A stretch of 64,000 bases of DNA from Sphingopyxis sp. (GTDB lineage Bacteria; Pseudomonadota; Alphaproteobacteria; Sphingomonadales; Sphingomonadaceae). Numbering within the stretch: the stretch's first letter is position 1; each line of letters begins with the position of its first letter. The DNA lies in contig NZ_JAOZVW010000033.1 of the NCBI RefSeq assembly GCF_025869345.1, positions 1 to 64,000 on the forward strand, written 5' to 3'. The notes under the pieces were generated by a model. The model was not told the origin of the DNA, did no database searches, and saw only the letters and a list, made by a program, of their open reading frames with translations. A program made the translations under genes and the position numbers. Below are positions 1 through 64,000 of this stretch, in pieces.

Positions 1-336
1 GACCTGCTCCAGCACCTCGGGCGCGACCTTCGGGGGATGCCCCCCGACCTGCAGCAGCGCGAGGACGAGCGAAGTGAATTCGTGGCCGAGCGGAATGCCC
101 GCGAAACGGACGGCAATCCCGGGATGGCCGGCGCGGCGAATCAGGAAGCTCGGACGGCGGGCATCGTCGTCGGTGCGCTGCACGCTGACCTTGTCCGACA
201 GCGTCGCGATCTGGTCGAGGAGGTCCGCCAGTTCGGCCGACTTCGGGCTGTCGTCGAGCGACGAAAGCAGTTCGATCGGGTCACGAAGGTTCGTGAGGAG
301 ACCTTGAAGCTGCTGCTTCAGATTAGCGTCGAGCAT
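1..336 (-). CDS. ahpF: Alkyl hydroperoxide reductase subunit F, N-terminal part (cut by window edge)
   Basis: The first 112 residues are visible, starting MLDANLKQQLQ and closely following the N-terminal domain of AhpF, including a conserved PLGHEFTSLVLALL stretch. AhpF is the cytoplasmic FAD- and NADH-dependent disulfide reductase that recharges AhpC. The visible part is the N-terminal thioredoxin-like domain; the flavin and NADH domains lie off the left edge. An AGGAG ribosome site sits 8 bases before the ATG. The gene follows ahpC on the same strand, separated by about 175 bases that hold an inverted repeat. Confidence 0.93.
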   Translation of the reverse strand, partial: MLDANLKQQLQGLLTNLRDPIELLSSLDDSPKSAELADLLDQIATLSDKVSVQRTDDDARRPSFLIRRAGHPGIAVRFAGIPLGHEFTSLVLALLQVGGHPPKVAPEVLEQV

Positions 337-363
337 GGGGAGAGCTCCTGTATAAATTTGGAT

Positions 364-457
364 CGTCATTGCGAGGAGCGAAGCGACGCGGCAATCCAGA
401 GTCCGCATAAACCGCTCTGGATTGCTTCCCCCGGCTTTCGCCGGGGTCGCAATGACG
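364..457. repeat. Inverted repeat, CGTCATTGCGAG family, copy 1
   Basis: The ends are inverted copies (CGTCATTGCGAGG and CGCAATGACG) with inner arms GCAATCCAGAG and CTCTGGATTGC. It lies between ahpC and ahpF. Related copies occur at 20925-20999 and as a half copy at 51234-51270. It looks like a REP/MITE-type palindromic element able to form a long RNA hairpin. Confidence 0.8.
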
Positions 458-511
458 AGTGTCATATTTCCGTGTGCCCCGCCTTCGCGGGGACACACGG
501 CATGGTATGTT

Positions 512-1075
512 TTAGATCTTGCCGACGAGGTCGAGCGAGGGAGCGAGCGTTTCGGCGCCCTCTTCCCACTTCGCGGGGCAGACTTCGCCCGGGTGGCTGA
601 CCCAATATTGCAGCGCCTTGATCTTGCGCAGCAGTTCGGCGGCGTTGCGGCCCACGCCCTCGGGCGTGATTTCGAGGAGCTGGATTTCGCCCTGCGGGTC
701 GAGGACGAAGGTGCCGCGGTCGGCAAGGCCGACGCCCTGGCGAAGAACCTCGAAATTGTTCGAGATGTTGTGGTTCTGGTCGCCGACCATGTAATAGTTG
801 ATCTTGCCGATCGCCGGCGAGGTGTCGTGCCAGGCCTTGTGGCAGAAATGCGTGTCGGTCGACACGGCATAGACTTCGACGCCCATCTTCTGCAGCTGCG
901 GATAGATGTCGGCGAGATCTTCGAGTTCGGTCGGGCAGACGAAGGTGAAATCGGCGGGATAGAAGAAGAAGACCGCCCACTTGCCCTTCACGTCGGCGTC
1001 GCTGATGTCGACGAACTTGCCGTCCTTGTAGGCGGTAGCGTTGAAAGGCTTGAGGGTCGTGTTCAGAACGGACAT
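512..1075 (-). CDS. ahpC: Alkyl hydroperoxide reductase subunit C (peroxiredoxin)
   Basis: A 187-residue typical 2-Cys peroxiredoxin of the AhpC/Prx1 class. The peroxidatic cysteine is Cys47 in FVCPTE and the resolving cysteine is Cys166 in EVCPAKW; length matches the E. coli enzyme. It reduces hydrogen peroxide and organic hydroperoxides in the cytoplasm and is recycled by AhpF, encoded next on the same strand. A 19-base palindrome about 80 bases upstream is a candidate regulator site, so oxidative control by an OxyR-type protein is plausible but inferred. Confidence 0.97.
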   Translation of the reverse strand: MSVLNTTLKPFNATAYKDGKFVDISDADVKGKWAVFFFYPADFTFVCPTELEDLADIYPQLQKMGVEVYAVSTDTHFCHKAWHDTSPAIGKINYYMVGDQNHNISNNFEVLRQGVGLADRGTFVLDPQGEIQLLEITPEGVGRNAAELLRKIKALQYWVSHPGEVCPAKWEEGAETLAPSLDLVGKI

Positions 1076-1154
1076 TCGGGAGAGCTCCTTGGTTGGTGGA
1101 GCCCTCCCCTAGCCATATATGTTGCAATGCGGAAAGTGAAAATACCGGCCCTTT

Positions 1155-1173
1155 TGATCGAAAATTTCGATCA
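1155..1173. promoter_or_regulatory. Palindrome upstream of ahpC, candidate OxyR/LysR-type operator
   Basis: TGATCGAAA and TTTCGATCA are perfect 9-base inverted arms around a single A. The inner ATC-N9-GAT has the T-N11-A form used by LysR-family regulators such as OxyR. It is about 80 bases upstream of the ahpC start. No oxyR gene is visible in the window, so the regulator is inference. Confidence 0.45.
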
Positions 1174-1265
1174 TGCTTTCATCCCCCCGCAATCTGACCC
1201 GATTCGGGAAAAAGCGCCGAATTGCGTTAGGTCTTTTGTGACAGGGTCGTGATAATTGCCCCCGA

Positions 1266-1433
1266 ATGGACCAGATTCGCGACTCCATCTATTATGAGCA
1301 GCTCGCGCGCGTCGCGCGGCTGAAGGCGAATGCGTCCGACGACCCCTTTCTCGCGCGCCGCCTGCGCGAGGCCGCGGTCCGGCACGAGCAGAAGGCGCGC
1401 AAGCTGAAACGCGCCGAGCAGGCGCCCGAATAA
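1266..1433 (+). CDS. Small basic hypothetical protein
   Basis: A 55-residue frame beginning MDQIRDSIYYEQLARVARLKAN, rich in Arg, Lys, Glu and Ala and probably entirely helical. It is divergent from ahpC. No clear ribosome site precedes the ATG. I do not recognise a family. Its low-complexity helical character is common for small sphingomonad proteins, but a chance frame in GC-rich DNA cannot be excluded. Confidence 0.45.
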   Translation: MDQIRDSIYYEQLARVARLKANASDDPFLARRLREAAVRHEQKARKLKRAEQAPE

Positions 1434-1678
1434 CCGTCCGGGCGATTTCTCTTCGTTACCCGGACCGGATGAATCGAAGAGCGTAGATTCCGCCGGCGGC
1501 GACCTCGATGCCGTCTATTCCGCGAGAGGGTCGGGAGCGAAGATTTGCCTGAGCGGGATCAGCGCCCGATATCGGGGAGACATCGCGCCATAATGCCGCA
1601 AGATCAGTTCAACGAAATCCTCGCCATCGATCAGTCGCAAACGCGCCGTGTTGCCCTCGCGCATCCGGGCCGCGCGGA
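1434..1678. other. Gap between small gene and recombinase remnant
   Basis: I see no convincing gene here. Parts may be older decayed sequence of the same recombinase whose tail is recognisable from 1679, but I could not read a coherent protein. Confidence 0.4.
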
Positions 1679-1847
1679 TACGCCCGGCTGCTGCTCAAGG
1701 AGGTGCGCGTCGATACCCGGGAAATCCGCATCAGCGGTTCTAAAGCCGTGCTGGCCCGGAGTGCTGCCGGGGGCGTCGCCCGCAGTTCTCTCTTTTGTTC
1801 GAGTATGGCGCGCCCGGCAGGATTCGAACCTGCGACCACCCGCTTAG
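1679..1847 (+). pseudogene. C-terminal remnant of a resolvase-type serine recombinase, frameshifted, running into tRNA-Arg
   Basis: One frame reads YARLLLKEVRVDTREIRISG then SKAVLARSAA, the typical C-terminus of large resolvase-family serine recombinases. From about 1782 the reading continues in another frame as LSFVRVWRARQDSNLRPPA, the usual tail of such recombinases where they run antisense into a tRNA 3' end. The catalytic N-terminal domain is missing and a frameshift separates the pieces. I infer the scar of a tRNA-integrated element that has been lost. Confidence 0.65.
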
Positions 1848-1882
1848 AAGGCGGGTGCTCTATCCAGCTGAGCTACGGGCGC
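1806..1882 (-). tRNA. tRNA-Arg(UCU)
   Basis: A complete 77-base cloverleaf on the minus strand: acceptor GCGCCCG/CGGGCGC, D stem GCTC/GAGC, anticodon stem CCCGC/GCGGG with loop CTTCTAA giving anticodon UCU, T stem GCAGG/CCTGC with TTCGAAT loop, and encoded CCA. It reads AGA codons, which are rare in such GC-rich genomes. The 3' end abuts the recombinase remnant, as expected for an integration site. Confidence 0.96.
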
Positions 1883-1954
1883 GCGGCACGGCTGTGCCCG
1901 GGGGCGAATAGCGTGGTTTGCGCCGGGCGCAAAGCGCGTTAAGCAGCGAGCGCG

Positions 1955-2704
1955 ATGACCGAAGCTCCCACCCCTTCCGCAAGGCCTGCGCCCGTCAGCG
2001 CGTCGGCCGTCCGGCATTTCCGCTATTACGACCTGATGATGGCGGCGTTCGTCGCGATCCTGCTCTTGAGCAACATCATCGGCGCATCGAAGCCAAGCTA
2101 CGTCACGCTGCCGAACGGCACCCAATGGGCGTTCGGCGCAGGCGTGCTCTTCTTTCCGATCAGCTACATCATCGGCGACGTGCTGACCGAGGTCTATGGC
2201 TATGCCCGCGCGCGGCGGGTGATCTGGACCGGCTTCGCGGCGCTCGCCTTCATGGCGTTCATGGCGTGGGTCGTCGTTTCGCTGCCGCCCGCCAAGGGAT
2301 GGCCGGGGCAGGCCGCCTATGAATTCGTCTTCGGCAATAGCTGGCGCATCGTCATCGCGTCGATGACCGCCTTCTGGGCCGGCGAATTCGCCAACAGCTA
2401 CGTCCTCGCGCGGATGAAGATGTGGAGTGGCGGACGGCACCTGTGGATGCGCACCATCGGTTCGACCGTCGTCGGTCAGGGGCTCGACAGCCTGATTTTC
2501 TATCCGCTCGCCTTTTACGGGCTTGCGGGCTGGCCGCCCGAACAGCTTTACGAGGTCGTGCTGTCGCAGTGGTTCATCAAGACCGCATGGGAAGCCGCGC
2601 TGACCCCCGCAACCTATCTGGTCGTCGGGGCGTTGAAGCGGCGCGAGGGTGTCGACGTGTTCGATGAAGGCACCGATTTCAATCCGTTCGGCGCCAAGGT
2701 TTGA
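1955..2704 (+). CDS. yhhQ: Queuosine precursor transporter (YhhQ/VUT family)
   Basis: A 249-residue inner-membrane protein with about six hydrophobic segments. It carries the family signatures SYIIGDVLTEVYGY (roughly 70-85) and, in the second half, GQGLDSLIFY. YhhQ proteins import queuosine precursors for modification of tRNA position 34. The window also carries queA near its right end. The stop codon overlaps the start of the next gene, so the two are probably co-translated. Confidence 0.9.
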   Translation: MTEAPTPSARPAPVSASAVRHFRYYDLMMAAFVAILLLSNIIGASKPSYVTLPNGTQWAFGAGVLFFPISYIIGDVLTEVYGYARARRVIWTGFAALAFMAFMAWVVVSLPPAKGWPGQAAYEFVFGNSWRIVIASMTAFWAGEFANSYVLARMKMWSGGRHLWMRTIGSTVVGQGLDSLIFYPLAFYGLAGWPPEQLYEVVLSQWFIKTAWEAALTPATYLVVGALKRREGVDVFDEGTDFNPFGAKV

Positions 2705-3069
2705 TGCTTTCTATGACCCTGATTGAACTGGCCTCGCTGTTCGAGGCCCGCAAATTGTCGGTGATCGAAGCCACCGGCCTCGATAAGGATGCGCTGCACA
2801 TCTATTTCGGGATGACGCTGTTCCTGCTGATCCGCCTCGCGTGGCGCGGACGCGGCGGATGGTTCGCGGCCTGGCTGGCGGTGCTGGTTATGGCATGCGG
2901 CGGCGAATGGCTCGACCTGACCGCGGAATATAGCCATTCGGCGATCCAGCCCGACGCGGCGCACTGGCACGACATCTGGAACACGACGTTCTGGCCGACG
3001 GTGCTGCTGATCGTCGGGCGCTGGCTTCAGCCCTCGGCGGAAGCCCCGGCAGAACCCACGGACGTCCTG

Positions 3070-3735
<666 letters not shown>

Positions 3736-3757
3736 GGGGCGGGCTCCTGTCTTGCGC

Positions 3758-3988
3758 TCAGGCGCGTTCGATGCGGTAGTTTTCGATCACCGTGTTGGCG
3801 AGCAGCTTCGCGCACATCGCGTCGAGGTCGGCATCGCTCGTGCCGTCGGCGACGTCGAGTTCGATGAAGCGCCCCGCGCGGACGTCCGCGACACCGCCGA
3901 ACCCCAGCCCTTCGAGCGCGTGGTGGATCGCCTTGCCCTGCGGGTCGAGCACCCCGGGCTTCAGCGTCACATAGACATTCACCTTCAT
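3758..3988 (-). CDS. purS: Phosphoribosylformylglycinamidine synthase subunit PurS
   Basis: A 76-residue protein beginning [20 protein letters not shown] and containing HHALEGLGF, both diagnostic of PurS. It is the small dimeric subunit that bridges PurQ and PurL in the three-part FGAM synthase of alphaproteobacteria and Gram-positives. It is encoded 22 bases before purQ. The upstream gap of about 195 bases is shared with the divergent bfd gene. Confidence 0.96.
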
Positions 3989-4106
3989 GCGGGCACTTTC
4001 ATGGGAGCGGACCTTTGCGCGCGGGCTTGGGAGGATGGGCGCGCCTATGCCCGCGAATCACGTTGCGGGCAAGGGCCGCGGCGCCGAAAAATGCGCTTCT
4101 TCGGAC

Positions 4107-4146
4107 TGCGAACCAATCGCATCTTTCCTGTTGCGAATCGCTCGCA
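4107..4146. promoter_or_regulatory. Tandem Fur-like boxes upstream of bfd
   Basis: Two 15-base palindromic sites, TGCGAACCAATCGCA (4107-4121) and TGCGAATCGCTCGCA (4132-4146), each match 10 of 12 fixed positions of the alphaproteobacterial Fur pattern TGCnAATnATTnGCA. Their centres are 25 bases apart, and the second ends 37 bases before the bfd start. Iron control of bfd is inferred from these sites and the gene function. Confidence 0.55.
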
Positions 4147-4183
4147 CTATCCCTAGATCATAGTTGTTGAGAAGGATTCGCAC

Positions 4184-4357
4184 ATGGTCGTCTGTGTCTG
4201 CAACGCAATAAGGGAACGCGATTTGCGCGACGTCGCAAAGAACGGCCAGTTGCGGTGCGCCAAGGCCGCCTATGCGCAATTGGGTCGCAAACCCAAGTGC
4301 GGCCAGTGCCTGTCATTCGCTCGCAATATCATCAGCGACGTCGCCGCGACCGCCTGA
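4184..4357 (+). CDS. bfd: Bacterioferritin-associated ferredoxin
   Basis: A 57-residue [2Fe-2S] protein. Its four ligands Cys4 and Cys6 (CVCNAI) and Cys39 and Cys42 (CGQC) have nearly the E. coli Bfd spacing. It binds bacterioferritin and passes electrons to the haem to release stored iron when iron is scarce. It sits about 100 bases before bfr on the same strand and behind two Fur-like boxes, the expected context for an iron-storage release pair. Confidence 0.93.
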   Translation: MVVCVCNAIRERDLRDVAKNGQLRCAKAAYAQLGRKPKCGQCLSFARNIISDVAATA

Positions 4358-4457
4358 TTTTTCGCAGATTTCTGCCATTTTCACCCTTGGCCTGAGGGGG
4401 CATGGGGCGGTATAATGCCGTCACTCCCACACCCAGAAAAATGACAGGACTGACACC

Positions 4458-4940
4458 ATGAAGGGCGACGAAAAGGTCATCGACTTCCTCAACGAAGCGC
4501 TCAAGAACGAACTGACCGCGATCAACCAGTATTGGCTGCACTATCGCATGCTCGACAATTGGGGCGTTTCGCGCCTCGCGCATTTCGAGCGCGAAGAGTC
4601 GATCGACGAGATGAAGCACGCCGACAAGCTCGCCGACCGCATCCTCTTCCTCGGCGGCCTGCCCAATTTCCAGTTGCTCGGCCGCCTGCGCGTCGGCGAG
4701 ACGGTCGAGGAAATCCTCAAGGCCGACCTCGCGGTCGAGGAGGAAGCGATCCCGCTGCTCCGCGACGCGATCGCGCATAGCGAAAGCGTTCGCGATTATG
4801 TCAGCCGCGACCTCTTCTCCGACATCCTCGAGAGCGAGGAGCATCATGTCGACGAGCTCGAAAAGCAGTTCGAGCTGATCGAGCGCATGGGAATCGAGAA
4901 TTACATCCAGCTCCAGTCGAAGCCGGTCGGCGAGGACTGA
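4458..4940 (+). CDS. bfr: Bacterioferritin
   Basis: A 160-residue four-helix ferritin. All ferroxidase ligands are present: Glu18, Glu51, His54, Glu94, Glu127 and His130. Met52, the haem ligand shared across the subunit interface, is also present. It forms a 24-subunit shell storing ferric iron in the cytoplasm. It follows bfd, its electron-donating partner, on the same strand. Confidence 0.97.
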   Translation: MKGDEKVIDFLNEALKNELTAINQYWLHYRMLDNWGVSRLAHFEREESIDEMKHADKLADRILFLGGLPNFQLLGRLRVGETVEEILKADLAVEEEAIPLLRDAIAHSESVRDYVSRDLFSDILESEEHHVDELEKQFELIERMGIENYIQLQSKPVGED

Positions 4941-4989
4941 GTCCGCCCTCTCCCCGCGAAGGCGAGCCCGGGCTTTCAAACCGCCGAAT

Positions 4990-5081
4990 CCACCGATTCC
5001 CCGAGCGAAGTCGAGGCTGCGGCGGTGTGGGTTCTCGCTCCGCTCGAACAAGCCCCTCGGCTTCGCTCGGGGAATCGGTGG
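4990..5081. repeat. Inverted repeat, CCGATTCCCCGAGCGAAG family, copy 1
   Basis: The left arm reads CACCGATTCCCCGAGCGAAG and the right arm CTTCGCTCGGGGAATCGGTG. The middle contains GTCGAGGCTGCG and GTTCTCGCTCCGCTCGAAC. A second, longer copy lies at 22570-22679. Confidence 0.8.
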
Positions 5082-5191
5082 GGATTCAGGACTCGAAGCT
5101 CCAGACGATAGCTGATGCTGCATCCGAGCAAGACGGAGCCGACCTCCGCCTGCGCAGAGGCGACGAAATCCGCGGAAATCAGGGGATATCC

Positions 5192-5218
5192 AGAGGCGTC
5201 TTCGGGCGCCTCTTTTTT
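5192..5218 (+). terminator. Intrinsic terminator
   Basis: AGAGGCG and CGCCTCT form a 7-base stem around an 8-base loop, followed by six T. It lies about 250 bases after bfr and just before the Fur-like box, so it probably ends read-through from the bfd-bfr side. Confidence 0.6.
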
Positions 5219-5228
5219 CGCTTGTATT

Positions 5229-5243
5229 TGCGAATAATTCTCA
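5229..5243. promoter_or_regulatory. Fur-like box
   Basis: TGCGAATAATTCTCA matches 11 of 12 fixed positions of TGCnAATnATTnGCA. The embedded AATAAT could serve as a -10 element. It precedes a terminator-shaped hairpin and the orphan gene at 5362. Confidence 0.6.
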
Positions 5244-5244
5244 A

Positions 5245-5317
5245 TAGCAAGGTTGGGCAGTCCCCTCCTGCCGGCCGCTGCATCTTTCAGCTGCACCAAA
5301 GCGGCCGGCATCTTTTT
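5245..5317 (+). ncRNA. Candidate iron-controlled short RNA or attenuated leader
   Basis: A transcript starting just after the Fur-like box would meet a strong terminator-shaped hairpin at once and be about 70 bases long. This is the layout of a Fur-repressed small RNA, or of a leader with a conditional terminator for the gene at 5362. I see the box and hairpin directly; the transcript is inferred. Confidence 0.3.
5269..5317 (+). terminator. Strong hairpin with T tract between Fur box and downstream gene
   Basis: TGCCGGCCGCT (5269-5279) pairs perfectly with AGCGGCCGGCA (5300-5310), an 11-base stem with a 20-base loop, followed by TCTTTTT. It stands 45 bases before the start of the gene at 5362, so it is either the end of a short RNA or an attenuator. 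Confidence 0.6.
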
Positions 5318-5361
5318 CCGCGCGACGCGGACGGGGGACACAGGCCATCAAGGGAGACCTC

Positions 5362-5784
5362 ATGCAGGGCAGCAGCGACCTGATCCGGAAATTCACCGAA
5401 CAGCCGCTCATTCGCGACCTGCCGGTCGATGCCGCGCAGGCCGTGCTCGCGCTGCGTTATTGCATCCTCTGCCGCCGCAGCGAGCGCGACCCGATGCCCG
5501 AACTCGAACGGCGCTGGGGCAATATTCTCGCGGCGCGGCGTTATCGCCTGGTGGTCGAGGCGATCGGCCATATCTGGCCCGATCCCTTCGCAGTCGCTCC
5601 GCCCTGCTGCCCGCGCGTCAGCTTCGACGAAGCGCTGCTCGCCGCGATGGTCGGCGCCGCGGGCCGCGGCGACCGGGCGCGGTTCGACACGCTCACCGCC
5701 GAAATGCTGGGCAGCGACGCGCGCGCGATGCTGTTCACCACGCTCGAGAATTTCGTTCGGGCCAGGGCGCCGGGGCGGGTTTAG
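5362..5784 (+). CDS. Hypothetical protein behind a Fur-like box
   Basis: A 140-residue protein that I do not recognise. It is predicted soluble, mostly helical, with a CxxC pair in CILC (near residues 35-38) and adjacent cysteines in PPCCPR (near 91-92), a possible metal or redox site. The ATG follows GGGAGACCTC, a fair ribosome site. Its position behind a Fur-like box and a terminator-shaped hairpin, next to bfd-bfr, suggests an iron-linked role, which is inference. Confidence 0.7.
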   Translation: MQGSSDLIRKFTEQPLIRDLPVDAAQAVLALRYCILCRRSERDPMPELERRWGNILAARRYRLVVEAIGHIWPDPFAVAPPCCPRVSFDEALLAAMVGAAGRGDRARFDTLTAEMLGSDARAMLFTTLENFVRARAPGRV

Positions 5785-5835
5785 GGTCTGGAGGAGACGT
5801 CGGGTTTGGAGCGGGGAACGGTCGTTACCCAACTT

Positions 5836-5918
5836 TCGTCATTCCCGCGAAAGCGGGAACCCAGAGCGTGCATCGGCTGACCCCACCCTAGGTTCCCGCT
5901 TTCGCGGGAATGACGAAG
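5836..5918. repeat. Inverted repeat, TCGTCATTCCCGCGAAAGCG family
   Basis: The left arm reads TCGTCATTCCCGCGAAAGCG and the right arm CGCTTTCGCGGGAATGACGA, with GGGAACC also inverted. It sits in the gap between the gene ending at 5784 and the M16 protease end. A stray half copy (CGTCATTCCCGCGAA) lies near 42230. Confidence 0.8.
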
Positions 5919-5993
5919 TTATGAAATGCGAATATCGCTTACCCGGTCGATAGCAGTCGTCACCCTTTGTAAGCGACGCCTGCATCGCTCACC

Positions 5994-8882
5994 CTATTTC
6001 CCCGCCTTGTCGCTCACCGCCTTGATCACCAGCGCCTTGTCGTCGAGCAGATAGCGCTGCGCCAGCGCCTGCAGTTCGGCAGGCGTCGCAGCCTCGACGA
6101 TCGCGAGGCTGTTGCGGCTGCGGTCGAGGCGGTCGGCGCGGCTGGTCGCCTCGGCGACATAGGGCAGCCAATAGCTGTTCTCGCGCCGCGCCTTGGTCAT
6201 GCTTTCGAGCAGCGGCTTGCGCGCGCGGTCGAGCAGGTCGGCATCGACCGGCGCATCGCGCAATTCCTTCGCGATGGCAAAGATCGCCGCGCGCGTCGTC
6301 GCCAGATCCTTGTAGTCGACATTGCTCGCCGCGAGGAGATGCCCATAGCCCGGATATTCGTCCGACAGGCTGACCCCCGCGCCGGGGCTATAGCTTTCGC
6401 CGAGCTTCTCGCGCAGTTCCTCGGTCAGCTTGAGCTGCATCAGCCGCGACAGGAGGTTGAGCCGCATCGCCTCGGTCAGGTCGCTGTCGTCGCGCGCGGG
6501 CCAATAGACGCGGATTTCGGCCTGCTCGGCGGGGCCCTTGTGGATCAGCGTGCGCTCGCTGCGGTCGGCCGCGAAATGGCGCACCCGCGCGTCGGCGTGC
6601 GGGTCGAAGGCGGCGCGGCGTTCGGGGAGCGCGCCGAAGGTCTTGGCGATCGCGTCGATCGCCGCCTGCTCGTCGATGTCGCCGACGACCCCGATCTCGA
6701 TCGCGCCATGCGCCAGGCTGTCGGCGATCGCGGGCTTGAGCTGCGCCCAGTCGAGCGCCATCATCTTGGCGAGCGGCGGTGTCTCTTCGCGCGGATCGTC
6801 ACCGGCGAGGATGCCGCCGGCGTCGCGGCCGATCACCGCGGCGGGGGTCGCGTCGTTCGCGGCATATTGCTGCGGCAGATAGCGGCGGATCAGCGCCAGC
6901 CCGTCGGCGCGATAGCCGGGGTGGGTCAGGAAGGCCGCCATCAGTTCGGCCTGCAATCCGAAATCCTCCGGCGAGGTCAGCGCGCTGCCGCCAAAGGCAT
7001 CGTCGCTCGCGCCGAAAGCCGGATTCACCGTCCGGCCGGCGAGGATCGTGCGCAGTTCGTCGAAGCTGTGCGCTTCGAGCCCACCGACCATCAGCGAGCC
7101 CGCCAGCGCGACCTTGGTCGGGTCGTCGCGCGTCGCGAGCAGATTGCCCCCGTCGACGCGCAGCGACAGATAGACGCGGTCCTTCTGGAAATCGGTCTTC
7201 TTGATGTTGAGCATCACATTGTTGGCGAAACGGATGCGGCGGATACCGAGGTCGTCGATCCGCGTGTCGCTGACCACCGTCCCCGGCGTGCCGAAATCGT
7301 CATAGGCGAATTTCGCGCTCGCCGCCGCGGCGGGCGCGCTGACCGCAACCTGCTGCGACGCATCGAGCGCGGCCAGGATCGCGCCGGTGCCGCCCGCGAT
7401 CGGCGCCTTGGCGGTGACGCGCGCCAGCGGCGGGCTGAGCCCCTCCATCCGCTTGCGGAACGCCGCGGTCACCGCATCGGCGGTCAGCGTCGGCGCGACC
7501 GCATCGAACATCGCCTGGGTGGTTTCGGGGCGGACGACGACGAAGCTGCCGTCGGCGGCCTTGACCAGCACGTCGGCCATCGTGTCGCTGCGCCGCGTAT
7601 CGACCCCGGCAACCGCATTTTTGAGCGCGGTGCGGCGGTTGGCGATCTGCTCGTCGACCTCGGCCTGGGTGAAGCCATATTGGACCGCGCGGCGCCATTC
7701 CTGCTCGACGAGCGCGAGCGCGTCCTTCCACGCGCCCTCCTTGGCGACCGCGCCGACGCTGACTTGGTCGAAGCGCTTCCAGCCGTCATTGTCGCTGAAA
7801 TAGCCGGCAAGGATCGGCGAATTCTCGTCGAGCGCGATCTTCGCGAGCCGGCGGCTGAGGATCGCCTCGCCGACATCCTCGGCCAGCTTGCGCGCGCGCT
7901 TCGCCTTGCTGTCGATCTCGTCCACCCAGGGCTTGAACGCGGAGATCGTCACCGAATCCTGGATCGCGGGATCGATGAAATCGTCCGCCGCCTCGGCCCG
8001 CTTGAAGTCGATACCGCCGATGTCGGGGTCGGCCCCCGCGGGACCGCGGCCCTTCCAGTCCGAAAAGCGCGCCTTGATCTTCGCCTCGATCGCGGCGGGA
8101 TCGAAATCGCCGACCATCACCAGCGTCGCGCGCTCGGGGCGGTAATAGCGGTCATAGATATCACGGATGCGCGACGCGGGGGCGGTCTTGATCACCTCTT
8201 CGGTGCCGACCGGGATGCGACTGGCGACCTTCATCCCCTGCATCTGGAAATCGAGCTGGTCGATCAGGCTGCGAAGCTGATAGCTGTCGCGCGCGCGGCG
8301 TTCGGACAGGATGATGCCGCGCTCGCGGTCGACCGCGGCGGGGTCGATCGTCACTTCGCTCGCGGTTTCGCGCATCAGCATCAGGCCGGTGTCGACCAGA
8401 TCGTCGGAGGCATTGGGCAGATCGAGCTGATAGACGGTCTGGTCGAAGCCGGTGACCGCATTGGTGTCGGCACCGAAGGCGAGGCCCTTGCGCTCGAGCA
8501 GCTTGACCATCTCGCCTTCGGGCACATGGGTCGATCCGTTGAAGACCATATGTTCGAGGAAGTGGGCGAGCCCGCGCTGGTCGTCGGCTTCGGCGAAGCT
8601 GCCGACGTCGAAGCGCAGGCGGACGAGGACGCTGTCCTTGGGCGTGCTGTTCTTCAGCAGCGCATATTTCATCCCGTTCGGCAGCACGCCGAAGACGATG
8701 TTGGGATCGACCGCGATGTCGCTTGCGGCGAAGTTCCAGGCCTTGGCGGCGGCGGTTTGCGGATTGACCGTCGCCGCGGCGGGCGCGGGCGCCGGTTTGG
8801 CAAGGACGGGCGCGGGGCCAGCGGCGAGGAGGACGAGGGGCGACAGCGCGAGCGATGCGCGCCGGAGCAGGAGCAGGATCAT
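5994..8882 (-). CDS. Exported M16 family zinc metallopeptidase
   Basis: A 962-residue two-half pitrilysin-type protein. A signal peptide with a long leucine-rich core occupies about residues 1-28. The inverted zinc motif HFLEH spans residues 107-111, and the third ligand is probably Glu187 in DRERG. The C-terminal half has the R/Y-type substrate-binding pattern (ESYSPGAGVSLSDEYPGYGH). It is likely periplasmic and degrades peptides. Size and layout match PqqL-like M16 proteins. It appears to be a single-gene unit. Confidence 0.92.
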   Translation of the reverse strand: MILLLLRRASLALSPLVLLAAGPAPVLAKPAPAPAAATVNPQTAAAKAWNFAASDIAVDPNIVFGVLPNGMKYALLKNSTPKDSVLVRLRFDVGSFAEADDQRGLAHFLEHMVFNGSTHVPEGEMVKLLERKGLAFGADTNAVTGFDQTVYQLDLPNASDDLVDTGLMLMRETASEVTIDPAAVDRERGIILSERRARDSYQLRSLIDQLDFQMQGMKVASRIPVGTEEVIKTAPASRIRDIYDRYYRPERATLVMVGDFDPAAIEAKIKARFSDWKGRGPAGADPDIGGIDFKRAEAADDFIDPAIQDSVTISAFKPWVDEIDSKAKRARKLAEDVGEAILSRRLAKIALDENSPILAGYFSDNDGWKRFDQVSVGAVAKEGAWKDALALVEQEWRRAVQYGFTQAEVDEQIANRRTALKNAVAGVDTRRSDTMADVLVKAADGSFVVVRPETTQAMFDAVAPTLTADAVTAAFRKRMEGLSPPLARVTAKAPIAGGTGAILAALDASQQVAVSAPAAAASAKFAYDDFGTPGTVVSDTRIDDLGIRRIRFANNVMLNIKKTDFQKDRVYLSLRVDGGNLLATRDDPTKVALAGSLMVGGLEAHSFDELRTILAGRTVNPAFGASDDAFGGSALTSPEDFGLQAELMAAFLTHPGYRADGLALIRRYLPQQYAANDATPAAVIGRDAGGILAGDDPREETPPLAKMMALDWAQLKPAIADSLAHGAIEIGVVGDIDEQAAIDAIAKTFGALPERRAAFDPHADARVRHFAADRSERTLIHKGPAEQAEIRVYWPARDDSDLTEAMRLNLLSRLMQLKLTEELREKLGESYSPGAGVSLSDEYPGYGHLLAASNVDYKDLATTRAAIFAIAKELRDAPVDADLLDRARKPLLESMTKARRENSYWLPYVAEATSRADRLDRSRNSLAIVEAATPAELQALAQRYLLDDKALVIKAVSDKAGK

Positions 8883-8924
8883 GCCGCCGGTGTGACCGCG
8901 CCCGCGCGGCGGGTCAAGCGCGGC

Positions 8925-10070
8925 CTAGGCGCGGCGCGACACGCTTTCGACGGACGACTTGCCGCTTCGATCAATCGCCTTGGCGGCATAAAGCGCGCGG
9001 TCGGCGACCTCGAACAGGTCGCGGCTCGTCGGTCCGTTTTCGGGCCAGGCGGCGACGCCGACGCTCGCGCCGACGCGAATCACATGCCCCTCGATCTGGC
9101 AGGGCGCGGCGAGCGCCGCGAGAATATGGTCGGCGAGCGCGGTTTCGAGCAGCGGCGATCCCGCGGGGACCAGGATCGCGAACTCGTCGCCGCCCTGACG
9201 CGCGACCATTGCGTCCTTGCCGCAGGCGCGGCGCAGCCGCACCGCGATTTCGCAGAGGAGCTGATCACCCACCGCATGGCCGTGCCGGTCGTTCACCGGC
9301 TTGAAACCGTCAAGGTCGAGCAGCGCGATCGCGAAGGGCCGCCCCTCGCGCGCGCGTCCGATCTCCTCGGCGAGGCGGAGGTCGAAGGCCCGGCGATTGG
9401 GCAGCGCGGTCAGCGGATCGCTGTGCGCGAGCTCGCGCATCTGGCGCTGGAGCATCAGCAGATCGACGAGCTGGCCGTGCTGCTGAACGATCATGCGGAT
9501 CAGAAAGATCGTCGCGACGATCAGGCTCGTCCCAGCGCCCACTTCGGCGGCATGCCCCGAGGTCAGCATCAGCCCCGCGACGGGCACCAGCCCGATGGCG
9601 ATGTTGATCAGCGCGGCGAAACGGATCGGCGACAGGCAATAGGCGGTCGCGAGCGACCCCATCGCCATGATCATCGCATAATAGCTGTGGTTCTCGGGCG
9701 CGGCGGCAAGCCAGTTGACCACCGTCCAGACGCTGCACATCGCCCCCATCACCGCCGACAGCCACGTCGCCTCGATGCGGACGCGCCGCGCCCGGCGCGG
9801 GCTCATGCGGCGGCCGCGATTCTTCATCAGCGTGGCGAAGCCGAGCAGGCAGACGCACGCGAGGATGACGGGAAAGCCGATACGAATGACCGGATGGACG
9901 GCGGCGATCCCGGCATAGATGGCGGTCGGCGTCGTCGCCGCCAGCATCAGGAACAGCATCGGGGTCAGCGTCTCGATGCGATGCGCGCGCAAAAGCGCCA
10001 GATCGTCCCGGATATCATCCGGAACCGGCGGGAACACCCGCGTGCCAAACCAATGAGAGACCCCCGTCAT
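8925..10070 (-). CDS. Membrane-bound diguanylate cyclase (GGDEF)
   Basis: A 381-residue protein with about six membrane segments in residues 35-200, then a GGDEF domain from about 215 with intact RQGGDEFAIL. It should make cyclic di-GMP from two GTP. The product-inhibition site (RxxD five residues before GGDEF) is replaced by G..A in GKDAMVARQGGDEF, so feedback control is probably lost. No EAL domain is present. The N-terminal membrane part has no named sensor domain that I recognise. A CtrA-like site lies just upstream. Confidence 0.93.
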   Translation of the reverse strand: MTGVSHWFGTRVFPPVPDDIRDDLALLRAHRIETLTPMLFLMLAATTPTAIYAGIAAVHPVIRIGFPVILACVCLLGFATLMKNRGRRMSPRRARRVRIEATWLSAVMGAMCSVWTVVNWLAAAPENHSYYAMIMAMGSLATAYCLSPIRFAALINIAIGLVPVAGLMLTSGHAAEVGAGTSLIVATIFLIRMIVQQHGQLVDLLMLQRQMRELAHSDPLTALPNRRAFDLRLAEEIGRAREGRPFAIALLDLDGFKPVNDRHGHAVGDQLLCEIAVRLRRACGKDAMVARQGGDEFAILVPAGSPLLETALADHILAALAAPCQIEGHVIRVGASVGVAAWPENGPTSRDLFEVADRALYAAKAIDRSGKSSVESVSRRA

Positions 10071-10093
10071 GCGGCGGGGGTAGCAAGCTGTGG

Positions 10094-10108
10094 TAAATCA
10101 AGCCTTAA
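10094..10108. promoter_or_regulatory. Candidate CtrA site upstream of the diguanylate cyclase
   Basis: TAAA-N7-TTAA matches 7 of 8 positions of the CtrA box TTAA-N7-TTAA, 24-38 bases before the start of the minus-strand cyclase gene. CtrA itself is encoded at 58.1 kb. One mismatch in a short motif means it could be chance. Confidence 0.35.
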
Positions 10109-10202
10109 GGATGGCTAGAGCGTCGAGCCTTTAATCCGACCCACCGTCCCGTTCGTGTCGAGATGATGCAGATGTAAATCTCAGCGCCCTGGCGCCACCG
10201 TT

Positions 10203-10979
10203 TCAGCTCTTCTTCTTGCGATGGCTTTCGAGGTCGAGCACGGCGTTGTCGCCGCCCTCGGGCAGCAGACCGAGCCGGCGCGCGACCTCCTGATAGGCCT
10301 CGACCTCGCCGCCAAGATCGCGGCGGAAGCGGTCCTTGTCGAGCTTTTCGTTCGTCGCCATGTCCCACAGGCGGCAGCCGTCGGGGCTGATTTCGTCGGC
10401 CAGGATAATACGGCTGTAGTCGCCCTCATAGAGCCGCCCGAATTCGAGCTTGAAGTCGACGAGGCGGATGCCGACGCCCGCGAACATGCCCGACATGAAG
10501 TCGTTGATGCGGATCGCCAGGTCCTGGATATCGTGAAGTTCGTCCTGGCTGCACCAGTTGAAGCAGGCGATATGCTCCTCGGCCACCAGCGGATCGCCGA
10601 GTGCGTCGTCCTTGTAGCAATATTCGATCAGGGTGCGCGGAAGCGGCGTCCCCTCCTCGATCCCGAGCCGCTTCGACAGCGTGCCCGCGGCGACGTTGCG
10701 CACGATCACCTCGATCGGCACGATCTCGACCTGGCGGATGAGCTGCTCGCGCATGTTGAGGCGGCGGATGAAATGATGCGGCACGCCGATATTGCCGAGC
10801 AAGGTGAAGACATGCTCCGAAATCCGGTTGTTGAGCACGCCCTTGCCGTTGATCGTCCCGCGTTTCTGCGCGTTGAAGGCGGTCGCGTCGTCCTTGAAAT
10901 ACTGGATCAGCGTGCCCGGTTCGGGGCCTTCGTAAAGGATCTTGGCTTTGCCTTCGTAGATCTGGCGGCGACGGGCCAT
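10203..10979 (-). CDS. purC: SAICAR synthetase
   Basis: A 258-residue enzyme beginning [18 protein letters not shown]. It ligates CAIR and aspartate with ATP in purine synthesis. Signature stretches are [19 protein letters not shown] and [14 protein letters not shown]. The reading frame is open further upstream, but family alignment places the start at MARRRQ. A strong GC inverted repeat lies upstream at 11101-11188. Confidence 0.96.
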
Positions 10980-11100
10980 GGCGCGCGGACTTTCTGTCGG
11001 AACCAAAAGAAGAACCCGGCGAAAGCGACTCAGGCGAGAGGCGCGCCGCCGGGGCGATGCGGCGCCTATAGCGGCAAAGCGCGGGCGCGTCACCCGTCAC

Positions 11101-11188
11101 GTCGCCCCCGCGAAGGCGGGGGCCGCTGGAGGTTTACGCGGCGCTGAAGAATAAGGCCGACAGCGGCCCCCGCCTGCGCGGGGGCGAC
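11101..11188. repeat. Inverted repeat, GTCGCCCCCGCGAAGGCGGG family, copy 1
   Basis: GTCGCCCCCGCGAAGGCGGG and GCCGCTG at the left are mirrored at the right by CAGCGGC and CCCGCCTGCGCGGGGGCGAC. A second copy is at 28591-28678, and a partial right arm is visible near 5140-5162. Confidence 0.8.
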
Positions 11189-11226
11189 GAATCCGGGTAT
11201 CGGACCGCGCCGCATCCCTCACCCAC

Positions 11227-11240
11227 TTACGTTTACGTAA
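11227..11240. promoter_or_regulatory. Palindromic operator upstream of the crotonase gene
   Basis: TTACGT-TT-ACGTAA, 62 bases before the start codon. Similar TTACGTnnACGTAA palindromes are bound by regulators of acyl-CoA and branched-chain degradation, such as the MerR-family LiuR. No such regulator is in view, so the binder is unknown. Confidence 0.45.
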
Positions 11241-11301
11241 ACTAGAGCTTGCCTTCGCCCTTCCTGCTTGCAACCATGCCGCGATCCCCAAGGAGAGAGA
11301 C

Positions 11302-12225
11302 ATGAGCTACAACGAGATTCGCCTCGACAAGCAGGACGGCATCGCCATCCTGACCCTCTACCGGCCCGAGCGGATGAACGCCTTCACCGCCGACATGATG
11401 GCCGAGATCATCGCCGCGCTCGATGAATGCGATGCCGACGACGCGGTGCGCGCGGTGATCTTCACCGGCCATGGCGACAAGGCCTATTGCGCGGGCGCCG
11501 ACCTGGGGTCGGGCGGCGACACCTTCGATTACGACAAGCGCGCCGACAAGCAGCGCCAGCTTCCCGAAGGCACCCCCGCGAGCCCGGTCGCGCCGGACGG
11601 GACGATCGACTGGTCGCACCCGCTGGTGCGCGACGGCGGCGGGCGCGTATCGATGCGCATCTTCGCGGCGAAGAAGCCGGTGCTCGGCGCGATCAACGGC
11701 GCCGCGGTCGGGATAGGCGCGACGATGACGCTGCCGATGGACGCGCGCCTCGCGAGCGAGACCGCGCGCTACGGCTTCGTCTTCGCGCGCCGCGGCATCG
11801 TGCCCGAAGCCGCGTCGAGCTGGTTCCTGCCGCGCCTCGTCGGCATCGCGAACGCGGTCGACCTCTGCTATTCAGGGCGCCTGATTTCGGCCGCCGAAGC
11901 GCAGGAAAAGGGCCTTGTCCAGTCGGTCCACGCGCCGGGCGCGCTGATCGACGCCGCGATCGCCAAGGCGCGCGAGATGACCGAGCACAGCGCCCCCGTC
12001 TCGGTTGCGCTGACCCGCCACATGCTCTGGCGCATGATGGGCGCCCCGCACCCGATGAGCGCGCACCGCTGGGACAGCCGCGTGATCTTCTCACGCGGCC
12101 GCAGCCCCGACGCCGTCGAGGGCGTGACGAGTTTCCTCGAAAAGCGCGCCCCCAATTTCACCGCCAGCGTCGCGAACGACTATCCCTGGTTCGACGAGTT
12201 CGAGGAAAGCCCGCCCTATGGCTGA
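11302..12225 (+). CDS. Enoyl-CoA hydratase/isomerase (crotonase) family protein
   Basis: A 307-residue crotonase. The oxyanion-hole segments are CAGADL (near residue 67) and GAINGAAVGIGATM (near 131-144). The general acid/base region GIVPEAASSWFLPR contains the conserved Glu. It is longer than the usual 260 residues because of an insertion after CAGADLGSGGD. It probably hydrates or isomerises an acyl-CoA in the cytoplasm; the substrate is unknown. AAGGAGAGAG is a strong ribosome site. A palindromic operator precedes it. Confidence 0.9.
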   Translation: MSYNEIRLDKQDGIAILTLYRPERMNAFTADMMAEIIAALDECDADDAVRAVIFTGHGDKAYCAGADLGSGGDTFDYDKRADKQRQLPEGTPASPVAPDGTIDWSHPLVRDGGGRVSMRIFAAKKPVLGAINGAAVGIGATMTLPMDARLASETARYGFVFARRGIVPEAASSWFLPRLVGIANAVDLCYSGRLISAAEAQEKGLVQSVHAPGALIDAAIAKAREMTEHSAPVSVALTRHMLWRMMGAPHPMSAHRWDSRVIFSRGRSPDAVEGVTSFLEKRAPNFTASVANDYPWFDEFEESPPYG

Positions 12226-12437
12226 GGCGCCCCGGCCTTCGCCCGCCGCGCCATGAAATAGGGGCGGAAAAACAGGTAGAGGCCGGTCACGGTCAGCAGG
12301 AACAGCGGCGCGAGCGGGAGGTAATAGACCCATTGCGCCGGCTGCCTGCCGATGCCGAGCGTCGCGAAGATGCCGGCGACGATCACGGTGAAGACGATCG
12401 ACGTCCAGCGGTGGAACGGCCGAATCCAGGTCATCAT
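12216..12437 (-). CDS. Small two-segment membrane protein
   Basis: A 73-residue protein starting MMTWIRPFHRWTSIVFTVIV. Membrane helices span about residues 12-28 and 40-58, with positively charged ends. AAGGAG lies just before the first ATG. It overlaps the crotonase 3' end by 10 bases on the opposite strand and follows the AHSA1 gene by 7 bases, so it is probably the third gene of the ArsR-AHSA1 operon. I do not recognise a named family. Confidence 0.75.
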   Translation of the reverse strand: MMTWIRPFHRWTSIVFTVIVAGIFATLGIGRQPAQWVYYLPLAPLFLLTVTGLYLFFRPYFMARRAKAGAPQP

Positions 12438-12444
12438 AATCTCC

Positions 12445-12882
12445 TTAGGCCCGCGCCCCATCGAGCGCCGCGACGGTTTTTTCCAGATTTTCCAGATGAA
12501 GGCGCCAGCCGCCCTGCGCGCCGCCGAACGCCTGCTTCTGCTCGGGGCGGAATCCGGTCTGCTCGATGCGGAGCAGCGTCCCCGCGCCCGCAGGTTCGAG
12601 CGTGAAGGTGACGACGCTTTCGAGGTCGAAAGCGGGATCGGCGTGCGGGTGATTCCAGCTATAGGACAGCGTCCGCCCCGGATCGACGTCGAGGATTTCG
12701 CAGTCGACCTGCCCCCAGTCGCCGCGAAGCCGGAAGCGGTGGCCGGGATCGAGGCCGAAATCATTCTTCATCAGCCATTCCTCGATCAGGTGCGGCTCGG
12801 TGAGCGCGCGCCATATCTTCTCGGGCGGGTGCGGAATCTGGCGTTCAACGGTGACCGTGCGGACGTCGGGCGATGCGTTCAT
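12445..12882 (-). CDS. SRPBCC/AHSA1-family protein
   Basis: A 145-residue START-like fold protein. The N-terminal VERQIPHPPEKIWRALTEPHLIEEWLM and the central LSYSWNH are diagnostic of the AHSA1 (Hsp90 ATPase activator homologue 1-like) domain. Members bind hydrophobic ligands; the ligand here is unknown. Its ATG overlaps the ArsR stop (ATGA), a very common pairing in which the regulator controls its AHSA1 partner. Confidence 0.9.
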   Translation of the reverse strand: MNASPDVRTVTVERQIPHPPEKIWRALTEPHLIEEWLMKNDFGLDPGHRFRLRGDWGQVDCEILDVDPGRTLSYSWNHPHADPAFDLESVVTFTLEPAGAGTLLRIEQTGFRPEQKQAFGGAQGGWRLHLENLEKTVAALDGARA

Positions 12883-13202
12883 TGATCCATCCTTTTCAGC
12901 AAATCTTCGAGATCGTCGAACCGCGCTTCCCAGAAGCGGGTCATGCGGCCGGTCCAGTCGACCAGCGGCGCCAGCGCGCGCTGCTGCGCGCTGTAATGCG
13001 TCTGCCGCCCCTCGTGGCGATCGCGCACGAGCCCGGCCTGCCTGAGTATGCCGAGATGCTTCGACACCGCGGGCTGCGAGATTCCGGCGCCGTTGGTCAG
13101 CGCGGCGACGGTCTGCTCGCCGTCGAGGCAGAGCCGCTCGAACAAGCCGCGCCGGGTCGGGTCGGCGAGCGCCCTGAACAGAAGGTCGGGGGATGCGGTC
13201 AT
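12879..13202 (-). CDS. ArsR-family transcriptional regulator
   Basis: A 107-residue winged-helix repressor with the helix-turn-helix GISQPAVSKHLGILRQAGLV at about residues 40-59. It lacks the CVC metal-binding motif of ArsR/SmtB metal sensors, so it belongs to the ligand-unknown group that pairs with AHSA1 proteins. An inverted repeat lies just upstream and is a probable autoregulatory operator. Confidence 0.93.
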   Translation of the reverse strand: MTASPDLLFRALADPTRRGLFERLCLDGEQTVAALTNGAGISQPAVSKHLGILRQAGLVRDRHEGRQTHYSAQQRALAPLVDWTGRMTRFWEARFDDLEDLLKRMDQ

Positions 13203-13231
13203 AATCCATAACTCCGTGGCTATGGATTTCT

Positions 13232-13249
13232 CATAACCACATAGTTATG
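13232..13249. promoter_or_regulatory. ArsR operator candidate
   Basis: CATAAC-N6-GTTATG is an 18-base dyad starting 30 bases upstream of the arsR-family start. A looser related dyad (CCATAACT to CTATGG) is at 13206-13225. Confidence 0.6.
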
Positions 13250-13268
13250 GGTTAGTCAAGCGCTCGCG

Positions 13269-14900
13269 TCAGACTGTGTCATAAGTCCGCCGCCCGCGCG
13301 TCGCGGTCATGCGGTGCGAGCCTGTCAGTTTGAGATCATGCGTGCGCACCGGCGCGACGCTGTGCCAGTCGGCGGTCACCCGGTCGGGGGTCAGCGCGAT
13401 GGTCACGTAACCGCGATCGCACGTGTTGGCCCAGCGAAGCTGCGGCGATGAGGCGCGCAAGGCGGAAACGCGCGTTTCGTCCGATATGCCGGGGGTATAG
13501 GCCTCGAAGCCCGGCGAGGTGACGCTCTGCCCGGCGACCTCGATCCCCGCCGGCCGGCCGTCGTGCGCCAGGTCGAACGCCCAGGCATTGTGGCTGTCGC
13601 CCGACAGGGTGACGAGATCGGCATCGGCGCTTTGCGCGGCGGCGAGCAGGCGGTCGCGCGCGGCGGGATAGCCGTCCCAGCCGTCCATGTTGAGCGGCAG
13701 TCCGGCCTTCGCGGCGAGCTGCGCCACCTCGACGCGGCGCTTCACGAAATCGGGCTGATCGGGACCGAACCAGCCCTGCGATTCGGGCGGGGTGAACAGC
13801 GGCCCCATGACGATCTGCTGTGCGCAGACCTGCCAGCGCGTTCCCGCCTTCACCGACTGCACGAAGCCGTCGAACAGCCATTTTTCCTGTTCGGCGCCCA
13901 TCAACTGGCGCTGCGGGTCGCGATAGGTGGTTTCGGCGAAGGTCTTGAGCGTCGCCGCGACGTCGCCTTTTCCTTCCAGCAGCGCGCCGAGATCGAACGG
14001 CTCGTCGCGCGCGGTGACGCGCGTTTCGGGAAGGAAGATCGTCGCGAGGTCGCCGACCTGATAGTCGCGCCAGCGGGTCTCGGCGACGGGCATCCATTCG
14101 GTGTGGGCGCGCTCGGCGGCCGCCTTGCGATCTTCCCAGCTTCCCTCGCCCGCATTGTGATTCTCCGCCCCGCCCTTCCATGTATCGTTGGCAAATTCAT
14201 GGTCGTCCCACTGGGCGATCATCGGGAAAAGCTGGTGCAGCCGCTGCAGGTCGGGATCGGCGCGATAAGCCGCATAGCGGAGGCGATAGTCGGCGAGCGC
14301 CACAAGTTCCTGCGACGGCTGGACCAGCCGCCCCGGCACCGCCTCCTTCGCCGAGGGATAGTCGCCCGCCCGATATTCGTAGAAATAATCGCCGACATGC
14401 GCCACGAGGTCGATGTCGCCGCGCGCCGCGGCGTGGCCATAGGCGTTGAACCAGCCGAACGGCATGTTGGCGCAGGAGAAGAGCGCGAGCGTGAAGGCGC
14501 TCGCCGGCCCCTGCGGCAGGGTGCGGGTGCGGCCGGTCGGCGACGCGGTGCCGTCGGGCGCGACGAAGCGGTAAAAATACCAGCGGCCCGGCGCGAGTCC
14601 ATCGACGGTGATCTTCGCGGTATGATCGCGCTCGCCTTCGGCGGTGACGCTGCCCCCGCCCGCGACCGCCGCGAAATCGGGCGTCTCGGACAGCTCGACC
14701 GTCAGCCGCGTGTCCGACGGCGCAGCATAGCGCGTCCACAGCAGGATGCTGTTCGCGCCGGGCTCGCCGCTCGCGACGCCATGGGTAAAGCCCTGCGCCG
14801 CCATCGCCCGCGCCGCGCCCGGCAGCGCCATCGCGGCGAGCCCGGCGGTGCCGAGCTTGATGAGCAGGCGCCGGTCGATTTCGCCCCAGAGCTGGTGCAT
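13269..14900 (-). CDS. phoD: PhoD-family alkaline phosphatase/phosphodiesterase
   Basis: A 543-residue protein with a Tat-like leader (RRLLIKLGTAGLAAMALPGA). The metal-site motifs are HVGDYFYEY, WDDHEFANDTW and SGDSHNAWAFDL, as in Bacillus PhoD. It releases phosphate from phosphodiesters and phosphomonoesters in the periplasm using Fe/Ca. It follows the DUF3667 gene by about 50 bases on the same strand; no Pho box was noted. Confidence 0.92.
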   Translation of the reverse strand: MHQLWGEIDRRLLIKLGTAGLAAMALPGAARAMAAQGFTHGVASGEPGANSILLWTRYAAPSDTRLTVELSETPDFAAVAGGGSVTAEGERDHTAKITVDGLAPGRWYFYRFVAPDGTASPTGRTRTLPQGPASAFTLALFSCANMPFGWFNAYGHAAARGDIDLVAHVGDYFYEYRAGDYPSAKEAVPGRLVQPSQELVALADYRLRYAAYRADPDLQRLHQLFPMIAQWDDHEFANDTWKGGAENHNAGEGSWEDRKAAAERAHTEWMPVAETRWRDYQVGDLATIFLPETRVTARDEPFDLGALLEGKGDVAATLKTFAETTYRDPQRQLMGAEQEKWLFDGFVQSVKAGTRWQVCAQQIVMGPLFTPPESQGWFGPDQPDFVKRRVEVAQLAAKAGLPLNMDGWDGYPAARDRLLAAAQSADADLVTLSGDSHNAWAFDLAHDGRPAGIEVAGQSVTSPGFEAYTPGISDETRVSALRASSPQLRWANTCDRGYVTIALTPDRVTADWHSVAPVRTHDLKLTGSHRMTATRGRRTYDTV

Positions 14901-14951
14901 CGTATGTCTCCCTTTGCCGGGCCTTTGCCCGATCCGCGTTACAACGCCTCG

Positions 14952-16085
14952 TCAGCCGGCGGCGCCGAGCGCGAGCAGCAGCAGCATGAACATGATCACC
15001 GCGAACAGGCTGAAGAGCAGCAGCAGGCTCGTTCGCGCCAGCGCCCCGATCCGCGACGAGCGATAGGCGCCGCGAAGCTGGCGATACATGTGGAACGGCA
15101 CATAGAATAGCGCGGCAAAGGTCGCGAGCTCGCCGAAGATCGTCAGGTTGAGCAAGCGCACGGCCACGAACATCAGCAGCATGAAGCTGATCGAATAGGT
15201 TACGAAAACGAAATGGTCGTAGGTGTGAAAGCGCCGGCTGAACGGATAGAGCAGCCACATAAAGGGCAGCGACAGCGGGATCAGCGCCCACGCGAATTTA
15301 TAGGCGTTCGCCTGCACCTTGTAGAGAATCAGCGCCGGGTTCGCGAGCGCCTTTTCCATGCCGTGATCGATGAAGGCGATGCCGGTATCGCTCTTGTTGC
15401 GCGCGATGAATGCGGCGCTCGTTTCGATCTGGTCGGTCGGATCGCTCAGCACCGGCGGCCCCAGCGCGCGCTCGGCGTCGCGTTCGGCCTTGCTCCGGCT
15501 GCGCGCGACGCCCAGATAGCCGGCGCTTTTCTGGAGCGTGTCGCGTTCCGCCTGCAATTCGCTACGCCGCGCCGCGGGCAAATCCTTTTTCGCCAGTTCG
15601 ATGTCGATCCGGTCGACCTCGTCCTGCATACTGTCCTTGATCGCCGCCGCGCGCGTCTGTTCGGCGGCCGCCTTGTTCAGCTCCTGGCCGAGACCGCCGC
15701 CCGCGCCGACCATCGCGAGCACCGCATAGGTCAGGAACACCGCGAAGAGGAACAGCGCCAGCGGCGAGATGAAGCGCGCACGCTCGCCGTGGATATAGCG
15801 GCGCGTAAGGTCGCCGGGCCGCCACGCGAGCAGCGGCAGCGTGTTCCACAATTTGCCCTCGAAATGAAAGATCGCGTGGACGAGATCGTGCCCGATCGCG
15901 CCGAAGCTGCGATGGATATCGGCCTTCTGCCCGCAGCGGTGGCAATGCGACCCGACGAGGCTCGTCCCGCAATTGAGACAGCGTCCGCCGCCGCGCCCGC
16001 CGGCGCCGCCGTGCCTCGGCTCGACCGCCGAACCCGCCAGCCCCGCCGTGATCGCCGCCCCGATGCTTTCGATGTCCCCGCTCAT
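14952..16085 (-). CDS. DUF3667 membrane protein with N-terminal zinc ribbon
   Basis: A 377-residue protein. [18 protein letters not shown] (near residues 36-53) is a CxxC...CxxC zinc ribbon, typical of DUF3667, followed by the conserved [15 protein letters not shown]. About four or five membrane segments follow, with a long charged helical region between the first and second. Its function is unknown. The chosen start MSGDIES gives a normal N-terminus; an upstream in-frame codon is less likely. Confidence 0.85.
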
Positions 16086-16164
16086 GCGCCCCTGCCTAGT
16101 GGGGCATCGCCGTCCGCGCAACGGGGCTTTCGGGAGTCAGGCGAAACGTGATACTGGCCGCGCC

Positions 16165-17448
16165 ATGAACGCCGAAACCCTTACTCCGCCGCGTCCCGCC
16201 GACGCCGACGCGCTGATCGCCGGCATGGGCGCGCGCGCGCGCGCCGCGGCGAAGCGGCTCGCGGTCGCGAGCACCGCCGAGAAGGCGGCGGCGCTGCACG
16301 CGGGCGCGACACAGCTTCGCGCGCAGGCAGCGAAAATCCTGGACGCCAACGCCCGCGACATGGAAGCCGGGCAGGCCGGCGGGCTGACCGCGGCGATGCT
16401 CGACCGGCTGCGGCTCGACGAGGACCGGCTGAGCGCGATCGCCGATGCGGTCGATGCCGTCGCGGCGCTCCCCGATCCGGTCGGGCGCGAGATCGACCGC
16501 GCGGTGCGTCCGAACGGCATGGAACTCAGCCGCGTTCGCGTGCCGCTCGGCGTCGTCGGCATCATCTACGAAAGCCGTCCGAACGTCACCGCCGATGCCG
16601 CCGCGCTCGGCCTGATGTCGGGCAATGCGGTGATCCTGCGCGGCGGCAGCGAGGCGGTACACAGCAACCGCGCGATCCACGCCGCGCTCGCCGCCGGGCT
16701 CGCGGCAAGCGGCCTGCCCGCCGACGCGGTGCAACTCGTGCCCACGCAGGACCGCGCCGCGGTCGGTGCGCTGCTGCGCGCGCAGGGACTGGTCGACATC
16801 ATCATCCCGCGCGGCGGCAAGGGCCTCGTCGCGCGCGTGCAGGACGAGGCGCGCGTGCCCGTGCTCGCGCATCTCGACGGGATCAACCATCTCTATATCG
16901 ACGGCGCCGCCGATCCGGCGAAGGCGCTGCCGCTGGCGGTCAACGCCAAGATGCGCCGCACCGGCATCTGCGGCGCGACCGAGACGATCCTGATCGACCG
17001 CGCTTATTCCGCGCCGCTCGCCATCGTCGACGCGCTGATCGCGGCTGGTTGCGAGGTGCGCGGCGACAGGGACGTCGCGGCGCTCAGCCCGCATGTCGAG
17101 CCCGCATCGGCGGGCGACTGGGATAGCGAATATCTCGACGCGATCGTCTCGATCGCCCTGGTCGACGGCCTCGCGGGCGCGCTCGCGCATATCGACGCGC
17201 ATTCGAGCCGCCACACCGACGCGATCGTCACCGAGAGCCGCGCCACCGCCGAACGCTTCCTGTCGGAGGTCGACAGCGCGATCGTCATGCACAACGCCTC
17301 GACCCAGTTCGCCGACGGCGGCGAATTCGGGCTGGGGGCAGAAATCGGCATCGCGACGGGGCGGCTGCACGCAAGGGGGCCGGTCGCGCTCGAAGGACTG
17401 ACCACCTATAAATGGCTGGTGCGGGGGACGGGGCAGGTGCGGCCTTGA
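16165..17448 (+). CDS. proA: Gamma-glutamyl phosphate reductase
   Basis: A 427-residue enzyme of proline synthesis. It reduces glutamyl-5-phosphate to glutamate semialdehyde with NADPH. The catalytic cysteine is Cys269 in [28 protein letters not shown] and the C-terminal [13 protein letters not shown] are diagnostic. The chosen ATG follows a short gap after the divergent DUF3667 gene. proB is not in view. The stop codon abuts the operator of an inserted toxin-antitoxin pair. Confidence 0.97.
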
Positions 17449-17468
17449 ATCATTTGTATACAAATGAT
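17449..17468. promoter_or_regulatory. Perfect 20-base palindrome, toxin-antitoxin operator
   Basis: ATCATTTGTATACAAATGAT is a perfect palindrome immediately after the proA stop and 11 bases before the antitoxin start. It is AT-rich against a GC-rich background. Ribbon-helix-helix antitoxins typically bind such a site to repress their own operon. Confidence 0.75.
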
Positions 17469-17479
17469 ACGAACCTTTT

Positions 17480-17743
17480 ATGAACACGACATCACCTATC
17501 TCGGCTCGCGTTGACGAGACAACACTGAAAGATCTGGATCGACTGGCCGAAGAGCTTGACCGATCGCGGTCATGGTTGGTGGCACAGGCGGTTCGCGAAT
17601 ATGTGAAGCGCGAAACCGAATTTCTGGAATTCGTCAAAATTGGCGAAGACGAAATCGAAAATGGCGATTTCCATACTCAGGACGAAATGGAAGCGTGGCT
17701 TGAGGAGCGTATTTCCAAACGGGCCGGGAAAGAAGCAAGCTGA
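17480..17743 (+). CDS. CopG/ParD-type ribbon-helix-helix antitoxin
   Basis: An 87-residue protein. An N-terminal ribbon-helix-helix (SARVDETTLKDLDRLAEELD, then RSRSWLVAQAVREYVKRE) binds DNA; the acidic C-terminal tail would wrap the toxin. Its base composition is clearly less GC-rich than its neighbours, suggesting transfer. It is followed two bases later by a ParE-like toxin. It would neutralise that toxin and repress the operon from the palindrome upstream. Confidence 0.9.
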   Translation: MNTTSPISARVDETTLKDLDRLAEELDRSRSWLVAQAVREYVKRETEFLEFVKIGEDEIENGDFHTQDEMEAWLEERISKRAGKEAS

Positions 17744-17745
17744 TC

Positions 17746-18036
17746 GTGAAACCCGGCATCGTCTGGGCCCCGAGCGCTCGGGCCGACCTCGCGCGCATCG
17801 ATCTTCACTATAGTGAACTGGATCTCGATTTTGCCAATCGCGCCGCACGCAATGCAGTTGCAGCGGCCAAATTCCTCCAGGCGAATCCCCATGCCGGACC
17901 GAAGGTCGATGGCACCGCCTATCGGAAGTGGCACGTTTCCGAGAGTCCCTTTTTGCTGATCTATCGGCCTGAAAGGGGCGCAATTCGCATCCTCCGCGTG
18001 CGCCACTATCGTGAGGACTGGCACCCAGCGACATGA
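17746..18036 (+). CDS. ParE/RelE-superfamily toxin
   Basis: A 96-residue protein with a GTG start. It shows the ParE/RelE fold pattern: WAPSARADLARIDLHYSE at the N-terminus, HVSESPFLLIYRPE in the middle and IRILRVRHYREDW at the C-terminus. ParE members poison DNA gyrase and RelE members cut mRNA; the ParD-like partner and RVRHxREDW ending favour ParE. Its stop overlaps the nadD start (ATGA), so nadD may depend on this operon for translation. Confidence 0.9.
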   Translation: MKPGIVWAPSARADLARIDLHYSELDLDFANRAARNAVAAAKFLQANPHAGPKVDGTAYRKWHVSESPFLLIYRPERGAIRILRVRHYREDWHPAT

Positions 18037-18644
18037 TCACCACCGGCCTCCTCGGCGGCAGCTTCAATCCCGCGCATGGCGGGCACCGGGCGATCAGTCT
18101 CAACGCGATCGAGGCGCTCGGGCTCGACGAACTGTGGTGGCTCGTCTCGCCGGGCAATCCGCTGAAACCCGCGAAGGGCATGGCGCCGCTTCCCGCCCGG
18201 CTCGCCTCGGCGCAGCGGATGGCGCGGCGCTCGCCGATCCGCGCGACCGCGATCGAGGCCGAACTCGGCACGCGCTATACCGTCGATACGCTGAAAAAGC
18301 TGGTGCGGCGCTATCCGGGCCGCCGCTTCATCTGGATCATGGGGGCCGATAATCTGGCCCAATTGCCCCAATGGCGCGACTGGCGGGGGATCGCACGATT
18401 GATGCCGATTGCGGTGATCGCGCGTCCGGGCTATAATGGCCGCACCCACGCTGCACAGGCGATGGGTTGGCTGCGGCGCTTTGTCCGGCCCGCGGACCAG
18501 AAACGTCACTGGACGGACTGGAGACCGCCTGCCCTCGTGTTCCTGCGTTTTTCGCCCGATGTGCGATCCGCAACCGCCCTACGGCAGGCCGACCCCCGCT
18601 GGTTCGAACGCTATGCAGGCCGCGCCCCCCGCGCGACCCTGTGA
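18033..18644 (+). CDS. nadD: Nicotinate-nucleotide adenylyltransferase
   Basis: A 203-residue enzyme that makes deamido-NAD from nicotinate mononucleotide and ATP. The nucleotide-binding GLLGGSFNPAHGGHRAIS and the C-terminal RFSPDVRSATALR (variant of ISSTxIR) are diagnostic, as are WIMGADN and PQWRDW. Its ATG overlaps the toxin stop codon. It begins the conserved run nadD-rsfS-rlmH-envC-ctpA. Confidence 0.95.
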   Translation: MITTGLLGGSFNPAHGGHRAISLNAIEALGLDELWWLVSPGNPLKPAKGMAPLPARLASAQRMARRSPIRATAIEAELGTRYTVDTLKKLVRRYPGRRFIWIMGADNLAQLPQWRDWRGIARLMPIAVIARPGYNGRTHAAQAMGWLRRFVRPADQKRHWTDWRPPALVFLRFSPDVRSATALRQADPRWFERYAGRAPRATL

Positions 18645-18684
18645 CGCATTTGCGCCTGGCCATGGATGAAAGGAATGAAACCGC

Positions 18685-19095
18685 TTGATAGCCGCCAGTA
18701 AGGATGCCGCGCCCGGCGCCGCAACCGCCCCCAAGTCTTCGGACGACAGCGTGGAAGCCCTCCACGCGCTGATCCTCCACCAGCTGGATGAGGATCAGGC
18801 CCAGGAAACCATCTCCATCCCGCTTGCCGGCAAGAGCAGCATCGCCGACCATATGGTGATCGCGAGCGGCCGGTCGACGCGTCACGTCTCGGCGATCGCC
18901 GACAAGCTGGCGCAGCGCATCAAGCAGGAAGCGGGCCGCCTCGTCCGCGTCGAAGGCCTTCCCAACGCCGACTGGGTGCTGATCGACGCCGGCGACGTCA
19001 TCGTCCACCTGTTTCGCCCCGAGGTTCGCAGCTTCTACAACCTCGAACGCATGTGGTCGTTCGGAGACGCCCCGCCGGTTGCCGCGGTAAATTGA
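18685..19095 (+). CDS. rsfS: Ribosomal silencing factor RsfS
   Basis: A 136-residue protein with core IADHMVIASGRSTRHVSAIAD and DWVLIDAGDVIVHLFRPEVRSFYNLERMW, characteristic of RsfS/Iojap. It binds ribosomal protein uL14 and blocks subunit joining in stationary phase. A TTG start is chosen: it is the only in-frame initiator after a stop, and AAGGA lies about ten bases upstream. It lies between nadD and rlmH, the usual order. Confidence 0.93.
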   Translation: MIAASKDAAPGAATAPKSSDDSVEALHALILHQLDEDQAQETISIPLAGKSSIADHMVIASGRSTRHVSAIADKLAQRIKQEAGRLVRVEGLPNADWVLIDAGDVIVHLFRPEVRSFYNLERMWSFGDAPPVAAVN

Positions 19096-19127
19096 CGCCT
19101 TTGCCTCGCTAACGTAGGCGAGGCGTC

Positions 19128-19556
19128 ATGTTGCTGCACATCATCGCGCGCGGGCGCATCGGGCGGGGCCCCGAGGCCGAGCTGGTCGAGCGCTATATGA
19201 AGCGCGTGACCTGGGCGCAGAAGATTTCGGAGCTTCCCGACACCGGCGGGCGCGTTCCCGCCGCGGCCGGCAACAGCCGCACCCTATTGCTCGACGAGGG
19301 CGGCGAACAGCTTTCGTCGCTCGAATTCGCCAAACTGCTGGAGACATGGCGCGACGGCGGGGTGCGCGAGGCGCGCTTCTGCCTCGGCGCCGCCGACGGA
19401 TTCACGCCTGCCGAGCGCGAGGGCGCCGACCGGGTCATCGCCTTCGGCCGCGCGACCTGGCCGCACCTGATGGCGCGCGCGATGCTCGCCGAGCAACTAT
19501 GGCGCGCGACCAGCATCATCGCGGGGCACCCCTATCACCGCGAGGGGCGGCAATGA
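19128..19556 (+). CDS. rlmH: 23S rRNA (pseudouridine1915-N3)-methyltransferase
   Basis: A 142-residue SPOUT methyltransferase beginning MLLHIIARGRIGRGPEAELVE. Motifs LLDEGGEQLSS, FCLGAADGF and the C-terminal knot AEQLWRATSIIAGHPYHR are those of RlmH. It methylates pseudouridine 1915 in helix 69 using S-adenosylmethionine, acting on 70S ribosomes. It is 32 bases downstream of rsfS. Confidence 0.96.
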   Translation: MLLHIIARGRIGRGPEAELVERYMKRVTWAQKISELPDTGGRVPAAAGNSRTLLLDEGGEQLSSLEFAKLLETWRDGGVREARFCLGAADGFTPAEREGADRVIAFGRATWPHLMARAMLAEQLWRATSIIAGHPYHREGRQ

Positions 19557-19578
19557 GGCGGCGAACCGCACAACTTGA

Positions 19579-19698
19579 GCCCCTCCTCTTCAGAGGAGGG
19601 GTTGGGGTGGTGCACGCCGGTTCAGGACACCACCCCGCTGCGACTAGCGGACAAGTCCGCAAGTCTCGCTGCCCCTCCTCTGAAGAGGAGGGATGGGT
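19579..19698. repeat. Inverted repeat, GCCCCTCCTCTTCAGAGGAG family, copy 1
   Basis: Each end is itself a hairpin (CCCCTCCTCT with AGAGGAGGGG), and the ends flank GGGGTGGTG and CACCACCCC arms in the centre. Similar ends occur at 33083-33104 and, with CCCCTTCAGGGG ends, at 59964-60090. It fills the gap between rlmH and the envC-like gene and may separate that gene from its original start. Confidence 0.75.
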
Positions 19699-19714
19699 TC
19701 GCGGCCGGTATTCC

Positions 19715-20914
19715 ATGGTCTTAGCCGCCGTGTTCCTGGCATTGGCGGCCGTCATGGCCACCGCGCAAAGCGACGTCTTCGACCCTCAGGCGATCGCCGA
19801 GCGCGAACGCCAGCAGCTCCTGACCGCCAAGCGGCAATCGGCCGACGCGATGACGCGCAGCGCCGCGCTCGAGGCGCAGGCGACCGCCGCGCACGACGAG
19901 GCCGAGCGGCTGAAAAAGCGCAGCGCAGCGCTCGCCGCGCGCATCCAGTCGGCCGAGGCCGACATCAACGCCGGCGAGGCGCGCGTCGCGCTGGTGACGC
20001 GGCGGCTGAAAGGGCAGGAGGCACGGCTCGCCGAGCAGCGGCAGCCTTTGCTCGAACTCACCGCCGCGTTGCAGCAGCTCAGCCGCCAGCCACCGGTGAG
20101 CGTTCTTGCCCAGCCCGGATCGCTGACCGACATGGTCCACGCGCGCGCCGTCATCGACGCCGCCATGCCGGTGATCCAACGGCGGACCGCCGGGGTGCGG
20201 CGCGAGCTCGCCGAACTGCGCACCGCGCGGCAGCAGCAGGGAATCGCGTTGCAGGCACTCGCCGCAAGCAAGACCGAACTCGCCCAGCGCCGCGACGCGC
20301 TGACCCGGCTCGAAAATGAAGGCCGCCTGCGCTCGCGCGAGCTGATGAGCAGCGCCCAGCTCGAGGCCGACCGCGCGCTCGGGCTCGGCGAGAAGGCGCG
20401 CGACATCGTCGAGCTGATGGATGCGCTCGAAACCGACGGCGCGGTGCGCGGCGAACTGGCGCAGCTCGCGGGACCGATTCCGCGCCCGCGCGATCCGGCG
20501 AGCCCGGTCCTGCAGGCCGCGCCGCCCGCACCGGCCGAGGCCGAGCTTGCGCGCGGCGTCTATCGCCTGCCGGTCGTCGGACGCATCGTCGCGGGGCTGG
20601 GCGAGGTCAACGACAGCGGCGTGCGCTCGCGCGGGATCACCATCGCGGCGCGCCCCGGCGGGCAGGTCGTCGCGCCCGCGCCGGGACGCGTGAGCTTCGC
20701 GGGCGATTATCGCGGTTACGGCAAGATCATCATCATCGACCATGGCGGCGGCTGGATTTCGCTGGTCACCGGGATGATCGCGTTGTCGGCGGGGGTCGGC
20801 GACACGCTGGACGCCGGGGCGCCGATCGGCCGCGCCGGGTCCGACGACAGCCGGATCACCGTCGAATTGCGCCGCGCCGGCCGCCCGGTGGACGTCGCCC
20901 GGATGCTGGGGTGA
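19715..20914 (+). CDS. EnvC-like murein hydrolase activator (degenerate M23/LytM domain)
   Basis: A 399-residue exported protein: signal peptide (MVLAAVFLALAAVMATAQS), long coiled coil (about residues 25-240), then a LytM/M23 domain (about 285-399). The usual zinc ligands are absent: the first His site reads RSRGIT and the HxH site reads LVTGM, as in activators such as EnvC rather than enzymes. It should act in the periplasm to switch on amidases at division. Another ATG at 19553 overlaps the rlmH stop and is in frame through the repeat, so the start is uncertain. Confidence 0.88.
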   Translation: MVLAAVFLALAAVMATAQSDVFDPQAIAERERQQLLTAKRQSADAMTRSAALEAQATAAHDEAERLKKRSAALAARIQSAEADINAGEARVALVTRRLKGQEARLAEQRQPLLELTAALQQLSRQPPVSVLAQPGSLTDMVHARAVIDAAMPVIQRRTAGVRRELAELRTARQQQGIALQALAASKTELAQRRDALTRLENEGRLRSRELMSSAQLEADRALGLGEKARDIVELMDALETDGAVRGELAQLAGPIPRPRDPASPVLQAAPPAPAEAELARGVYRLPVVGRIVAGLGEVNDSGVRSRGITIAARPGGQVVAPAPGRVSFAGDYRGYGKIIIIDHGGGWISLVTGMIALSAGVGDTLDAGAPIGRAGSDDSRITVELRRAGRPVDVARMLG

Positions 20915-20924
20915 AAGGGATTGT

Positions 20925-20999
20925 GTCATTGCGAGCGTAGCGAAGCAATCCAGAGCTCGCGTAAACCGCCCTGGATTGCTTCGCTGCGCTCGCAATGAC
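20925..20999. repeat. Inverted repeat, CGTCATTGCGAG family, copy 2
   Basis: GTCATTGCGAGCGTAGCGAA on the left is mirrored by TTCGCTGCGCTCGCAATGAC on the right, with inner arms GCAATCCAG and CTGGATTGC. It lies between the envC-like gene and ctpA and could terminate or stabilise transcripts. Confidence 0.85.
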
Positions 21000-21141
21000 G
21001 AAGATTATTATCCAGCCGCCGTGTCGTGCGATGAATCCGCGTCATTGCTGTCCCGGAACTCGCGCTTGACGCTCCCAAAATTCCGTAGGACGATGGCGCG
21101 CCGGGGATTATAAGGCAGGTTCACGCCTGCGCGATTGAAAG

Positions 21142-22548
21142 ATGACCATGACCGAATCGACCCAGACTGCCTCCTCTTCCCGGCGCCGCTTCGCGCTGTG
21201 GCAGGGCGCCGCGGCGCTTTCGACCCTCGCGCTCGTCCCGCTCGCGACCGGGGCGATGGCGACCGTCGACGCCTCGACGCAGCAGGAAATCGCCCGCTTC
21301 ATGGACGTCTTTCTCGAGGTCAAATCCAACTATGTCGAGCCGGTCAGCGACGACAAGCTGATCGAAGGCGCGATCAACGGGATGCTCGCCAGCCTCGACC
21401 CGCATTCGGGCTATCTCGATGCGCGCGACTATTCGAACCTGCGCACCCAGACCGACGGCGAATATGGCGGGCTGGGCCTGTCGGTCACGATGGAGGACGG
21501 CGTGGTCAAGGTGATCGCGCCGACCGCCGACACCCCCGCCGACCGCGCCGGGGTCAAGGCGGGCGACTATATCACCCACATCAACAAGCAGTTGATTTTC
21601 GGGATGACGCTCGACGAAGCGGTCGAGCAGATGCGCGGGCGTCCCGGCACCCAGATCGAGATCACCGTCGTGCGCGAAGGCCAGGACAAGCCGATCGAGA
21701 TGACGCTGACGCGCGAGATCATCGACGTGAAGCCGGTCAAATGGGAAGCGAAGGACGATGTCGGCGTGCTGACCATCGCCAGCTTCTCCGCCGACGCGAC
21801 CCGCGACCTCAAGGCCGCGATGATCTCGGTCGAGAAATCGCTCGGCCATAAACCGCGCGGCTGGGTGCTCGACCTGCGCTCGAACCCCGGCGGGTTGCTC
21901 GACGAAGCGGTCGGGGTCAGCGACATCTTCCTCGACCGCGGCGAGATCGTCTCGCAGCGCGGGCGCAAGAAGAGCGATATCGAACGCTATTTCGCCGAGC
22001 CCGGCGACCTCGCCGGCGGCGCGCCGGTGATCGTGCTGATCGATGCGGGCTCCGCCTCGGCCTCCGAAATCGTCGCGGGGGCGCTGCAGGATCAGCATCG
22101 CGCGGTGATCATGGGCGAGCGCAGCTTCGGCAAGGGATCGGTGCAGACGGTGCTGCCGCTGACCGACACCACCGCGCTCCGCCTCACCACCGCGCGCTAT
22201 TACACCCCGTCGGGGCGCAGCGTGCAGGAAGGCGGGATCGAGCCCGACATTCGCGTGCCGCAGCTTTCGGACCCCGATTACAAGGACCGCCCGCGCTTCC
22301 GCGAAAGCGACCTGCGCCGCCACCTGATCAACGAAAAGAAGGTCGACAACAGCCTGCTCGAAAAGGACGAGAAGGACGATCCGCGCTTCACCGCGACCGC
22401 CGAGGAGCTGAAGGCCAAGGGCATCAAGGATTATCAGCTCTATTATGCGCTGCAGACGATCGGGCGGGTCGGCCCGGCGACGCCGCGCATGGCGCAGGGC
22501 GGCAAGCCGCCCGCCAAGCCGCCCGCCAAGCCGGCCGCGCGCAACTAA
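21142..22548 (+). CDS. ctpA: S41-family carboxyl-terminal processing protease
   Basis: A 468-residue periplasmic protease. The N-terminal leader contains RRR then a hydrophobic run ending near ATGAMA. A PDZ domain spans about residues 100-185 and the catalytic core about 200-380. The Ser-Lys dyad is probably Ser306 in GSASASE and Lys331 in SFGKGSVQ. It cleaves C-terminal tails of envelope proteins. The proline/lysine-rich C-terminus (KPPAKPPAKPAARN) is low complexity. It follows the envC-like gene, as in other alphaproteobacteria. Confidence 0.95.
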   Translation: MTMTESTQTASSSRRRFALWQGAAALSTLALVPLATGAMATVDASTQQEIARFMDVFLEVKSNYVEPVSDDKLIEGAINGMLASLDPHSGYLDARDYSNLRTQTDGEYGGLGLSVTMEDGVVKVIAPTADTPADRAGVKAGDYITHINKQLIFGMTLDEAVEQMRGRPGTQIEITVVREGQDKPIEMTLTREIIDVKPVKWEAKDDVGVLTIASFSADATRDLKAAMISVEKSLGHKPRGWVLDLRSNPGGLLDEAVGVSDIFLDRGEIVSQRGRKKSDIERYFAEPGDLAGGAPVIVLIDAGSASASEIVAGALQDQHRAVIMGERSFGKGSVQTVLPLTDTTALRLTTARYYTPSGRSVQEGGIEPDIRVPQLSDPDYKDRPRFRESDLRRHLINEKKVDNSLLEKDEKDDPRFTATAEELKAKGIKDYQLYYALQTIGRVGPATPRMAQGGKPPAKPPAKPAARN

Positions 22549-22569
22549 GGGATGACGCACAAAAGCCAT

Positions 22570-22679
22570 CCGATTCCCCGAGCGAAGCCGAGGGGCCCTG
22601 CCGAGCGAAGTCGAGGCTGCAATGGTGCGAGTTCTCGCTGCGCTCGAACGGGCCCCTCGGCTTCGCTCGGGGAATCGGA
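22570..22679. repeat. Inverted repeat, CCGATTCCCCGAGCGAAG family, copy 2
   Basis: CCGATTCCCCGAGCGAAGCC at the left is mirrored by GGCTTCGCTCGGGGAATCGG at the right. The inner part carries CCGAGCGAAGTCGAGGCTGC and GAGTTCTCGCTGCGCTCGAA, shared with the copy at 4990-5081. It lies between ctpA and dsbB. Confidence 0.85.
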
Positions 22680-22717
22680 CCATTTAAATTTCGCGCAATT
22701 ACTCTAGAGACTCGTCC

Positions 22718-23197
22718 ATGCTCCAATCCCGCCTTGCCGCGCCGCTCGTCGCGCTCGCCGCTCCGTTGCTCCTCTATGGCGGCGCGCTCGTGTCGCAGTT
22801 CGGCTTCGGCCTCCATCCGTGCGAGATGTGTTACTGGCAGCGCTGGCCGCACCAGGCGGCGATCGTGCTCGCGCTGCTGGCGCTGCTCCTCAATCGCAAC
22901 GACACGGCCATGCGCGCGCTGACCCTGCTCGCCGCCATCGCGATTGCGGTCAGCGGCGCGATCGGGATTTTCCACGCCGGGGTCGAATATGGCCTGTGGG
23001 AAGGGCTGACGACGTGCAGCACCAGCCATAGCGGCCCGATTTCGCTCGACGAGATCATGGCGGCGCCGATCATCCGCTGCGACGTCGCGCAGTGGCGGCT
23101 GCTGGGCATCTCGCTCGCGGGCTTCAATGCGATCTTCTCGCTCGCCGCCGCCGCGCTCGTCTTGACCTTGCTCCGCCGCCGGACCACATCGGCATGA
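22718..23197 (+). CDS. dsbB: Disulfide bond formation protein B
   Basis: A 159-residue four-helix membrane protein. The quinone-linked pair is Cys35 and Cys38 in PCEMCYWQRW; the second periplasmic pair is Cys100 and Cys121. It reoxidises DsbA-type proteins and passes electrons to ubiquinone. Its stop overlaps the coq7 start (ATGA), a neat pairing of a quinone user with a quinone-biosynthesis gene. Confidence 0.9.
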   Translation: MLQSRLAAPLVALAAPLLLYGGALVSQFGFGLHPCEMCYWQRWPHQAAIVLALLALLLNRNDTAMRALTLLAAIAIAVSGAIGIFHAGVEYGLWEGLTTCSTSHSGPISLDEIMAAPIIRCDVAQWRLLGISLAGFNAIFSLAAAALVLTLLRRRTTSA

Positions 23198-23709
23198 GCA
23201 AGCAGCGCACCGCCTCGATGATCCGCGTCGACCAGGCCGGCGAATATGGCGCGACGCGCATCTATGCCGGGCAGCTCGCGGTGATGGGCGACCGCCACCC
23301 GATGGCGCGCGAGATCGCGCATATGGCCGAGCAGGAAGAGCGGCACCGCGCCTTCTTCGATGCGATGGTCGCGCGCCGCGGCGTCCGGCCGACCGCGCTT
23401 CAGCCCATCTGGAACGTCGCGGGCTTCGCGCTGGGCGCGGTGACCGCCGCGATGGGACCGCGCGCCGCGATGGCCTGCACCGCCGCGGTCGAGACCGAGA
23501 TCGACCGCCATTACCGGCATCAGATCGACGAACTCGGCGACAGCGACCCCGAACTCAGCGCCGCGGTCGAGGATTTTCGCGCCGAGGAACTCGAGCACAA
23601 GGAAGCCGCGCTCGCCGCGGGGGCGGAAAGCGCACCGGGCTATCCGCTGCTCAGCCTCGCGATCCGCGCGGGCTGCCGCGCAGCCATCGCGCTGTCCAAG
23701 CGTATCTGA
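23194..23709 (+). CDS. coq7: Demethoxyubiquinone hydroxylase
   Basis: A 171-residue di-iron carboxylate hydroxylase. Two internal repeats carry the ligands: EYGATRIY and EQEERHRAF in the first half, and ETEIDRHYRHQ and EELEHKEAAL in the second. It hydroxylates demethoxyubiquinone near the end of ubiquinone synthesis at the inner membrane. The start overlaps the dsbB stop. Confidence 0.95.
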   Translation: MSKQRTASMIRVDQAGEYGATRIYAGQLAVMGDRHPMAREIAHMAEQEERHRAFFDAMVARRGVRPTALQPIWNVAGFALGAVTAAMGPRAAMACTAAVETEIDRHYRHQIDELGDSDPELSAAVEDFRAEELEHKEAALAAGAESAPGYPLLSLAIRAGCRAAIALSKRI

Positions 23710-23800
23710 TAAAGAATATCCCTCGTCCTCGCCGGGTGCGACGGACGACGGGATGTTCATGGACTATGCAGAGAGCGCGTGCCATTCCGGCCGAAACGCA

Positions 23801-24424
23801 ATGAAGGAAAAAGTGATGACCCGCCTGCCGCTCGCCGCGCTGTTCCTCGCCAGCAGCCTCGCCGCTTTCCCCGCCGCCGCGCAGGAGGCCAACACGGTGA
23901 ACGCCGACAAGATCAACCAGGTGATCATCTATGGCGACGACAAGTGCGAGCAGTCGAGCCCCGACGAGATCGTCGTCTGCAACCGCCTGCCCGAACAGGA
24001 CCGGTATCGCGTGCCGCAGATCTTTCGCGGCGGCGATCCGCTCGACCCGCGCAACCAGGCGTGGCTCAACCGCGTGACCTCGATGGAGCGTGTCGGCCGC
24101 TTCGGCACCGACAGCTGCTCGCCGGTCGGGCTCGGCGGCTTCACCGGCTGCACGCAGGCGCTTCTCGCGGGCGCCAAGGCCGAACGCCAGGCCGCCGACA
24201 AGACCGACTGGCAGGCGATGATCGCCGACGAACGCGCCAAGCGGCTCGCCGGTATCGACGCCGCGGCGGACGAGGTCGAAGCCGCGGTGGTCGCCGAGGA
24301 GAAAGCGCTCGCCGAACGGCAGAAGGCGGCCGAGGAGCTCGAACGCCAGGCCAGCGGCCTGGCCCCGGCGCCCGAGACGCCCGATGCCGATGCGGGCGAC
24401 CTGCCGGTTCCGCCGAAGAAGTAA
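23801..24424 (+). CDS. Exported hypothetical protein
   Basis: A 207-residue protein with a clear signal peptide (MTRLPLAALFLASSLAAFPAAAQ). The middle holds CEQSSPDEIVVCNRLPEQDRYR, a cysteine pair with a motif common in uncharacterised sphingomonad exported proteins, and a second pair near CSPVGLGGFTGC. The C-terminus is a charged helix, then a proline-rich tail. I assign no function. AAGGAAAAAG precedes the second possible ATG at 23816, so the start may be five residues later. Confidence 0.75.
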   Translation: MKEKVMTRLPLAALFLASSLAAFPAAAQEANTVNADKINQVIIYGDDKCEQSSPDEIVVCNRLPEQDRYRVPQIFRGGDPLDPRNQAWLNRVTSMERVGRFGTDSCSPVGLGGFTGCTQALLAGAKAERQAADKTDWQAMIADERAKRLAGIDAAADEVEAAVVAEEKALAERQKAAEELERQASGLAPAPETPDADAGDLPVPPKK

Positions 24425-24463
24425 GCGCGATCAGCTTAGGCTGAAAACGCCGCCCCTTCTTTT

Positions 24464-24542
24464 CGTCATCCCGGCGAAGGCCGGGATCTCACCGTCCCGG
24501 CCTGACGCACGGGCGAGATCCCGGCCTTCGCCGAGATGACGA
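24464..24542. repeat. Inverted repeat, TTCGTCATCCCGGCGAAGGC family
   Basis: The left arm CGTCATCCCGGCGAAGGCCG and GGATCTC are mirrored by GAGATCC and CGGCCTTCGCCGAGATGACG. It lies between two converging genes and may act as a two-way terminator. Confidence 0.85.
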
Positions 24543-24613
24543 TTCCGTCGAGAAGGCGAGTCTCCGTCTCCAGGAAATGCAATCCGGGTGGGCGGTTCAG
24601 GAAACCCGGCCGC

Positions 24614-25876
24614 TCACCCCTCGCGCGGCGTCCACGGCGCCGGTCCCCGTCCCTTCCACCAGCGCAGCAGCAGGCCGAGCGCCACCCCGACCCCGATCGC
24701 GACCGTCAGGTCGGCGAACACCGTCAGCACCAGCGTCAGCACCAGCAGCAGCAGTTCGTCGCGCGGCAGCGCGAGGTGCCCGCGCCATTTCTCGACCTCC
24801 GCCATGTTGAGCGCGGTGACGAGCAGCACCGCCGCGAGCGCCGGCAGCGCCAGCGCGCCGGCCAGCTTGCCCGCGACGAGCAGCACCGCCAGGATCACCA
24901 GCGCGTGGACCATCCCCGCGATCGGGGTGCGCCCGCCGGCGCGGACGTTGGTCGCGGTGCGCGCGATCGCGCCGGTGACGGGAAGCCCGCCGAACAAGGG
25001 CGAGACGATATTCGCATAGCCCTGCGCGAGCAGTTCGGCGCTCGGGCGGTGATGGCCGCCGAACATGCGGTCGGCGACGATCGCCGATAGCAAAGATTCG
25101 ACCCCCGCGAGAAAGGCGATGGTGAAGGCCGAGGGCAGCAATTCGACAAGGCGGCTCGTCGTCACCTGCGGCCAGTGCGGCGCCGGAAGCCCCGACGGCA
25201 GCACGCCGAAGCGCGACCCCACCGTATCGACCGGCAGATGGAAGGCAGCGACTGCGAGCGAGGCAATGCCCACCGCGATCACCAGCACCGGCCAGCGCGG
25301 ACGCCAGCGGCGCAGCAGCAGGATCGCGGCGACGGTCGCGGCGGTGACGCCCAGCGCCGCGGGGCTGAGCGTCGCGCGCGCCGCACATAGCGCCTCGATC
25401 TTCGGGATCATGTCGGCGGGAACCTTGCCCGCCGACAGGCCGAGCGCGTCCTGAAGCTGGCTGGCGGCGATGATCGTCGCGATGCCGATGGTGAAGCCGT
25501 CGATCACCGGTTCGGGGACCAGCGCGATCAGCCGCCCGGCGCGGAAGAAGCCAGCGATCGTCAGGATGATCCCCGCCATGATCGTCGCGACGATCAGCCC
25601 GTCCATCCCGTGGTTCTGGATGACGCCATAGACGACGACGATGAAGGCGCCGGTCGGCCCGCCGATCTGCACCCGGCTGCCGCTCGTCGCCGAGATGATG
25701 AAGCCGCCGATGATCGCGGTGACGAGCCCGACGAAGGGCGTGCTGCCCGACGCGATGGCGATCGCGATACACAGGGGCAGCGCCACGAGCGCGACGCTGA
25801 TCCCGGCCAGCGCATCGGCGCGGAACAGCGGCCAGCTGTAATCGCGCATCGTATCCAGCAGCTTGGGCCGGCGCAT
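24614..25876 (-). CDS. SulP-family anion transporter lacking a STAS domain
   Basis: A 420-residue membrane protein with 10-12 helices. The SulP signature region ALVALPLCIAIAIASG and GGTGAFIVV-like GGPTGAFIVVVYG are present, as are GGLPVTGAIARTATN and SLLSAIVADRM. It imports an anion such as sulfate or bicarbonate. The usual cytoplasmic STAS domain is absent: the protein ends soon after the last helix. Substrate unknown. Confidence 0.88.
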   Translation of the reverse strand: MRRPKLLDTMRDYSWPLFRADALAGISVALVALPLCIAIAIASGSTPFVGLVTAIIGGFIISATSGSRVQIGGPTGAFIVVVYGVIQNHGMDGLIVATIMAGIILTIAGFFRAGRLIALVPEPVIDGFTIGIATIIAASQLQDALGLSAGKVPADMIPKIEALCAARATLSPAALGVTAATVAAILLLRRWRPRWPVLVIAVGIASLAVAAFHLPVDTVGSRFGVLPSGLPAPHWPQVTTSRLVELLPSAFTIAFLAGVESLLSAIVADRMFGGHHRPSAELLAQGYANIVSPLFGGLPVTGAIARTATNVRAGGRTPIAGMVHALVILAVLLVAGKLAGALALPALAAVLLVTALNMAEVEKWRGHLALPRDELLLLVLTLVLTVFADLTVAIGVGVALGLLLRWWKGRGPAPWTPREG

Positions 25877-25939
25877 CGCATCTCCTTGGGCAAGGGTCCG
25901 CCCGATGCGCTAGGCCCCAGCCCGCGTCGCGGTCAAGCG

Positions 25940-27874
25940 TCAGTTCAGCAGATATTGCTTCCAGAAGAGCAGCGAGGCCCAGAAGGTGTAATCGACATTC
26001 TCCTTCTTGCCCCACTGGTGCCCCTCGTTGGTCGCGACCAGGTGCCAGGCGGTGCCGCCATTTTTTCGCACGGCGGCCACGACCTGCTCGGCCTCCGATG
26101 CCGGGACGCGCGGGTCGTTGGCGCCGGTGACGACGAATAGCGGTTTCCTGATGTCGGCGACGCGGGTGAGCGGCGAGATCTCCATCAGCTTCGCCCGCTG
26201 CGCGGGGTCGCGCTCGTCGCCATATTCGACGCGGCGCAGGTCGCGGCGATATTCCTGCGTATTCTCGAGGAAAGTCACGAAGTTCGAGATGGCGACGACG
26301 CAGAGGTTCGCGCGCAGCTTGTCGGCGAAATGCGTCGCGGCGGCATAGCACATATAGCCGCCATAGCTGCGCCCGGTCAGCCCGAAGCGCGCCGCGTCGA
26401 GCCCGGGGTCCTTCGCGAGCGCGTCGAGGAACACGCCCATGTCCTTGACGCTGTCCTCGCGCTTGAACGGGCCGTTGTCGAGCCCGACGAAGCGCTTGCC
26501 ATAGCCGGTCGAGCCGCGGACGTTGGGGTAGAAATAGGCGACCCCCAGCTCATTGACGATATAGTTGGTGCTGCCCAGAAACTCGGGGCGCCACTGGCTC
26601 TCGGGTCCACCGTGGACGTGCATGATCAGCGGGCGCTTGCCGGGGAATTTCGCGGGATCGGGGCGATAGAGAAAACCCGACATCTCGAGCCCGTCGAAGC
26701 TCTTGATCGTGACCAGTTCGGGCTCGATGTTGCGCGCGGCGTCGAGGCCGCCGGTCTCGCTTTGCGTCCAGCGCGTCACGGCGAGCGTTTCGGGATCGAC
26801 GCTATAGGCGTCGGCGGCGCTGCGCGCCGAGGTGAAGCCGATGCCGATCGCCCCCCACGGCGCGATCTCGAGATGGCCGATCACGCCCGCGGGCAGCGCA
26901 TCGACCGTCCGCGCCGCGCCGCTCGCGACGTCGAGCACGCGCAACCGGCTCACCCCCGCCTCGTTGATTGCATAGGCGATGAAGCGCCCGTCGGAGGAGA
27001 TGTCGAACGCCTCGACATCCCATGTCTCGGCGGGGCCGCGCGGCGTGAAGGCGCCGGTCCTGGGGTCGAGGGTGCCGAGGCGCAGAACGTCGCTGCCGGC
27101 ATCGCTCGCGGCCCAGATCGTGCCGTCGGGCGCGAAGGAAGCGCCCTCGAAAGCGATCTTCTTCCTGTGATCGCCGATCGGCGTCATCTTGCCGCTTGCG
27201 AGGTCGAGGCGGAACAGATCGGTCTTTTCGATCGAGGCCGATCGCGTGGCCAGCGCCCAGCTCTTGTCGGGCGCGAAGCCGGCGACCGACCAGCCGTTAG
27301 TGTCGACCTGCGCCGCCAGCCGCGCAGACGCCGGATCACGCGGGTTCATCACATAGATATCGTTGTCGCGGCCGTTACGCCGCGTCGAGGTGAAGGCGAC
27401 GAGGCTGCCGTCCTTGCTCCACGCGTCGAGCGAATTGCGGCTCTTGCCGTCGGTGAGCAGGGAAAGGCGCCCGTCCTTCATCGCATAGATCTGATAAAAT
27501 TCGCTGCCGCCGACATCCTTCTGGACCAGCATCATGTCGCCGTTCGACGGCGACCAGCCGCCGCGTGCCACAGGCTCCGCCTCGAAGGTCAATTGCTCGC
27601 GCGCGCCCATCGGGCGGGCGACGCGGTGAAGCTGCGTCGTATTGCCGAAGCGCGTCGCGATCAGCATCGACTTGTCGGCGGGATTCCAGCCGACGAAGGC
27701 GGCGCCGCGATATTCCATATAGGGCCGCGTCGCGGCGGTCAGTTCGGCGGGGACCGCGGGCACGCCGTCGGCGACGAGCGCCGCGGGCTTCGGCTCGACC
27801 GCCGCGTCGCCTTCGGCGGCGGCCACGGGCGCGAGCGGGAGGGCCAGGGCGGCGAGAGCGGCCAGATAACGCAT
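25940..27874 (-). CDS. Exported S9-family prolyl oligopeptidase-like peptidase
   Basis: A 644-residue protein with signal peptide MRYLAALAALALPLAPVAAA. A seven-bladed propeller (about residues 50-370) precedes an alpha/beta-hydrolase domain (about 380-644). The nucleophile is Ser503 in GRSYGGYM, the acid is in GANDPRVP and the base in NEGHQW. It is of the acylaminoacyl-peptidase/dipeptidyl peptidase type and probably trims peptides in the periplasm. The frame is open upstream, but the leader fixes the start. Confidence 0.92.
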   Translation of the reverse strand: MRYLAALAALALPLAPVAAAEGDAAVEPKPAALVADGVPAVPAELTAATRPYMEYRGAAFVGWNPADKSMLIATRFGNTTQLHRVARPMGAREQLTFEAEPVARGGWSPSNGDMMLVQKDVGGSEFYQIYAMKDGRLSLLTDGKSRNSLDAWSKDGSLVAFTSTRRNGRDNDIYVMNPRDPASARLAAQVDTNGWSVAGFAPDKSWALATRSASIEKTDLFRLDLASGKMTPIGDHRKKIAFEGASFAPDGTIWAASDAGSDVLRLGTLDPRTGAFTPRGPAETWDVEAFDISSDGRFIAYAINEAGVSRLRVLDVASGAARTVDALPAGVIGHLEIAPWGAIGIGFTSARSAADAYSVDPETLAVTRWTQSETGGLDAARNIEPELVTIKSFDGLEMSGFLYRPDPAKFPGKRPLIMHVHGGPESQWRPEFLGSTNYIVNELGVAYFYPNVRGSTGYGKRFVGLDNGPFKREDSVKDMGVFLDALAKDPGLDAARFGLTGRSYGGYMCYAAATHFADKLRANLCVVAISNFVTFLENTQEYRRDLRRVEYGDERDPAQRAKLMEISPLTRVADIRKPLFVVTGANDPRVPASEAEQVVAAVRKNGGTAWHLVATNEGHQWGKKENVDYTFWASLLFWKQYLLN

Positions 27875-28181
27875 CGGTGATTTTCCTCTGTTGCCGAAAG
27901 ACGAGCGGCCAGCGTTACCCGCTCGGCCGTCCGATGCAAAGGTTGCGGGCGAAAACCGGTTCGGCATCGGCCGGCCGCCGCCGTTCGTCGCGAAACGGTC
28001 GTAAAACACGGCGAATGGCGCCGATATGGCAGCGATTCCGGCACCCCGACCCGGATTCGTGGCGAATCCGCGACGAAACGAATGCAAAAATTAACGAATC
28101 GCTGGCAGAGTGTCTTGACTTGGGAGTTTTTGGGGCAAAACGTGGCGTTTCTGGGAATCGCCAGCCGGAGGGGCTGAAAAC
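27875..28181. other. 307-base gap with a phased TGGG array
   Basis: The gap separates the divergent S9 peptidase gene and the gene at 28182. No gene is seen. From 28115 it holds TTGACT followed by TGGG motifs at 28121, 28131 and 28152 (with TGGC at 28143). Confidence 0.6.
28115..28156 (+). promoter_or_regulatory. TTGACT promoter element with TGGG repeats at about 10-base spacing
   Basis: TTGACTTGGGAG, TTTTTGGGG, CGTGGC and CTGGG follow one another on one face of the helix. MraZ binds direct TGGG-type repeats with 10-base spacing upstream of division genes; the resemblance is partial and mraZ is not in view. Confidence 0.35.
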
Positions 28182-28580
28182 ATGGCATCGACGTTCGGAC
28201 CGCGCCTTTGGCGCCGATCGACTGCAAGCGTACCGCCTGCGCGCAGCCTGGGCCGCCGCATGACCGTCCACGCCGCCGCCGCCCTCATCGCCTTTGCCGC
28301 CTTGCAGATCTGGCTCGTGACCAGCGCGGTCGCCGCCGGAGCGCCATCGGCGCTGATCGCGGTGGCGCTCGTCATGCTCCTCGCGCTCGCCGTCCCGATC
28401 GCGCGGATGACCGAACGCCATTGGTATCATCTCAGCCGCCAGGCGCTGGCAAGCTGGGGCCTCCACGCGCGTTTCCGCCGCGACGTCCGCCGCCTGTGGG
28501 CCGCCGCGCTGACTTTGCCCTTCCTGTGGGTCAGCGGCGCGATGGCCGCAACCGACGCCATCGCCGCGATCGCGCGCTGA
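28182..28580 (+). CDS. Hypothetical membrane protein
   Basis: A 132-residue protein with a basic N-terminus and three hydrophobic segments (near residues 30-50, 56-74 and 108-125). The charged stretch TERHWYHLSRQALASWGLHA lies between the second and third. I do not recognise a family. An alternative ATG at 28260 would give a 106-residue protein without the basic leader. It lies downstream of an unusual TGGG-phased promoter region. Confidence 0.6.
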   Translation: MASTFGPRLWRRSTASVPPARSLGRRMTVHAAAALIAFAALQIWLVTSAVAAGAPSALIAVALVMLLALAVPIARMTERHWYHLSRQALASWGLHARFRRDVRRLWAAALTLPFLWVSGAMAATDAIAAIAR

Positions 28581-28590
28581 CTCCTCCATC

Positions 28591-28678
28591 GTCGCCCCTG
28601 CGAAGGCGGGGGCCGCTGCCGGTCTCGCTCGGCGTCGCCGCGTCAACCGACGGCGGCCCCCGCCTTCGCGGGGGCGAC
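28591..28678. repeat. Inverted repeat, GTCGCCCCCGCGAAGGCGGG family, copy 2
   Basis: GTCGCCCCTGCGAAGGCGGG and GCCGC at the left are mirrored by GCGGC and CCCGCCTTCGCGGGGGCGAC at the right. It lies between the gene ending at 28580 and pmbA and could form a long hairpin. Confidence 0.85.
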
Positions 28679-28729
28679 GCATATGACATAGATTTTGACG
28701 CTGGCCCGCGCGCCGTATAGGGCGCGGAC

Positions 28730-30073
28730 ATGCTGACCGTTTCCGAAGCCCTAGACCGCGCGCAGATGCTCTGCGACGCCGCGACCAAGGCTGGCGCCGA
28801 CGCCGCCGACGCGCTTTATTACTGCAACGCCGCCACCTCGGTCTCGATGCGCCTCGGCGCGCTCGAGGATGTCGAGCGGTCCGAGGGACAGGACATATCG
28901 CTGCGCGTCTTCGTCGGCCAGCGCAGCGCCAGCGTGTCGACCGCCGACATGGATGCCGGCGAACTCGCCAAGCTGGTCGAACGCTGCGTCGCGATGGCGC
29001 GCGAGGCGCCCGAGGACCCCTATGCCGGCCTCGCGCCCGAGGATCGGCTGTTCAAGGGACCGGTGCCCGATTTCGATCTCGACGACGGCAGCGAGGCCGA
29101 TCCGCAGGCGCTGCGCGAAGCCGCGCTGGCGGTCGAGGAAGCCGCGCGCGCCGTCGCGGGCGTCACCAACAGCGAGGGCGGCAGCGCGAGCCACAGCCGC
29201 ACCCGCTTCGCGCTCGCCACCAGTCACGGCTTCGCTGGCGGCTATGGATCGAGCGGGCACAGCCTGTCGGCAAGCGTCATCGCGGGCGAAGGCGCGGCGA
29301 TGCAGCGCGACTATGGCTGGCACAGCGCGCACCACCTGTCCGACCTCGAAAGCGTCGAGGCGATCGGGACGCGCGCGGGCACTCGCGCGGTGGCGCGGCT
29401 GAACCCCGGCAAGCCGCCCGCCGGCAAGGTGCCGGTACTGCTCGATCCGCGCGTCAGCGGCGGCATCGTCGGCCATCTGCTGAGCGCCATCGCCGGGCCA
29501 GCGGTCGCGCGCGGCACCAGCTTCCTGCTCGGCAAGGAAGAGCGCCAGCTTTTCGACAGCGCCATCGTCATCCGCGACGATCCGCACCGCCCGCGCGGCC
29601 TGCGCAGCCGCGCCTTCGACGGCGAGGGCCTGCCGACCGCGCCGCGCGACATCGTGACCGGCGGCCGGATCACCGGCTGGCTGCTCGACACGGCGTCGGC
29701 GAAACAGCTCGGCCTCCAGCCCACCGGCCATGCCAGTCGCGGTGGCGGCGCGGCGGGGGTGACGGCAAGCAACCTCCACCTCGCAGCGGGAACGCAAAGC
29801 CCCGAGGCGCTGATGGCCGACATCGAGGAGGGCGTCTATCTGACCGAGCTGATCGGCCAGGGCGTCAATCCGGTCACCGGCGACTATAGCCGCGGCGCGT
29901 CGGGCTTCCTGATCCGGGGCGGCCGGATCGCCGGGCCGATCGCCGAGTTCACCGTCGCGGGCAATCTGGTCGATATGTTCGCCGCGCTCGTCCCGGCGAA
30001 CGATCTTGAATTTCGCCACGCGGTCAACGCGCCGACGCTCCGCATCGACGGCATGACCGTCGCGAGCGCCTAG
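28730..30073 (+). CDS. pmbA: TldD/PmbA-family metalloprotease
   Basis: A 447-residue protein of the PmbA (TldE) type. Conserved blocks are VLLDPRVSGGIVGHLLSAIAGPAVARGTSF split over residues 230-260, then LLDTASAKQLGLQPTGHA and GASGFLIRGGRIAGPIAEFTVAGNL near the C-terminus. PmbA pairs with TldD as a heterodimer that hydrolyses unfolded peptides; PmbA lacks the HExxxH found in TldD, and none is seen here. It is 11 bases before the phosphatase gene. Confidence 0.93.
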   Translation: MLTVSEALDRAQMLCDAATKAGADAADALYYCNAATSVSMRLGALEDVERSEGQDISLRVFVGQRSASVSTADMDAGELAKLVERCVAMAREAPEDPYAGLAPEDRLFKGPVPDFDLDDGSEADPQALREAALAVEEAARAVAGVTNSEGGSASHSRTRFALATSHGFAGGYGSSGHSLSASVIAGEGAAMQRDYGWHSAHHLSDLESVEAIGTRAGTRAVARLNPGKPPAGKVPVLLDPRVSGGIVGHLLSAIAGPAVARGTSFLLGKEERQLFDSAIVIRDDPHRPRGLRSRAFDGEGLPTAPRDIVTGGRITGWLLDTASAKQLGLQPTGHASRGGGAAGVTASNLHLAAGTQSPEALMADIEEGVYLTELIGQGVNPVTGDYSRGASGFLIRGGRIAGPIAEFTVAGNLVDMFAALVPANDLEFRHAVNAPTLRIDGMTVASA

Positions 30074-30084
30074 GGCGCTCCGCC

Positions 30085-30876
30085 GTGCCGGGCCGCAACC
30101 TCGAAGCCGTGATCGCCGCGACCCGCGAGGTCGGCGACATGGCGATGGCGCGCTGGCGCGGCGAGGGCAAGGCGGTGAGCGTCTGGAACAAGTCGCACGA
30201 CAATCCGGTCAGCGACGTCGACCTGGCGGTCGACGCGCGGCTGAAGGCGGTGCTCGGCGCGATCGAGCCGCGCGCCGGCTGGCTGTCCGAAGAGACCGCC
30301 GACAATGAAGATCGCCTCGCGTGCCGCGCGATGTGGTGCGTCGATCCGATCGACGGCACCCGCGACTTCATCCGCGGCCGCCCCGGCTGGTGCGTGTCGG
30401 TCGCGCTCGTCGTCGACGGTGCGCCCGAACTCGGCGTCCTCTATGCTCCCGCGCTCGACGAATTGTGGGTCGCGCAAAAAGGGCATGGCGCGACGCTCAA
30501 TGGCGACGCCCTGCGCGCGAGCCGGCGGATGATCTTCGACGGGTCGCGCGTTCCCGCCGACAGCCTGCCCAGGATCGACCGCGACCTGATCATGGTCACC
30601 AAGCCGAACAGCATCGCGCTGCGCATGGCGCTCGTCGCCGACGACCGCGCCGATCTGGTCGCGACGCTGCGCTGGGGGTTCGAGTGGGACGTCGCGGCCG
30701 CGGCGCTGATCGCGACCGAGGCGGGAGCGATCGTCACCGATGCCTTCGGCGAGCCTTTGGCATTCAACACCCCGCGCGCGCAGGCCTTCGGCGTCATCGC
30801 CTGCGCCCCCGGAATCCACCGGGCCGTCGTCGGCCGCTTGCACGACCGCGCGGTGGCGCTTACGTCGCCGTCCTGA
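30085..30876 (+). CDS. Inositol monophosphatase-family phosphatase (CysQ-like)
   Basis: A 263-residue Li-sensitive phosphatase-fold enzyme with a GTG start. Metal-binding motifs are SEET (near residue 72), DPIDGTRDFIRG (near 92-103) and WDVAAAALIATEAGA (near 195-209). It may be a 3'(2'),5'-bisphosphate nucleotidase of sulfur metabolism or an inositol/histidinol phosphatase; the FIRG extension after DPIDGT favours CysQ. It is probably co-transcribed with pmbA. Confidence 0.88.
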   Translation: MPGRNLEAVIAATREVGDMAMARWRGEGKAVSVWNKSHDNPVSDVDLAVDARLKAVLGAIEPRAGWLSEETADNEDRLACRAMWCVDPIDGTRDFIRGRPGWCVSVALVVDGAPELGVLYAPALDELWVAQKGHGATLNGDALRASRRMIFDGSRVPADSLPRIDRDLIMVTKPNSIALRMALVADDRADLVATLRWGFEWDVAAAALIATEAGAIVTDAFGEPLAFNTPRAQAFGVIACAPGIHRAVVGRLHDRAVALTSPS

Positions 30877-31077
30877 TCGCCGATCACCCCGCGCAAACCG
30901 CCGCAGTCCGCTTGACTTTCGGCCCGACTCACCTTAGTTGCGCATCCATTCCAACAGCCTGACCGGACGGCGAAGCGCGGCAAGCGCATTCGTGGTCCGT
31001 TTTTTGCGTTGGAAATCAGACGCTTTGAGATAGGACTCGTCTGCCAGCGAGTCCTGTGGAGCAGGAGAAAGAACAGC

Positions 31078-31446
31078 ATGGCACGTATCGCGGGCGTCAA
31101 CCTGCCCACCAACAAGCGCGTTATCATCGCGCTCACCTATATCCACGGCATCGGCCGCAAGACCGCCGTCGACATCGCCGACAAGCTGGGCATCGACCAC
31201 AGCCGCCGCGTCCAGGACCTGAGCGACGCCGAAATCCTCCAGATCCGCGAAACGCTCGACGCCGATCACACGGTCGAGGGTGACCTTCGCCGCAACACGG
31301 CGATGAACATCAAGCGCCTGATGGACCTCGCCTGCTATCGCGGCCTGCGTCATCGCAAGGGCCTTCCCGTCCGCGGCCAGCGCACGCACACCAATGCGCG
31401 CACCCGCAAGGGCAAGGCGAAGCCGATCGCCGGCAAGAAGAAGTAA
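31078..31446 (+). CDS. rpsM: 30S ribosomal protein S13
   Basis: A 122-residue protein beginning [20 protein letters not shown] and ending in the basic tail of S13, with [18 protein letters not shown]. It sits in the head of the 30S subunit, contacting the P-site tRNA and 50S bridge. An in-frame GTG-less extension upstream is excluded by family alignment. It starts the block rpsM-rpsK-rpoA-rplQ. Confidence 0.98.
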
Positions 31447-31525
31447 GCCGGTTTTTCCGCGCCGGTGGCCGCCTTTCGCGGCTGCGCCCCGGCCCGCTTT
31501 ACGGATTTAGGACAGGATTTCATCA

Positions 31526-31915
31526 ATGGCTCGTGAACCGCAGCGCCTTCGTCGGCGCGAACGCAAGAATATCTCGTCGGGTGTGGCCCACGTCAACGCG
31601 ACCTTCAACAACACGATGATCACCATCACCGACGCGCAGGGCAATGCGATTGCCTGGTCGAGCGCCGGCATGATGGGCTTCAAGGGCAGCCGCAAGTCGA
31701 CCCCTTACGCCGCGCAGGTCTGCGCCGAGGACGCGGGCAAGAAGGCCGCCGAACACGGCGTCCGCACCCTCGAGGTCGAGGTCAAGGGCCCCGGCGCCGG
31801 CCGTGAATCGGCGCTCCGCGCCCTGCAGGCGGTCGGTTTCCACATCACGTCGATCCGCGACGTGACGCCGATCCCGCACAATGGTGTCCGCCCGGCCAAG
31901 CGCCGCCGCGTCTGA
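31526..31915 (+). CDS. rpsK: 30S ribosomal protein S11
   Basis: A 129-residue protein with the S11 core [20 protein letters not shown] and C-terminal [20 protein letters not shown]. It lies on the 30S platform, next to the Shine-Dalgarno helix. It follows rpsM by 79 bases and precedes rpoA by 100 bases. Confidence 0.98.
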
Positions 31916-32015
31916 CGCCTTTTCGGGCGCGCCCCGCCGGGGCCCGCCCGCACCAAATCTCTCGCTGGATGGGTAGCCGACCCCTGCCCGTCCCGCCACT
32001 AGCAAAGGGAAGTCC

Positions 32016-33074
32016 ATGACTGTCAATATCCGGAACTGGCAGGAATTGAAGAAGCCCAGCAACCTGGAAATCAAGGCCGGCGGCGACGGCAAGCGCAAGG
32101 CGACCTTCGTCGCCGAACCGCTTGAGCGTGGTTTCGGCCTGACGCTCGGCAACGCGCTGCGCCGCGTGCTGCTGTCGTCGCTCCAGGGTGCGGCCATTAC
32201 GTCGATCAAGATCGAGAACGTCCTGCACGAATTCTCGAGCCTGGCCGGCGTGCGCGAGGATGTCACCGACATCGTCCTCAACGTCAAGCAGATCGCGCTC
32301 AAGATGGAAGGCGAAGGCCCGAAGCGGCTCCAGCTTTCGGCCACCGGCCCCGCGACCGTCAAGGCCGGCGACATCATGGTGTCGGGCGACATCAAGGTGA
32401 TGAACCCGAACCATGTCATCTGCCACCTCGACGACGGCGCGACGCTGAACATGGAACTCGTCGCCGACAGCGGCAAGGGCTATGTCCCCGCGACCGCCAA
32501 CCGCCCGGCCGACGCGCCGATCGGCCTGATCCCGGTCGACTCGCTCTTCTCGCCCGTCCGCCAGGTCGCCTACAAGGTCGACAATGCGCGTATCGGCCAG
32601 GAACTCGACTTCGACAAGCTGAGCCTGACCGTCGAAACCGACGGCACGGTGACCCCGGAAGACGCCGTCGCTTACGCCGCGCGCATCCTCCAGGACCAGC
32701 TTCAGGTGTTCGTCCACTTCGAAGAGGCGATGAACGACAGCGGCATGATCGGCATGGCGGCCCCCTCGGCCACCGCCGACGAGTCCGACGTCAACCAGCT
32801 CAACCGCTTCCTTCTCAAGAAGGTCGACGAGCTCGAACTGTCGGTCCGCAGCGCCAACTGCCTCAAGAACGACAACATCATCTACATCGGCGATCTGGTC
32901 CAGAAGACCGAAGCCGAAATGCTGCGCACCCCGAACTTCGGCCGCAAGTCCCTGAACGAAATCAAGGAAGTGCTGTCGTCGATGGGTCTGCGCCTCGGCA
33001 TGGATATCCCCGGCTGGCCGCCGGAGAATATCGAGGAAATGGCCAAGAAGCTCGAGCAGGAACTGCTGGGTTAA
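32016..33074 (+). CDS. rpoA: DNA-directed RNA polymerase subunit alpha
   Basis: A 352-residue subunit. The N-terminal domain (about 1-235) contains [20 protein letters not shown] and drives assembly of the polymerase core. The C-terminal domain (about 270-340), with [16 protein letters not shown] and [14 protein letters not shown], contacts UP elements and activators. Length is normal for alphaproteobacteria. Confidence 0.98.
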
Positions 33075-33082
33075 AAATCCAC

Positions 33083-33104
33083 CCCCTCCTCTGAAGAGGA
33101 GGGG
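33083..33104. repeat. Hairpin of the CCCCTCCTCT family between rpoA and rplQ
   Basis: CCCCTCCTCT pairs with AGAGGAGGGG, the same end sequence as the repeat at 19579-19698. Just a half element is present. It could reduce read-through into rplQ, although no T tract follows. Confidence 0.6.
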
Positions 33105-33190
33105 CTTAAAAGAACGGGATGGGTTGCCCCATAATGCAACCTGGCTTGGGGTACCTTGAACGGCCCCTCTGACAAACGAAGGACAAAATC

Positions 33191-33610
33191 ATGCGTCATA
33201 AATCGGGTGGCCGGAAGCTGCAGCGCACGAGCGCGCATCGCACGGCCCTGTTCCGCAACATGTCGGCCTCGCTCATCAAGCATGAGCAGATCACGACGAC
33301 CGTCGCCAAGGCGAAGGAACTGCGTCCCTATATCGAAAAGCTGGTCACGCTCGCAAAGCGCGGCGGCCTCGCCAATCGCCGTCTGGCGATGAGCCGCCTG
33401 ATGGACGACACCCAGCTCGTGAAGCTGTTCGACGTCCTCGCCGAGCGCTACAAGGACCGCAACGGCGGCTACACCCGCATCATCAAGGCCGGCATCCGCG
33501 CCTCCGACGCGGCGCCGATCGCGATCATCGAATTCGTCGACCGCGACGTCGATGCGAAGGGCCAGGATTCGGGCCCGGTGTTCAGCGACGAGGAACTGGA
33601 AGACGCGTAA
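33191..33610 (+). CDS. rplQ: 50S ribosomal protein L17
   Basis: A 139-residue protein beginning [20 protein letters not shown], with the [19 protein letters not shown] block of L17. It sits near the peptide exit tunnel of the 50S subunit. It closes the ribosomal block; a good intrinsic terminator follows. Confidence 0.98.
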
Positions 33611-33639
33611 GACGCGGCTTTCCAGCGACACAGGATCGA

Positions 33640-33676
33640 GGGCGGCATCCGAAAGGATGACCGCCCTTTTCTTTTG
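33640..33676 (+). terminator. Intrinsic terminator after rplQ
   Basis: GGGCGG-CATCC, loop GAAA, GGATG-A-CCGCCC with one bulged A, followed by TTTTCTTTT. It ends the rpsM-rplQ operon. Confidence 0.85.
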
Positions 33677-33729
33677 GGTCGAAGGCAAGGCTGCATTGGG
33701 GTGGGGAGCGGACGTGGTGACACCAACTT

Positions 33730-33826
33730 TCGTCATCCCGGGCTTGACCCGGGATCCCGCTTTTTTTTTTCGCGAATGGACGGCCCTCAACCTCAAGCGG
33801 GACCCCGGATCAAGTCCGGGGTGACG
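33730..33826. repeat. Inverted repeat, TTCGTCATCCCGGGCTTGAC family
   Basis: CGTCATCCCGGGCTTGACCC and GGGATCCCGCTT at the left are mirrored by AAGCGGGACCCC and GGATCAAGTCCGGGGTGACG at the right. A run of ten T occurs near the centre of the left half. It lies between the rplQ terminator and the next promoter. Confidence 0.8.
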
Positions 33827-33881
33827 ATGATGGATAAGGCAGCGACCGGTCGAGACCGGCCATTCCCGAAAAAGCTACCGC

Positions 33882-33927
33882 TTGACATTACATCCCTTTC
33901 ATCAGATATTTCTGTTATGACAGAAAT
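33882..33927 (+). promoter_or_regulatory. Promoter with operator overlapping the regulator start codon
   Basis: A consensus TTGACA (33882-33887) and AGATAT (33904-33909) are separated by 16 bases. ATTTCTGT (33908-33915) and ACAGAAAT (33920-33927) are perfect 8-base inverted arms around TATG, which includes the ATG at 33917. The mRNA would start within a few bases of the ATG, so it is probably leaderless and self-repressed. Confidence 0.65.
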
Positions 33928-34492
33928 TATCGAATATGAGTCGAAACTGTCCCCCGCCGCGACCGAGTTCATTCTCCACTGGGGCAATCTCGGCAGCCAA
34001 TGGGGCGTCAACCGGTCGGTGGCGCAGATTCATGCGCTGCTCTTCGTCAGCGACCGCGCGCTACATGCCGAGGAGATCGCCGATCTGCTCGGGCTCGCGC
34101 GCTCGAACGTCTCCAATTCGATCAAGGAACTGCTTGGCTGGCGATTGATCGAGCGCGTGCCGTTGCTCGGCGACCGGCGCGACCATTTCGCCGCCGAAAA
34201 GGACATATGGGAAATGGTCACCCGCATCGCGGCGGGCCGCAAGGCACGCGAGGTCGATCCGGCCGAGGCGGCGCTGAAAGCCTGCGTCGCGCGCGCCGCG
34301 ACCGACCCCGACCTCAGCACCGGCGCGAAAGCCCGGCTCAGCGAGATGCTCGATTTCGTGACCGTGATGAGCCGCTGGCACGACGAGATGCTGCAAGTGC
34401 CCAAACCCGCGCTGATGCGGCTGATCAAGCTCGGCGCCGGGGTGACGAAGCTGATCAACTGGCGGCCCGGCAAGGGCAGAAACGCCGGCTAG
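33917..34492 (+). CDS. GbsR/MarR-family transcriptional regulator
   Basis: A 191-residue winged-helix protein. The N-terminal ATEFILHWGNLGSQWGVNRS and the helix-turn-helix AEEIADLLGLARSNVSNSIK (about residues 50-70) are typical of GbsR-type MarR relatives, followed by RRDHFAAEKDIWEMV. It probably represses its own operon from a palindrome that overlaps its start codon. It heads a four-gene run with DUF4166, a DCC protein and a dehydrogenase-DUF4166 fusion, with gaps of 10 bases or overlaps. Confidence 0.9.
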   Translation: MTEIIEYESKLSPAATEFILHWGNLGSQWGVNRSVAQIHALLFVSDRALHAEEIADLLGLARSNVSNSIKELLGWRLIERVPLLGDRRDHFAAEKDIWEMVTRIAAGRKAREVDPAEAALKACVARAATDPDLSTGAKARLSEMLDFVTVMSRWHDEMLQVPKPALMRLIKLGAGVTKLINWRPGKGRNAG

Positions 34493-34502
34493 GAGGCGGA
34501 AG

Positions 34503-35177
34503 ATGGGCAGGATCGAAAGGAAGCCGGAGACGGGTGTCCTCGTTCATGTGACACCGCAGGATCCCGATGACGCGCTCACCGATTATCGCTTTCGCCGCCT
34601 CGTCCTGCCGCATGACTGGGCCGCGCTTCCCGATGACGTTCGCCGCCGTTTCTCCAAGCGCCTCGCGGGTCAGCGCCTCGCGACTTACAGCGGCGAGATC
34701 GTCTGGACGCGGCTCTCCCGCATCGGGTGGGCTCTTGCGCAGCTTTGCCGCCTGATCGGGGCGCCGCTGCCGGTGAATGCGAGCGGTCCTGCGCCCGCCG
34801 CAGTGATGGTGAGTGAGGACAAGCCCAGCGGCGGGCAAATCTGGACGCGCATCTATGGCCGCGCGCGCACCTATCCGCAGGTCATCCACAGCGCCAAGCG
34901 CTTCGCGGGCGCGACCGGGCTCGAGGAGCATATCGGCGGCGGCTTCGGCATGGCGCTGACCGTCCGCGCCGAGGCCGAGGCGCTGATTTTCACCTCCGAC
35001 CATTATTTCTGGCACGTCAAAGACCTGCGGCTCCGCCTGCCGCGCTGGCTGGCGCCGGGCGAAACGGTGGTGACGCACCGGCATCTCGCGCCCGGACGCT
35101 TCGCTTTCGACCTTCGGGTCACCCACCCCCTGTTCGGCGAACTGCTGAGCCAGCACGCATTGTTCCGCGATGGCTGA
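34503..35177 (+). CDS. Stand-alone DUF4166 protein
   Basis: A 224-residue protein with the DUF4166 pattern: LPDDVRRRFSKRLAG, YSGEIVWTR, GQIWTRIYG, LEEHIGGGFGMALTV and FAFDLRVTHPLFGELL. Function unknown; it may bind a lipid or pigment-like ligand. It is homologous to the C-terminal third of the fusion protein two genes downstream, so the operon holds two DUF4166 copies. The reading frame overlaps the DCC gene by 8 bases. Confidence 0.82.
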   Translation: MGRIERKPETGVLVHVTPQDPDDALTDYRFRRLVLPHDWAALPDDVRRRFSKRLAGQRLATYSGEIVWTRLSRIGWALAQLCRLIGAPLPVNASGPAPAAVMVSEDKPSGGQIWTRIYGRARTYPQVIHSAKRFAGATGLEEHIGGGFGMALTVRAEAEALIFTSDHYFWHVKDLRLRLPRWLAPGETVVTHRHLAPGRFAFDLRVTHPLFGELLSQHALFRDG

Positions 35178-35571
35178 CGGCCCGATCATCCTCTTCGACG
35201 CCGAATGCGTCCTCTGCTCGGCCAACGCCCGGTTCGTGCTGCGCCACGACCGCACGGGGCTGTTCCGGCTCGCGTCGATCCAGGGCGCGGCCGGCGCCGC
35301 AATGGCGCGGGCGCACGGACTCGACCCGCGCGACCCGGTCAGTCTGCTCGTCGTCGATGGTGCGGGGGTGCGCCGCGACAGCGACGCCATCCTCTTCATC
35401 TATGAAAATCTCGGCTGGCCGTGGCGGTTGGCGGCGATCTTCCGCCTCGTCCCCTCCTCGCTGCGCGATCCGCTCTACCGCTGGGTCGCGCGCAACCGCT
35501 ACCGCCTGTTCGGCAAGCGCGCGATCTGCTGGGTCGCGCCGCCCGAATATCGCAGCCGCATCCTGCCATGA
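35170..35571 (+). CDS. DCC-family thiol-disulfide oxidoreductase-like protein (DUF393)
   Basis: A 133-residue protein with the diagnostic DxxCxxC at Asp10-Cys13-Cys16 in FDAECVLCSA, and the family's C-terminal RLFGKRAICWVAPPEYRSRI. The fold is thioredoxin-like and a redox role is likely, but substrates are unknown. It overlaps the genes on both sides by a few bases, so translation of the operon is tightly coupled. Confidence 0.9.
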   Translation: MADGPIILFDAECVLCSANARFVLRHDRTGLFRLASIQGAAGAAMARAHGLDPRDPVSLLVVDGAGVRRDSDAILFIYENLGWPWRLAAIFRLVPSSLRDPLYRWVARNRYRLFGKRAICWVAPPEYRSRILP

Positions 35572-37247
35572 ACGGACGCGCCATGAAGATATTGATCCTC
35601 GGCGGTTATGGCGTGTTCGGCGGCCGCCTCGCCGAACTGCTCGGCGACCGCGCCGACCTCCAGCTATTGATCTGCGGCCGCGACCGCCAGTGCGCCGAGG
35701 CCTTTTGTGCCGCTTACGCGGGGCCGGCGCGCCTGCTCCCCGTGGCGCTCGACCGGCGCGCGATCGCCGCCGCGCTCGTGGCGCACACGCCCGACCTCGT
35801 CGTCGATGCCTCGGGGCCGTTTCAGGATTATGGCGCCGATCGCTACCGGGTCGTCGAGGCGTGCATCGCGGCGGGCGTCGATTATCTCGACTTCGCCGAC
35901 GCCGCCGATTTCGTGTTCGGCATCCCCCGCTTCGACGCGGCGGCGAAAGCGGCGGGCAGCTTCGTCATCTCGGGCGTCAGCAGCTTCCCCGCGCTGACCG
36001 CCGCCGTCCTGCGGGAGATGGCGAAGACGATGGATATTCGCACGCTTGAGGGCGGCATCGCCCCCTCACCCTTTGCGGGCATCGGCCTCAACGTCATGCG
36101 CGCGGTGGTCGGCTATGCCGGCGCGCCGGTGAAGCTGCGCCGCGGCGGCCGGGACGGCTTCGGCACCGGCCTGGCCGAAAGCCTGCGCTTCACCGTCGCG
36201 GTGCCGGGGCGGCTGCCGCTCCGCAACATCCATTTCTCGCTCGTCGACGTTCCCGATTTGCAGGTGCTGCCGCCCGCCTATCCCGGATTGACCGACATCT
36301 GGATGGGGGCGGGGCCGGTGCCCGAAATCCTGCACCGCATCCTCAACCTGCTGGCGAAAGCGCGCGCGACTTTTCGCCTGCCGTCGCTCTTACCTTTCTC
36401 GCGGCTTTTCTATGCGATCCTCAACCGGATGAAATTCGGCGAGCATCGCGGCGGCATGTTCCTTCGCGCGCGCGGCCTTGCCGATGGCCGCGCGGTCGAG
36501 CGAAGCTGGCACCTGCTCGCCGAGGGCGACGGCGGACCCTATATTCCATCGATGGCGGTCGAAGCGATCGTCCGCAAATTGCTCGCGGGCGACCGTCCGC
36601 ACGCCGGCGCCCGCTCCGCAATCGAGGCGCTGACCCTCGCCGACTATGACGCGCTGTTCGCCAGCCGCTCGATCCACACGGGCTTTCGCGAAGAACAGCC
36701 CGGCGCGCCGATCTACCGGCGAATATTGGGAACCGCCTTCGACCAGCTCCCGCCGCGCGTTCGCGCGTTGCACGACAGCATGGCGCCGCGCGCATGGAGC
36801 GGCGAGGCACGCGTCGAGCGCGGACGCGGGCTGCTGGCCCGCCTCGCCGCCGCGATTGTGGGCTTTCCAAAGGCCGCCGACGCGGTGCCGGTCACCGTCA
36901 CCTTCACGCCCGAAGGCACCGCCGAACGCTGGACGCGCAACTTTGGCGGCAAGAGCTTCGCGTCGCTGCAATCGGCGGGCACGGGGCGGAACGACTATCT
37001 GCTCGTCGAGCGCTTCGGCCCCGCGGCCTTTGCGATGGCGCTGGTCGTCGACGGCGGCCGGCTGCGCCTTGTCCCGCGGCGCTGGACGCTCTTCGGCCTG
37101 CCGATGCCGCGCGCGCTGATGCCCGGCGGGCCGAGCTTCGAGACGGAGATTGACGGCAAATTCCATTTCAACGTCGAGATCAGGCTGCCGCTCGCCGGCC
37201 TGGTCGTCGCCTATCGCGGGATGCTGGAGCCACGGCAATACCCCTGA
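35568..37247 (+). CDS. Saccharopine dehydrogenase-like NAD(P)-binding protein fused to DUF4166
   Basis: A 559-residue two-domain protein. Residues 6-130 form a Rossmann domain (KILILGGYGVFGGRLAELL; VVDASGPFQDYG) of the saccharopine dehydrogenase-like group. From about residue 385 the sequence matches DUF4166 (LPPRVRALHDSM, ERWTRNFGGKSFAS, VERFGPAAFAMALVV, FHFNVEIRLPLAGLVV). Such enzymes may reduce a bulky or membrane-associated substrate; the reaction is unknown. ATGA overlap with the DCC gene. Confidence 0.88.
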   Translation: MNGRAMKILILGGYGVFGGRLAELLGDRADLQLLICGRDRQCAEAFCAAYAGPARLLPVALDRRAIAAALVAHTPDLVVDASGPFQDYGADRYRVVEACIAAGVDYLDFADAADFVFGIPRFDAAAKAAGSFVISGVSSFPALTAAVLREMAKTMDIRTLEGGIAPSPFAGIGLNVMRAVVGYAGAPVKLRRGGRDGFGTGLAESLRFTVAVPGRLPLRNIHFSLVDVPDLQVLPPAYPGLTDIWMGAGPVPEILHRILNLLAKARATFRLPSLLPFSRLFYAILNRMKFGEHRGGMFLRARGLADGRAVERSWHLLAEGDGGPYIPSMAVEAIVRKLLAGDRPHAGARSAIEALTLADYDALFASRSIHTGFREEQPGAPIYRRILGTAFDQLPPRVRALHDSMAPRAWSGEARVERGRGLLARLAAAIVGFPKAADAVPVTVTFTPEGTAERWTRNFGGKSFASLQSAGTGRNDYLLVERFGPAAFAMALVVDGGRLRLVPRRWTLFGLPMPRALMPGGPSFETEIDGKFHFNVEIRLPLAGLVVAYRGMLEPRQYP

Positions 37248-37335
37248 GGCCGGCACCAAATCCGCTTGCCCCGCCCTTTTCCATCCTTACAGTGCGGCGC
37301 ACGAATATTACTCCGACGATGAGGATCGCCTTGCC

Positions 37336-39498
37336 ATGCCCCGTATCCCTTTTCGCGCGCCGCTGGCGCTGGCCCTGCTGATGACCGCCCCCGGCGCCGC
37401 CCACGCAGCCGATGCCGCGGCCGCCGCCGCGCCGGCACCCGCGCTCGTCTATCCGGCCACCACGCGCGGCGACACGGTCGATCCGCAGTTCGGCGTCCAG
37501 GTCGCCGATCCCTATCGCTGGCTGGAGAATGATGTCCGTGTCGACCCCAAGGTCGCGGCATGGGTCGCGGCCGAGAACAAGGTCACCGACGCCTATCTGG
37601 CGACGCTGCCGGGGCGCGAGAGCTTTCAGAAGCGGATGACCGAACTCTATAATTACGAACGCTTCGGCCTGCCGCGCAAGGCGGGATCGCGCTATTTCTA
37701 CAGCCGCAACGACGGGCTGCAGCCGCAATCGGTGCTGTTCGTCCGCGACGGGCTGAAGGGCGAGGGCCGGGTGCTGATCGATCCCAACGGCTGGGCGAAG
37801 GACGGCGCCACCGCGCTCGCCGAATGGGAGCCGTCGGAGGACGGCACGCACCTGCTCTATTCGGTGCAGGACGGCGGCACCGACTGGCGCATCGTCCGCG
37901 TCAAGGACGTCGCGACCGGCGCGGATACCGGCGACGAAATCCGCTGGGTGAAATTCTCGGGGTTAGCCTGGGCCAAGGACGGCAGCGGCTTTTATTACTC
38001 GCGCTTCCCCGAGCCGAAGGAGGGCGAGGCCTTTCAGTCGCTCAACGAAAATCACGCGGTCTATTTCCACCGCCTCGGCACCGCGCAGAGCGCCGACACG
38101 CTGATCCACGCGACCCCCGGCAAGCCGAAGCTCAACAACAGCGCCGAGGTGACCGACGACGGCAAATATCTGCTCGTCACCGGGTCCGAGGGCACCGACG
38201 AACGCTATGCGCTGACGCTTTATCCGATCGGCAAGGCGGGCGCGGGCAAGCCGATCACGCTCGTCGACGATTATGCGAACAATTGGGAATATGTCGCCAA
38301 TCAGGGAACGCGCTTTACCTTTCTGACCAACAAGGACGCGCCGCGCGCGCGGCTCGTCTCGCTCGATATCCGCAAACCCGGCGAGCTCACCGAGCTGGTC
38401 GCGCAGCAGGAGGCGACCCTGGTCGGCGCGTCGCGCGTCGGCAATCGCATCATCCTCTCCTACCTCGGCGACGCGAAGTCGGAGGCCGAGATGGTCGGGC
38501 TCGACGGCAGGCCGATCTCGGCGATCCATCTTGCCGATATCGGGTCGGCGTCGGGTTTCGGCGGCAATCCGAAGGACCCCGAGACCTTCTATGCCTTTTC
38601 GAGCTTTGCGACCCCGACGACGATCTATCGCCTCGATACCGTCACCGGGAAGAGCGAGGTTTTCGCCGCGCCCAAGCTGACCTTCGATCCCAGGCAATTT
38701 TCGGTCGAGCAGCGCTTCTACAAGTCGAAGGACGGCACCGAAGTGCCGATGTTCATCGTCATGAAAAAGGGGCTCGACCGCTCGAAGGGATCGCCGACCC
38801 TGCTCTATGGCTATGGCGGCTTCAACATCTCGATGACGCCCGGCTTCTCCCCCACCAAGCTCGCGTGGATGGATGCCGGCGGCGTCTATGTCGTCGCGAA
38901 TCTGCGCGGCGGCGGCGAATATGGCAAGGCGTGGCACGACGCCGGGCGGCTCGGCAAGAAACAGAATGTCTTCGACGATTTCATCGCCGCGGGCGAATAT
39001 CTGATCGGCGAAGGGATCACCGGCAAGGGCCAGCTCGCGATCGAGGGCGGCTCGAACGGCGGCCTGCTGATCGGCGCGGTCACCAACCAGCGCCCCGACC
39101 TGTTCGCCGCCGCGCTGCCCGCCGTCGGCGTGATGGACATGCTGCGCTTCGACCGCTTCACCGCGGGGCGCTATTGGGTCGACGATTATGGCTATCCGTC
39201 GAAGGAGGCGGATTTCCGCAACCTTCTGTCCTATTCGCCCTATCACAATATCAAGGACGGCACCGCCTATCCGGCGATCCTCGTCACCACCGCCGACACC
39301 GACGACCGCGTCGTCCCGGGCCACAGCTTCAAATATACCGCCGCGTTGCAGCACGCGGACATCGGTCCCAAGCCGCACCTGATCCGTATCGAGACGCGCG
39401 CCGGCCACGGATCGGGCAAGCCGACCGACAAGATCATTGCTGAAGCGGCCGACAAATACGCCTTTGCCGCGAAATGGACCGGGTTGGCGGTCGAATAG
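37336..39498 (+). CDS. Exported prolyl oligopeptidase (S9A)
   Basis: A 720-residue enzyme with signal peptide MPRIPFRAPLALALLMTAPGAAHA. N-terminal DPYRWLEND, propeller (about 90-440) and catalytic domain with Ser573 in GGSNGGLLIG, the acid in DDRVVPGHS (656-657) and His691 in AGHGSGKP. It cleaves short peptides after proline, probably in the periplasm. The leader decides the start. It is a second S9 enzyme in the window, of a different subfamily from the one at 25.9-27.9 kb. Confidence 0.94.
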   Translation: MPRIPFRAPLALALLMTAPGAAHAADAAAAAAPAPALVYPATTRGDTVDPQFGVQVADPYRWLENDVRVDPKVAAWVAAENKVTDAYLATLPGRESFQKRMTELYNYERFGLPRKAGSRYFYSRNDGLQPQSVLFVRDGLKGEGRVLIDPNGWAKDGATALAEWEPSEDGTHLLYSVQDGGTDWRIVRVKDVATGADTGDEIRWVKFSGLAWAKDGSGFYYSRFPEPKEGEAFQSLNENHAVYFHRLGTAQSADTLIHATPGKPKLNNSAEVTDDGKYLLVTGSEGTDERYALTLYPIGKAGAGKPITLVDDYANNWEYVANQGTRFTFLTNKDAPRARLVSLDIRKPGELTELVAQQEATLVGASRVGNRIILSYLGDAKSEAEMVGLDGRPISAIHLADIGSASGFGGNPKDPETFYAFSSFATPTTIYRLDTVTGKSEVFAAPKLTFDPRQFSVEQRFYKSKDGTEVPMFIVMKKGLDRSKGSPTLLYGYGGFNISMTPGFSPTKLAWMDAGGVYVVANLRGGGEYGKAWHDAGRLGKKQNVFDDFIAAGEYLIGEGITGKGQLAIEGGSNGGLLIGAVTNQRPDLFAAALPAVGVMDMLRFDRFTAGRYWVDDYGYPSKEADFRNLLSYSPYHNIKDGTAYPAILVTTADTDDRVVPGHSFKYTAALQHADIGPKPHLIRIETRAGHGSGKPTDKIIAEAADKYAFAAKWTGLAVE

Positions 39499-39541
39499 AC
39501 TGCGGGGCGGCGGCTGGTTGGCCGCCGCCGCTCGTCCTGCT

Positions 39542-39841
39542 TTATTTGGGAGGCAGGCGGTCGCGGATCTCGCCCAGCCGGTCGTTGATGCTGAAGATCA
39601 CCATGTAGATCTCGATGACGATGCGCCAGACCAGCGCGCCGAAGCCGAGTGCGATGATCGCGACCAGCAACATGCCGAGACCGGTCGCCGCCGAAAAGGA
39701 CATCATCCTGATCGCACCGAGCATGGACATGAGGCAGGCGATCGCAATGCCGATCAGCCCCAGCCAATAGACGATCCTCAGGATCGTCGGCGCAACCATC
39801 TTGTCGAACTTGAAAAGATCACCGATTTCAAAACCGTTCAT
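39542..39841 (-). CDS. DUF4282 membrane protein
   Basis: A 99-residue protein with the DUF4282 N-terminus (GDLFKFDKMVAPTILRIVYWLG) and two membrane helices (about residues 17-40 and 52-72), ending in IVIEIYMVIFSINDRLGEIRD. The function of the family is unknown. It stands alone between two plus-strand genes. Confidence 0.85.
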   Translation of the reverse strand: MNGFEIGDLFKFDKMVAPTILRIVYWLGLIGIAIACLMSMLGAIRMMSFSAATGLGMLLVAIIALGFGALVWRIVIEIYMVIFSINDRLGEIRDRLPPK

Positions 39842-39993
39842 TATCTTCCCCCTTTACTCCGACACATACGCCGTGGCCCCTGCCCCGACGCCGTAGCGGA
39901 AGGTCGCATGTTTTCCGCCGAATAGGAAGCCCGGGCCGAAACCGGGGGAAGCGTGTTGCAAAAAGCAGGGCGGACGCCGACATAGGCGGCGCC

Positions 39994-40482
39994 ATGTCCT
40001 ATGCCCTGTCCTTCACCGCCACCGATCCCGCCGCGCTCTGGGCCGAGGCCGCCGAAGCCGCCGAAGCCCTCGTCGCCGGCGAGCCCGACGGCATCGCGAA
40101 CATGGCGAATATCGCGGCGCTGATCTGGCAGGCGATCCCCGATCTCAACTGGGCGGGCTTCTACCGCTTCGACGGCACCGAACTCGTCCTCGGCCCCTTC
40201 CAGGGCAAGGCCGCGTGCATCCGCATCGCGCTCGACAAGGGCGTCTGCGGCGCGGCGGCGCGGCTTCGCGAGACCCAGCGCGTCGAGGATGTCTTCGCCT
40301 TTCCGGGCCACATCGCCTGCGACGCCGACAGCCGCAGCGAACTGGTCGTGCCGATCGTCGCGGACGGGCGGCTGATCGGCGTGCTCGACCTCGATAGCCC
40401 GCACCCGTCGCGCTTCACCGCCGAGGATCAGGCGGGCGCCGAGGCGCTGGTCGCAAGGATCGCCGCCGCGCTGGCGGTCTGA
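39994..40482 (+). CDS. msrC: Free methionine-(R)-sulfoxide reductase
   Basis: A 162-residue GAF-fold enzyme. Cys75, Cys85 and Cys109 have the same spacing as the three cysteines of the E. coli enzyme (GPFQGKAACIRI, KGVCGAA, HIACDADSRSE). It reduces free methionine-R-sulfoxide with thioredoxin in the cytoplasm. A tandem 15-base repeat (CTGACCCAAATTGG twice) sits on its stop codon. Confidence 0.92.
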   Translation: MSYALSFTATDPAALWAEAAEAAEALVAGEPDGIANMANIAALIWQAIPDLNWAGFYRFDGTELVLGPFQGKAACIRIALDKGVCGAAARLRETQRVEDVFAFPGHIACDADSRSELVVPIVADGRLIGVLDLDSPHPSRFTAEDQAGAEALVARIAAALAV

Positions 40483-40507
40483 CCCAAATTGGCCTGACCC
40501 AAATTGG
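40479..40507. repeat. Two tandem 15-base units at the msrC stop
   Basis: CTGACCCAAATTGG occurs at 40479-40492 and 40494-40507; the first copy contains the msrC stop codon. A simple slippage duplication is the likely origin. Confidence 0.8.
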
Positions 40508-40554
40508 GACGCCAAACTCAGGGTTAACAGATTCGCGAAAATCGGCCCGATTTG

Positions 40555-40569
40555 CTAACAAGCCGTTAA
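40555..40569. promoter_or_regulatory. Candidate CtrA site upstream of the glycine-zipper gene
   Basis: CTAA-N7-TTAA followed by CC, 7 of 8 positions of the CtrA box, 53 bases before the gene at 40622. A GANTC methylation site (GATTC, 40530-40534) is nearby. Confidence 0.35.
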
Positions 40570-40621
40570 CCAATCGCTTGTCGCCGCCGATGCGACCGGC
40601 CGGGGTAGCAGGGAGTTGGGT

Positions 40622-41470
40622 ATGCGGACGATTGTGCTTCTGGGCCTGGCGGCGGGAACGCTGCTGCTTGCGAGCCACGCGAACAGCGCCGAACCCGCCG
40701 CCGACGAGACCCGGCTCGATTATGGCAGCCCGGCGGCGCCCGACGCGCGCGTTTATACCGGCTATCCCGACCGCGTCCCGAGCGAGGTCGACTATCGTCA
40801 GGTGAACGGCACCTACGATGCCGAGGGCCGCTGGACCGGCACCTGGAACGGCACCTATGAAGCGCCCGACGGCCGCCGCTACGACGGCAGCTATGAAGGG
40901 ACGGTCGAGGGCCGGCCGGGCACCGCCTATCCGCCGCCGCCCGAATATGATCCGGCTTATCGCGGCCCCTATTATGGCGGCTATGACGCGCGGGATGCGG
41001 AGATGGCGCGGCGCTGTGGCCGGGGGGGCACGGCGACCGGAGCGGTTGTCGGCGGAGTCGTGGGGGGCGTCGTCGGCAACCGTGTCGCCGGGCACGGCGA
41101 CCGCACCGCGGGAACGCTGATCGGCGGCGGCCTCGGCGCGCTGGCCGGCGCCGCGGTCGGGAGCGCCGCCGACAAGAAGGCCTGCGACGAATGGTGGGCC
41201 GGCCGCGACCGCTATCGGCATGACGGATATCGGGGCGGCCCCTATCCCGGCGGCTATTATCAGGGCGGCTATGCCCAAGGCTATAGCTACGGCGGCTATG
41301 GCTATTACACCCCGGGCGTCGTCGTCACGACGATCATCCCCGGCGCGCCGGTCGTGACCGAACGGGTCGTGACCAGCACCCGCACCTATTATGAGACCGT
41401 GCCGGTGCGCAAGCGCACGGTCGCCAAGCGCAAATGGAAGCCGCGGCCCAAGCCGCGCTGCGCCTGCTGA
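40622..41470 (+). CDS. Exported glycine-zipper 2TM protein
   Basis: A 282-residue protein with signal peptide (MRTIVLLGLAAGTLLLASHANSA). The middle has GATAVGG-like glycine zippers (GAVVGGVVGGVVGNRVAG and GGGLGALAGAAVGSAADKKACDEW) typical of outer-membrane-associated 2TM proteins. Before them are repeats of W-T-G-T-W/Y-E-G units; after them is a Gly/Tyr-rich stretch and a basic tail (KRTVAKRKWKPRPKPRCAC). Function unknown. A CtrA-like site precedes it. Confidence 0.82.
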   Translation: MRTIVLLGLAAGTLLLASHANSAEPAADETRLDYGSPAAPDARVYTGYPDRVPSEVDYRQVNGTYDAEGRWTGTWNGTYEAPDGRRYDGSYEGTVEGRPGTAYPPPPEYDPAYRGPYYGGYDARDAEMARRCGRGGTATGAVVGGVVGGVVGNRVAGHGDRTAGTLIGGGLGALAGAAVGSAADKKACDEWWAGRDRYRHDGYRGGPYPGGYYQGGYAQGYSYGGYGYYTPGVVVTTIIPGAPVVTERVVTSTRTYYETVPVRKRTVAKRKWKPRPKPRCAC

Positions 41471-41508
41471 TTTGCCCGGACAGGTCTGGTCGACTCATCT
41501 GGTCCCGG

Positions 41509-41541
41509 AAGGCCCGTCGTCCCTCAGGATGGCGGGCCTTT
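41509..41541 (+). terminator. Possible terminator after the glycine-zipper gene
   Basis: AAGGCCCG and CGGGCCTT form an 8-base stem around a 16-base loop, followed by a weak T-containing stretch. It lies 39 bases after the stop. Confidence 0.35.
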
Positions 41542-41652
41542 CGCTTCGTCGCGCCCTGAGGCCGGTTCAGCGCCGCGAAAGCATGAAGCGCCTAGAGCGG
41601 CGTGATGGCGGGCCGGATCATCCTGGACCCCGCGCGTGGGAGTGCCCTCTCG

Positions 41653-42207
41653 ATGCGTAAATTCACCAGCTTCGCCACCGCGACGGCGATCATCCTGTCC
41701 TCGGTGGCCGCGGTTCCCGCCGAAGCGCGCGGCCGCTATGGCCATGGCGGCTGGGGTTATCGCGACCGCGATCATATCAGCACCGGCGAGGTGATCGGCG
41801 GCCTGCTGGTCCTCGGCACCATCGCCGCGGTGATCGGCGCCGCGAGCAAGGAAAAGGCCCAGCCCCGCGACCGCGACTACCCCTATGAGCCGCCCTATCG
41901 CGAACCGCGCCAGGATGCGCCGAACTACGAACCGCAGGGCAATGACGACGGCGGCGCCTATGGCAGGGGCACCACCGAGGTTCGCCCCTATGGAAACGGC
42001 GAGGCCGAAGCCCGCGCCTCCGACGCGTGCAGTTGGGCGGTCGAGGGCGAGATGGGTGACGATGCGCGTGTCGACAGCATCACCGGCACCGAACCGAACA
42101 ATGGCGGCTGGTATGTGACCGGCACCGCCTCGCGACTCGGCGGCGAAGTGCAGAGCTTCGGCTGCAGCTATCGAAACGGCCGGGTCGTCGACGTCAGTTT
42201 CGGTTAG
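41653..42207 (+). CDS. Small exported protein, paralogue of the one at 55481
   Basis: A 184-residue protein with signal peptide (MRKFTSFATATAIILSSVAAVPAEA). It has the pattern ISTGEVIGGLLVLGTIAAVIG, an Arg/Tyr/Pro-rich linker, a C-terminal domain with SDACSWAVEGEMGDDARVDS and the ending FGCSYRNGRVVDVSFG. The first and last blocks match the protein at 55481, so these are paralogues. Function unknown; probably periplasmic or envelope-associated. GGTTCAGC lies upstream, as it does for the paralogue. Confidence 0.75.
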   Translation: MRKFTSFATATAIILSSVAAVPAEARGRYGHGGWGYRDRDHISTGEVIGGLLVLGTIAAVIGAASKEKAQPRDRDYPYEPPYREPRQDAPNYEPQGNDDGGAYGRGTTEVRPYGNGEAEARASDACSWAVEGEMGDDARVDSITGTEPNNGGWYVTGTASRLGGEVQSFGCSYRNGRVVDVSFG

Positions 42208-42383
42208 GATCGAAACCGATCCATATCTTCGTCATTCCCGCGAACCCGAGACAAGCGGCGTTATAAATCGGCCGTGGCCGGGTCTGTAGGTGCCGTTGAC
42301 CAAATCAAGGATGTCCATGAGCGAACCGCGAAGCCCTTGCGTGAGGATGCAGCAGCCACCTCAACATAGAGGCCGGGGGGCCG

Positions 42384-43946
42384 TCAGTTCGCCCTTGGGC
42401 GGATGAGGTCAAGTCTCCGCGTCCACGGGTCGCCGCCAGATCGCGCGACGCCGTCCGACGCGAAATCCATGACCTCGCCGGGGTTAAAACGTGGCCAGTC
42501 CGTTAGGCGCGGGCCGTTCGGGTTGCCGCTTTTCACGAAATTGACCACATAGCCGTTGATCGTGCGCGCCATGGCGCGGTCGGTCGCGGTCGTCGCCGGG
42601 CCGTATTTGGTCGCGACGGTGTCCAGGAAGAAGGGAATGTCGCTCGCGTGCGCCGCGCCCTTCGACCCGGCCCGCGATTGTTCGGCGACATAGGAAAAGC
42701 GGTAGTGATAGGCGAGCGCCCCCGCCGCCGCGACGCGTCCGGCGACATAGCGCGCCGGCTCGATCATGAAGCGGTCGCCCCCGATCTTCAGCATCAGGTC
42801 GAGAAAAGGGGCATCGCCGGCGGGATCGTATAGCGCGCGTGCGCTGGCGGCTTCGGACCCGAAAATCGCGAACAGATCGTCCTTCGAAGCGGCGGGCACG
42901 AAGCCGATGTCGGCGCTGGTCGCGCCGATCATCACCGGCACAGGTGCCTGCGCGCCGCGATCGAACATCGCCTCGACGCTGCCGTTCAGCGTCACGCCGT
43001 CGTTGAACGGCCCCGACCAGGTCGGCGCGGGCGACGGCGGCGCGAACAGGCTGGCGAGGTTCAGCCCCGCGACGATGCGATCGGCGGGCAGGCCGCGCAG
43101 CGCCGCCAGCGCGGATGCGTCCGTCCCCTCGACCCCGACGCTCTTGGCGAAATTGAGCCCGATCGTCTCGGCCGAGGGCGCGCCGGGCAGGTCGCGCGCC
43201 AGTTCGCGCTGCTGGCTGGCGGTGCGCCCGCCGCCCGACAGCACGATCGCGCCGCGGAACAGGCCGCGCGTCGCGGGCGCACCGAGCATGTCGAGCACCG
43301 ACATACCGCCCGCCGATTCGCCCATGATCGTCACGCGGCCGGGATCGCCGCCGAACGCGGCGATATTGTCGTGGGTCCAGCGCAGCGCGGCCTGCTGATC
43401 CATCAGCCCCCAATTGCCGACCGGCCCCTCGCCCGCCGCGCTGAGCGCCGGATGGGCGAAGAAGCCGAAGCGGCCGAGCCGATAGTTGAAGCTGACGAAG
43501 ACGACCCCCGCGCGCGCGAAGGCGGCCCCGTCATAAACGTCAGGCGACGAGCCGCCGTTGACGAAACCGCCGCCGTAAATCCAGAACAGCACGGGCAATT
43601 TCTTGCCCTTTGCATCCGCCGGCGCCCAGACGTTGACGGTCAGGCAATCCTCCGACGGCGCGGTCCCCAGCGGCGCGGCGTCGCTGGGAAACGGCAATTG
43701 CATGCAGTCATGGCCGAAGCTGGTCGCATCGCGAATGCCCGCCCACGGCGCGACCGGCTGCGGCGCGCGCCAGCGCAGCGGGCCGACCGGCGGCGCCGCG
43801 AAGGGAATGCCGCGAAAGGTCGCGACCCCCGCTGCGGCCGTTCCGGCGACGCGGCCCCCCGTCACCTCGGCGACCGGACCCGCGACCGTCTGCGCGGCCG
43901 CGGGCACGGCGGCGGCGAACAATGCAGCGGCGACGAATATCCTCAT
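42384..43946 (-). CDS. Exported type-B carboxylesterase
   Basis: A 520-residue alpha/beta-hydrolase with signal peptide (MRIFVAAALFAAAVPAAAQ). The nucleophile is Ser211 in GESAGGMSV; EDCLTVNVWAP and FWIYGGGFVNGG (oxyanion hole) are diagnostic, and the catalytic His is probably in AAHASDIPFF. It hydrolyses ester bonds, perhaps removing acyl groups from a glycoside. It follows the TonB receptor by 37 bases on the same strand and is probably in its operon. GGGGAGAAG before MRIF supports this start over an upstream TTG. Confidence 0.9.
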   Translation of the reverse strand: MRIFVAAALFAAAVPAAAQTVAGPVAEVTGGRVAGTAAAGVATFRGIPFAAPPVGPLRWRAPQPVAPWAGIRDATSFGHDCMQLPFPSDAAPLGTAPSEDCLTVNVWAPADAKGKKLPVLFWIYGGGFVNGGSSPDVYDGAAFARAGVVFVSFNYRLGRFGFFAHPALSAAGEGPVGNWGLMDQQAALRWTHDNIAAFGGDPGRVTIMGESAGGMSVLDMLGAPATRGLFRGAIVLSGGGRTASQQRELARDLPGAPSAETIGLNFAKSVGVEGTDASALAALRGLPADRIVAGLNLASLFAPPSPAPTWSGPFNDGVTLNGSVEAMFDRGAQAPVPVMIGATSADIGFVPAASKDDLFAIFGSEAASARALYDPAGDAPFLDLMLKIGGDRFMIEPARYVAGRVAAAGALAYHYRFSYVAEQSRAGSKGAAHASDIPFFLDTVATKYGPATTATDRAMARTINGYVVNFVKSGNPNGPRLTDWPRFNPGEVMDFASDGVARSGGDPWTRRLDLIRPRAN

Positions 43947-43983
43947 GCTTCTTCTCCCCAACTGCGCTGTCTGCCTGTTCGCC

Positions 43984-46197
43984 TTAGAACTTCACCCCTG
44001 CGCGGACGCCATAGGTACGCGGGTCGGCAAGATAGGCGGAACTGCTATATTGCGCCGACGCCCCCTGCAGGGTGATCACATTCTCCAGATTCTTGACGAA
44101 CCCCTGCACGAAGAAACGATCGTCGGGTGCCCGATAGGTCAGCGTCAGATCGGTCTTGTGATAGCTGGGGTTGCGGAACACCACCGGAACCGCGACGTCG
44201 GACAGCAGATAGGAGTCGCTGACGCGAACGCGCGCACCGAACTCGACACGGCTGCCGCCGCCGAGTTCCTGCGTGAAGGTATAGCCCGCCGACGCCGTGA
44301 TGGTCGGCGAACGATCGAGGCGGACGCCCGCGTAATCGATCGCCGGAACCGGGCGGAACGACGTATAGCGCGCCTTCAGCCAGTTGACCGAGACGTCGAA
44401 ACGATGCGCCGGATGCGGTGACAGCACGGCCTCCAGCTCGACGCCGTCGACCTTCGCCGCGCCGGCGTTGGTCGTCACCTGGCAGGGACCGCCGCAGATG
44501 GTCGACGAATAGCTGAGCTGCATTCCCTTATAGTCGTAATGGAACAGCGAACCGTTCAGCCGCAGCGCGCCGTCGGCGAAGCGCCCCTTGATGCCCGCCT
44601 CATACGCGGTGATCGTTTCGGGATCGTAATAGAGCGCCTCGGCGGGCAGCGAACAGCCGGTCCCGGTTCCGATCTCGCACCCGTCGTTGAAACCGCCCGC
44701 CTTGTAGCCCGTCGAAACCGACGCATAGAGCAATGTGTTGCCGAGGTCATAGTCGAGCCCCGCGCGCCACGTCACCTTGCTGAAGGTCCGGCGCGCATTG
44801 TTCTGTTGCAGCGGAAGGATGCCGATCGGAGCGGGATATTCGAGGATCGTCTGGCCGACACGCGACTTGAGATCGTGCGAATAGCGGATGCCGCCGGTGA
44901 ATTTCAGGTCGGGCACCAGTTCATAGGTGAACTGGCCGAACACCCCCTTCGATTCCGAAATCGTCGGGTCCTGCGGAAAACCGTAGCGGATCACACCAGC
45001 CGGCGTTCCCGCCGGAAAGATCGCCATGGGCGGATCGATGAGATAGGCGCCGATGCCCGACTTTTCCTTGAAGTAATAGCCGCCGACCTGGCCCGTGAAG
45101 GCCCCGCCGTTGTCATAAGCGAAGCGCAGTTCCTGCGAATTCTGCCAATAATGGCCATCGAAAATGCCGCGCACGGCCTTCGGAAGGAAGGGCGACAGGT
45201 CCTGCGGCCCCTGCTCGTGCCGCGTCATTTCGCGATAGCTGCCAAGGTAAGTCATGGTGACCGGGCCGAACCCCCAGGTCAGTTCGCCCATGATGCCCCA
45301 TGTGTCGTTGTCGAGGAAGGATTCGACACCGTCGTTATAATCGCGCGTCCGCTGAAGCGTCGAACCGATGTCCTTGTAGACTGGGCTGGTCGTGCCCGCC
45401 GCGAAGGGCCGATTGAAGAAATTGGTCAGCCGTACGGTGTTCGCCGGATGCCCCTCGATCTTGCTATAATCGCCGCGCAGCAGCAACGTCACGTCGGGTC
45501 CGAAATCGATCAGGGCCGACAGGCGGCCCGACAGGTTCTTCTTGCCGGGATTGAGCTTGAAGGGCGATATCGGGGCCGGGTTGATATAGGAATCGCGGCG
45601 GTCGTAATTGACCGCGCCGCGCAGCGCGAAGCCGGGCGCGACCGGCACGTTGAGCATCGCGGTCGCCTGAACGGTACCGAAATTGCCGTAGGTCGCGTCG
45701 GCCGAGGCCGCGAAATGGTCGACGGGGCGCGCCGAGATGACATGAACCACGCCCGCGGTCGAGTTGCGGCCGAACAGCGTCCCTTGCGGGCCGCGCAGCA
45801 CTTCGACGCGCTCGAGATCGAAGAAGCTGACCTCCTGCGCCTGCGGGCGTGCGATATAGATGCCGTCGAGAAGGAATGCCGCCGACGGATCGCCCTTTTC
45901 GGTGCCGTCGCGGCTGGTGACGCCGCGGATCGTGATCTGAAGCCCGTTGCCGCGGTCGATCGACAGGTTGGGGACGAGGTCGGCAAGCTGGGTCGGGTTG
46001 CTGACGCCCGCGTCGCGCAGGCCTTCGCCGCCGATGGCGGTCAGTGCGATCGGCGTCTTGGATGCCAGCGACTGGGTGCGCGTCGCGGTGACGACGATGT
46101 CGCCTTCCTGCGGCTTGATATCGGTATCCTGTGCGAAGGCGGGGGTGGCAAGCAGCGCCGCCGAGACGAAAAGCTGAATCCGAAAGCGATTGGTCAT
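43984..46197 (-). CDS. TonB-dependent outer-membrane receptor
   Basis: A 737-residue receptor with signal peptide (RIQLFVSAALLATPAFA). The TonB box region is GDIVVTATRTQ, followed by the plug domain with DGIYIARPQ and VEVLRGPQGTLFGRNSTAG, then the beta-barrel ending in GVRAGVKF. It imports a substrate across the outer membrane using TonB energy. Two LacI-type operators lie upstream, and its neighbours are sugar enzymes, so the substrate is probably a glycoside or glycan fragment, not a siderophore. Confidence 0.95.
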   Translation of the reverse strand: MTNRFRIQLFVSAALLATPAFAQDTDIKPQEGDIVVTATRTQSLASKTPIALTAIGGEGLRDAGVSNPTQLADLVPNLSIDRGNGLQITIRGVTSRDGTEKGDPSAAFLLDGIYIARPQAQEVSFFDLERVEVLRGPQGTLFGRNSTAGVVHVISARPVDHFAASADATYGNFGTVQATAMLNVPVAPGFALRGAVNYDRRDSYINPAPISPFKLNPGKKNLSGRLSALIDFGPDVTLLLRGDYSKIEGHPANTVRLTNFFNRPFAAGTTSPVYKDIGSTLQRTRDYNDGVESFLDNDTWGIMGELTWGFGPVTMTYLGSYREMTRHEQGPQDLSPFLPKAVRGIFDGHYWQNSQELRFAYDNGGAFTGQVGGYYFKEKSGIGAYLIDPPMAIFPAGTPAGVIRYGFPQDPTISESKGVFGQFTYELVPDLKFTGGIRYSHDLKSRVGQTILEYPAPIGILPLQQNNARRTFSKVTWRAGLDYDLGNTLLYASVSTGYKAGGFNDGCEIGTGTGCSLPAEALYYDPETITAYEAGIKGRFADGALRLNGSLFHYDYKGMQLSYSSTICGGPCQVTTNAGAAKVDGVELEAVLSPHPAHRFDVSVNWLKARYTSFRPVPAIDYAGVRLDRSPTITASAGYTFTQELGGGSRVEFGARVRVSDSYLLSDVAVPVVFRNPSYHKTDLTLTYRAPDDRFFVQGFVKNLENVITLQGASAQYSSSAYLADPRTYGVRAGVKF

Positions 46198-46218
46198 TGT
46201 CCTCTCCCTGTTATATTT

Positions 46219-46232
46219 TGAACTCGATTACA
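46219..46232. promoter_or_regulatory. LacI-type operator, weak copy, before the TonB receptor
   Basis: TGAACTCGATTACA keeps the right half-site CGATTACA and 4 of 6 bases of the left half of the consensus TGTAATCGATTACA. It begins 22 bases upstream of the receptor start. Confidence 0.5.
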
Positions 46233-46275
46233 TCAGAGTTTTTCAATCTTATTATTCGCCAATATCGTGGAGTCA

Positions 46276-46289
46276 AGTAATCGATTACA
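46276..46289. promoter_or_regulatory. LacI-type operator before the TonB receptor
   Basis: AGTAATCGATTACA matches 13 of 14 bases of the palindrome TGTAATCGATTACA, 79 bases upstream of the receptor start. A central CG is typical of LacI-family sites. Confidence 0.75.
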
Positions 46290-46352
46290 TTTTGCATCGA
46301 CATATGGCCTCTCGATGGGGAATGCGGCTGGCCTCATCGGGCCGGAACCGGC

Positions 46353-47375
46353 TCAGCTCCTCTCCTTCCCGCCGGCGAAATTGTCGAACGCCCGATCGGT
46401 GACGCGAATGATATGATCGGCGATGAAACGGGCCCCTTCGCGTGCGCCATCCTCGGGATGCTTCAGGCAGCATTCCCACTCGAGCACCGCCCAGCCGGGG
46501 AAATCATATTGGGCCATCTTCGAGAAGATGGTGGGGAAATCGATCTGGCCGTCGCCGAGCGAGCGGAAGCGGCCCGGGCGGTCGATCCAGTCCTGATAGC
46601 CGCCATAGACGCCCGAGCGGCCGTTCGGGCGGAACTCGGCATCCTTCGCATGGAAGGCCTTGATGCGGTCGTGGTAGAGATCGATGAACGCCAGATAGTC
46701 GAGTTGTTGCAACAGCAGGTGGCTGGGATCGTAGAGGATGTTGGCGCGCCTATGCCCGTCGACCGCGTCCAGAAAGCGTTCGAAGGTCGCGCCGTCGTGC
46801 AGATCCTCACCCGGATGAATCTCATAGGCGACGTCGACCCCGACGTCGTCGAAGGCGTCGAGGATCGGGCGCCAGCGGCGCGCAAGTTCGGCGAACGCCT
46901 CCTCGATCATTCCGGCCGGGCGCTGCGGCCAGGGATAGAAATTCGCCCAGGCGAGCGCGCCCGAAAAGGTGACGTGCGTATCGAGGCCAAGGTTGCGGCT
47001 CGCCTTTGCCGCGAGGTGCAACTGTTCGGTCGCCCATTGCTGCCGCGCCTCGGGCCTGCCGTGCAGATGCGCGGGCGCGAAGGCATCGAACAGCCGGTCC
47101 TGCGCGGGATCGACGGCGATCAACTGACCCTGCAAATGAGTCGAAAGTTCGGTGATGCACAGGCCGTGCGCCGCCACCGTGCCGAGCAGTTCGTCGCAAT
47201 AGGCGGCACTTTCAGCCGCCAGCACGAGATCGACCAGCCGCCCGCCGGTCGGAAGCTGGAGCCCCTTGTAGCCGAGCCCGGCCGCCCAGCGCGCCATGCC
47301 GTCGAGGCTGTCGAACGGCGGCGCATCGCCTTCGAACTGCGCGAGGAAGATGGCCGGACCTTTGATCGTTCGCAT
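46353..47375 (-). CDS. Sugar phosphate isomerase/epimerase-like TIM-barrel protein
   Basis: A 340-residue AP-endonuclease-2 type TIM barrel without a signal peptide. The expected metal ligands are the Glu of VAYEIHPGE, the Asp of ILYDPSH, the His of KAFHAKD and the Glu of VLEWE. Such proteins isomerise, epimerise or cleave sugars and 3-keto sugars. The start MRTIKGP follows AAAGG. It lies 24 bases after the Gfo/Idh/MocA gene, in the MFS-led operon. Confidence 0.9.
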   Translation of the reverse strand: MRTIKGPAIFLAQFEGDAPPFDSLDGMARWAAGLGYKGLQLPTGGRLVDLVLAAESAAYCDELLGTVAAHGLCITELSTHLQGQLIAVDPAQDRLFDAFAPAHLHGRPEARQQWATEQLHLAAKASRNLGLDTHVTFSGALAWANFYPWPQRPAGMIEEAFAELARRWRPILDAFDDVGVDVAYEIHPGEDLHDGATFERFLDAVDGHRRANILYDPSHLLLQQLDYLAFIDLYHDRIKAFHAKDAEFRPNGRSGVYGGYQDWIDRPGRFRSLGDGQIDFPTIFSKMAQYDFPGWAVLEWECCLKHPEDGAREGARFIADHIIRVTDRAFDNFAGGKERS

Positions 47376-47398
47376 GAAAAACCTTTCGCGGGGAGAAA

Positions 47399-48592
47399 TC
47401 AGGGGTGTGGGCCGGCATCTTCGACGGGTTCCCACGCGGCGCCCTGGGCCCAGGAGCGCAGCGCGGCGTCGACGAACAGCAATCCGCGCACGCCCTCCTC
47501 GATCCCGCAGAGCGGCGTTTGCGCGACGGGGGTCGCCGCGCGGATCGCGTGAGCGAAATCACGATAGATGGTCGCAAATGCCTCGATAAACCCTTCGGGA
47601 TGCCCGGCCGGGAGACGCGTCGCCGCGGTTGCCGCCGGCCCCAGATAGGGCGAACCGGCACTCAGCACCTCGTCGGGGCGGTCGGGCCAGCATAGACGAA
47701 GGTGCTGGCTGTCGGCGTGCGACCAGGACAGACCGCCGCGCTCGCCCCAGATCGAGAGCCGCAAATCGTTGCGCGCGCCCGCCGCAACCTGCGTCGCCGC
47801 CACCAGTCCGCGCGCGCCGTCGGCAAAGCGCAGCAGCAAGGTCGCATCATCGTCGCGGAGGCGACCCGGCACGACCGACGCGAGATCGGCGAGCAGATGC
47901 TCGATCCGGTCGCCCGCCACATATTCAGCGAGGTTCAGCGCGTGGACGCCGATGTCCGAAATGCAGCCGCCGGCGCCGGTCTGTGCGGGATCGGTGCGCC
48001 AGCCGGCCTGCCTGTTGCCGCCCTGCTCGACCGGATCGGCGAGCCAGCCCTGCGGATATTCGACATGGACGCGGCGGATGCGGCCGAAATCGCCCCGCGC
48101 CACCCGCTCGCGCGCCTCGCGGATCAGCGGGTAGCCGGTGTAGGTATAGGTGACGGCATATAGCGCGTCCGACGCCGCGACATGGCGTCGCAACTCCAGC
48201 GCCTCGGCCAGCGTCGCGGTCGCGGGCTTGTCGCTGATGACGTGAACCCCGGCGGCCAGCGCTGCGGCGGCGATCGGCAGATGGGTGTCGTTCGGGGTCG
48301 CGATCGCGACGAAATCGATGCCGTCGGGCCGTGCGCGCTCCGCCGCGAGCATCGTCGCGACGTCGGGATAGGCGCGGTCGGGGTCGATGCCATAGCCAAC
48401 CGCCGCCGCCCGCGAACGCTCATGGTCGCGGCTGAACACGCCCGCGCGCAGGCGGGCGAGCCCGTCGAGCTCCGCCGCCATCCGGTGCACCGGCCCGATG
48501 AACGAACCGGGGCCGCCGCCAACCATCGCCATGGCAAGGGGCGCCCTCGAAAGGGGAGGCATAACGGAGGGAGGGGTATCCGAACCCGTCAT
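47399..48592 (-). CDS. Gfo/Idh/MocA-family oxidoreductase
   Basis: A 397-residue NAD(P)-dependent sugar oxidoreductase. The Rossmann motif is AMVGGGPGSFIGPVHR (about 22-37). The usual EKP catalytic motif reads DKP in VISDKPATATLAEA, and the C-terminal domain carries GGCISDIGVHALNL, with the conserved Asp and His. It probably oxidises or reduces a sugar or keto-sugar in the cytoplasm. Its start overlaps the MFS stop (ATGA). Confidence 0.92.
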   Translation of the reverse strand: MTGSDTPPSVMPPLSRAPLAMAMVGGGPGSFIGPVHRMAAELDGLARLRAGVFSRDHERSRAAAVGYGIDPDRAYPDVATMLAAERARPDGIDFVAIATPNDTHLPIAAAALAAGVHVISDKPATATLAEALELRRHVAASDALYAVTYTYTGYPLIREARERVARGDFGRIRRVHVEYPQGWLADPVEQGGNRQAGWRTDPAQTGAGGCISDIGVHALNLAEYVAGDRIEHLLADLASVVPGRLRDDDATLLLRFADGARGLVAATQVAAGARNDLRLSIWGERGGLSWSHADSQHLRLCWPDRPDEVLSAGSPYLGPAATAATRLPAGHPEGFIEAFATIYRDFAHAIRAATPVAQTPLCGIEEGVRGLLFVDAALRSWAQGAAWEPVEDAGPHP

Positions 48593-50106
48593 GCCTCCCC
48601 CCGCGTCGCCGCCAGCGTCACCGGCGCATAGCCGCCACGCGAGCGGAAGAAGAGGATCAGCGCGAGATAGATGAGGAGCATCAGCACCGGCAGCAGGGCG
48701 ACCTCGCGCAGCGCGCCCTTCTTGCCTTCGACGACGACCGTCTCGATCGCCTGCTTCTCGGCCGCGGGCGCCTCCGCGACCGCTGCGGCGTCGAGCGCGC
48801 GATAGGAGCCGAACACGCCCTGCTTGCCGTCCGCCAGATAGATGTCGGCGAGCCGCGTCTCGTGCGCTCGGTCATAGGCGGCGAGCCCGGCGGCGGTCGA
48901 GCGGTCCTGAATCGTGCCGAGCAGGCTGGCCCCGACGATGCCCGCGGCCAGCATCCCCGCGCCCGCCATCACGTTCACCGTCACCGCGCCGCCGCGCGGG
49001 AAGCGTTCCGATGCGACCGCCAGGCTGGTGCCCCAGAAGAAGCTCTTGCCGATGCCATAGAGGGTCGCGGCCAGCAGCAGGGCCGCGCCGTTGGCGCCCG
49101 CCATCCAGAACAGGCCGATCGCGGCGAGCGCCGACGCGGCGGCGAGCGTGCCGAGCGGAGTCGCGACCCGCACGATCGCCCCCGCGAACAACCGGATGAC
49201 GAAGACGATCGCGGCGGTATAGACGAGCACCCACCCGGCCTCGATCCCCCAGCGCGCCATCTCGGGCTCCATCAGCGAGACGATCCAGCTATCGGTGCTG
49301 AGCTCGGTGATCGCGAGCGGGATCATCACGAGGACGAGGATGATGTAGAGCGGATGCCCCGCCGAGCGGGCATAGACGCCATAGACGGCGGTCAGCGCCG
49401 CGATGGCGGAGACGATCGCCCAGCCCGGCAGACCGGCGACGCGGCCGATCTCCATGCACATCAGCGACAGGATCACCAGAGCGCTGAGGAAGCCCGCTTC
49501 CTTGAGCATCTCGCGATAGGAGACGCCCGCCGCCACGCGCTCGCTGACCGGAAAGCGCTGACCGATCAGCGCGATCGCATAAATGAGGACGGGAACCGCC
49601 ATGATCGCGGTCTTGACGCGCCAGTCGACCGCCCCGCCGAGCGCGATCGCGAACAGGCCGCCCAGCATCAGCCCGAGCGGCCAGGCCGCGTGCAGCCGGT
49701 TGAGCCAGCGCGGCTTGTCCTCGTGATAGAGGGTCGCGATCAGCGGATTGGCGGCCGCCTCGACCGCGCCGTTGCCCAGCGCCATGATGAAGGTGCCGAT
49801 ATAGAGCGGCCAATAGCCGCTCGCGGTCACCAATATGCCGAGGCCCACGATATGGCAGGCGGCGGCAAAGCCGAAGGTGCGGCGAAAGCCGATGCGGTCG
49901 ATCACAAGGCTGAGCAGGACGATGGTGATCGCGAAGGGCCACAGGCCGACGCCGAGCAATTCGCCCTTCTCGGTCTCCGAAAGCCCGAAGGCGACGCCCC
50001 ATTCGTCGACGACCATCGCACGCAGCACGAAGCAGAAGGAGGTCGCGGTGATCGCGGCAAAGGAAATGCCGAAAAGCCGACGCCGCGAATCGCTGGACCC
50101 GTTCAT
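48589..50106 (-). CDS. MFS transporter, probable sugar or glycoside permease
   Basis: A 505-residue major facilitator with 12 helices. Motif A-like DRIGFRRTFGF lies after helix 2. A long hydrophilic insert (about residues 405-465, RAHETRLADIYLADGK onward) precedes the last helix, unusual for MFS permeases. It should move the sugar from periplasm to cytoplasm. GAGGGAGAGG lies just before the ATG, and a LacI-type operator lies 18 bases upstream. Confidence 0.9.
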   Translation of the reverse strand: MNGSSDSRRRLFGISFAAITATSFCFVLRAMVVDEWGVAFGLSETEKGELLGVGLWPFAITIVLLSLVIDRIGFRRTFGFAAACHIVGLGILVTASGYWPLYIGTFIMALGNGAVEAAANPLIATLYHEDKPRWLNRLHAAWPLGLMLGGLFAIALGGAVDWRVKTAIMAVPVLIYAIALIGQRFPVSERVAAGVSYREMLKEAGFLSALVILSLMCMEIGRVAGLPGWAIVSAIAALTAVYGVYARSAGHPLYIILVLVMIPLAITELSTDSWIVSLMEPEMARWGIEAGWVLVYTAAIVFVIRLFAGAIVRVATPLGTLAAASALAAIGLFWMAGANGAALLLAATLYGIGKSFFWGTSLAVASERFPRGGAVTVNVMAGAGMLAAGIVGASLLGTIQDRSTAAGLAAYDRAHETRLADIYLADGKQGVFGSYRALDAAAVAEAPAAEKQAIETVVVEGKKGALREVALLPVLMLLIYLALILFFRSRGGYAPVTLAATRGEA

Positions 50107-50123
50107 ACCCCTCTCCCTCGTTA

Positions 50124-50137
50124 TGTAATGGATTACA
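50124..50137. promoter_or_regulatory. LacI-type operator between the MFS and lacI-type genes
   Basis: TGTAATGGATTACA, with arms TGTAAT and ATTACA fully inverted, 18 bases upstream of the MFS start and 80 bases upstream of the regulator's chosen start. It would serve both divergent genes. Confidence 0.8.
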
Positions 50138-50216
50138 TTATGCACAGCGGCGTTGTATCGCAAGGCCAATAATATTAATGCCCACAAGGCTTTTCACGAA
50201 GAGAGACATTTTTCCG

Positions 50217-51221
50217 ATGACGACGATTGCAGATGTCGCGCGCGCCGCCGGGGTTTCCACCGCCACCGTGTCGCGCGCGCTGAGCAATCCCGACGCGGTC
50301 AGCGAACCCCGGCGCAGCCTGGTCCTGCAAGCCGCCAAGGCACTGGGATATGCCCCCAATTATGCGGCGAAGAGCCTGCGGACGACCCGGTCGCAGCGCA
50401 TCATCCTGACCGTTCCCGACATTTCGAATCCCTTTTTCTCCGCCGTCATCCGCGGCGCCGAGGAAGCGGCGCTCGCGGCGCGCTATTCGCTGCTGATCGG
50501 CGACACCCACCATGACGCCGAGCGCGAGGAATATTATGCGTCGATGCTATCGCGGCGCGAAGCCGACGGCATGATCTTCCTCGGCCATCGCCTGGCGCCG
50601 ACCGCGGTCGCGCTGGTCGCGAAAGAGGGCGCCGAAGCGCCGATCGTCAACGGCTGCGAATTCGAGCCGGGGCTGAACGTATCGAGCGTCCACATCGCCA
50701 ATGCCGTCGCGGCGGCCGAAGCGGTGCAGCACCTTTACGACCTGGGGCATCGCCGCATCGGCGTGATTACCGGCCCGCTGCTGAGCCCGATCAGCCGCGA
50801 TCGCCTGAGCGGCGTCCAGGGCGCCGCCGCCGGACGGCGATTGTGGAACGAGGTGCTGGTGCGGACCGGCGACTTTTCGGTCGATTCGGGCGAACAGCTC
50901 GCGCACGAATTGCTGAGCGAGGACAATCCGCCGACCGCCCTCTTCTGCTTCAGCGACGAAATGGCGATCGGCGCGATCGCGGCGCTGCGCGACCGCGGGC
51001 TCGATTGCCCGCGCGACGTGTCGGTGGTCGGCTTCGACGACATCCGCTATGCCCGCGCCTTCCACCCAGCGCTGACCACGGTCAGCCAGCCCAAGGAAGC
51101 GATCGGGCGCAAGGCGGTCGAGATGCTGCTCGATATTCTCGAGAAGAGGGCGCAGGGGCTGTCGTCGATCACCCTGCCCCACCAGCTCGTCGTCCGCGCC
51201 AGCACCGCCCCGCCGCCTTAG
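50217..51221 (+). CDS. LacI-family transcriptional repressor
   Basis: A 334-residue regulator. The N-terminal helix-turn-helix is MTTIADVARAAGVSTATVSR, with hinge NYAAKSLRTTRS. The ligand-binding domain follows (about 60-334), with NPFFSAVIRGAEEAA and FSDEMAIGAIAALRDRGL. The start at 50217 fits the family; an in-frame ATG at 50178 would add 13 residues. Operator copies around the island mark it as the local repressor; the inducer is unknown. Confidence 0.93.
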   Translation: MTTIADVARAAGVSTATVSRALSNPDAVSEPRRSLVLQAAKALGYAPNYAAKSLRTTRSQRIILTVPDISNPFFSAVIRGAEEAALAARYSLLIGDTHHDAEREEYYASMLSRREADGMIFLGHRLAPTAVALVAKEGAEAPIVNGCEFEPGLNVSSVHIANAVAAAEAVQHLYDLGHRRIGVITGPLLSPISRDRLSGVQGAAAGRRLWNEVLVRTGDFSVDSGEQLAHELLSEDNPPTALFCFSDEMAIGAIAALRDRGLDCPRDVSVVGFDDIRYARAFHPALTTVSQPKEAIGRKAVEMLLDILEKRAQGLSSITLPHQLVVRASTAPPP

Positions 51222-51233
51222 GTCATTCGGCCT

Positions 51234-51270
51234 CGTCATTGCGAGCGGAGCGAAGCAATCCAGAGCGGTT
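51234..51270. repeat. Half copy of the CGTCATTGCGAG repeat
   Basis: CGTCATTGCGAGCGGAGCGA followed by AGCAATCCAGAGCGGTTTAA matches the left halves of the copies at 364-457 and 20925-20999. Just one arm is present, between the converging lacI-type and GMC genes. Confidence 0.75.
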
Positions 51271-51274
51271 TAAC

Positions 51275-52963
51275 TCAGAGCTGCCCCGCCTTCATCCGTT
51301 CGACCGCATGGTTGGCGGCGCGCGCCGTCAGCGCCATATAGGTCAGCGACGGATTCTGCGCCGCCGTCGACGCCATGCACGCACCGTCGGTGACGAACAG
51401 ATTGGCGACCTCGTGCGACTGGTTGAAGCCGTTGAGGTAGGAGGTCTTGGGATCGCGTCCCATGCGCGCCGTGCCCATCTCGTGGATCGCAAGGCCGCCG
51501 GGCGGGATCGCGGTGCGGATCGCCTGGACGCCGAGCGCGCCCCCCGCGGTCAGCATCGCCACCGCCTCCTTCGATATATCCTCGGCCATCAATTTCTCGT
51601 TCGCGCCCCATTCGAACCGCGTGTTGAGGATGGGAATCCCCCATTTGTCCTTCTTCTGCGGATCGAGGCTCAGCCGGTTGTTGTAATAGGGGAGGCATTC
51701 GCCGAAGCCCGCGATATAGATGAACCACGGACCCGGCTCGCGCAGCGACTGTTTCAGCGGCGCGCCGAACCCCGGCGTCATCGCCCCGCGCGTCCAGTTG
51801 GCCCGCGCGGCGGCGCCCTGCAGGCCATAGCCGCGCAGGAAGGGCGCGTCCTTCTTCGCCACATTGCGGAAACGCGGCATGTACAGGCCGGCCGGGCGGT
51901 TGCCGATCGGATGGCTGTCGAGCATTCCCGGCACGATGCCGAAGGCGCCGCCGGTCATCAGATGGTCCATCAGATAATGGCCGAGAACCCCGCTGCTGTT
52001 GCCGAGGCCGTCCGGATAATCCTCGCTCGTCGAATTGAGCAGGATCTGCGTGGAACCCAGCGTCGAGGCGTTGAGGAAGACGATCCGCCCGCGATAGGTG
52101 GTGCGCGTCCCCTTGTTCGCGTCGATCACGCGCACACCCGAAACCTTGCGCGTCGCGGGGTCGTGATCGAGCCCCTCGACGATCGCATCGGTGACGATGG
52201 TGAGATTGCCCGTCGCCTGCGCCGCGGGAAGCGTCGAGCTGATCGAGCTGAAATAGGAGCCGGTCGAGCAGCCGCGCTGGCACGGCCCGCAATAATGGCA
52301 CGCCGCGCGGTCGCCCAGATCCTGCGTCAGGATCGCCGACGGCGCGATCATCAGCCGGCGGTCGGGATAGGTTTTCGCGATTCCGTCGGCGACATGCGCT
52401 TCGCAGCGATTGAGCGGCATCCCGGGCTGGAAACGACCGATCGGCGCGGTGGGGGCGTCATAGTCCGACTGCCCCGACACGCCGATGAAGCGTTCGACAT
52501 GGTCGTACCACGGCTGGATATCCTCATAGCGGATCGGCCAGTCGACGCCGTGGCCGTCCTCGGCATTTTCGGTGAAGTTGATCGGCCCCAGCCGCGGCGT
52601 GACCCGCCCCCAGGTGATCGAGCGGCCGCCGAGATGATAGCCGCGAATCCAGCTGAACGGATTTTCCGCATCCTGCCCATAGGGGTGCGCGCTGTCGTCC
52701 ACGAAGAACTGCTCGGTCGCCTCGCCAAAGGCATAGCAGGTGCGCTGGATCGGATAATCGCGCGCATAAAGATGGCGGTCGCCCAGGTTGCGGAAGGGAA
52801 ATTCCCAGTCGGCCTTGTGCTCGCCGACATAATCCTCCGGCGTGATCGACCGCCCGCGCTCGATGAGCAGGACCTTCAGTCCCTTTTCGGTCAGTTCCTT
52901 TGCCGCCCAGCCGCCCGAAATGCCCGAGCCGACGACGATCGCATCGAAATCCTGATTCGACAT
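51275..52963 (-). CDS. GMC-family FAD sugar dehydrogenase, large subunit
   Basis: A 562-residue flavoprotein. The FAD motif GSGISGGWAAKEL lies near residues 12-24. Cys222, Cys225, Cys228 and Cys232 (CHYCGPCQRGC) lie where the bacterial FAD glucose dehydrogenases hold a [3Fe-4S] cluster. The catalytic region is HEMGTARMG with Asn in QNPSLTY. No signal peptide: such subunits are exported with their Tat-carrying small subunit, encoded 14 bases upstream. It resembles glucoside 3-dehydrogenase and FAD glucose dehydrogenase alpha subunits. Confidence 0.9.
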   Translation of the reverse strand: MSNQDFDAIVVGSGISGGWAAKELTEKGLKVLLIERGRSITPEDYVGEHKADWEFPFRNLGDRHLYARDYPIQRTCYAFGEATEQFFVDDSAHPYGQDAENPFSWIRGYHLGGRSITWGRVTPRLGPINFTENAEDGHGVDWPIRYEDIQPWYDHVERFIGVSGQSDYDAPTAPIGRFQPGMPLNRCEAHVADGIAKTYPDRRLMIAPSAILTQDLGDRAACHYCGPCQRGCSTGSYFSSISSTLPAAQATGNLTIVTDAIVEGLDHDPATRKVSGVRVIDANKGTRTTYRGRIVFLNASTLGSTQILLNSTSEDYPDGLGNSSGVLGHYLMDHLMTGGAFGIVPGMLDSHPIGNRPAGLYMPRFRNVAKKDAPFLRGYGLQGAAARANWTRGAMTPGFGAPLKQSLREPGPWFIYIAGFGECLPYYNNRLSLDPQKKDKWGIPILNTRFEWGANEKLMAEDISKEAVAMLTAGGALGVQAIRTAIPPGGLAIHEMGTARMGRDPKTSYLNGFNQSHEVANLFVTDGACMASTAAQNPSLTYMALTARAANHAVERMKAGQL

Positions 52964-52977
52964 GATGATGCTCCCGC

Positions 52978-53598
52978 TTAGTAGGCGCTGAAAGGCGACA
53001 GCGAATAAAGGATGAAGGAATCGGCCCGGTCGCCCGGCTTGAACGGCGCGTCGGGCACATATTCGTTCGGGACCATGTCGAGCCGCAGCTCGACCGAGGC
53101 GCCGAGTTCGCTCGTATAATAGCCATAGACGGTCAGCCGCTTCATCAGCGCCGCAAAGGGCGTGCGCGCCCGGCCGCCAGCCGGCGCGGGCGCCGCCATC
53201 GCAGCCTCGGCAGCGGCAAGCTGTTCGCCGAACCAGCCGTTCTTCTGCGCGTCATCGAGGCCGGCGAACGGCCTGCCATATCGTGCCGCCGCGCCCTCGG
53301 CGAACGCCGCCATGCCGTCCATGAAGTTCGCCCGCTCGGCGGGATCGAACCAGTCGGAGATCATCATCTCGACAAAGGCCGGAACCCCGGCCGCCTTGGC
53401 GCCGCCGGTATCGGTCGCGGGGATGATCGTTTCGGCGACCTCGGCGATCAGCGCGCGCGTCGCTGCGGGCCAGGGATCGGCGGCGGCCACCGCGGCGCGT
53501 GCGGCCGGAGCCATCAGACTCACGCCAAGAAATGCGGCAAGTTTCAGCATGTCGCGACGGCTTGCAAAAACGCCGTCGGCAGTCGCACGGGGTGGCAT
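52978..53598 (-). CDS. Gluconate 2-dehydrogenase subunit 3-type small subunit with Tat leader
   Basis: A 206-residue protein with a Tat-like leader (SRRDMLKLAAFLGVSLMAPA). The family core is AEVAETIIPATDTGGAKAAGVPAFVEMM, and the C-terminal part carries FAALMKRLTVYGYYTSELG. This gamma-type subunit escorts the GMC subunit to the periplasm. GGGAGAGG lies just upstream of MPPRATADG, and a LacI-type operator begins 33 bases upstream. Confidence 0.92.
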   Translation of the reverse strand: MPPRATADGVFASRRDMLKLAAFLGVSLMAPAARAAVAAADPWPAATRALIAEVAETIIPATDTGGAKAAGVPAFVEMMISDWFDPAERANFMDGMAAFAEGAAARYGRPFAGLDDAQKNGWFGEQLAAAEAAMAAPAPAGGRARTPFAALMKRLTVYGYYTSELGASVELRLDMVPNEYVPDAPFKPGDRADSFILYSLSPFSAY

Positions 53599-53630
53599 TG
53601 ACCTCTCCCTCATTTCTGTTATGCCTTCGA

Positions 53631-53644
53631 CGTAATCGATTGCA
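53631..53644. promoter_or_regulatory. LacI-type operator before the dehydrogenase small subunit
   Basis: CGTAATCGATTGCA matches 12 of 14 bases of TGTAATCGATTACA and remains palindromic in its inner ten bases. It lies 33 bases upstream of the minus-strand start. Confidence 0.7.
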
Positions 53645-53706
53645 CATGTCCTTGCAAGATCATAATTACAAAGGTTCAAAAGAAGGATTTTATCCGAAAA
53701 ACCTCA

Positions 53707-53724
53707 TTTGTAATTGATTACAAA
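53707..53724. promoter_or_regulatory. LacI-type operator before the cytochrome c gene
   Basis: TTTGTAAT-TG-ATTACAAA has perfect 8-base inverted arms; its core matches 13 of 14 bases of TGTAATCGATTACA. With the site at 53631 it flanks the divergent promoter region. Confidence 0.8.
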
Positions 53725-53772
53725 TTTACGGAGATGCACAAGCATGAACCGTATGAAATGGAGAGAATGCCG

Positions 53773-54162
53773 ATGCTTCGGTTCGCTATCATCGCCCCGG
53801 TCGCCGCCGCCGCACTGAGCCTTGCGGCGGGCTCGCTCGCGCAGACACCGAAGGCGGCCCCCGATCTCGCCAAGGGCCGCACCGCCTTTCAGGCGTGCGC
53901 CGCCTGCCATTCCGACAAGCCCGGCGTCAAGCGCCTGGGCCCGAGCCTCGCCGGCCTGTTCGGCAAGCCCGCCGCGCAAGTGAAGGGCTTCACCTATTCG
54001 CCCGCGCTCGCCAAGGCGAAGCTGCGCTGGGACCGCAAGACGCTCGACAAGTTCATCGCGAGCCCCAAGTCGGTCGTTCCGGGCAATCGCATGACCTATC
54101 CGGGGGTGTCCGACCCGGCGAAGCGCGCCGCGATCGTCGATTATATCGAAAGCCTGCGCTGA
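53773..54162 (+). CDS. Periplasmic class I c-type cytochrome
   Basis: A 129-residue protein with signal peptide (MLRFAIIAPVAAAALSLAAG). Haem is held by CAACH (near residues 40-44), and the axial Met is probably in GNRMTYPGV. The family resembles mitochondrial-type cytochrome c (LGPSLAGLFGK). It probably accepts electrons from the GMC dehydrogenase. Earlier in-frame ATGs exist (53734, 53758, 53767); GGAGAG spaced seven bases before 53773 favours this start. Confidence 0.92.
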   Translation: MLRFAIIAPVAAAALSLAAGSLAQTPKAAPDLAKGRTAFQACAACHSDKPGVKRLGPSLAGLFGKPAAQVKGFTYSPALAKAKLRWDRKTLDKFIASPKSVVPGNRMTYPGVSDPAKRAAIVDYIESLR

Positions 54163-54215
54163 CGGCGCTTAGGGGAAAGCCCCGATCAATGGAAAATACA
54201 GGGATGGAAGAGGAT

Positions 54216-55223
54216 ATGAAGATGAAGGGTCGCCGCATCGCTCCACTCTTGATGATGTCGTCCGCGCTCGCCGCGGGAGGCGCCGCCGCGCACGACCATG
54301 GCGCACCGCATAAGGCGTCCGAGGCGGCACAGTGCCTTGGCCTGCCGGCCGAGAAGATCGCGATCCAGACCTACACCTTCGCGCCCGTACTCGCCGGCAT
54401 CCCTATCCCCGCGGAATGGGACACGCTGCCCGCAGGCGAAAAATTCGAGCGCCTCAAGCCTTTCTTCGCCAAGCTGGCCGGCGCCAAACCCGACCCCGCC
54501 CGCCTGGCCTCGGTGCTCAAGCAGATCGCCGACATGGGCTATCGCAATATCGAGGGGATGGACCTTATCGGCGGCAGCGATCCCGCCGCCTATGCCAAGC
54601 TGCTGAAGGACAACGGCCTGCAAGCCGTCGCCAGTCACGGCGCGCTCGACAAGACGAAATGGCCGACGCTGCTCGCCGAGGCGAAGGCGCGGGGCCAGCG
54701 CTTCATCGGCTCCGGCGGCTTTGGCGGACCGGGTCTCGACACGCTCGACCATGTCCTCGAAACCGCGCGCAACCTCAACGAACTGGGCGAAGCCGCGGCG
54801 GCCGAGGGACTGACCCTCTATGTCCACAACCACACCGGCGAGTTCGACAATCGCTTCCTCTATGATCATGGCGACGGCAAGCCGGTGATGACGAGCGCGT
54901 GGGAAATCGTCGCCGCGAATACCGATCCGCGTTTCGTCCAGTTCGAAATCGACGTCTTCTGGGCGCGGCTGGCGTTCAAGCCCGATCGCTTCGACGATCT
55001 GCTCGCCTTCCTCGAAAAATATCGCAGCCGCATCGCGCTCCTGCACATGAAGGATCTCGCGCCCAACGGCGCGGTTACCGACATGGGCAAGGGCACGACC
55101 GACTGGCGCCGCGTCATCGAGGCCGCCGGTCCGCAGATCGCCTATTATATCTATGAGTTCGATTTTCCGTCCGACCCCGCGAAAGCGGCGAAGATCGGAT
55201 TCGACTATTTGAGTTGCGGCTGA
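54216..55223 (+). CDS. Exported TIM-barrel sugar isomerase/lyase-like protein
   Basis: A 335-residue AP-endonuclease-2 type TIM barrel with a signal peptide (RRIAPLLMMSSALAAGGAAAH). Metal ligands expected in YVHNHTGEF, FVQFEIDVFWA, IALLHMKD and YYIYEFDFP. An exported member beside a periplasmic dehydrogenase could cleave or isomerise a 3-keto-glycoside before uptake; this is inference. Several in-frame ATGs precede; AGAGG supports 54216 or 54222. It is 53 bases after the cytochrome gene. Confidence 0.88.
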   Translation: MKMKGRRIAPLLMMSSALAAGGAAAHDHGAPHKASEAAQCLGLPAEKIAIQTYTFAPVLAGIPIPAEWDTLPAGEKFERLKPFFAKLAGAKPDPARLASVLKQIADMGYRNIEGMDLIGGSDPAAYAKLLKDNGLQAVASHGALDKTKWPTLLAEAKARGQRFIGSGGFGGPGLDTLDHVLETARNLNELGEAAAAEGLTLYVHNHTGEFDNRFLYDHGDGKPVMTSAWEIVAANTDPRFVQFEIDVFWARLAFKPDRFDDLLAFLEKYRSRIALLHMKDLAPNGAVTDMGKGTTDWRRVIEAAGPQIAYYIYEFDFPSDPAKAAKIGFDYLSCG

Positions 55224-55352
55224 CGAGAGCGCCGCGCACCAAATCAGCCTATGGCAAACAACGACCGTCCGCCTTGCCTCCCCCGGCCGGCGGCGAGGCG
55301 ATCCAATTGCCCGTCAGCGACGGCCTCATCGATCTTTGCCGGCGCGCCAAAA

Positions 55353-55403
55353 GCTGAACCCCGGCAAAACCAAGGCTGAACCGCAGATAAGCGGAGGGTT
55401 CAG
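55353..55403. repeat. Three GCTGAACC motifs spaced 22 bases apart
   Basis: GCTGAACC occurs at 55353-55360 and 55375-55382, and the inverted GGTTCAG at 55397-55403, each start 22 bases after the last (two helical turns). They lie 78-128 bases before the gene at 55481. A single GGTTCAGC is found at 41564-41571, upstream of the paralogous gene. Candidate regulator binding array. Confidence 0.45.
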
Positions 55404-55480
55404 GGCCGCGTCACCGCCGAATCGGTAAAAGGGCTCCAACAGGCCGCACGGGCGTGCCTGCGCTTATTGGAGACCGAACC

Positions 55481-56005
55481 ATGGCTATGAAAACTTCCTT
55501 CACCAGGGCCGCGATTGGTGCGGCCACTGCCGGCGCGATGCTGGCCAGCGCCGCGCCCGCCGCAGCGCGCGATCGCTATGATCGCGACGGGATCAGCGCG
55601 GGCGAGATCATCGCGGGCGCCGTCGTGCTCGGCGGCCTGGCCGCGATCCTGTCGAGCGGCGACAACGACCGCTATGACCGTTACGACGACCGCTATCGGG
55701 GACGCTATGACGATCCGCGTTACGGCTATGGCTATGACTATAGCCGCTATGGCGACAGCCGCAGCGCCGTGAGCCAGTGCGTGCGCGCGGTCGAGCGCGG
55801 GACGAGCCGTTACGGCCGCACCGACGTCACCCAAGTCACGAGCATCGACCGCAAGCGCGACGGCTACAAGGTCAAGGGCCGCGTCGTCGTCCGCGACGGC
55901 TATGGCGGTCGCTGGGGCCGCGGCGGTTACTATGACAAGGGCAAGTTCAGTTGCGACATCCGCTATGGCCGGGTCGTCGATATCGACTATTCTGGCTTGC
56001 GGTAA
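55481..56005 (+). CDS. Small exported Arg/Tyr-rich protein, paralogue of the one at 41653
   Basis: A 174-residue protein with signal peptide (MKTSFTRAAIGAATAGAMLASAAPAAA). It shares the pattern ISAGEIIAGAVVLGGLAAIL and the ending FSCDIRYGRVVDIDYSG with the protein at 41653. Between them is a run of RYD/YDD repeats and a folded C-terminal part with two cysteines (SQCVRAVERG; FSCDIR). Function unknown, likely envelope-located. A strong terminator follows. Confidence 0.8.
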   Translation: MAMKTSFTRAAIGAATAGAMLASAAPAAARDRYDRDGISAGEIIAGAVVLGGLAAILSSGDNDRYDRYDDRYRGRYDDPRYGYGYDYSRYGDSRSAVSQCVRAVERGTSRYGRTDVTQVTSIDRKRDGYKVKGRVVVRDGYGGRWGRGGYYDKGKFSCDIRYGRVVDIDYSGLR

Positions 56006-56015
56006 GAACGTCTCA

Positions 56016-56049
56016 AAGCCCCTCCTCTTTTGGAGGAGGGGCTTTTCTT
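56016..56049 (+). terminator. Intrinsic terminator
   Basis: GCCCCTCCTC pairs with GAGGAGGGGC around loop TTTTG, preceded by AAA and followed by TTTTCTTT. It is 13 bases after the stop of the gene ending at 56005 and is also readable in reverse. Confidence 0.85.
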
Positions 56050-56076
56050 TGCGTGCGGGGCGGGGCATGAAACCCC

Positions 56077-57396
56077 ATGCTTCGTCACACCCTCGCAGCC
56101 GCTCTGCTCCTCGCCACCCCCACCCTCGCCGCCGCCAGCGACGAAACCCCCGCCGCCGATCCGGCGCGGCTGAAGATGCTGGTCGAAAAGCTCGTCTCGT
56201 TCGGCACACGCCATACGCTATCTTCCACGACCGATCCCAGGCGCGGCATCGGTGCGGCACGCAATTGGGGTGCCGCCGAATTCGCGCGGCTGTCGAAGGC
56301 GTGCGGCGGCTGCCTGACCGTCGAGCGGATCAGCGACCGCTTCGAGGGACCGCGCGCGCCCGACGGCGTCATCGTCGAGGATGTGCTGGCGATTCAAAAG
56401 GGCAGCGACCCCGGCCGCGTCATCATGATCGCCGGCCATATCGACAGCCGGGTAACCGACGTCATGAACATCACCGCCGACGCGCCCGGCGCCAACGACG
56501 ACGGGTCGGGCACCGCGCTGGTGCTGGAGGCGGCGCGACTGCTGTCGCAGCACAAGCATCGCGCGACGATCGTCTATGCGCTGCTGTCGGGCGAGGAGCA
56601 GGGTCTGTGGGGCGGCAAGCTGCTCGCGCGCCATGCCAAGGAAAAGGGGTGGCAGGTCGTCGCGATGCTCAACAACGATATCGTCGGCAATACGCGCGGC
56701 ACCGACGGCACGATCGTCGACAACCGCGTCCGCGTGTTCAGCGAAGGTATTCGCGCGTCGGAGGATCTGGCGGCGCAGCTTGCGCGGCGCGGGATCGGCG
56801 GCGAGGACGACGGCCCGTCGCGCGCGCTTGCCAAGGCAGCGGTGCGCGCCGCCGAGCGCCATCCCGCGATCGGGCTCGAAGTGCTCGCGGTGCGCCGCCC
56901 CGACCGCTTCCGCCGCGGCGGCGACCATATGCCGTCGCTCGAACTCGGCTATCCGGCGATCCGCTTCACGGTCGGGATCGAGAATTACGACCGCCAGCAC
57001 CAGGATCTGCGGACCGAGAACGGCCGCATTTACGGCGACACGGCCGACGCGATGGACTTTCCCTATCTTGCCCGCGTCACCGCGCTCAACGCCGCGCTCG
57101 TCACCGAGCTGGCCGACGCCCCGCCGGCGCCGGCGCAGGTCGGGATCGACGGTGCGCTCAGCTCGAATACGATGGTGCGCTGGACGCCGGTCGACGGCGC
57201 GGCCGCCTATCGCGTCTATTGGCGCCGCGGCGACCGCCGCGACTGGTCCGATTCCCGGCTCGTTCCGGCGACGGCGGGAACCGAGCTCAATCTGCCCGGT
57301 GTCGTCGTCGACGATAATTTCTTCGGGGTTTCCGCGGTTTCGGAGGACGGCAGCGAAAGCATCGTGACCTTCGGCGGGCTTCCGCTCGTCCCATAA
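56077..57396 (+). CDS. Exported M28-family zinc aminopeptidase
   Basis: A 439-residue protein with signal peptide (MLRHTLAAALLLATPTLAAA). Metal-site motifs are AGHIDSR, PGANDDGSG and SGEEQGLWG, typical of M28 peptidases with two zinc ions. The C-terminal 90 residues (from about APAQVGIDGALSS) resemble a fibronectin type III-like domain. It probably releases N-terminal residues in the periplasm. It stands alone between two terminators. Confidence 0.92.
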   Translation: MLRHTLAAALLLATPTLAAASDETPAADPARLKMLVEKLVSFGTRHTLSSTTDPRRGIGAARNWGAAEFARLSKACGGCLTVERISDRFEGPRAPDGVIVEDVLAIQKGSDPGRVIMIAGHIDSRVTDVMNITADAPGANDDGSGTALVLEAARLLSQHKHRATIVYALLSGEEQGLWGGKLLARHAKEKGWQVVAMLNNDIVGNTRGTDGTIVDNRVRVFSEGIRASEDLAAQLARRGIGGEDDGPSRALAKAAVRAAERHPAIGLEVLAVRRPDRFRRGGDHMPSLELGYPAIRFTVGIENYDRQHQDLRTENGRIYGDTADAMDFPYLARVTALNAALVTELADAPPAPAQVGIDGALSSNTMVRWTPVDGAAAYRVYWRRGDRRDWSDSRLVPATAGTELNLPGVVVDDNFFGVSAVSEDGSESIVTFGGLPLVP

Positions 57397-57487
57397 GGAT
57401 CAAACACGCTATACGAAAATTTACCTTCACGCGTTAAGACGCGGCAGGGACCAAAAGAACCGGCTCGCGTGGGGGTAGCCGGAGTTG

Positions 57488-57931
57488 ATGGGTCGCACCA
57501 TGCCAAGTCCCGAGGCAACCGCCTCACCCGCTCCGACCGAAAAGCGCCAGCCGCGCCAATCGCGGCTGGTGAAGGCGACGCTCAGCTGCAAACGGCTCGG
57601 TGCCTTCGACGTCACGATCCGCAACGTCTCCGAAACCGGGCTCGGCGGCCAGGGCCCGCATGTCCTGCAAATCGGCGAGCGCATGACGGTGCTGCTGCCC
57701 GGCCATGAAGCGATGGCGGGCACGGTCCGCTGGGTTGCGGGCAAGCGCTTCGGCATCGAAACCGACCGGCCGATCGAAACCGCCAGCCTGCGCGCGGCAC
57801 ACGGCGACGAGCTGCGCACCGCGGACAGCACCGCCGACTTCCAGATCGTCCCCGCGCCCAAGCTCGACACCTGGCGGCCGGGGCTGACGCAGGTGAGCCG
57901 ATTACCGGGGCATTATGGGCGGAAGCGGTGA
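57488..57931 (+). CDS. PilZ-domain protein
   Basis: A 147-residue protein. The PilZ cores RLVKATLSCKRLG (RxxxR-like start is less regular), VRNVSETGLGGQG and VRWVAGKRFGIE are visible. PilZ domains bind cyclic di-GMP; the arginine motif QPRQSRLV is near the N-terminus. It could read the signal made by the GGDEF protein at 8.9 kb. It converges on ctrA. Confidence 0.8.
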   Translation: MGRTMPSPEATASPAPTEKRQPRQSRLVKATLSCKRLGAFDVTIRNVSETGLGGQGPHVLQIGERMTVLLPGHEAMAGTVRWVAGKRFGIETDRPIETASLRAAHGDELRTADSTADFQIVPAPKLDTWRPGLTQVSRLPGHYGRKR

Positions 57932-58046
57932 GGCGTTAACGACGGCTGTGGGGTGGGAAGCGGCCGTAACCGATCCTCCCCGGCACGGGGAGGAGATCTT
58001 GTCCGCTTCCGGTCGCTAACCATTCCCGCCCACTCAGCACGAAAAA

Positions 58047-58070
58047 CCGGCGCGGATCGCTCCGCGCCGG
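58047..58070 (-). terminator. Intrinsic terminator of ctrA
   Basis: CCGGCGCGGA and TCCGCGCCGG form a 10-base stem around TCGC. The five A on its left end read as a T tract on the minus strand, so it terminates ctrA transcripts. Confidence 0.8.
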
Positions 58071-58109
58071 CTCTCGGGTATAACTCGCGTCGGAGCTATG
58101 GCTGGCGCG

Positions 58110-58817
58110 TCAGGCGACCCGGCGCACTTCGTTGCCGTCGTCGTCGATGTCGCGCAGCACATAGCCGCGGCCCCAGACCGTCTCGATGTAATTTTCGCCG
58201 CCGCAGGCAAGCGCGAGCTTCTTGCGCAGCTTGCAGATGAAGACGTCGATGATCTTGAGTTCGGGCTCGTCCATGCCGCCGTAAAGGTGGTTGAGGAACA
58301 TTTCCTTGGTCAGCGTCGTGCCCTTGCGGAGCGAAAGCAGCTCCAGCATCTGATATTCCTTGCCGGTCAGATGGACGCGGACGCTGTCGACCTCGACCGT
58401 CTTTGTGTCGAGATTGACCGCCAGCTTGCCGGTCTTGATCACGCTCTGGCTGTGGCCCTTCGAGCGGCGGACGACCGCGTGGATGCGGGCGACCAGCTCG
58501 TCGCGGTGGAAGGGCTTGGTGACATAATCGTCGGCGCCGAAGCCGAACGAGCGCACCTTCGAATCCATTTCCGAAACGCCCGACAGGATCAGCACCGGCG
58601 TCTGCACCTTGGCGGTGCGGAGCTTCTTGAGCACGTCATAGCCGTGCATGTCGGGCAGGTTCAGGTCGAGCAGAATGATGTCGTAATCATAGAGCTTGCC
58701 CAGATCGAGGCCTTCCTCGCCCAGATCGGTCGTATAGACGTTGAAGCCCTCGGTGGTGAGCATCGTGTCGATCGCCTTGGCGGTCGTCGGCTCGTCCTCG
58801 ATCAGCAGTACGCGCAT
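58110..58817 (-). CDS. ctrA: Cell-cycle response regulator CtrA
   Basis: A 235-residue OmpR-family regulator. The receiver domain starts [20 protein letters not shown]; the phosphorylated residue is Asp51 in ILLDLNLPD. The C-terminal winged helix contains [17 protein letters not shown] and [16 protein letters not shown]. It controls polar development, motility and division genes, binding TTAA-N7-TTAA. The sequence ends EVRRVA, where a C-terminal Ala is the usual ClpXP recognition feature. A perfect CtrA box lies upstream. Confidence 0.97.
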
Positions 58818-58947
58818 TGGGCACCCCTTGATTCTGTTCCCACGATGATCCCGCGACCCGTCCGCGCAACCCTCGCTGGATGTCGCCGACGCGCCCCTGT
58901 TGCAGGACTGCCGGAACATTAACCATGAAACCAATGAAGGGAAAAGG

Positions 58948-58962
58948 TTAATTTTGATTTAA
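58948..58962. promoter_or_regulatory. Perfect CtrA box upstream of ctrA
   Basis: TTAA-TTTTGAT-TTAA fits TTAA-N7-TTAA exactly, 131 bases upstream of the ctrA start. A half-site TTAACC lies at 58919, and a GANTC methylation site (GATTC, 58830-58834) lies close to the gene. Autoregulation, as in Caulobacter, is likely. Confidence 0.75.
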
Positions 58963-59014
58963 CCCGCGGAAATCCACGAGTCGCGATGGGTCGCGCGCCG
59001 CCGCTCCGGCGCAT

Positions 59015-59950
59015 TCATCCCTCGCGCTGCGCCAGAAATCGTTCGTGCGCGCCGGTGCAGGACGGCTTCAGCGTCTCGACGAGATAGTCCGAAAGCGCGC
59101 GCACGCGCGCCGGCCGCAGCCGCGACGGCGGCGACAGAAGATGGAGATGCGCCTGCGGCAGCGACCAGTCGGTGAGGATCGGCACCACCGCCCCCGACGC
59201 CAGTTCCTCGGCCGCGATGAAGTCGGGCAGCACCGCGATCCCGCCACCCGCGACGACGAGCGGCACCATGATATCGCCGTTGTTCGCGAACAACGGGCCG
59301 GTCGGCAGCACGGTCGCCTCCTCGCCCTTGCGGTGGAAATGCAGCGGCGTCGCGCGCTGGCGGTGGCCGTAACCGATCAGCCGGTGCCCGGCGAGGTCGA
59401 GCGGATGCTTCGGCACCCCATGTTTTTCGAGATAGGCGGGGCTCGCGATCACCGACGCCGCGACCGGCGCGATCGTGCGCGCGAGCAGGCTCGAATCCGC
59501 AAGCGGTGCAATCCGCAAGGTCAGGTCGATCCCCTCGGCGACCGGATCGTTGCGCGCGTCGCTGAGCAGCACCTCGATCTCGACCGCCGGATGCCGGTCG
59601 AGGAAGGCGGCGAGCGGCGGGCCAAGCACCTTGATCCCGAAGCTCATCGGCGCCGCGAGGCGGATCGGACCCGCAAGGTCGAGCCGGTCGCCGCGCGCCG
59701 CCTCGGTCGCCGCGGTCGCCGCCGCGACCATCGCACGCGCCTCGTCGATCAGTCCCGTTCCCGCGGTCGACAGCGTCACGACGCGCGAACTGCGGTGGAG
59801 CAAGGTGATGCCGAGCGACGCCTCGAGCCGCGTCACCGCTTTCGACACGCTCGCCTTCGACAGGCCGAGCGCGGCGGCGGCGGCGGTGAAGCTGCCGCCG
59901 TCGGCGACCGCGACGAAACAGGCCCAGCCTTCATAATCGGGAAGCGCCAT
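59015..59950 (-). CDS. LysR-family transcriptional regulator
   Basis: A 311-residue regulator with an N-terminal helix-turn-helix (GSFTAAAAALGLSKASVSKA, residues 19-38) and a substrate-binding domain containing GPIRLAAPMSFG and VAGGGIAVLPDF. It is divergent from the pirin-wrbA-dioxygenase operon, the standard layout for a LysR activator and its targets. A nested dyad lies in the gap. The effector is unknown, perhaps a quinone or electrophile. Confidence 0.93.
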   Translation of the reverse strand: MALPDYEGWACFVAVADGGSFTAAAAALGLSKASVSKAVTRLEASLGITLLHRSSRVVTLSTAGTGLIDEARAMVAAATAATEAARGDRLDLAGPIRLAAPMSFGIKVLGPPLAAFLDRHPAVEIEVLLSDARNDPVAEGIDLTLRIAPLADSSLLARTIAPVAASVIASPAYLEKHGVPKHPLDLAGHRLIGYGHRQRATPLHFHRKGEEATVLPTGPLFANNGDIMVPLVVAGGGIAVLPDFIAAEELASGAVVPILTDWSLPQAHLHLLSPPSRLRPARVRALSDYLVETLKPSCTGAHERFLAQREG

Positions 59951-59963
59951 TCCACTCTCCTTA

Positions 59964-60090
59964 CGCCCTCCCCTTCAGGGGAGGGCAGCGAGACTTGGCA
60001 GCGTGCTGCCTAGTCGCAGCGGGTGGAGGCCAGAGACCTTGCGCAAGGCCGATGCCCCCCCACCCCAACCGCTCCCCTGAAGGGGAGGGG
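59964..60090. repeat. Inverted repeat, GCCCTCCCCTTCAGGGGAGG family
   Basis: CCCTCCCCTTCAGGGGAGGG at the left and CTCCCCTGAAGGGGAGGGG at the right are each hairpins, with TGGGTGG-like and CCACCCCA-like inner arms. It is related in plan to the repeat at 19579-19698, sharing GCAGCGAGACTTG and GTCGCAGCGGGTGG. Confidence 0.75.
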
Positions 60091-60110
60091 CTTACACATG
60101 CTGTAGCTCC

Positions 60111-60146
60111 AAAATAGAAACAATGGTTTTCCATCTACGCTATTTT
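60111..60146. promoter_or_regulatory. Nested dyad between the lysR-type gene and pirin
   Basis: AAAATAG (60111-60117) mirrors CTATTTT (60140-60146), and inside them ATGG-TTTT-CCAT (60123-60134) is a second dyad with exactly the same centre. It is AT-rich and placed between divergent genes, so it is a candidate LysR operator. Confidence 0.5.
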
Positions 60147-60235
60147 CGAAACGATCCAAGCGTCTATCTTGTCCTCAACAGATGAACGCCGCCGGGCATG
60201 CAGTCCCGGAGGCAGCAAGAGAAAGGACAAGCCCG

Positions 60236-60931
60236 ATGATCGACATTCGCAAATTCGACACGCTGGGCCACGCCAACCACGGCTGGCTCGACGCCCGTCA
60301 TCATTTTTCGTTCGCCAACTATTATGACGAGGGCCGTATGGGCTGGGGCGCGCTGCGCGTCTGGAACGACGATGCCATCGCGGCGCAGGCGGGCTTTCCC
60401 CCGCATCCGCACCGCGACATGGAAATCATCACCTATGTCCGCAGCGGCGCGATCACGCACCGCGATTCGATGGGCAACAGCGGCCGCACCGCGGCGGGCG
60501 ACGTCCAGGTGATGAGCGCCGGCACGGGCGTGACGCACAGCGAGTTCAACCTTGAGGATGAGGAAACGACGCTGTTCCAGATCTGGATCATGCCCGACCG
60601 GAACGGCGGCAACCCCGGCTGGGGCGCGCGCCAGTTTCCCAAGGCCGACCGTTCGGGTCAGTTCGTGACGCTGGCGAGCGGGATCGAGGGCGATGAAGCG
60701 CTGCCGATCCGTGCCAATGCCCGCGTGGCGGCGGCAACGGTCAATGCCAGCGAGCGCGTGTCCTACGACCTCGAAGACGGGCGCCATGCCTACCTCGTCG
60801 CCGCCAAGGGCCGCATCCGCGTCAATGGCACGGACGCCGATCCCCGCGACGGCATCGCGCTTCGCGATGTCGGAAAGATCACCGTCGAGGCGCTCGACGA
60901 CGCCGAACTGGTGCTGGTCGACAGCCTCTGA
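60236..60931 (+). CDS. Pirin-family protein
   Basis: A 231-residue bicupin. The metal-binding N-terminal cupin has FPPHPHRDMEIITYV, and VMSAGTGVTHSEFN carries the third His and Glu. Such pirins include quercetin 2,3-dioxygenase-like enzymes. AAAGGA nine bases before the ATG fixes the start. It leads an operon with wrbA and a class III dioxygenase; together they suggest quinone or aromatic stress handling. Confidence 0.92.
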   Translation: MIDIRKFDTLGHANHGWLDARHHFSFANYYDEGRMGWGALRVWNDDAIAAQAGFPPHPHRDMEIITYVRSGAITHRDSMGNSGRTAAGDVQVMSAGTGVTHSEFNLEDEETTLFQIWIMPDRNGGNPGWGARQFPKADRSGQFVTLASGIEGDEALPIRANARVAAATVNASERVSYDLEDGRHAYLVAAKGRIRVNGTDADPRDGIALRDVGKITVEALDDAELVLVDSL

Positions 60932-61012
60932 GCCTCTCCCCCGGGCCGCCGCCCTTCCCCCTCCCCCGGCGGCGGCCCACCCCATTTCGGTTTTCATCAA
61001 CGAAAGGACGAC

Positions 61013-61618
61013 ATGATGGCAAAGGTTCTGGTGCTCTATTATTCGAGCTATGGTCATATCGAGCAGATGGCCGACGCGGTTGCCGAGGGCGCGCGCGCCG
61101 CGGGCGCCGAAGTCGATATCCGCCGCGTTGCCGAGACCGCACCGGCGGCCGTGGCGCAGGCGGCGGGCTTCAAGACCGACACCGCGCACCCGCTGCTGAG
61201 CGACCCGAACGAACTCGCGAACTACGACGCGATCGTCGTCGGCACCCCGACGCGCTTTGGGCGCATGGCGGGCCAGATGGCGAGCTTCTGGGACACCGCC
61301 GGCGGCGTCTGGGCGCAGGGCAAGCTGACCGGCAAGGTCGGCGCCGCCTTCACTTCCTCGGCCACGCAGCACGGCGGGCAGGAGACGACGCTCTTCTCGA
61401 TCCTCACCAACCTGCTCCACTTCGGGCTGACGATCGTCGGACTCGACTATGGCTATGCTGGCCAGATGGGGGTCGACGAGGTCAAGGGCGGCGCTCCCTA
61501 TGGCGCGACGACGATCGCGAACGGCGACGGATCGCGCCAGCCGAGCGAGGCCGACCTCGGCGGCGCGCGCTATCTGGGCGAGCGCGTCGCGCGGACCGCG
61601 GCGAAGCTGATCGCCTGA
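61013..61618 (+). CDS. wrbA: NAD(P)H:quinone oxidoreductase WrbA
   Basis: A 201-residue flavodoxin-like enzyme with [19 protein letters not shown] (FMN phosphate loop), [13 protein letters not shown] and [13 protein letters not shown]. It reduces quinones by two electrons with FMN, avoiding semiquinones. AAAGGA precedes a double ATG. It lies between pirin and the dioxygenase gene, with a 4-base gap before the latter. Confidence 0.95.
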
Positions 61619-61622
61619 TCCG

Positions 61623-62450
61623 ATGCGCCGTCTCCCGAGCCTTTTCGTTTCGCACGGCTCGCCAATGATGGCGCTCGAGCCCAGCCCGGCGCGGACCTTC
61701 CTCGCCGGGCTGGGTGCCGATCTGCCGCGTCCGCGCGCGATCCTGGTCGTGTCGGCGCATCACGATGCAGCGTTCGAGGGCGGCCGCGCGACCGTCACCG
61801 CCTCGGCCGCGCCGCCGACCATCCACGATTTCGGGGGTTTTCCCGACGAACTGTTCGCGATGCGCTATCCCGCGCCGGGCGACCCGGCGCTGGCCGAACA
61901 CGTCATCGCGCTCGTCGCCGGGCAGGACCTGACCGTCACCGCCGACCCCGAACGCGGGCTCGACCATGGCGCGTGGGTGCCGCTGTCGCTGATCTATCCC
62001 GCTGCCGACATTCCCGTGGTCCAGCTTTCGATCGCCTCGAACGCTTCGCCCGAGTGGCATTATGCGCTCGGACAGGCGCTCGCGCCCTTGCGCGACGAGG
62101 GTGTGCTGATCGTCGGTTCGGGGAGCATCACGCACAACCTCCGCGCCTATTTCACCACCCGCCCGCCGATCGACGCCCCCGCGCCGGCGTGGGTGAGTGA
62201 TTTCACCGACTGGATCGCGGACCGCTTGGCGGCGGGCGCGATCGACGACGTGCTCCACGCGATCGAGCGCGCCCCGCACGGCCGCGACAATCATCCGACG
62301 CCCGACCATATCCTGCCGCTGTTCGTCGCGATGGGCGCGGGCGCCGACGCGGACGGCCTCGCGGCGAAACGGCTCCACGACAGCACGACCTATGCCGTGC
62401 TGGCGATGGACGTCTACGCCTTCGGCAGCAGCAAGCTCGCGTCGCCATAG
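61623..62450 (+). CDS. Class III extradiol ring-cleavage dioxygenase (4,5-DOPA dioxygenase type)
   Basis: A 275-residue protein with metal-binding His in FVSHGSPM and [16 protein letters not shown] and [10 protein letters not shown], the YgiD/DODA pattern. It probably opens the ring of a catechol or quinol. It is the last gene of the pirin-wrbA operon. Its 3' end overlaps the converging queA gene by 37 bases. Confidence 0.92.
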
Positions 62451-63445
62451 CTGTAGAAGCGATAGCCGCCCGCGATCGCGTGGGCGTAAGCGGCCTGCAT
62501 CGTCTCCAGCCCCATCAGCGCGCTGACCAGCATGAACAGCGTCGAGCGCGGCAAATGGAAATTGGTCATCAGCCCGTCGATCGCCTTGAAACGATAGCCG
62601 GGGGTGATGAAGATCGCGGTGTCGCCCTCGAACGGGGCGATGCGGTCCGCGTCCTGCGCCGCGCTTTCGAGCAGGCGGAGGCTGGTGGTGCCGACGGCGA
62701 TCACCCGGCCGCCCTTCGCGCGCACCGCATTCAGCCGGTCGGCGGTCGCGGCGTCGATGCGACCCCATTCGGCGTGCATGACATGATCGTCGGTGTCATC
62801 GGCCTTGACCGGCAGGAAGGTGCCGGCGCCGACGTGGAGGGTCAGCGTCTCGGTCGCGATGCCCGCCGCATCCAGTGCGGCCAGAAGTTCGGGGGTGAAA
62901 TGCAGCGCCGCCGTGGGGGCCGCGACGGCGCCGTCCTTCTCGGCGAACATCGTCTGATAATCGCTGCGGTCGGCGTCGTCGGTCGCGCGCTTGCCCGCGA
63001 TATAGGGCGGCAGCGGCATCGTGCCCGCGCGTTCGAGCAGCAGTTCGACCGGCTCGTCGCCCGCAAAGGCAAGGACGAAACTGCCGTCGGCGAGGCGCTG
63101 TTCGGCGACCGCCGCGACCCCCGAACCGAAATCGACCGTCTCGCCGACGCGCAGCCGCTTCGCGTTGCGGATGAAGGCCTGCCAGCGACGGAGATCGATG
63201 CGCTTGTGGAGGGTAGCACCGATCTTCGCCTCTCCGCGACGGCCTTCGAGCTGCGCGGGGATGACGCGGGTGTCGTTGAAGACGAGACAATCGCCAGCGC
63301 GCAGCAAGGCAGGCAGGTCGCGAACGCCGTGATCGCTTATGGAGCTTCCTTCGACGACGAGCATCCGCGCCGCATCGCGCGGGCGCGCGGGACGGAGCGC
63401 GATACGCTCGGGCGGCAGATCGAAATCGAAGGCGTCGACGCGCAT
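62414..63445 (-). CDS. queA: S-adenosylmethionine:tRNA ribosyltransferase-isomerase
   Basis: A 343-residue enzyme starting [20 protein letters not shown], with [40 protein letters not shown] and [16 protein letters not shown]. It transfers ribose from S-adenosylmethionine to preQ1 at tRNA position 34, making epoxyqueuosine. It lies 25 bases after the cyclophilin gene on the same strand. The transporter for a queuosine precursor is at 1955. Confidence 0.97.
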
Positions 63446-63470
63446 GGCTATTAGCGCGTCCCTTGGCGCG

Positions 63471-64000
<530 letters not shown>

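What the first reader, a model, noticed from the sequence alone, without database searches (positions are those of the whole stretch)
42384..55223. LacI-controlled island that looks like a periplasmic glycoside C3-oxidation and cleavage pathway
One island encodes a TonB receptor, exported esterase, GMC dehydrogenase with Tat small subunit and cytochrome c, an exported TIM-barrel protein, an MFS permease, a cytoplasmic TIM-barrel protein, a Gfo/Idh/MocA oxidoreductase and a LacI regulator. Known: GMC plus gluconate-2-dehydrogenase-subunit-3 pairs include glucoside 3-dehydrogenases, and AP-endonuclease-2 TIM barrels include enzymes acting on 3-keto-glycosides. No glycoside hydrolase or DUF1080 protein is present. 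Inference: an outer glycoside is oxidised, split without hydrolysis and imported. The exact combination may be undescribed.
Basis: partly seen in the sequence, partly recalled or inferred. Interest (0 to 1): 0.78.

Follow-up and report, generated by a model that had tools for sequence, protein, structure and literature searches.

The report
Non-hydrolytic glycoside cleavage gene island
A 13-kb block of ten apparently co-regulated genes should let a bacterium strip sugars off other molecules by oxidising and then eliminating them instead of using water, a recently described chemistry arranged here so that the cutting seems to happen outside the cell's inner membrane.

Summary
Observation confirmed; interpretation supported. 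All ten genes are present. The cytoplasmic TIM barrel matches solved 2-hydroxy-3-keto-glucal hydratase AtHYD at 566 bits. The exported TIM barrel folds like the 3-keto-glucoside lyases 8tct, 8tcd and 8bvk and keeps AtOGE's metal and catalytic residues. The GMC protein keeps the active-site His/Asn and three 3Fe-4S cysteines. The island is a discrete insertion: a same-genus genome carries the block at 81% identity in other flanks, and 5 of 6 relatives examined have the empty site. Three of the genome's five GTAATNNATTAC sites lie in its three promoter regions. No DUF1080 hydrolase was found in this genome. What stands out is layout: dehydrogenase and lyase look exported, hydratase and reductase do not. 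That layout recurs in relatives with a GMC gene, so it is a variant, not a new kind. Substrate, site of cleavage and imported intermediate are inferred.

The parts
42384..43946 (-). exported type-B carboxylesterase (EST), leader MRIFVAAALFAAAVPAAAQ by eye
   Evidence: PF00135 340 bits; nearest solved structure fumonisin B1 esterase 8s6d, 263 bits; start
43984..46197 (-). TonB-dependent outer-membrane receptor (TBDR)
   Evidence: PF00593 and PF07715
46219..46289 (.). two LacI-type operator-like sites (46219-46232, two mismatches; 46276-46289) upstream of TBDR-EST
   Evidence: same region in L096
46353..47375 (-). cytoplasmic TIM barrel, 2-hydroxy-3-keto-glucal hydratase (HYD)
   Evidence: 8ro4 566 bits over 335 residues
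47399..48592 (-). Gfo/Idh/MocA oxidoreductase, probable 3-keto-glucose reductase (RED)
   Evidence: Pfam; within 6 kb of HYD in 71 of 80 HYD loci
48589..50106 (-). MFS permease, probable importer of the released sugar product
   Evidence: PF07690; start; substrate inferred
50124..50137 (.). LacI-type operator-like site TGTAATGGATTACA between MFS and LacI genes
50217..51221 (+). LacI-family regulator (start MTTIADVARAAG; longer start at 50178 possible)
   Evidence: PF00356, PF13377
51275..52963 (-). GMC flavoprotein, catalytic subunit of probable glycoside 3-dehydrogenase; H494, N537 and C222-x5-C228-x3-C232
   Evidence: PF05199/PF00732; alignment to fructose dehydrogenase large subunit
52978..53613 (-). 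Gluconate_2-dh3 small subunit with Tat motif (hitchhiker subunit, SUB3)
   Evidence: PF13618 98.6 bits; only match in the genome
53631..53722 (.). two LacI-type operator-like sites (53631-53644, two mismatches; 53709-53722) between SUB3 and cytochrome c genes
53734..54162 (+). exported mono-haem cytochrome c (CAACH)
   Evidence: PF00034
54216..55223 (+). exported TIM barrel, 3-keto-beta-glucopyranoside-1,2-lyase type (TIMX)
   Evidence: model pLDDT 89.1; Foldseek ranks 1-9 are 8tct, 3obe, 8tcd, 8tcr, 3l23, 8bvk; residues of AtOGE kept
42206..55350 (.). extent of the insertion relative to empty sites in relatives
   Evidence: in 5 of 6 relatives examined 42201-42205 and 55351-55355 lie within about 60-175 bp of each other

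Best explanation
The island encodes a complete beta-elimination pathway for (perhaps acylated) beta-glucosides, divided across the inner membrane. TBDR brings the substrate through the outer membrane and the esterase removes acyl groups. In the periplasm the GMC flavoprotein, exported with its Tat hitchhiker subunit and wired to the cytochrome c, oxidises C3 of the sugar; the exported metal-dependent TIM barrel then takes the C2 proton and expels the aglycone, leaving 2-hydroxy-3-keto-glucal. The MFS permease imports this product, the cytoplasmic hydratase adds water to give 3-keto-glucose, and the Gfo/Idh/MocA enzyme reduces it to glucose. LacI represses the island's operons until a pathway compound appears. 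Shown by sequence or model: gene families, residue conservation, leaders, operator placement, insertion. Inferred: substrates, activities, location of cleavage, the transported intermediate, LacI as binder of the sites.
For: HYD 566 bits to 8ro4 '2-hydroxy-3-keto-glucal hydratase'. TIMX model pLDDT 89.1, pTM 0.85; Foldseek ranks 1-9 are 8tct, 8tcd and 8tcr (titled 3-keto-beta-glucopyranoside-1,2-lyases), 8bvk (AtOGE) and 3obe and 3l23, whose titles give no tested function. AtOGE E39, H66, H132, H134, E161 and H189 align to identical residues in TIMX, and D163 and E233 to the invariant Asp and Glu of the same gap-free stretches. GMC keeps the catalytic His and Asn and C-x5-C-x3-C. The small subunit's family is a Tat hitchhiker in BcGDH. 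RED within 6 kb of HYD in 71 of 80 loci. Operators: 3 of 5 exact-core genome sites in the island's three promoter regions; L096 has sites with at most 2 mismatches in the same three regions. No PF06439 match in the 99.98% complete genome.
Against: TIMX is only 22-32% identical to the lyases outside its own clade that I aligned, sits on a long branch and has extra segments, so another 3-keto-sugar reaction is possible. One TIMX-clade relative (L103) lies in a CoA-ligase cluster without GMC or HYD. The GMC protein was not compared with GlycDH or LacA sequences. RED's best curated model is levoglucosan dehydrogenase at 109 bits, far under its cut-off of 650, so its substrate is open. Sphingomonas ERG5 keeps the core without an esterase in the 14.6 kb held, with another MFS type and with a DUF1080 gene. 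In G014 the esterase is split over two reading frames, so it may be dead there. One operator-like genome site falls inside an HD-domain ORF, and window shuffles reached up to 9 loose sites against 10 observed.
Confidence: 0.8

Rival explanations
1. Same pathway, but TIMX both eliminates and hydrates, so 3-keto-glucose, not the glucal, crosses the membrane, and HYD only scavenges leakage.
For: A Bacteroides lyase has hydration activity that an H275N change removes (PMC13273386, passage).
Against: A dedicated hydratase sits in the same operon as permease and reductase, and RED accompanies HYD in 71 of 80 loci.
Confidence: 0.3
2. TIMX is an epimerase or isomerase of 3-keto-sugars (like YcjR) and cleavage is done by an unlinked enzyme.
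For: AP_endonuc_2 barrels include 3-keto-glucoside 4-epimerase YcjR, 6wn6, rank 26 in Foldseek.
Against: The titled lyases and AtOGE are among ranks 1-9; the HNH motif with the catalytic His of AtOGE is kept; no PF06439 match in the genome.
Confidence: 0.08
3. The GMC complex oxidises a non-sugar or free-sugar hydroxyl (as fructose or glucose dehydrogenases do) mainly for respiration, and the other genes serve an unrelated cyclitol route.
For: Nearest solved GMC relatives are fructose and glucose dehydrogenases, about 105-112 bits; HYD and RED score weakly with inositol-enzyme models.
Against: HYD matches AtHYD at 566 bits against 63 bits for the IolE model; a lyase accompanies GMC in 22 of 24 GMC-bearing HYD loci.
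Confidence: 0.07
4. The esterase marks a detoxification or xenobiotic-ester cluster like the fumonisin (fum) cluster (recalled, not compared), with sugar genes incidental.
For: Best solved match of EST is fumonisin B1 esterase 8s6d, 263 bits.
Against: Carboxylesterases 7w1j and 1c7j score nearly as high (231 and 230 bits); the core without esterase recurs in Sphingomonas ERG5; the esterase is split over two frames in G014.
Confidence: 0.05

Closest known systems
Agrobacterium tumefaciens GlycDH-AtOGE-AtHYD-Gfo operon (PMC10628242)
   Same: Same four activities by family: flavin glycoside dehydrogenase with Tat partner (as named for Rhizobium GIN611), TIM-barrel beta-eliminase, TIM-barrel hydratase, Gfo oxidoreductase.
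   Different: AtOGE is 259 residues long, close to the bare barrel; here the lyase has a leader and extra segments and belongs to another clade. TonB receptor, esterase and MFS are added. Where AtOGE is located was not tested.
Caulobacter LacABC + DUF1080 lactose route (PMC9007349)
   Same: Periplasmic three-part dehydrogenase; that LacABC are GMC, cytochrome c and Gluconate_2-dh3 proteins is recalled.
   Different: Cleavage there is proposed to be by a DUF1080 3-ketoglycoside hydrolase; none was found in this genome. A Caulobacter vibrioides locus (L016) holds DUF1080 and an exported-looking lyase together with HYD and RED.
Bacteroidetes 3-keto-beta-glucopyranoside-1,2-lyases BT1/AL1 (PDB 8tct, 8tcd)
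   Same: Best structural match of TIMX.
   Different: 21-22% identity in the structural alignment; partner genes of those lyases were not examined.
C-glycoside eliminases (CGE, e.g. PuCGE)
   Different: PuCGE has a second subunit; no CGE-alpha or DUF6379 homologue among the window ORFs, so O-glycosides are likelier.

Membership tests
Four-step non-hydrolytic glycoside pathway (A. tumefaciens type) | hydratase of AtHYD family | tested here: met
   566 bits, 335 residues aligned
Four-step non-hydrolytic glycoside pathway (A. tumefaciens type) | TIM-barrel beta-eliminase with AtOGE metal ligands and catalytic His | tested here: met
   fold and residues
Four-step non-hydrolytic glycoside pathway (A. 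tumefaciens type) | FAD-dependent GMC glycoside 3-dehydrogenase with Tat partner | tested here: inconclusive
   family, His/Asn, cysteines and Tat subunit present; no GlycDH sequence was available to compare
Four-step non-hydrolytic glycoside pathway (A. tumefaciens type) | Gfo/Idh/MocA 3-keto-glucose reductase | tested here: inconclusive
   family and linkage to HYD; substrate not testable
Four-step non-hydrolytic glycoside pathway (A. tumefaciens type) | enzyme activities and intermediates | not testable with these tools
   needs assays
LacABC-DUF1080 3-ketoglycoside hydrolase route | LacABC-like three-part dehydrogenase | tested here: inconclusive
   GMC, PF13618 and cytochrome c genes adjacent; no LacABC sequence compared; Caulobacter rang for PF13618 as control
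LacABC-DUF1080 3-ketoglycoside hydrolase route | PF06439 (DUF1080) hydrolase | tested here: not met
   no match in the whole genome; Caulobacter rang as control
FAD-GDH/FDH type dehydrogenase complex | 3Fe-4S cysteines C-x5-C-x3-C and Tat hitchhiker subunit | tested here: met
   Tat motif by eye
FAD-GDH/FDH type dehydrogenase complex | membrane subunit with three haem c | tested here: not met
   the linked cytochrome has one CxxCH
C-glycoside eliminase (CGE) | second (DUF6379) subunit | tested here: not met
   no window ORF hit by the profile

The most novel reading that the evidence does not exclude
Bacteria with this layout carry out deglycosylation by beta-elimination outside the cytoplasm: the aglycone never enters the cell and the reactive 2-hydroxy-3-keto-glucal is itself the imported metabolite, through a dedicated MFS carrier; and the TIMX clade is a lyase type with its own cap segments, tuned to deacylated plant-type glucosides.
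Probability: 0.4. Interest if true: 0.58.

Novelty: new variant of a known kind. Interest (0 to 1): 0.43.

Why it matters
It offers a compact model, apparently under one regulator, in which the pathway from outer membrane to glucose can be tested at once in a genome where no competing DUF1080 hydrolase was found. If the compartment split is right, bacteria can break glycosidic bonds outside the cytoplasm without hydrolases, keep the aglycone out, and take up an unusual enone sugar. The lyase clade and its permease would be new biocatalysis tools.

Tried and rejected
GC content as a sign of foreign origin: island 0.660 against 0.670 for the rest of the window, no signal. A C-glycoside reading: the profiles for CGE alpha and DUF6379 found no window ORF. 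Substrate from the esterase: best solved match is fumonisin esterase but generic carboxylesterases score nearly as well, so no substrate is claimed. The TIMX-clade relative L103 suggested CoA-dependent acid chemistry (CoA ligase, enoyl-CoA hydratase, acyl-CoA dehydrogenase) but has no GMC or HYD in the 19.5 kb held, so this stayed a lead. Paper searches (one search was for dehydrogenase complexes): no listed title or abstract start concerned the compartment split, but only CC-licensed PMC papers are held, and Kastner 2024 (Angew. Chem.) and Nasseri 2024 (Nature) are not held, so this is weak evidence of novelty. Signal-peptide counts come from two home-made rules on the 40 lyase rows scoring 200 or more (29 in loci with a GMC gene, 11 without; several loci give two rows and some rows are close kin). 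The first rule called 22 of 29 exported and 1 of 11; the second, written after seeing the first one's misses and with a special search range for four TIMX-clade rows, called 23 of 29 and 4 of 11; together 29 of 29 and 4 of 11, one of the four (L072) lying before the likely start. The second rule called 1 of 85 HYD and 1 of 76 RED proteins exported, but also 0 of 36 GMC, 0 of 32 small subunits and 1 of 11 cytochromes; the window's small subunit and cytochrome do have leaders by eye, so the rule misses leaders that the profile covers.

Full report
What is there. Ten genes lie in 42384-55223. On the minus strand: type-B carboxylesterase (EST), TonB receptor (TBDR), TIM barrel (HYD), Gfo/Idh/MocA oxidoreductase (RED), MFS permease, GMC flavoprotein and Gluconate_2-dh3 subunit (SUB3). 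On the plus strand: LacI regulator, cytochrome c and a second TIM barrel (TIMX). Likely starts were chosen by eye and located. EST, cytochrome c and TIMX have leader-like N-termini and SUB3 a twin-arginine motif (by eye; for TIMX also by the rule). By that rule 1 of 85 HYD-type and 1 of 76 RED-type proteins carry a leader.

It is a unit and an insertion. blastn of the window against 19 kb of a same-genus genome (G014, L096) gives one block, 42420-55220 at 81.3%, and nothing else; all ten genes keep order and strand, but the esterase there is split over two frames, and a GH3 gene and a second LacI gene lie just outside the block. Of the 16 same-genus genomes in which the right-flank peptidase was found I took six; in five (L123, L124, L125, L126, L128) window positions 42201-42205 and 55351-55355 lie about 60-175 bp apart with no island match between; the sixth (L127) has no match to the left flank.

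One regulator. TGTAATNRATTACA-like sites (up to 3 mismatches) occur 10 times in the window, five places read on both strands, all inside the island; 100 shuffles gave a mean of 2.48 and a largest of 9. The core GTAATNNATTAC, exact, occurs at five places in the 4.0-Mb genome and three are in the island's promoter regions: before TBDR-EST, between MFS and LacI, and between SUB3 and cytochrome c. L096 has sites with at most 2 mismatches in the same three regions, L003 in two. These regions serve TBDR-EST, MFS-RED-HYD with LacI opposite, and SUB3-GMC with cytochrome-TIMX opposite, so transcription units follow compartments. Of the two other genome sites, one lies about 20 bp before a TonB receptor ORF on another contig (L102), the other inside an HD-domain ORF (L101). 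That this LacI binds the sites is inferred.

HYD. It matches PDB 8ro4 at 566 bits over 335 residues; one search gives that entry's title, AtHYD of A. tumefaciens. This is the strongest single functional assignment.

TIMX. By sequence the only solved relatives at E 0.001 are 8tcs, 8tcd, 3l23, 8tct and 3obe at about 30-38 bits. An AlphaFold2 model from 23 sequences has mean pLDDT 89.1, with residues 1-27 below 50. Foldseek ranks 8tct, 3obe, 8tcd/8tcr, 3l23 and 8bvk first, E 1.5e-14 to 1.9e-10; the titles of 8tct, 8tcd and 8tcr read 3-keto-beta-glucopyranoside-1,2-lyase, and 8bvk is AtOGE; AtHYD itself comes at rank 29. AtOGE's reported ligands and base (His132, Asp163, His189, Glu233; alternative site with His66, Glu39, Glu161; base His134) have counterparts H204, D246, H277, E314, H141, E113, E244 and H206 (numbering from 54216). 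Six of the eight were printed in the mapping; Asp163 and Glu233 follow from its gap-free continuation and the invariant columns. TIMX with L096, L003 and L103 forms its own clade, support 99/98, on a long branch, while deeper forks are weak; in the alignment only these four carry the extra segment after the first strand. At E of 1e-30 or better TIMX was found in 2 of 298 genomes of the family sample and 1 of 385 of the class sample, own genome included in both. In the 60-genome relatives search 11 matched at E 0.001, but only the own genome and G014 strongly.

Dehydrogenase. The GMC protein aligns over most of its length with fructose dehydrogenase (about 111 bits): its H494 stands at the His changed in 8k6j (H1147A), N537 at the Asn changed in 8xcn, and C222, C228 and C232 at a C-x5-C-x3-C, the spacing of BcGDH Cys212, Cys218 and Cys222 that bind 3Fe-4S (PMC6719666, passages). 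That paper describes the small subunit as a Tat hitchhiker. SUB3 is the only PF13618 match of the genome.

In these 80, RED lies within 6 kb in 71, a GMC gene within 11 kb in 24, a TIMX/OGE-type lyase in 31, DUF1080-type genes in 22; of the 24 GMC loci 22 have a lyase and 19 a DUF1080 gene, and all 24 have RED (profiles built, loci often cut by contig ends). Lyases in loci with GMC looked exported in 29 of 29 rows by one or other of two rules, others in 4 of 11 (Fisher p 1.8e-5); rows are related and the second rule was adjusted after the first, so this is descriptive. A leaderless lyase of a Rhizobium plasmid sits beside ABC-transporter genes and a second Gfo gene (L097); a second Gfo-type hit also accompanies the lyases of L026, L041, L053, L072 and L079. 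The split layout is therefore recurrent, not unique to this window. Distinctive are the TIMX clade, the esterase (1 of the 80 loci has one, L004), and the lack of PF06439 in the genome. G014 has three PF06439 matches on another contig and L003 one beside its lyase, so that lack is not a rule of the island.

Known background. PMC10628242 (sections 4, 7, 8 and passages) describes the Agrobacterium operon and the four steps. PMC9007349 (passages) proposes LacABC with DUF1080 in the Caulobacter periplasm. PMC13273386 (passages and references) states the four-step pathway and a Bacteroides lyase with hydration activity. Kastner 2024 and Nasseri 2024 were seen only as references. PMC10646112 (glycoside 3-oxidases, GMC) and PMC11239390 were seen only in the listing.

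Verdict. The pathway is known; this is a cleanly delimited, apparently single-regulator, periplasm-first variant with a divergent lyase. Which glycoside it serves is open.

Noticed in passing
39498-39993: A 496-bp stretch with a small membrane-protein-like ORF (by eye, minus strand) is absent from the same place in four relatives (L124, L125, L126, L128), whose matches join 39497 to 39994; no second copy in the own genome.
   Followed up: partly
L102 6057-6070 (own genome contig C18): A GTAATNNATTAC site lies about 20 bp before a TonB receptor ORF outside the island, a possible further member of the LacI regulon.
   Followed up: partly
L103 3432-12940 (G252): A TIMX-clade lyase sits in a cluster with TonB receptor, CoA ligase, enoyl-CoA hydratase, acyl-CoA dehydrogenase and LysR, without GMC or hydratase.
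   Followed up: partly
L098 2902-15880 (Novosphingobium sp. P6W plasmid pP6W1): TIM barrel plus DUF6379, Gfo, hydratase, MFS and GMC genes next to glycoside hydrolase genes: looks like a C-glycoside eliminase cluster in a sphingomonad.
   Followed up: no
L099 1237-11224 (Klebsiella pneumoniae plasmid pBS317-1.2): A hydratase, two Gfo genes, a sugar phosphate isomerase and transporter genes of the same pathway type lie on an IncR plasmid with IS5-type transposase genes on both sides.
   Followed up: no
L016 (Caulobacter vibrioides DSM 9893): DUF1080, LacI, exported-looking lyase, RED, HYD, cytochrome c, GMC and small subunit lie together, so Caulobacter may have the elimination route beside the proposed hydrolase.
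   Followed up: partly
L096 2586-4211 (G014): The esterase of the second copy of the island is split over two reading frames: sequence error or decayed gene.
   Followed up: no
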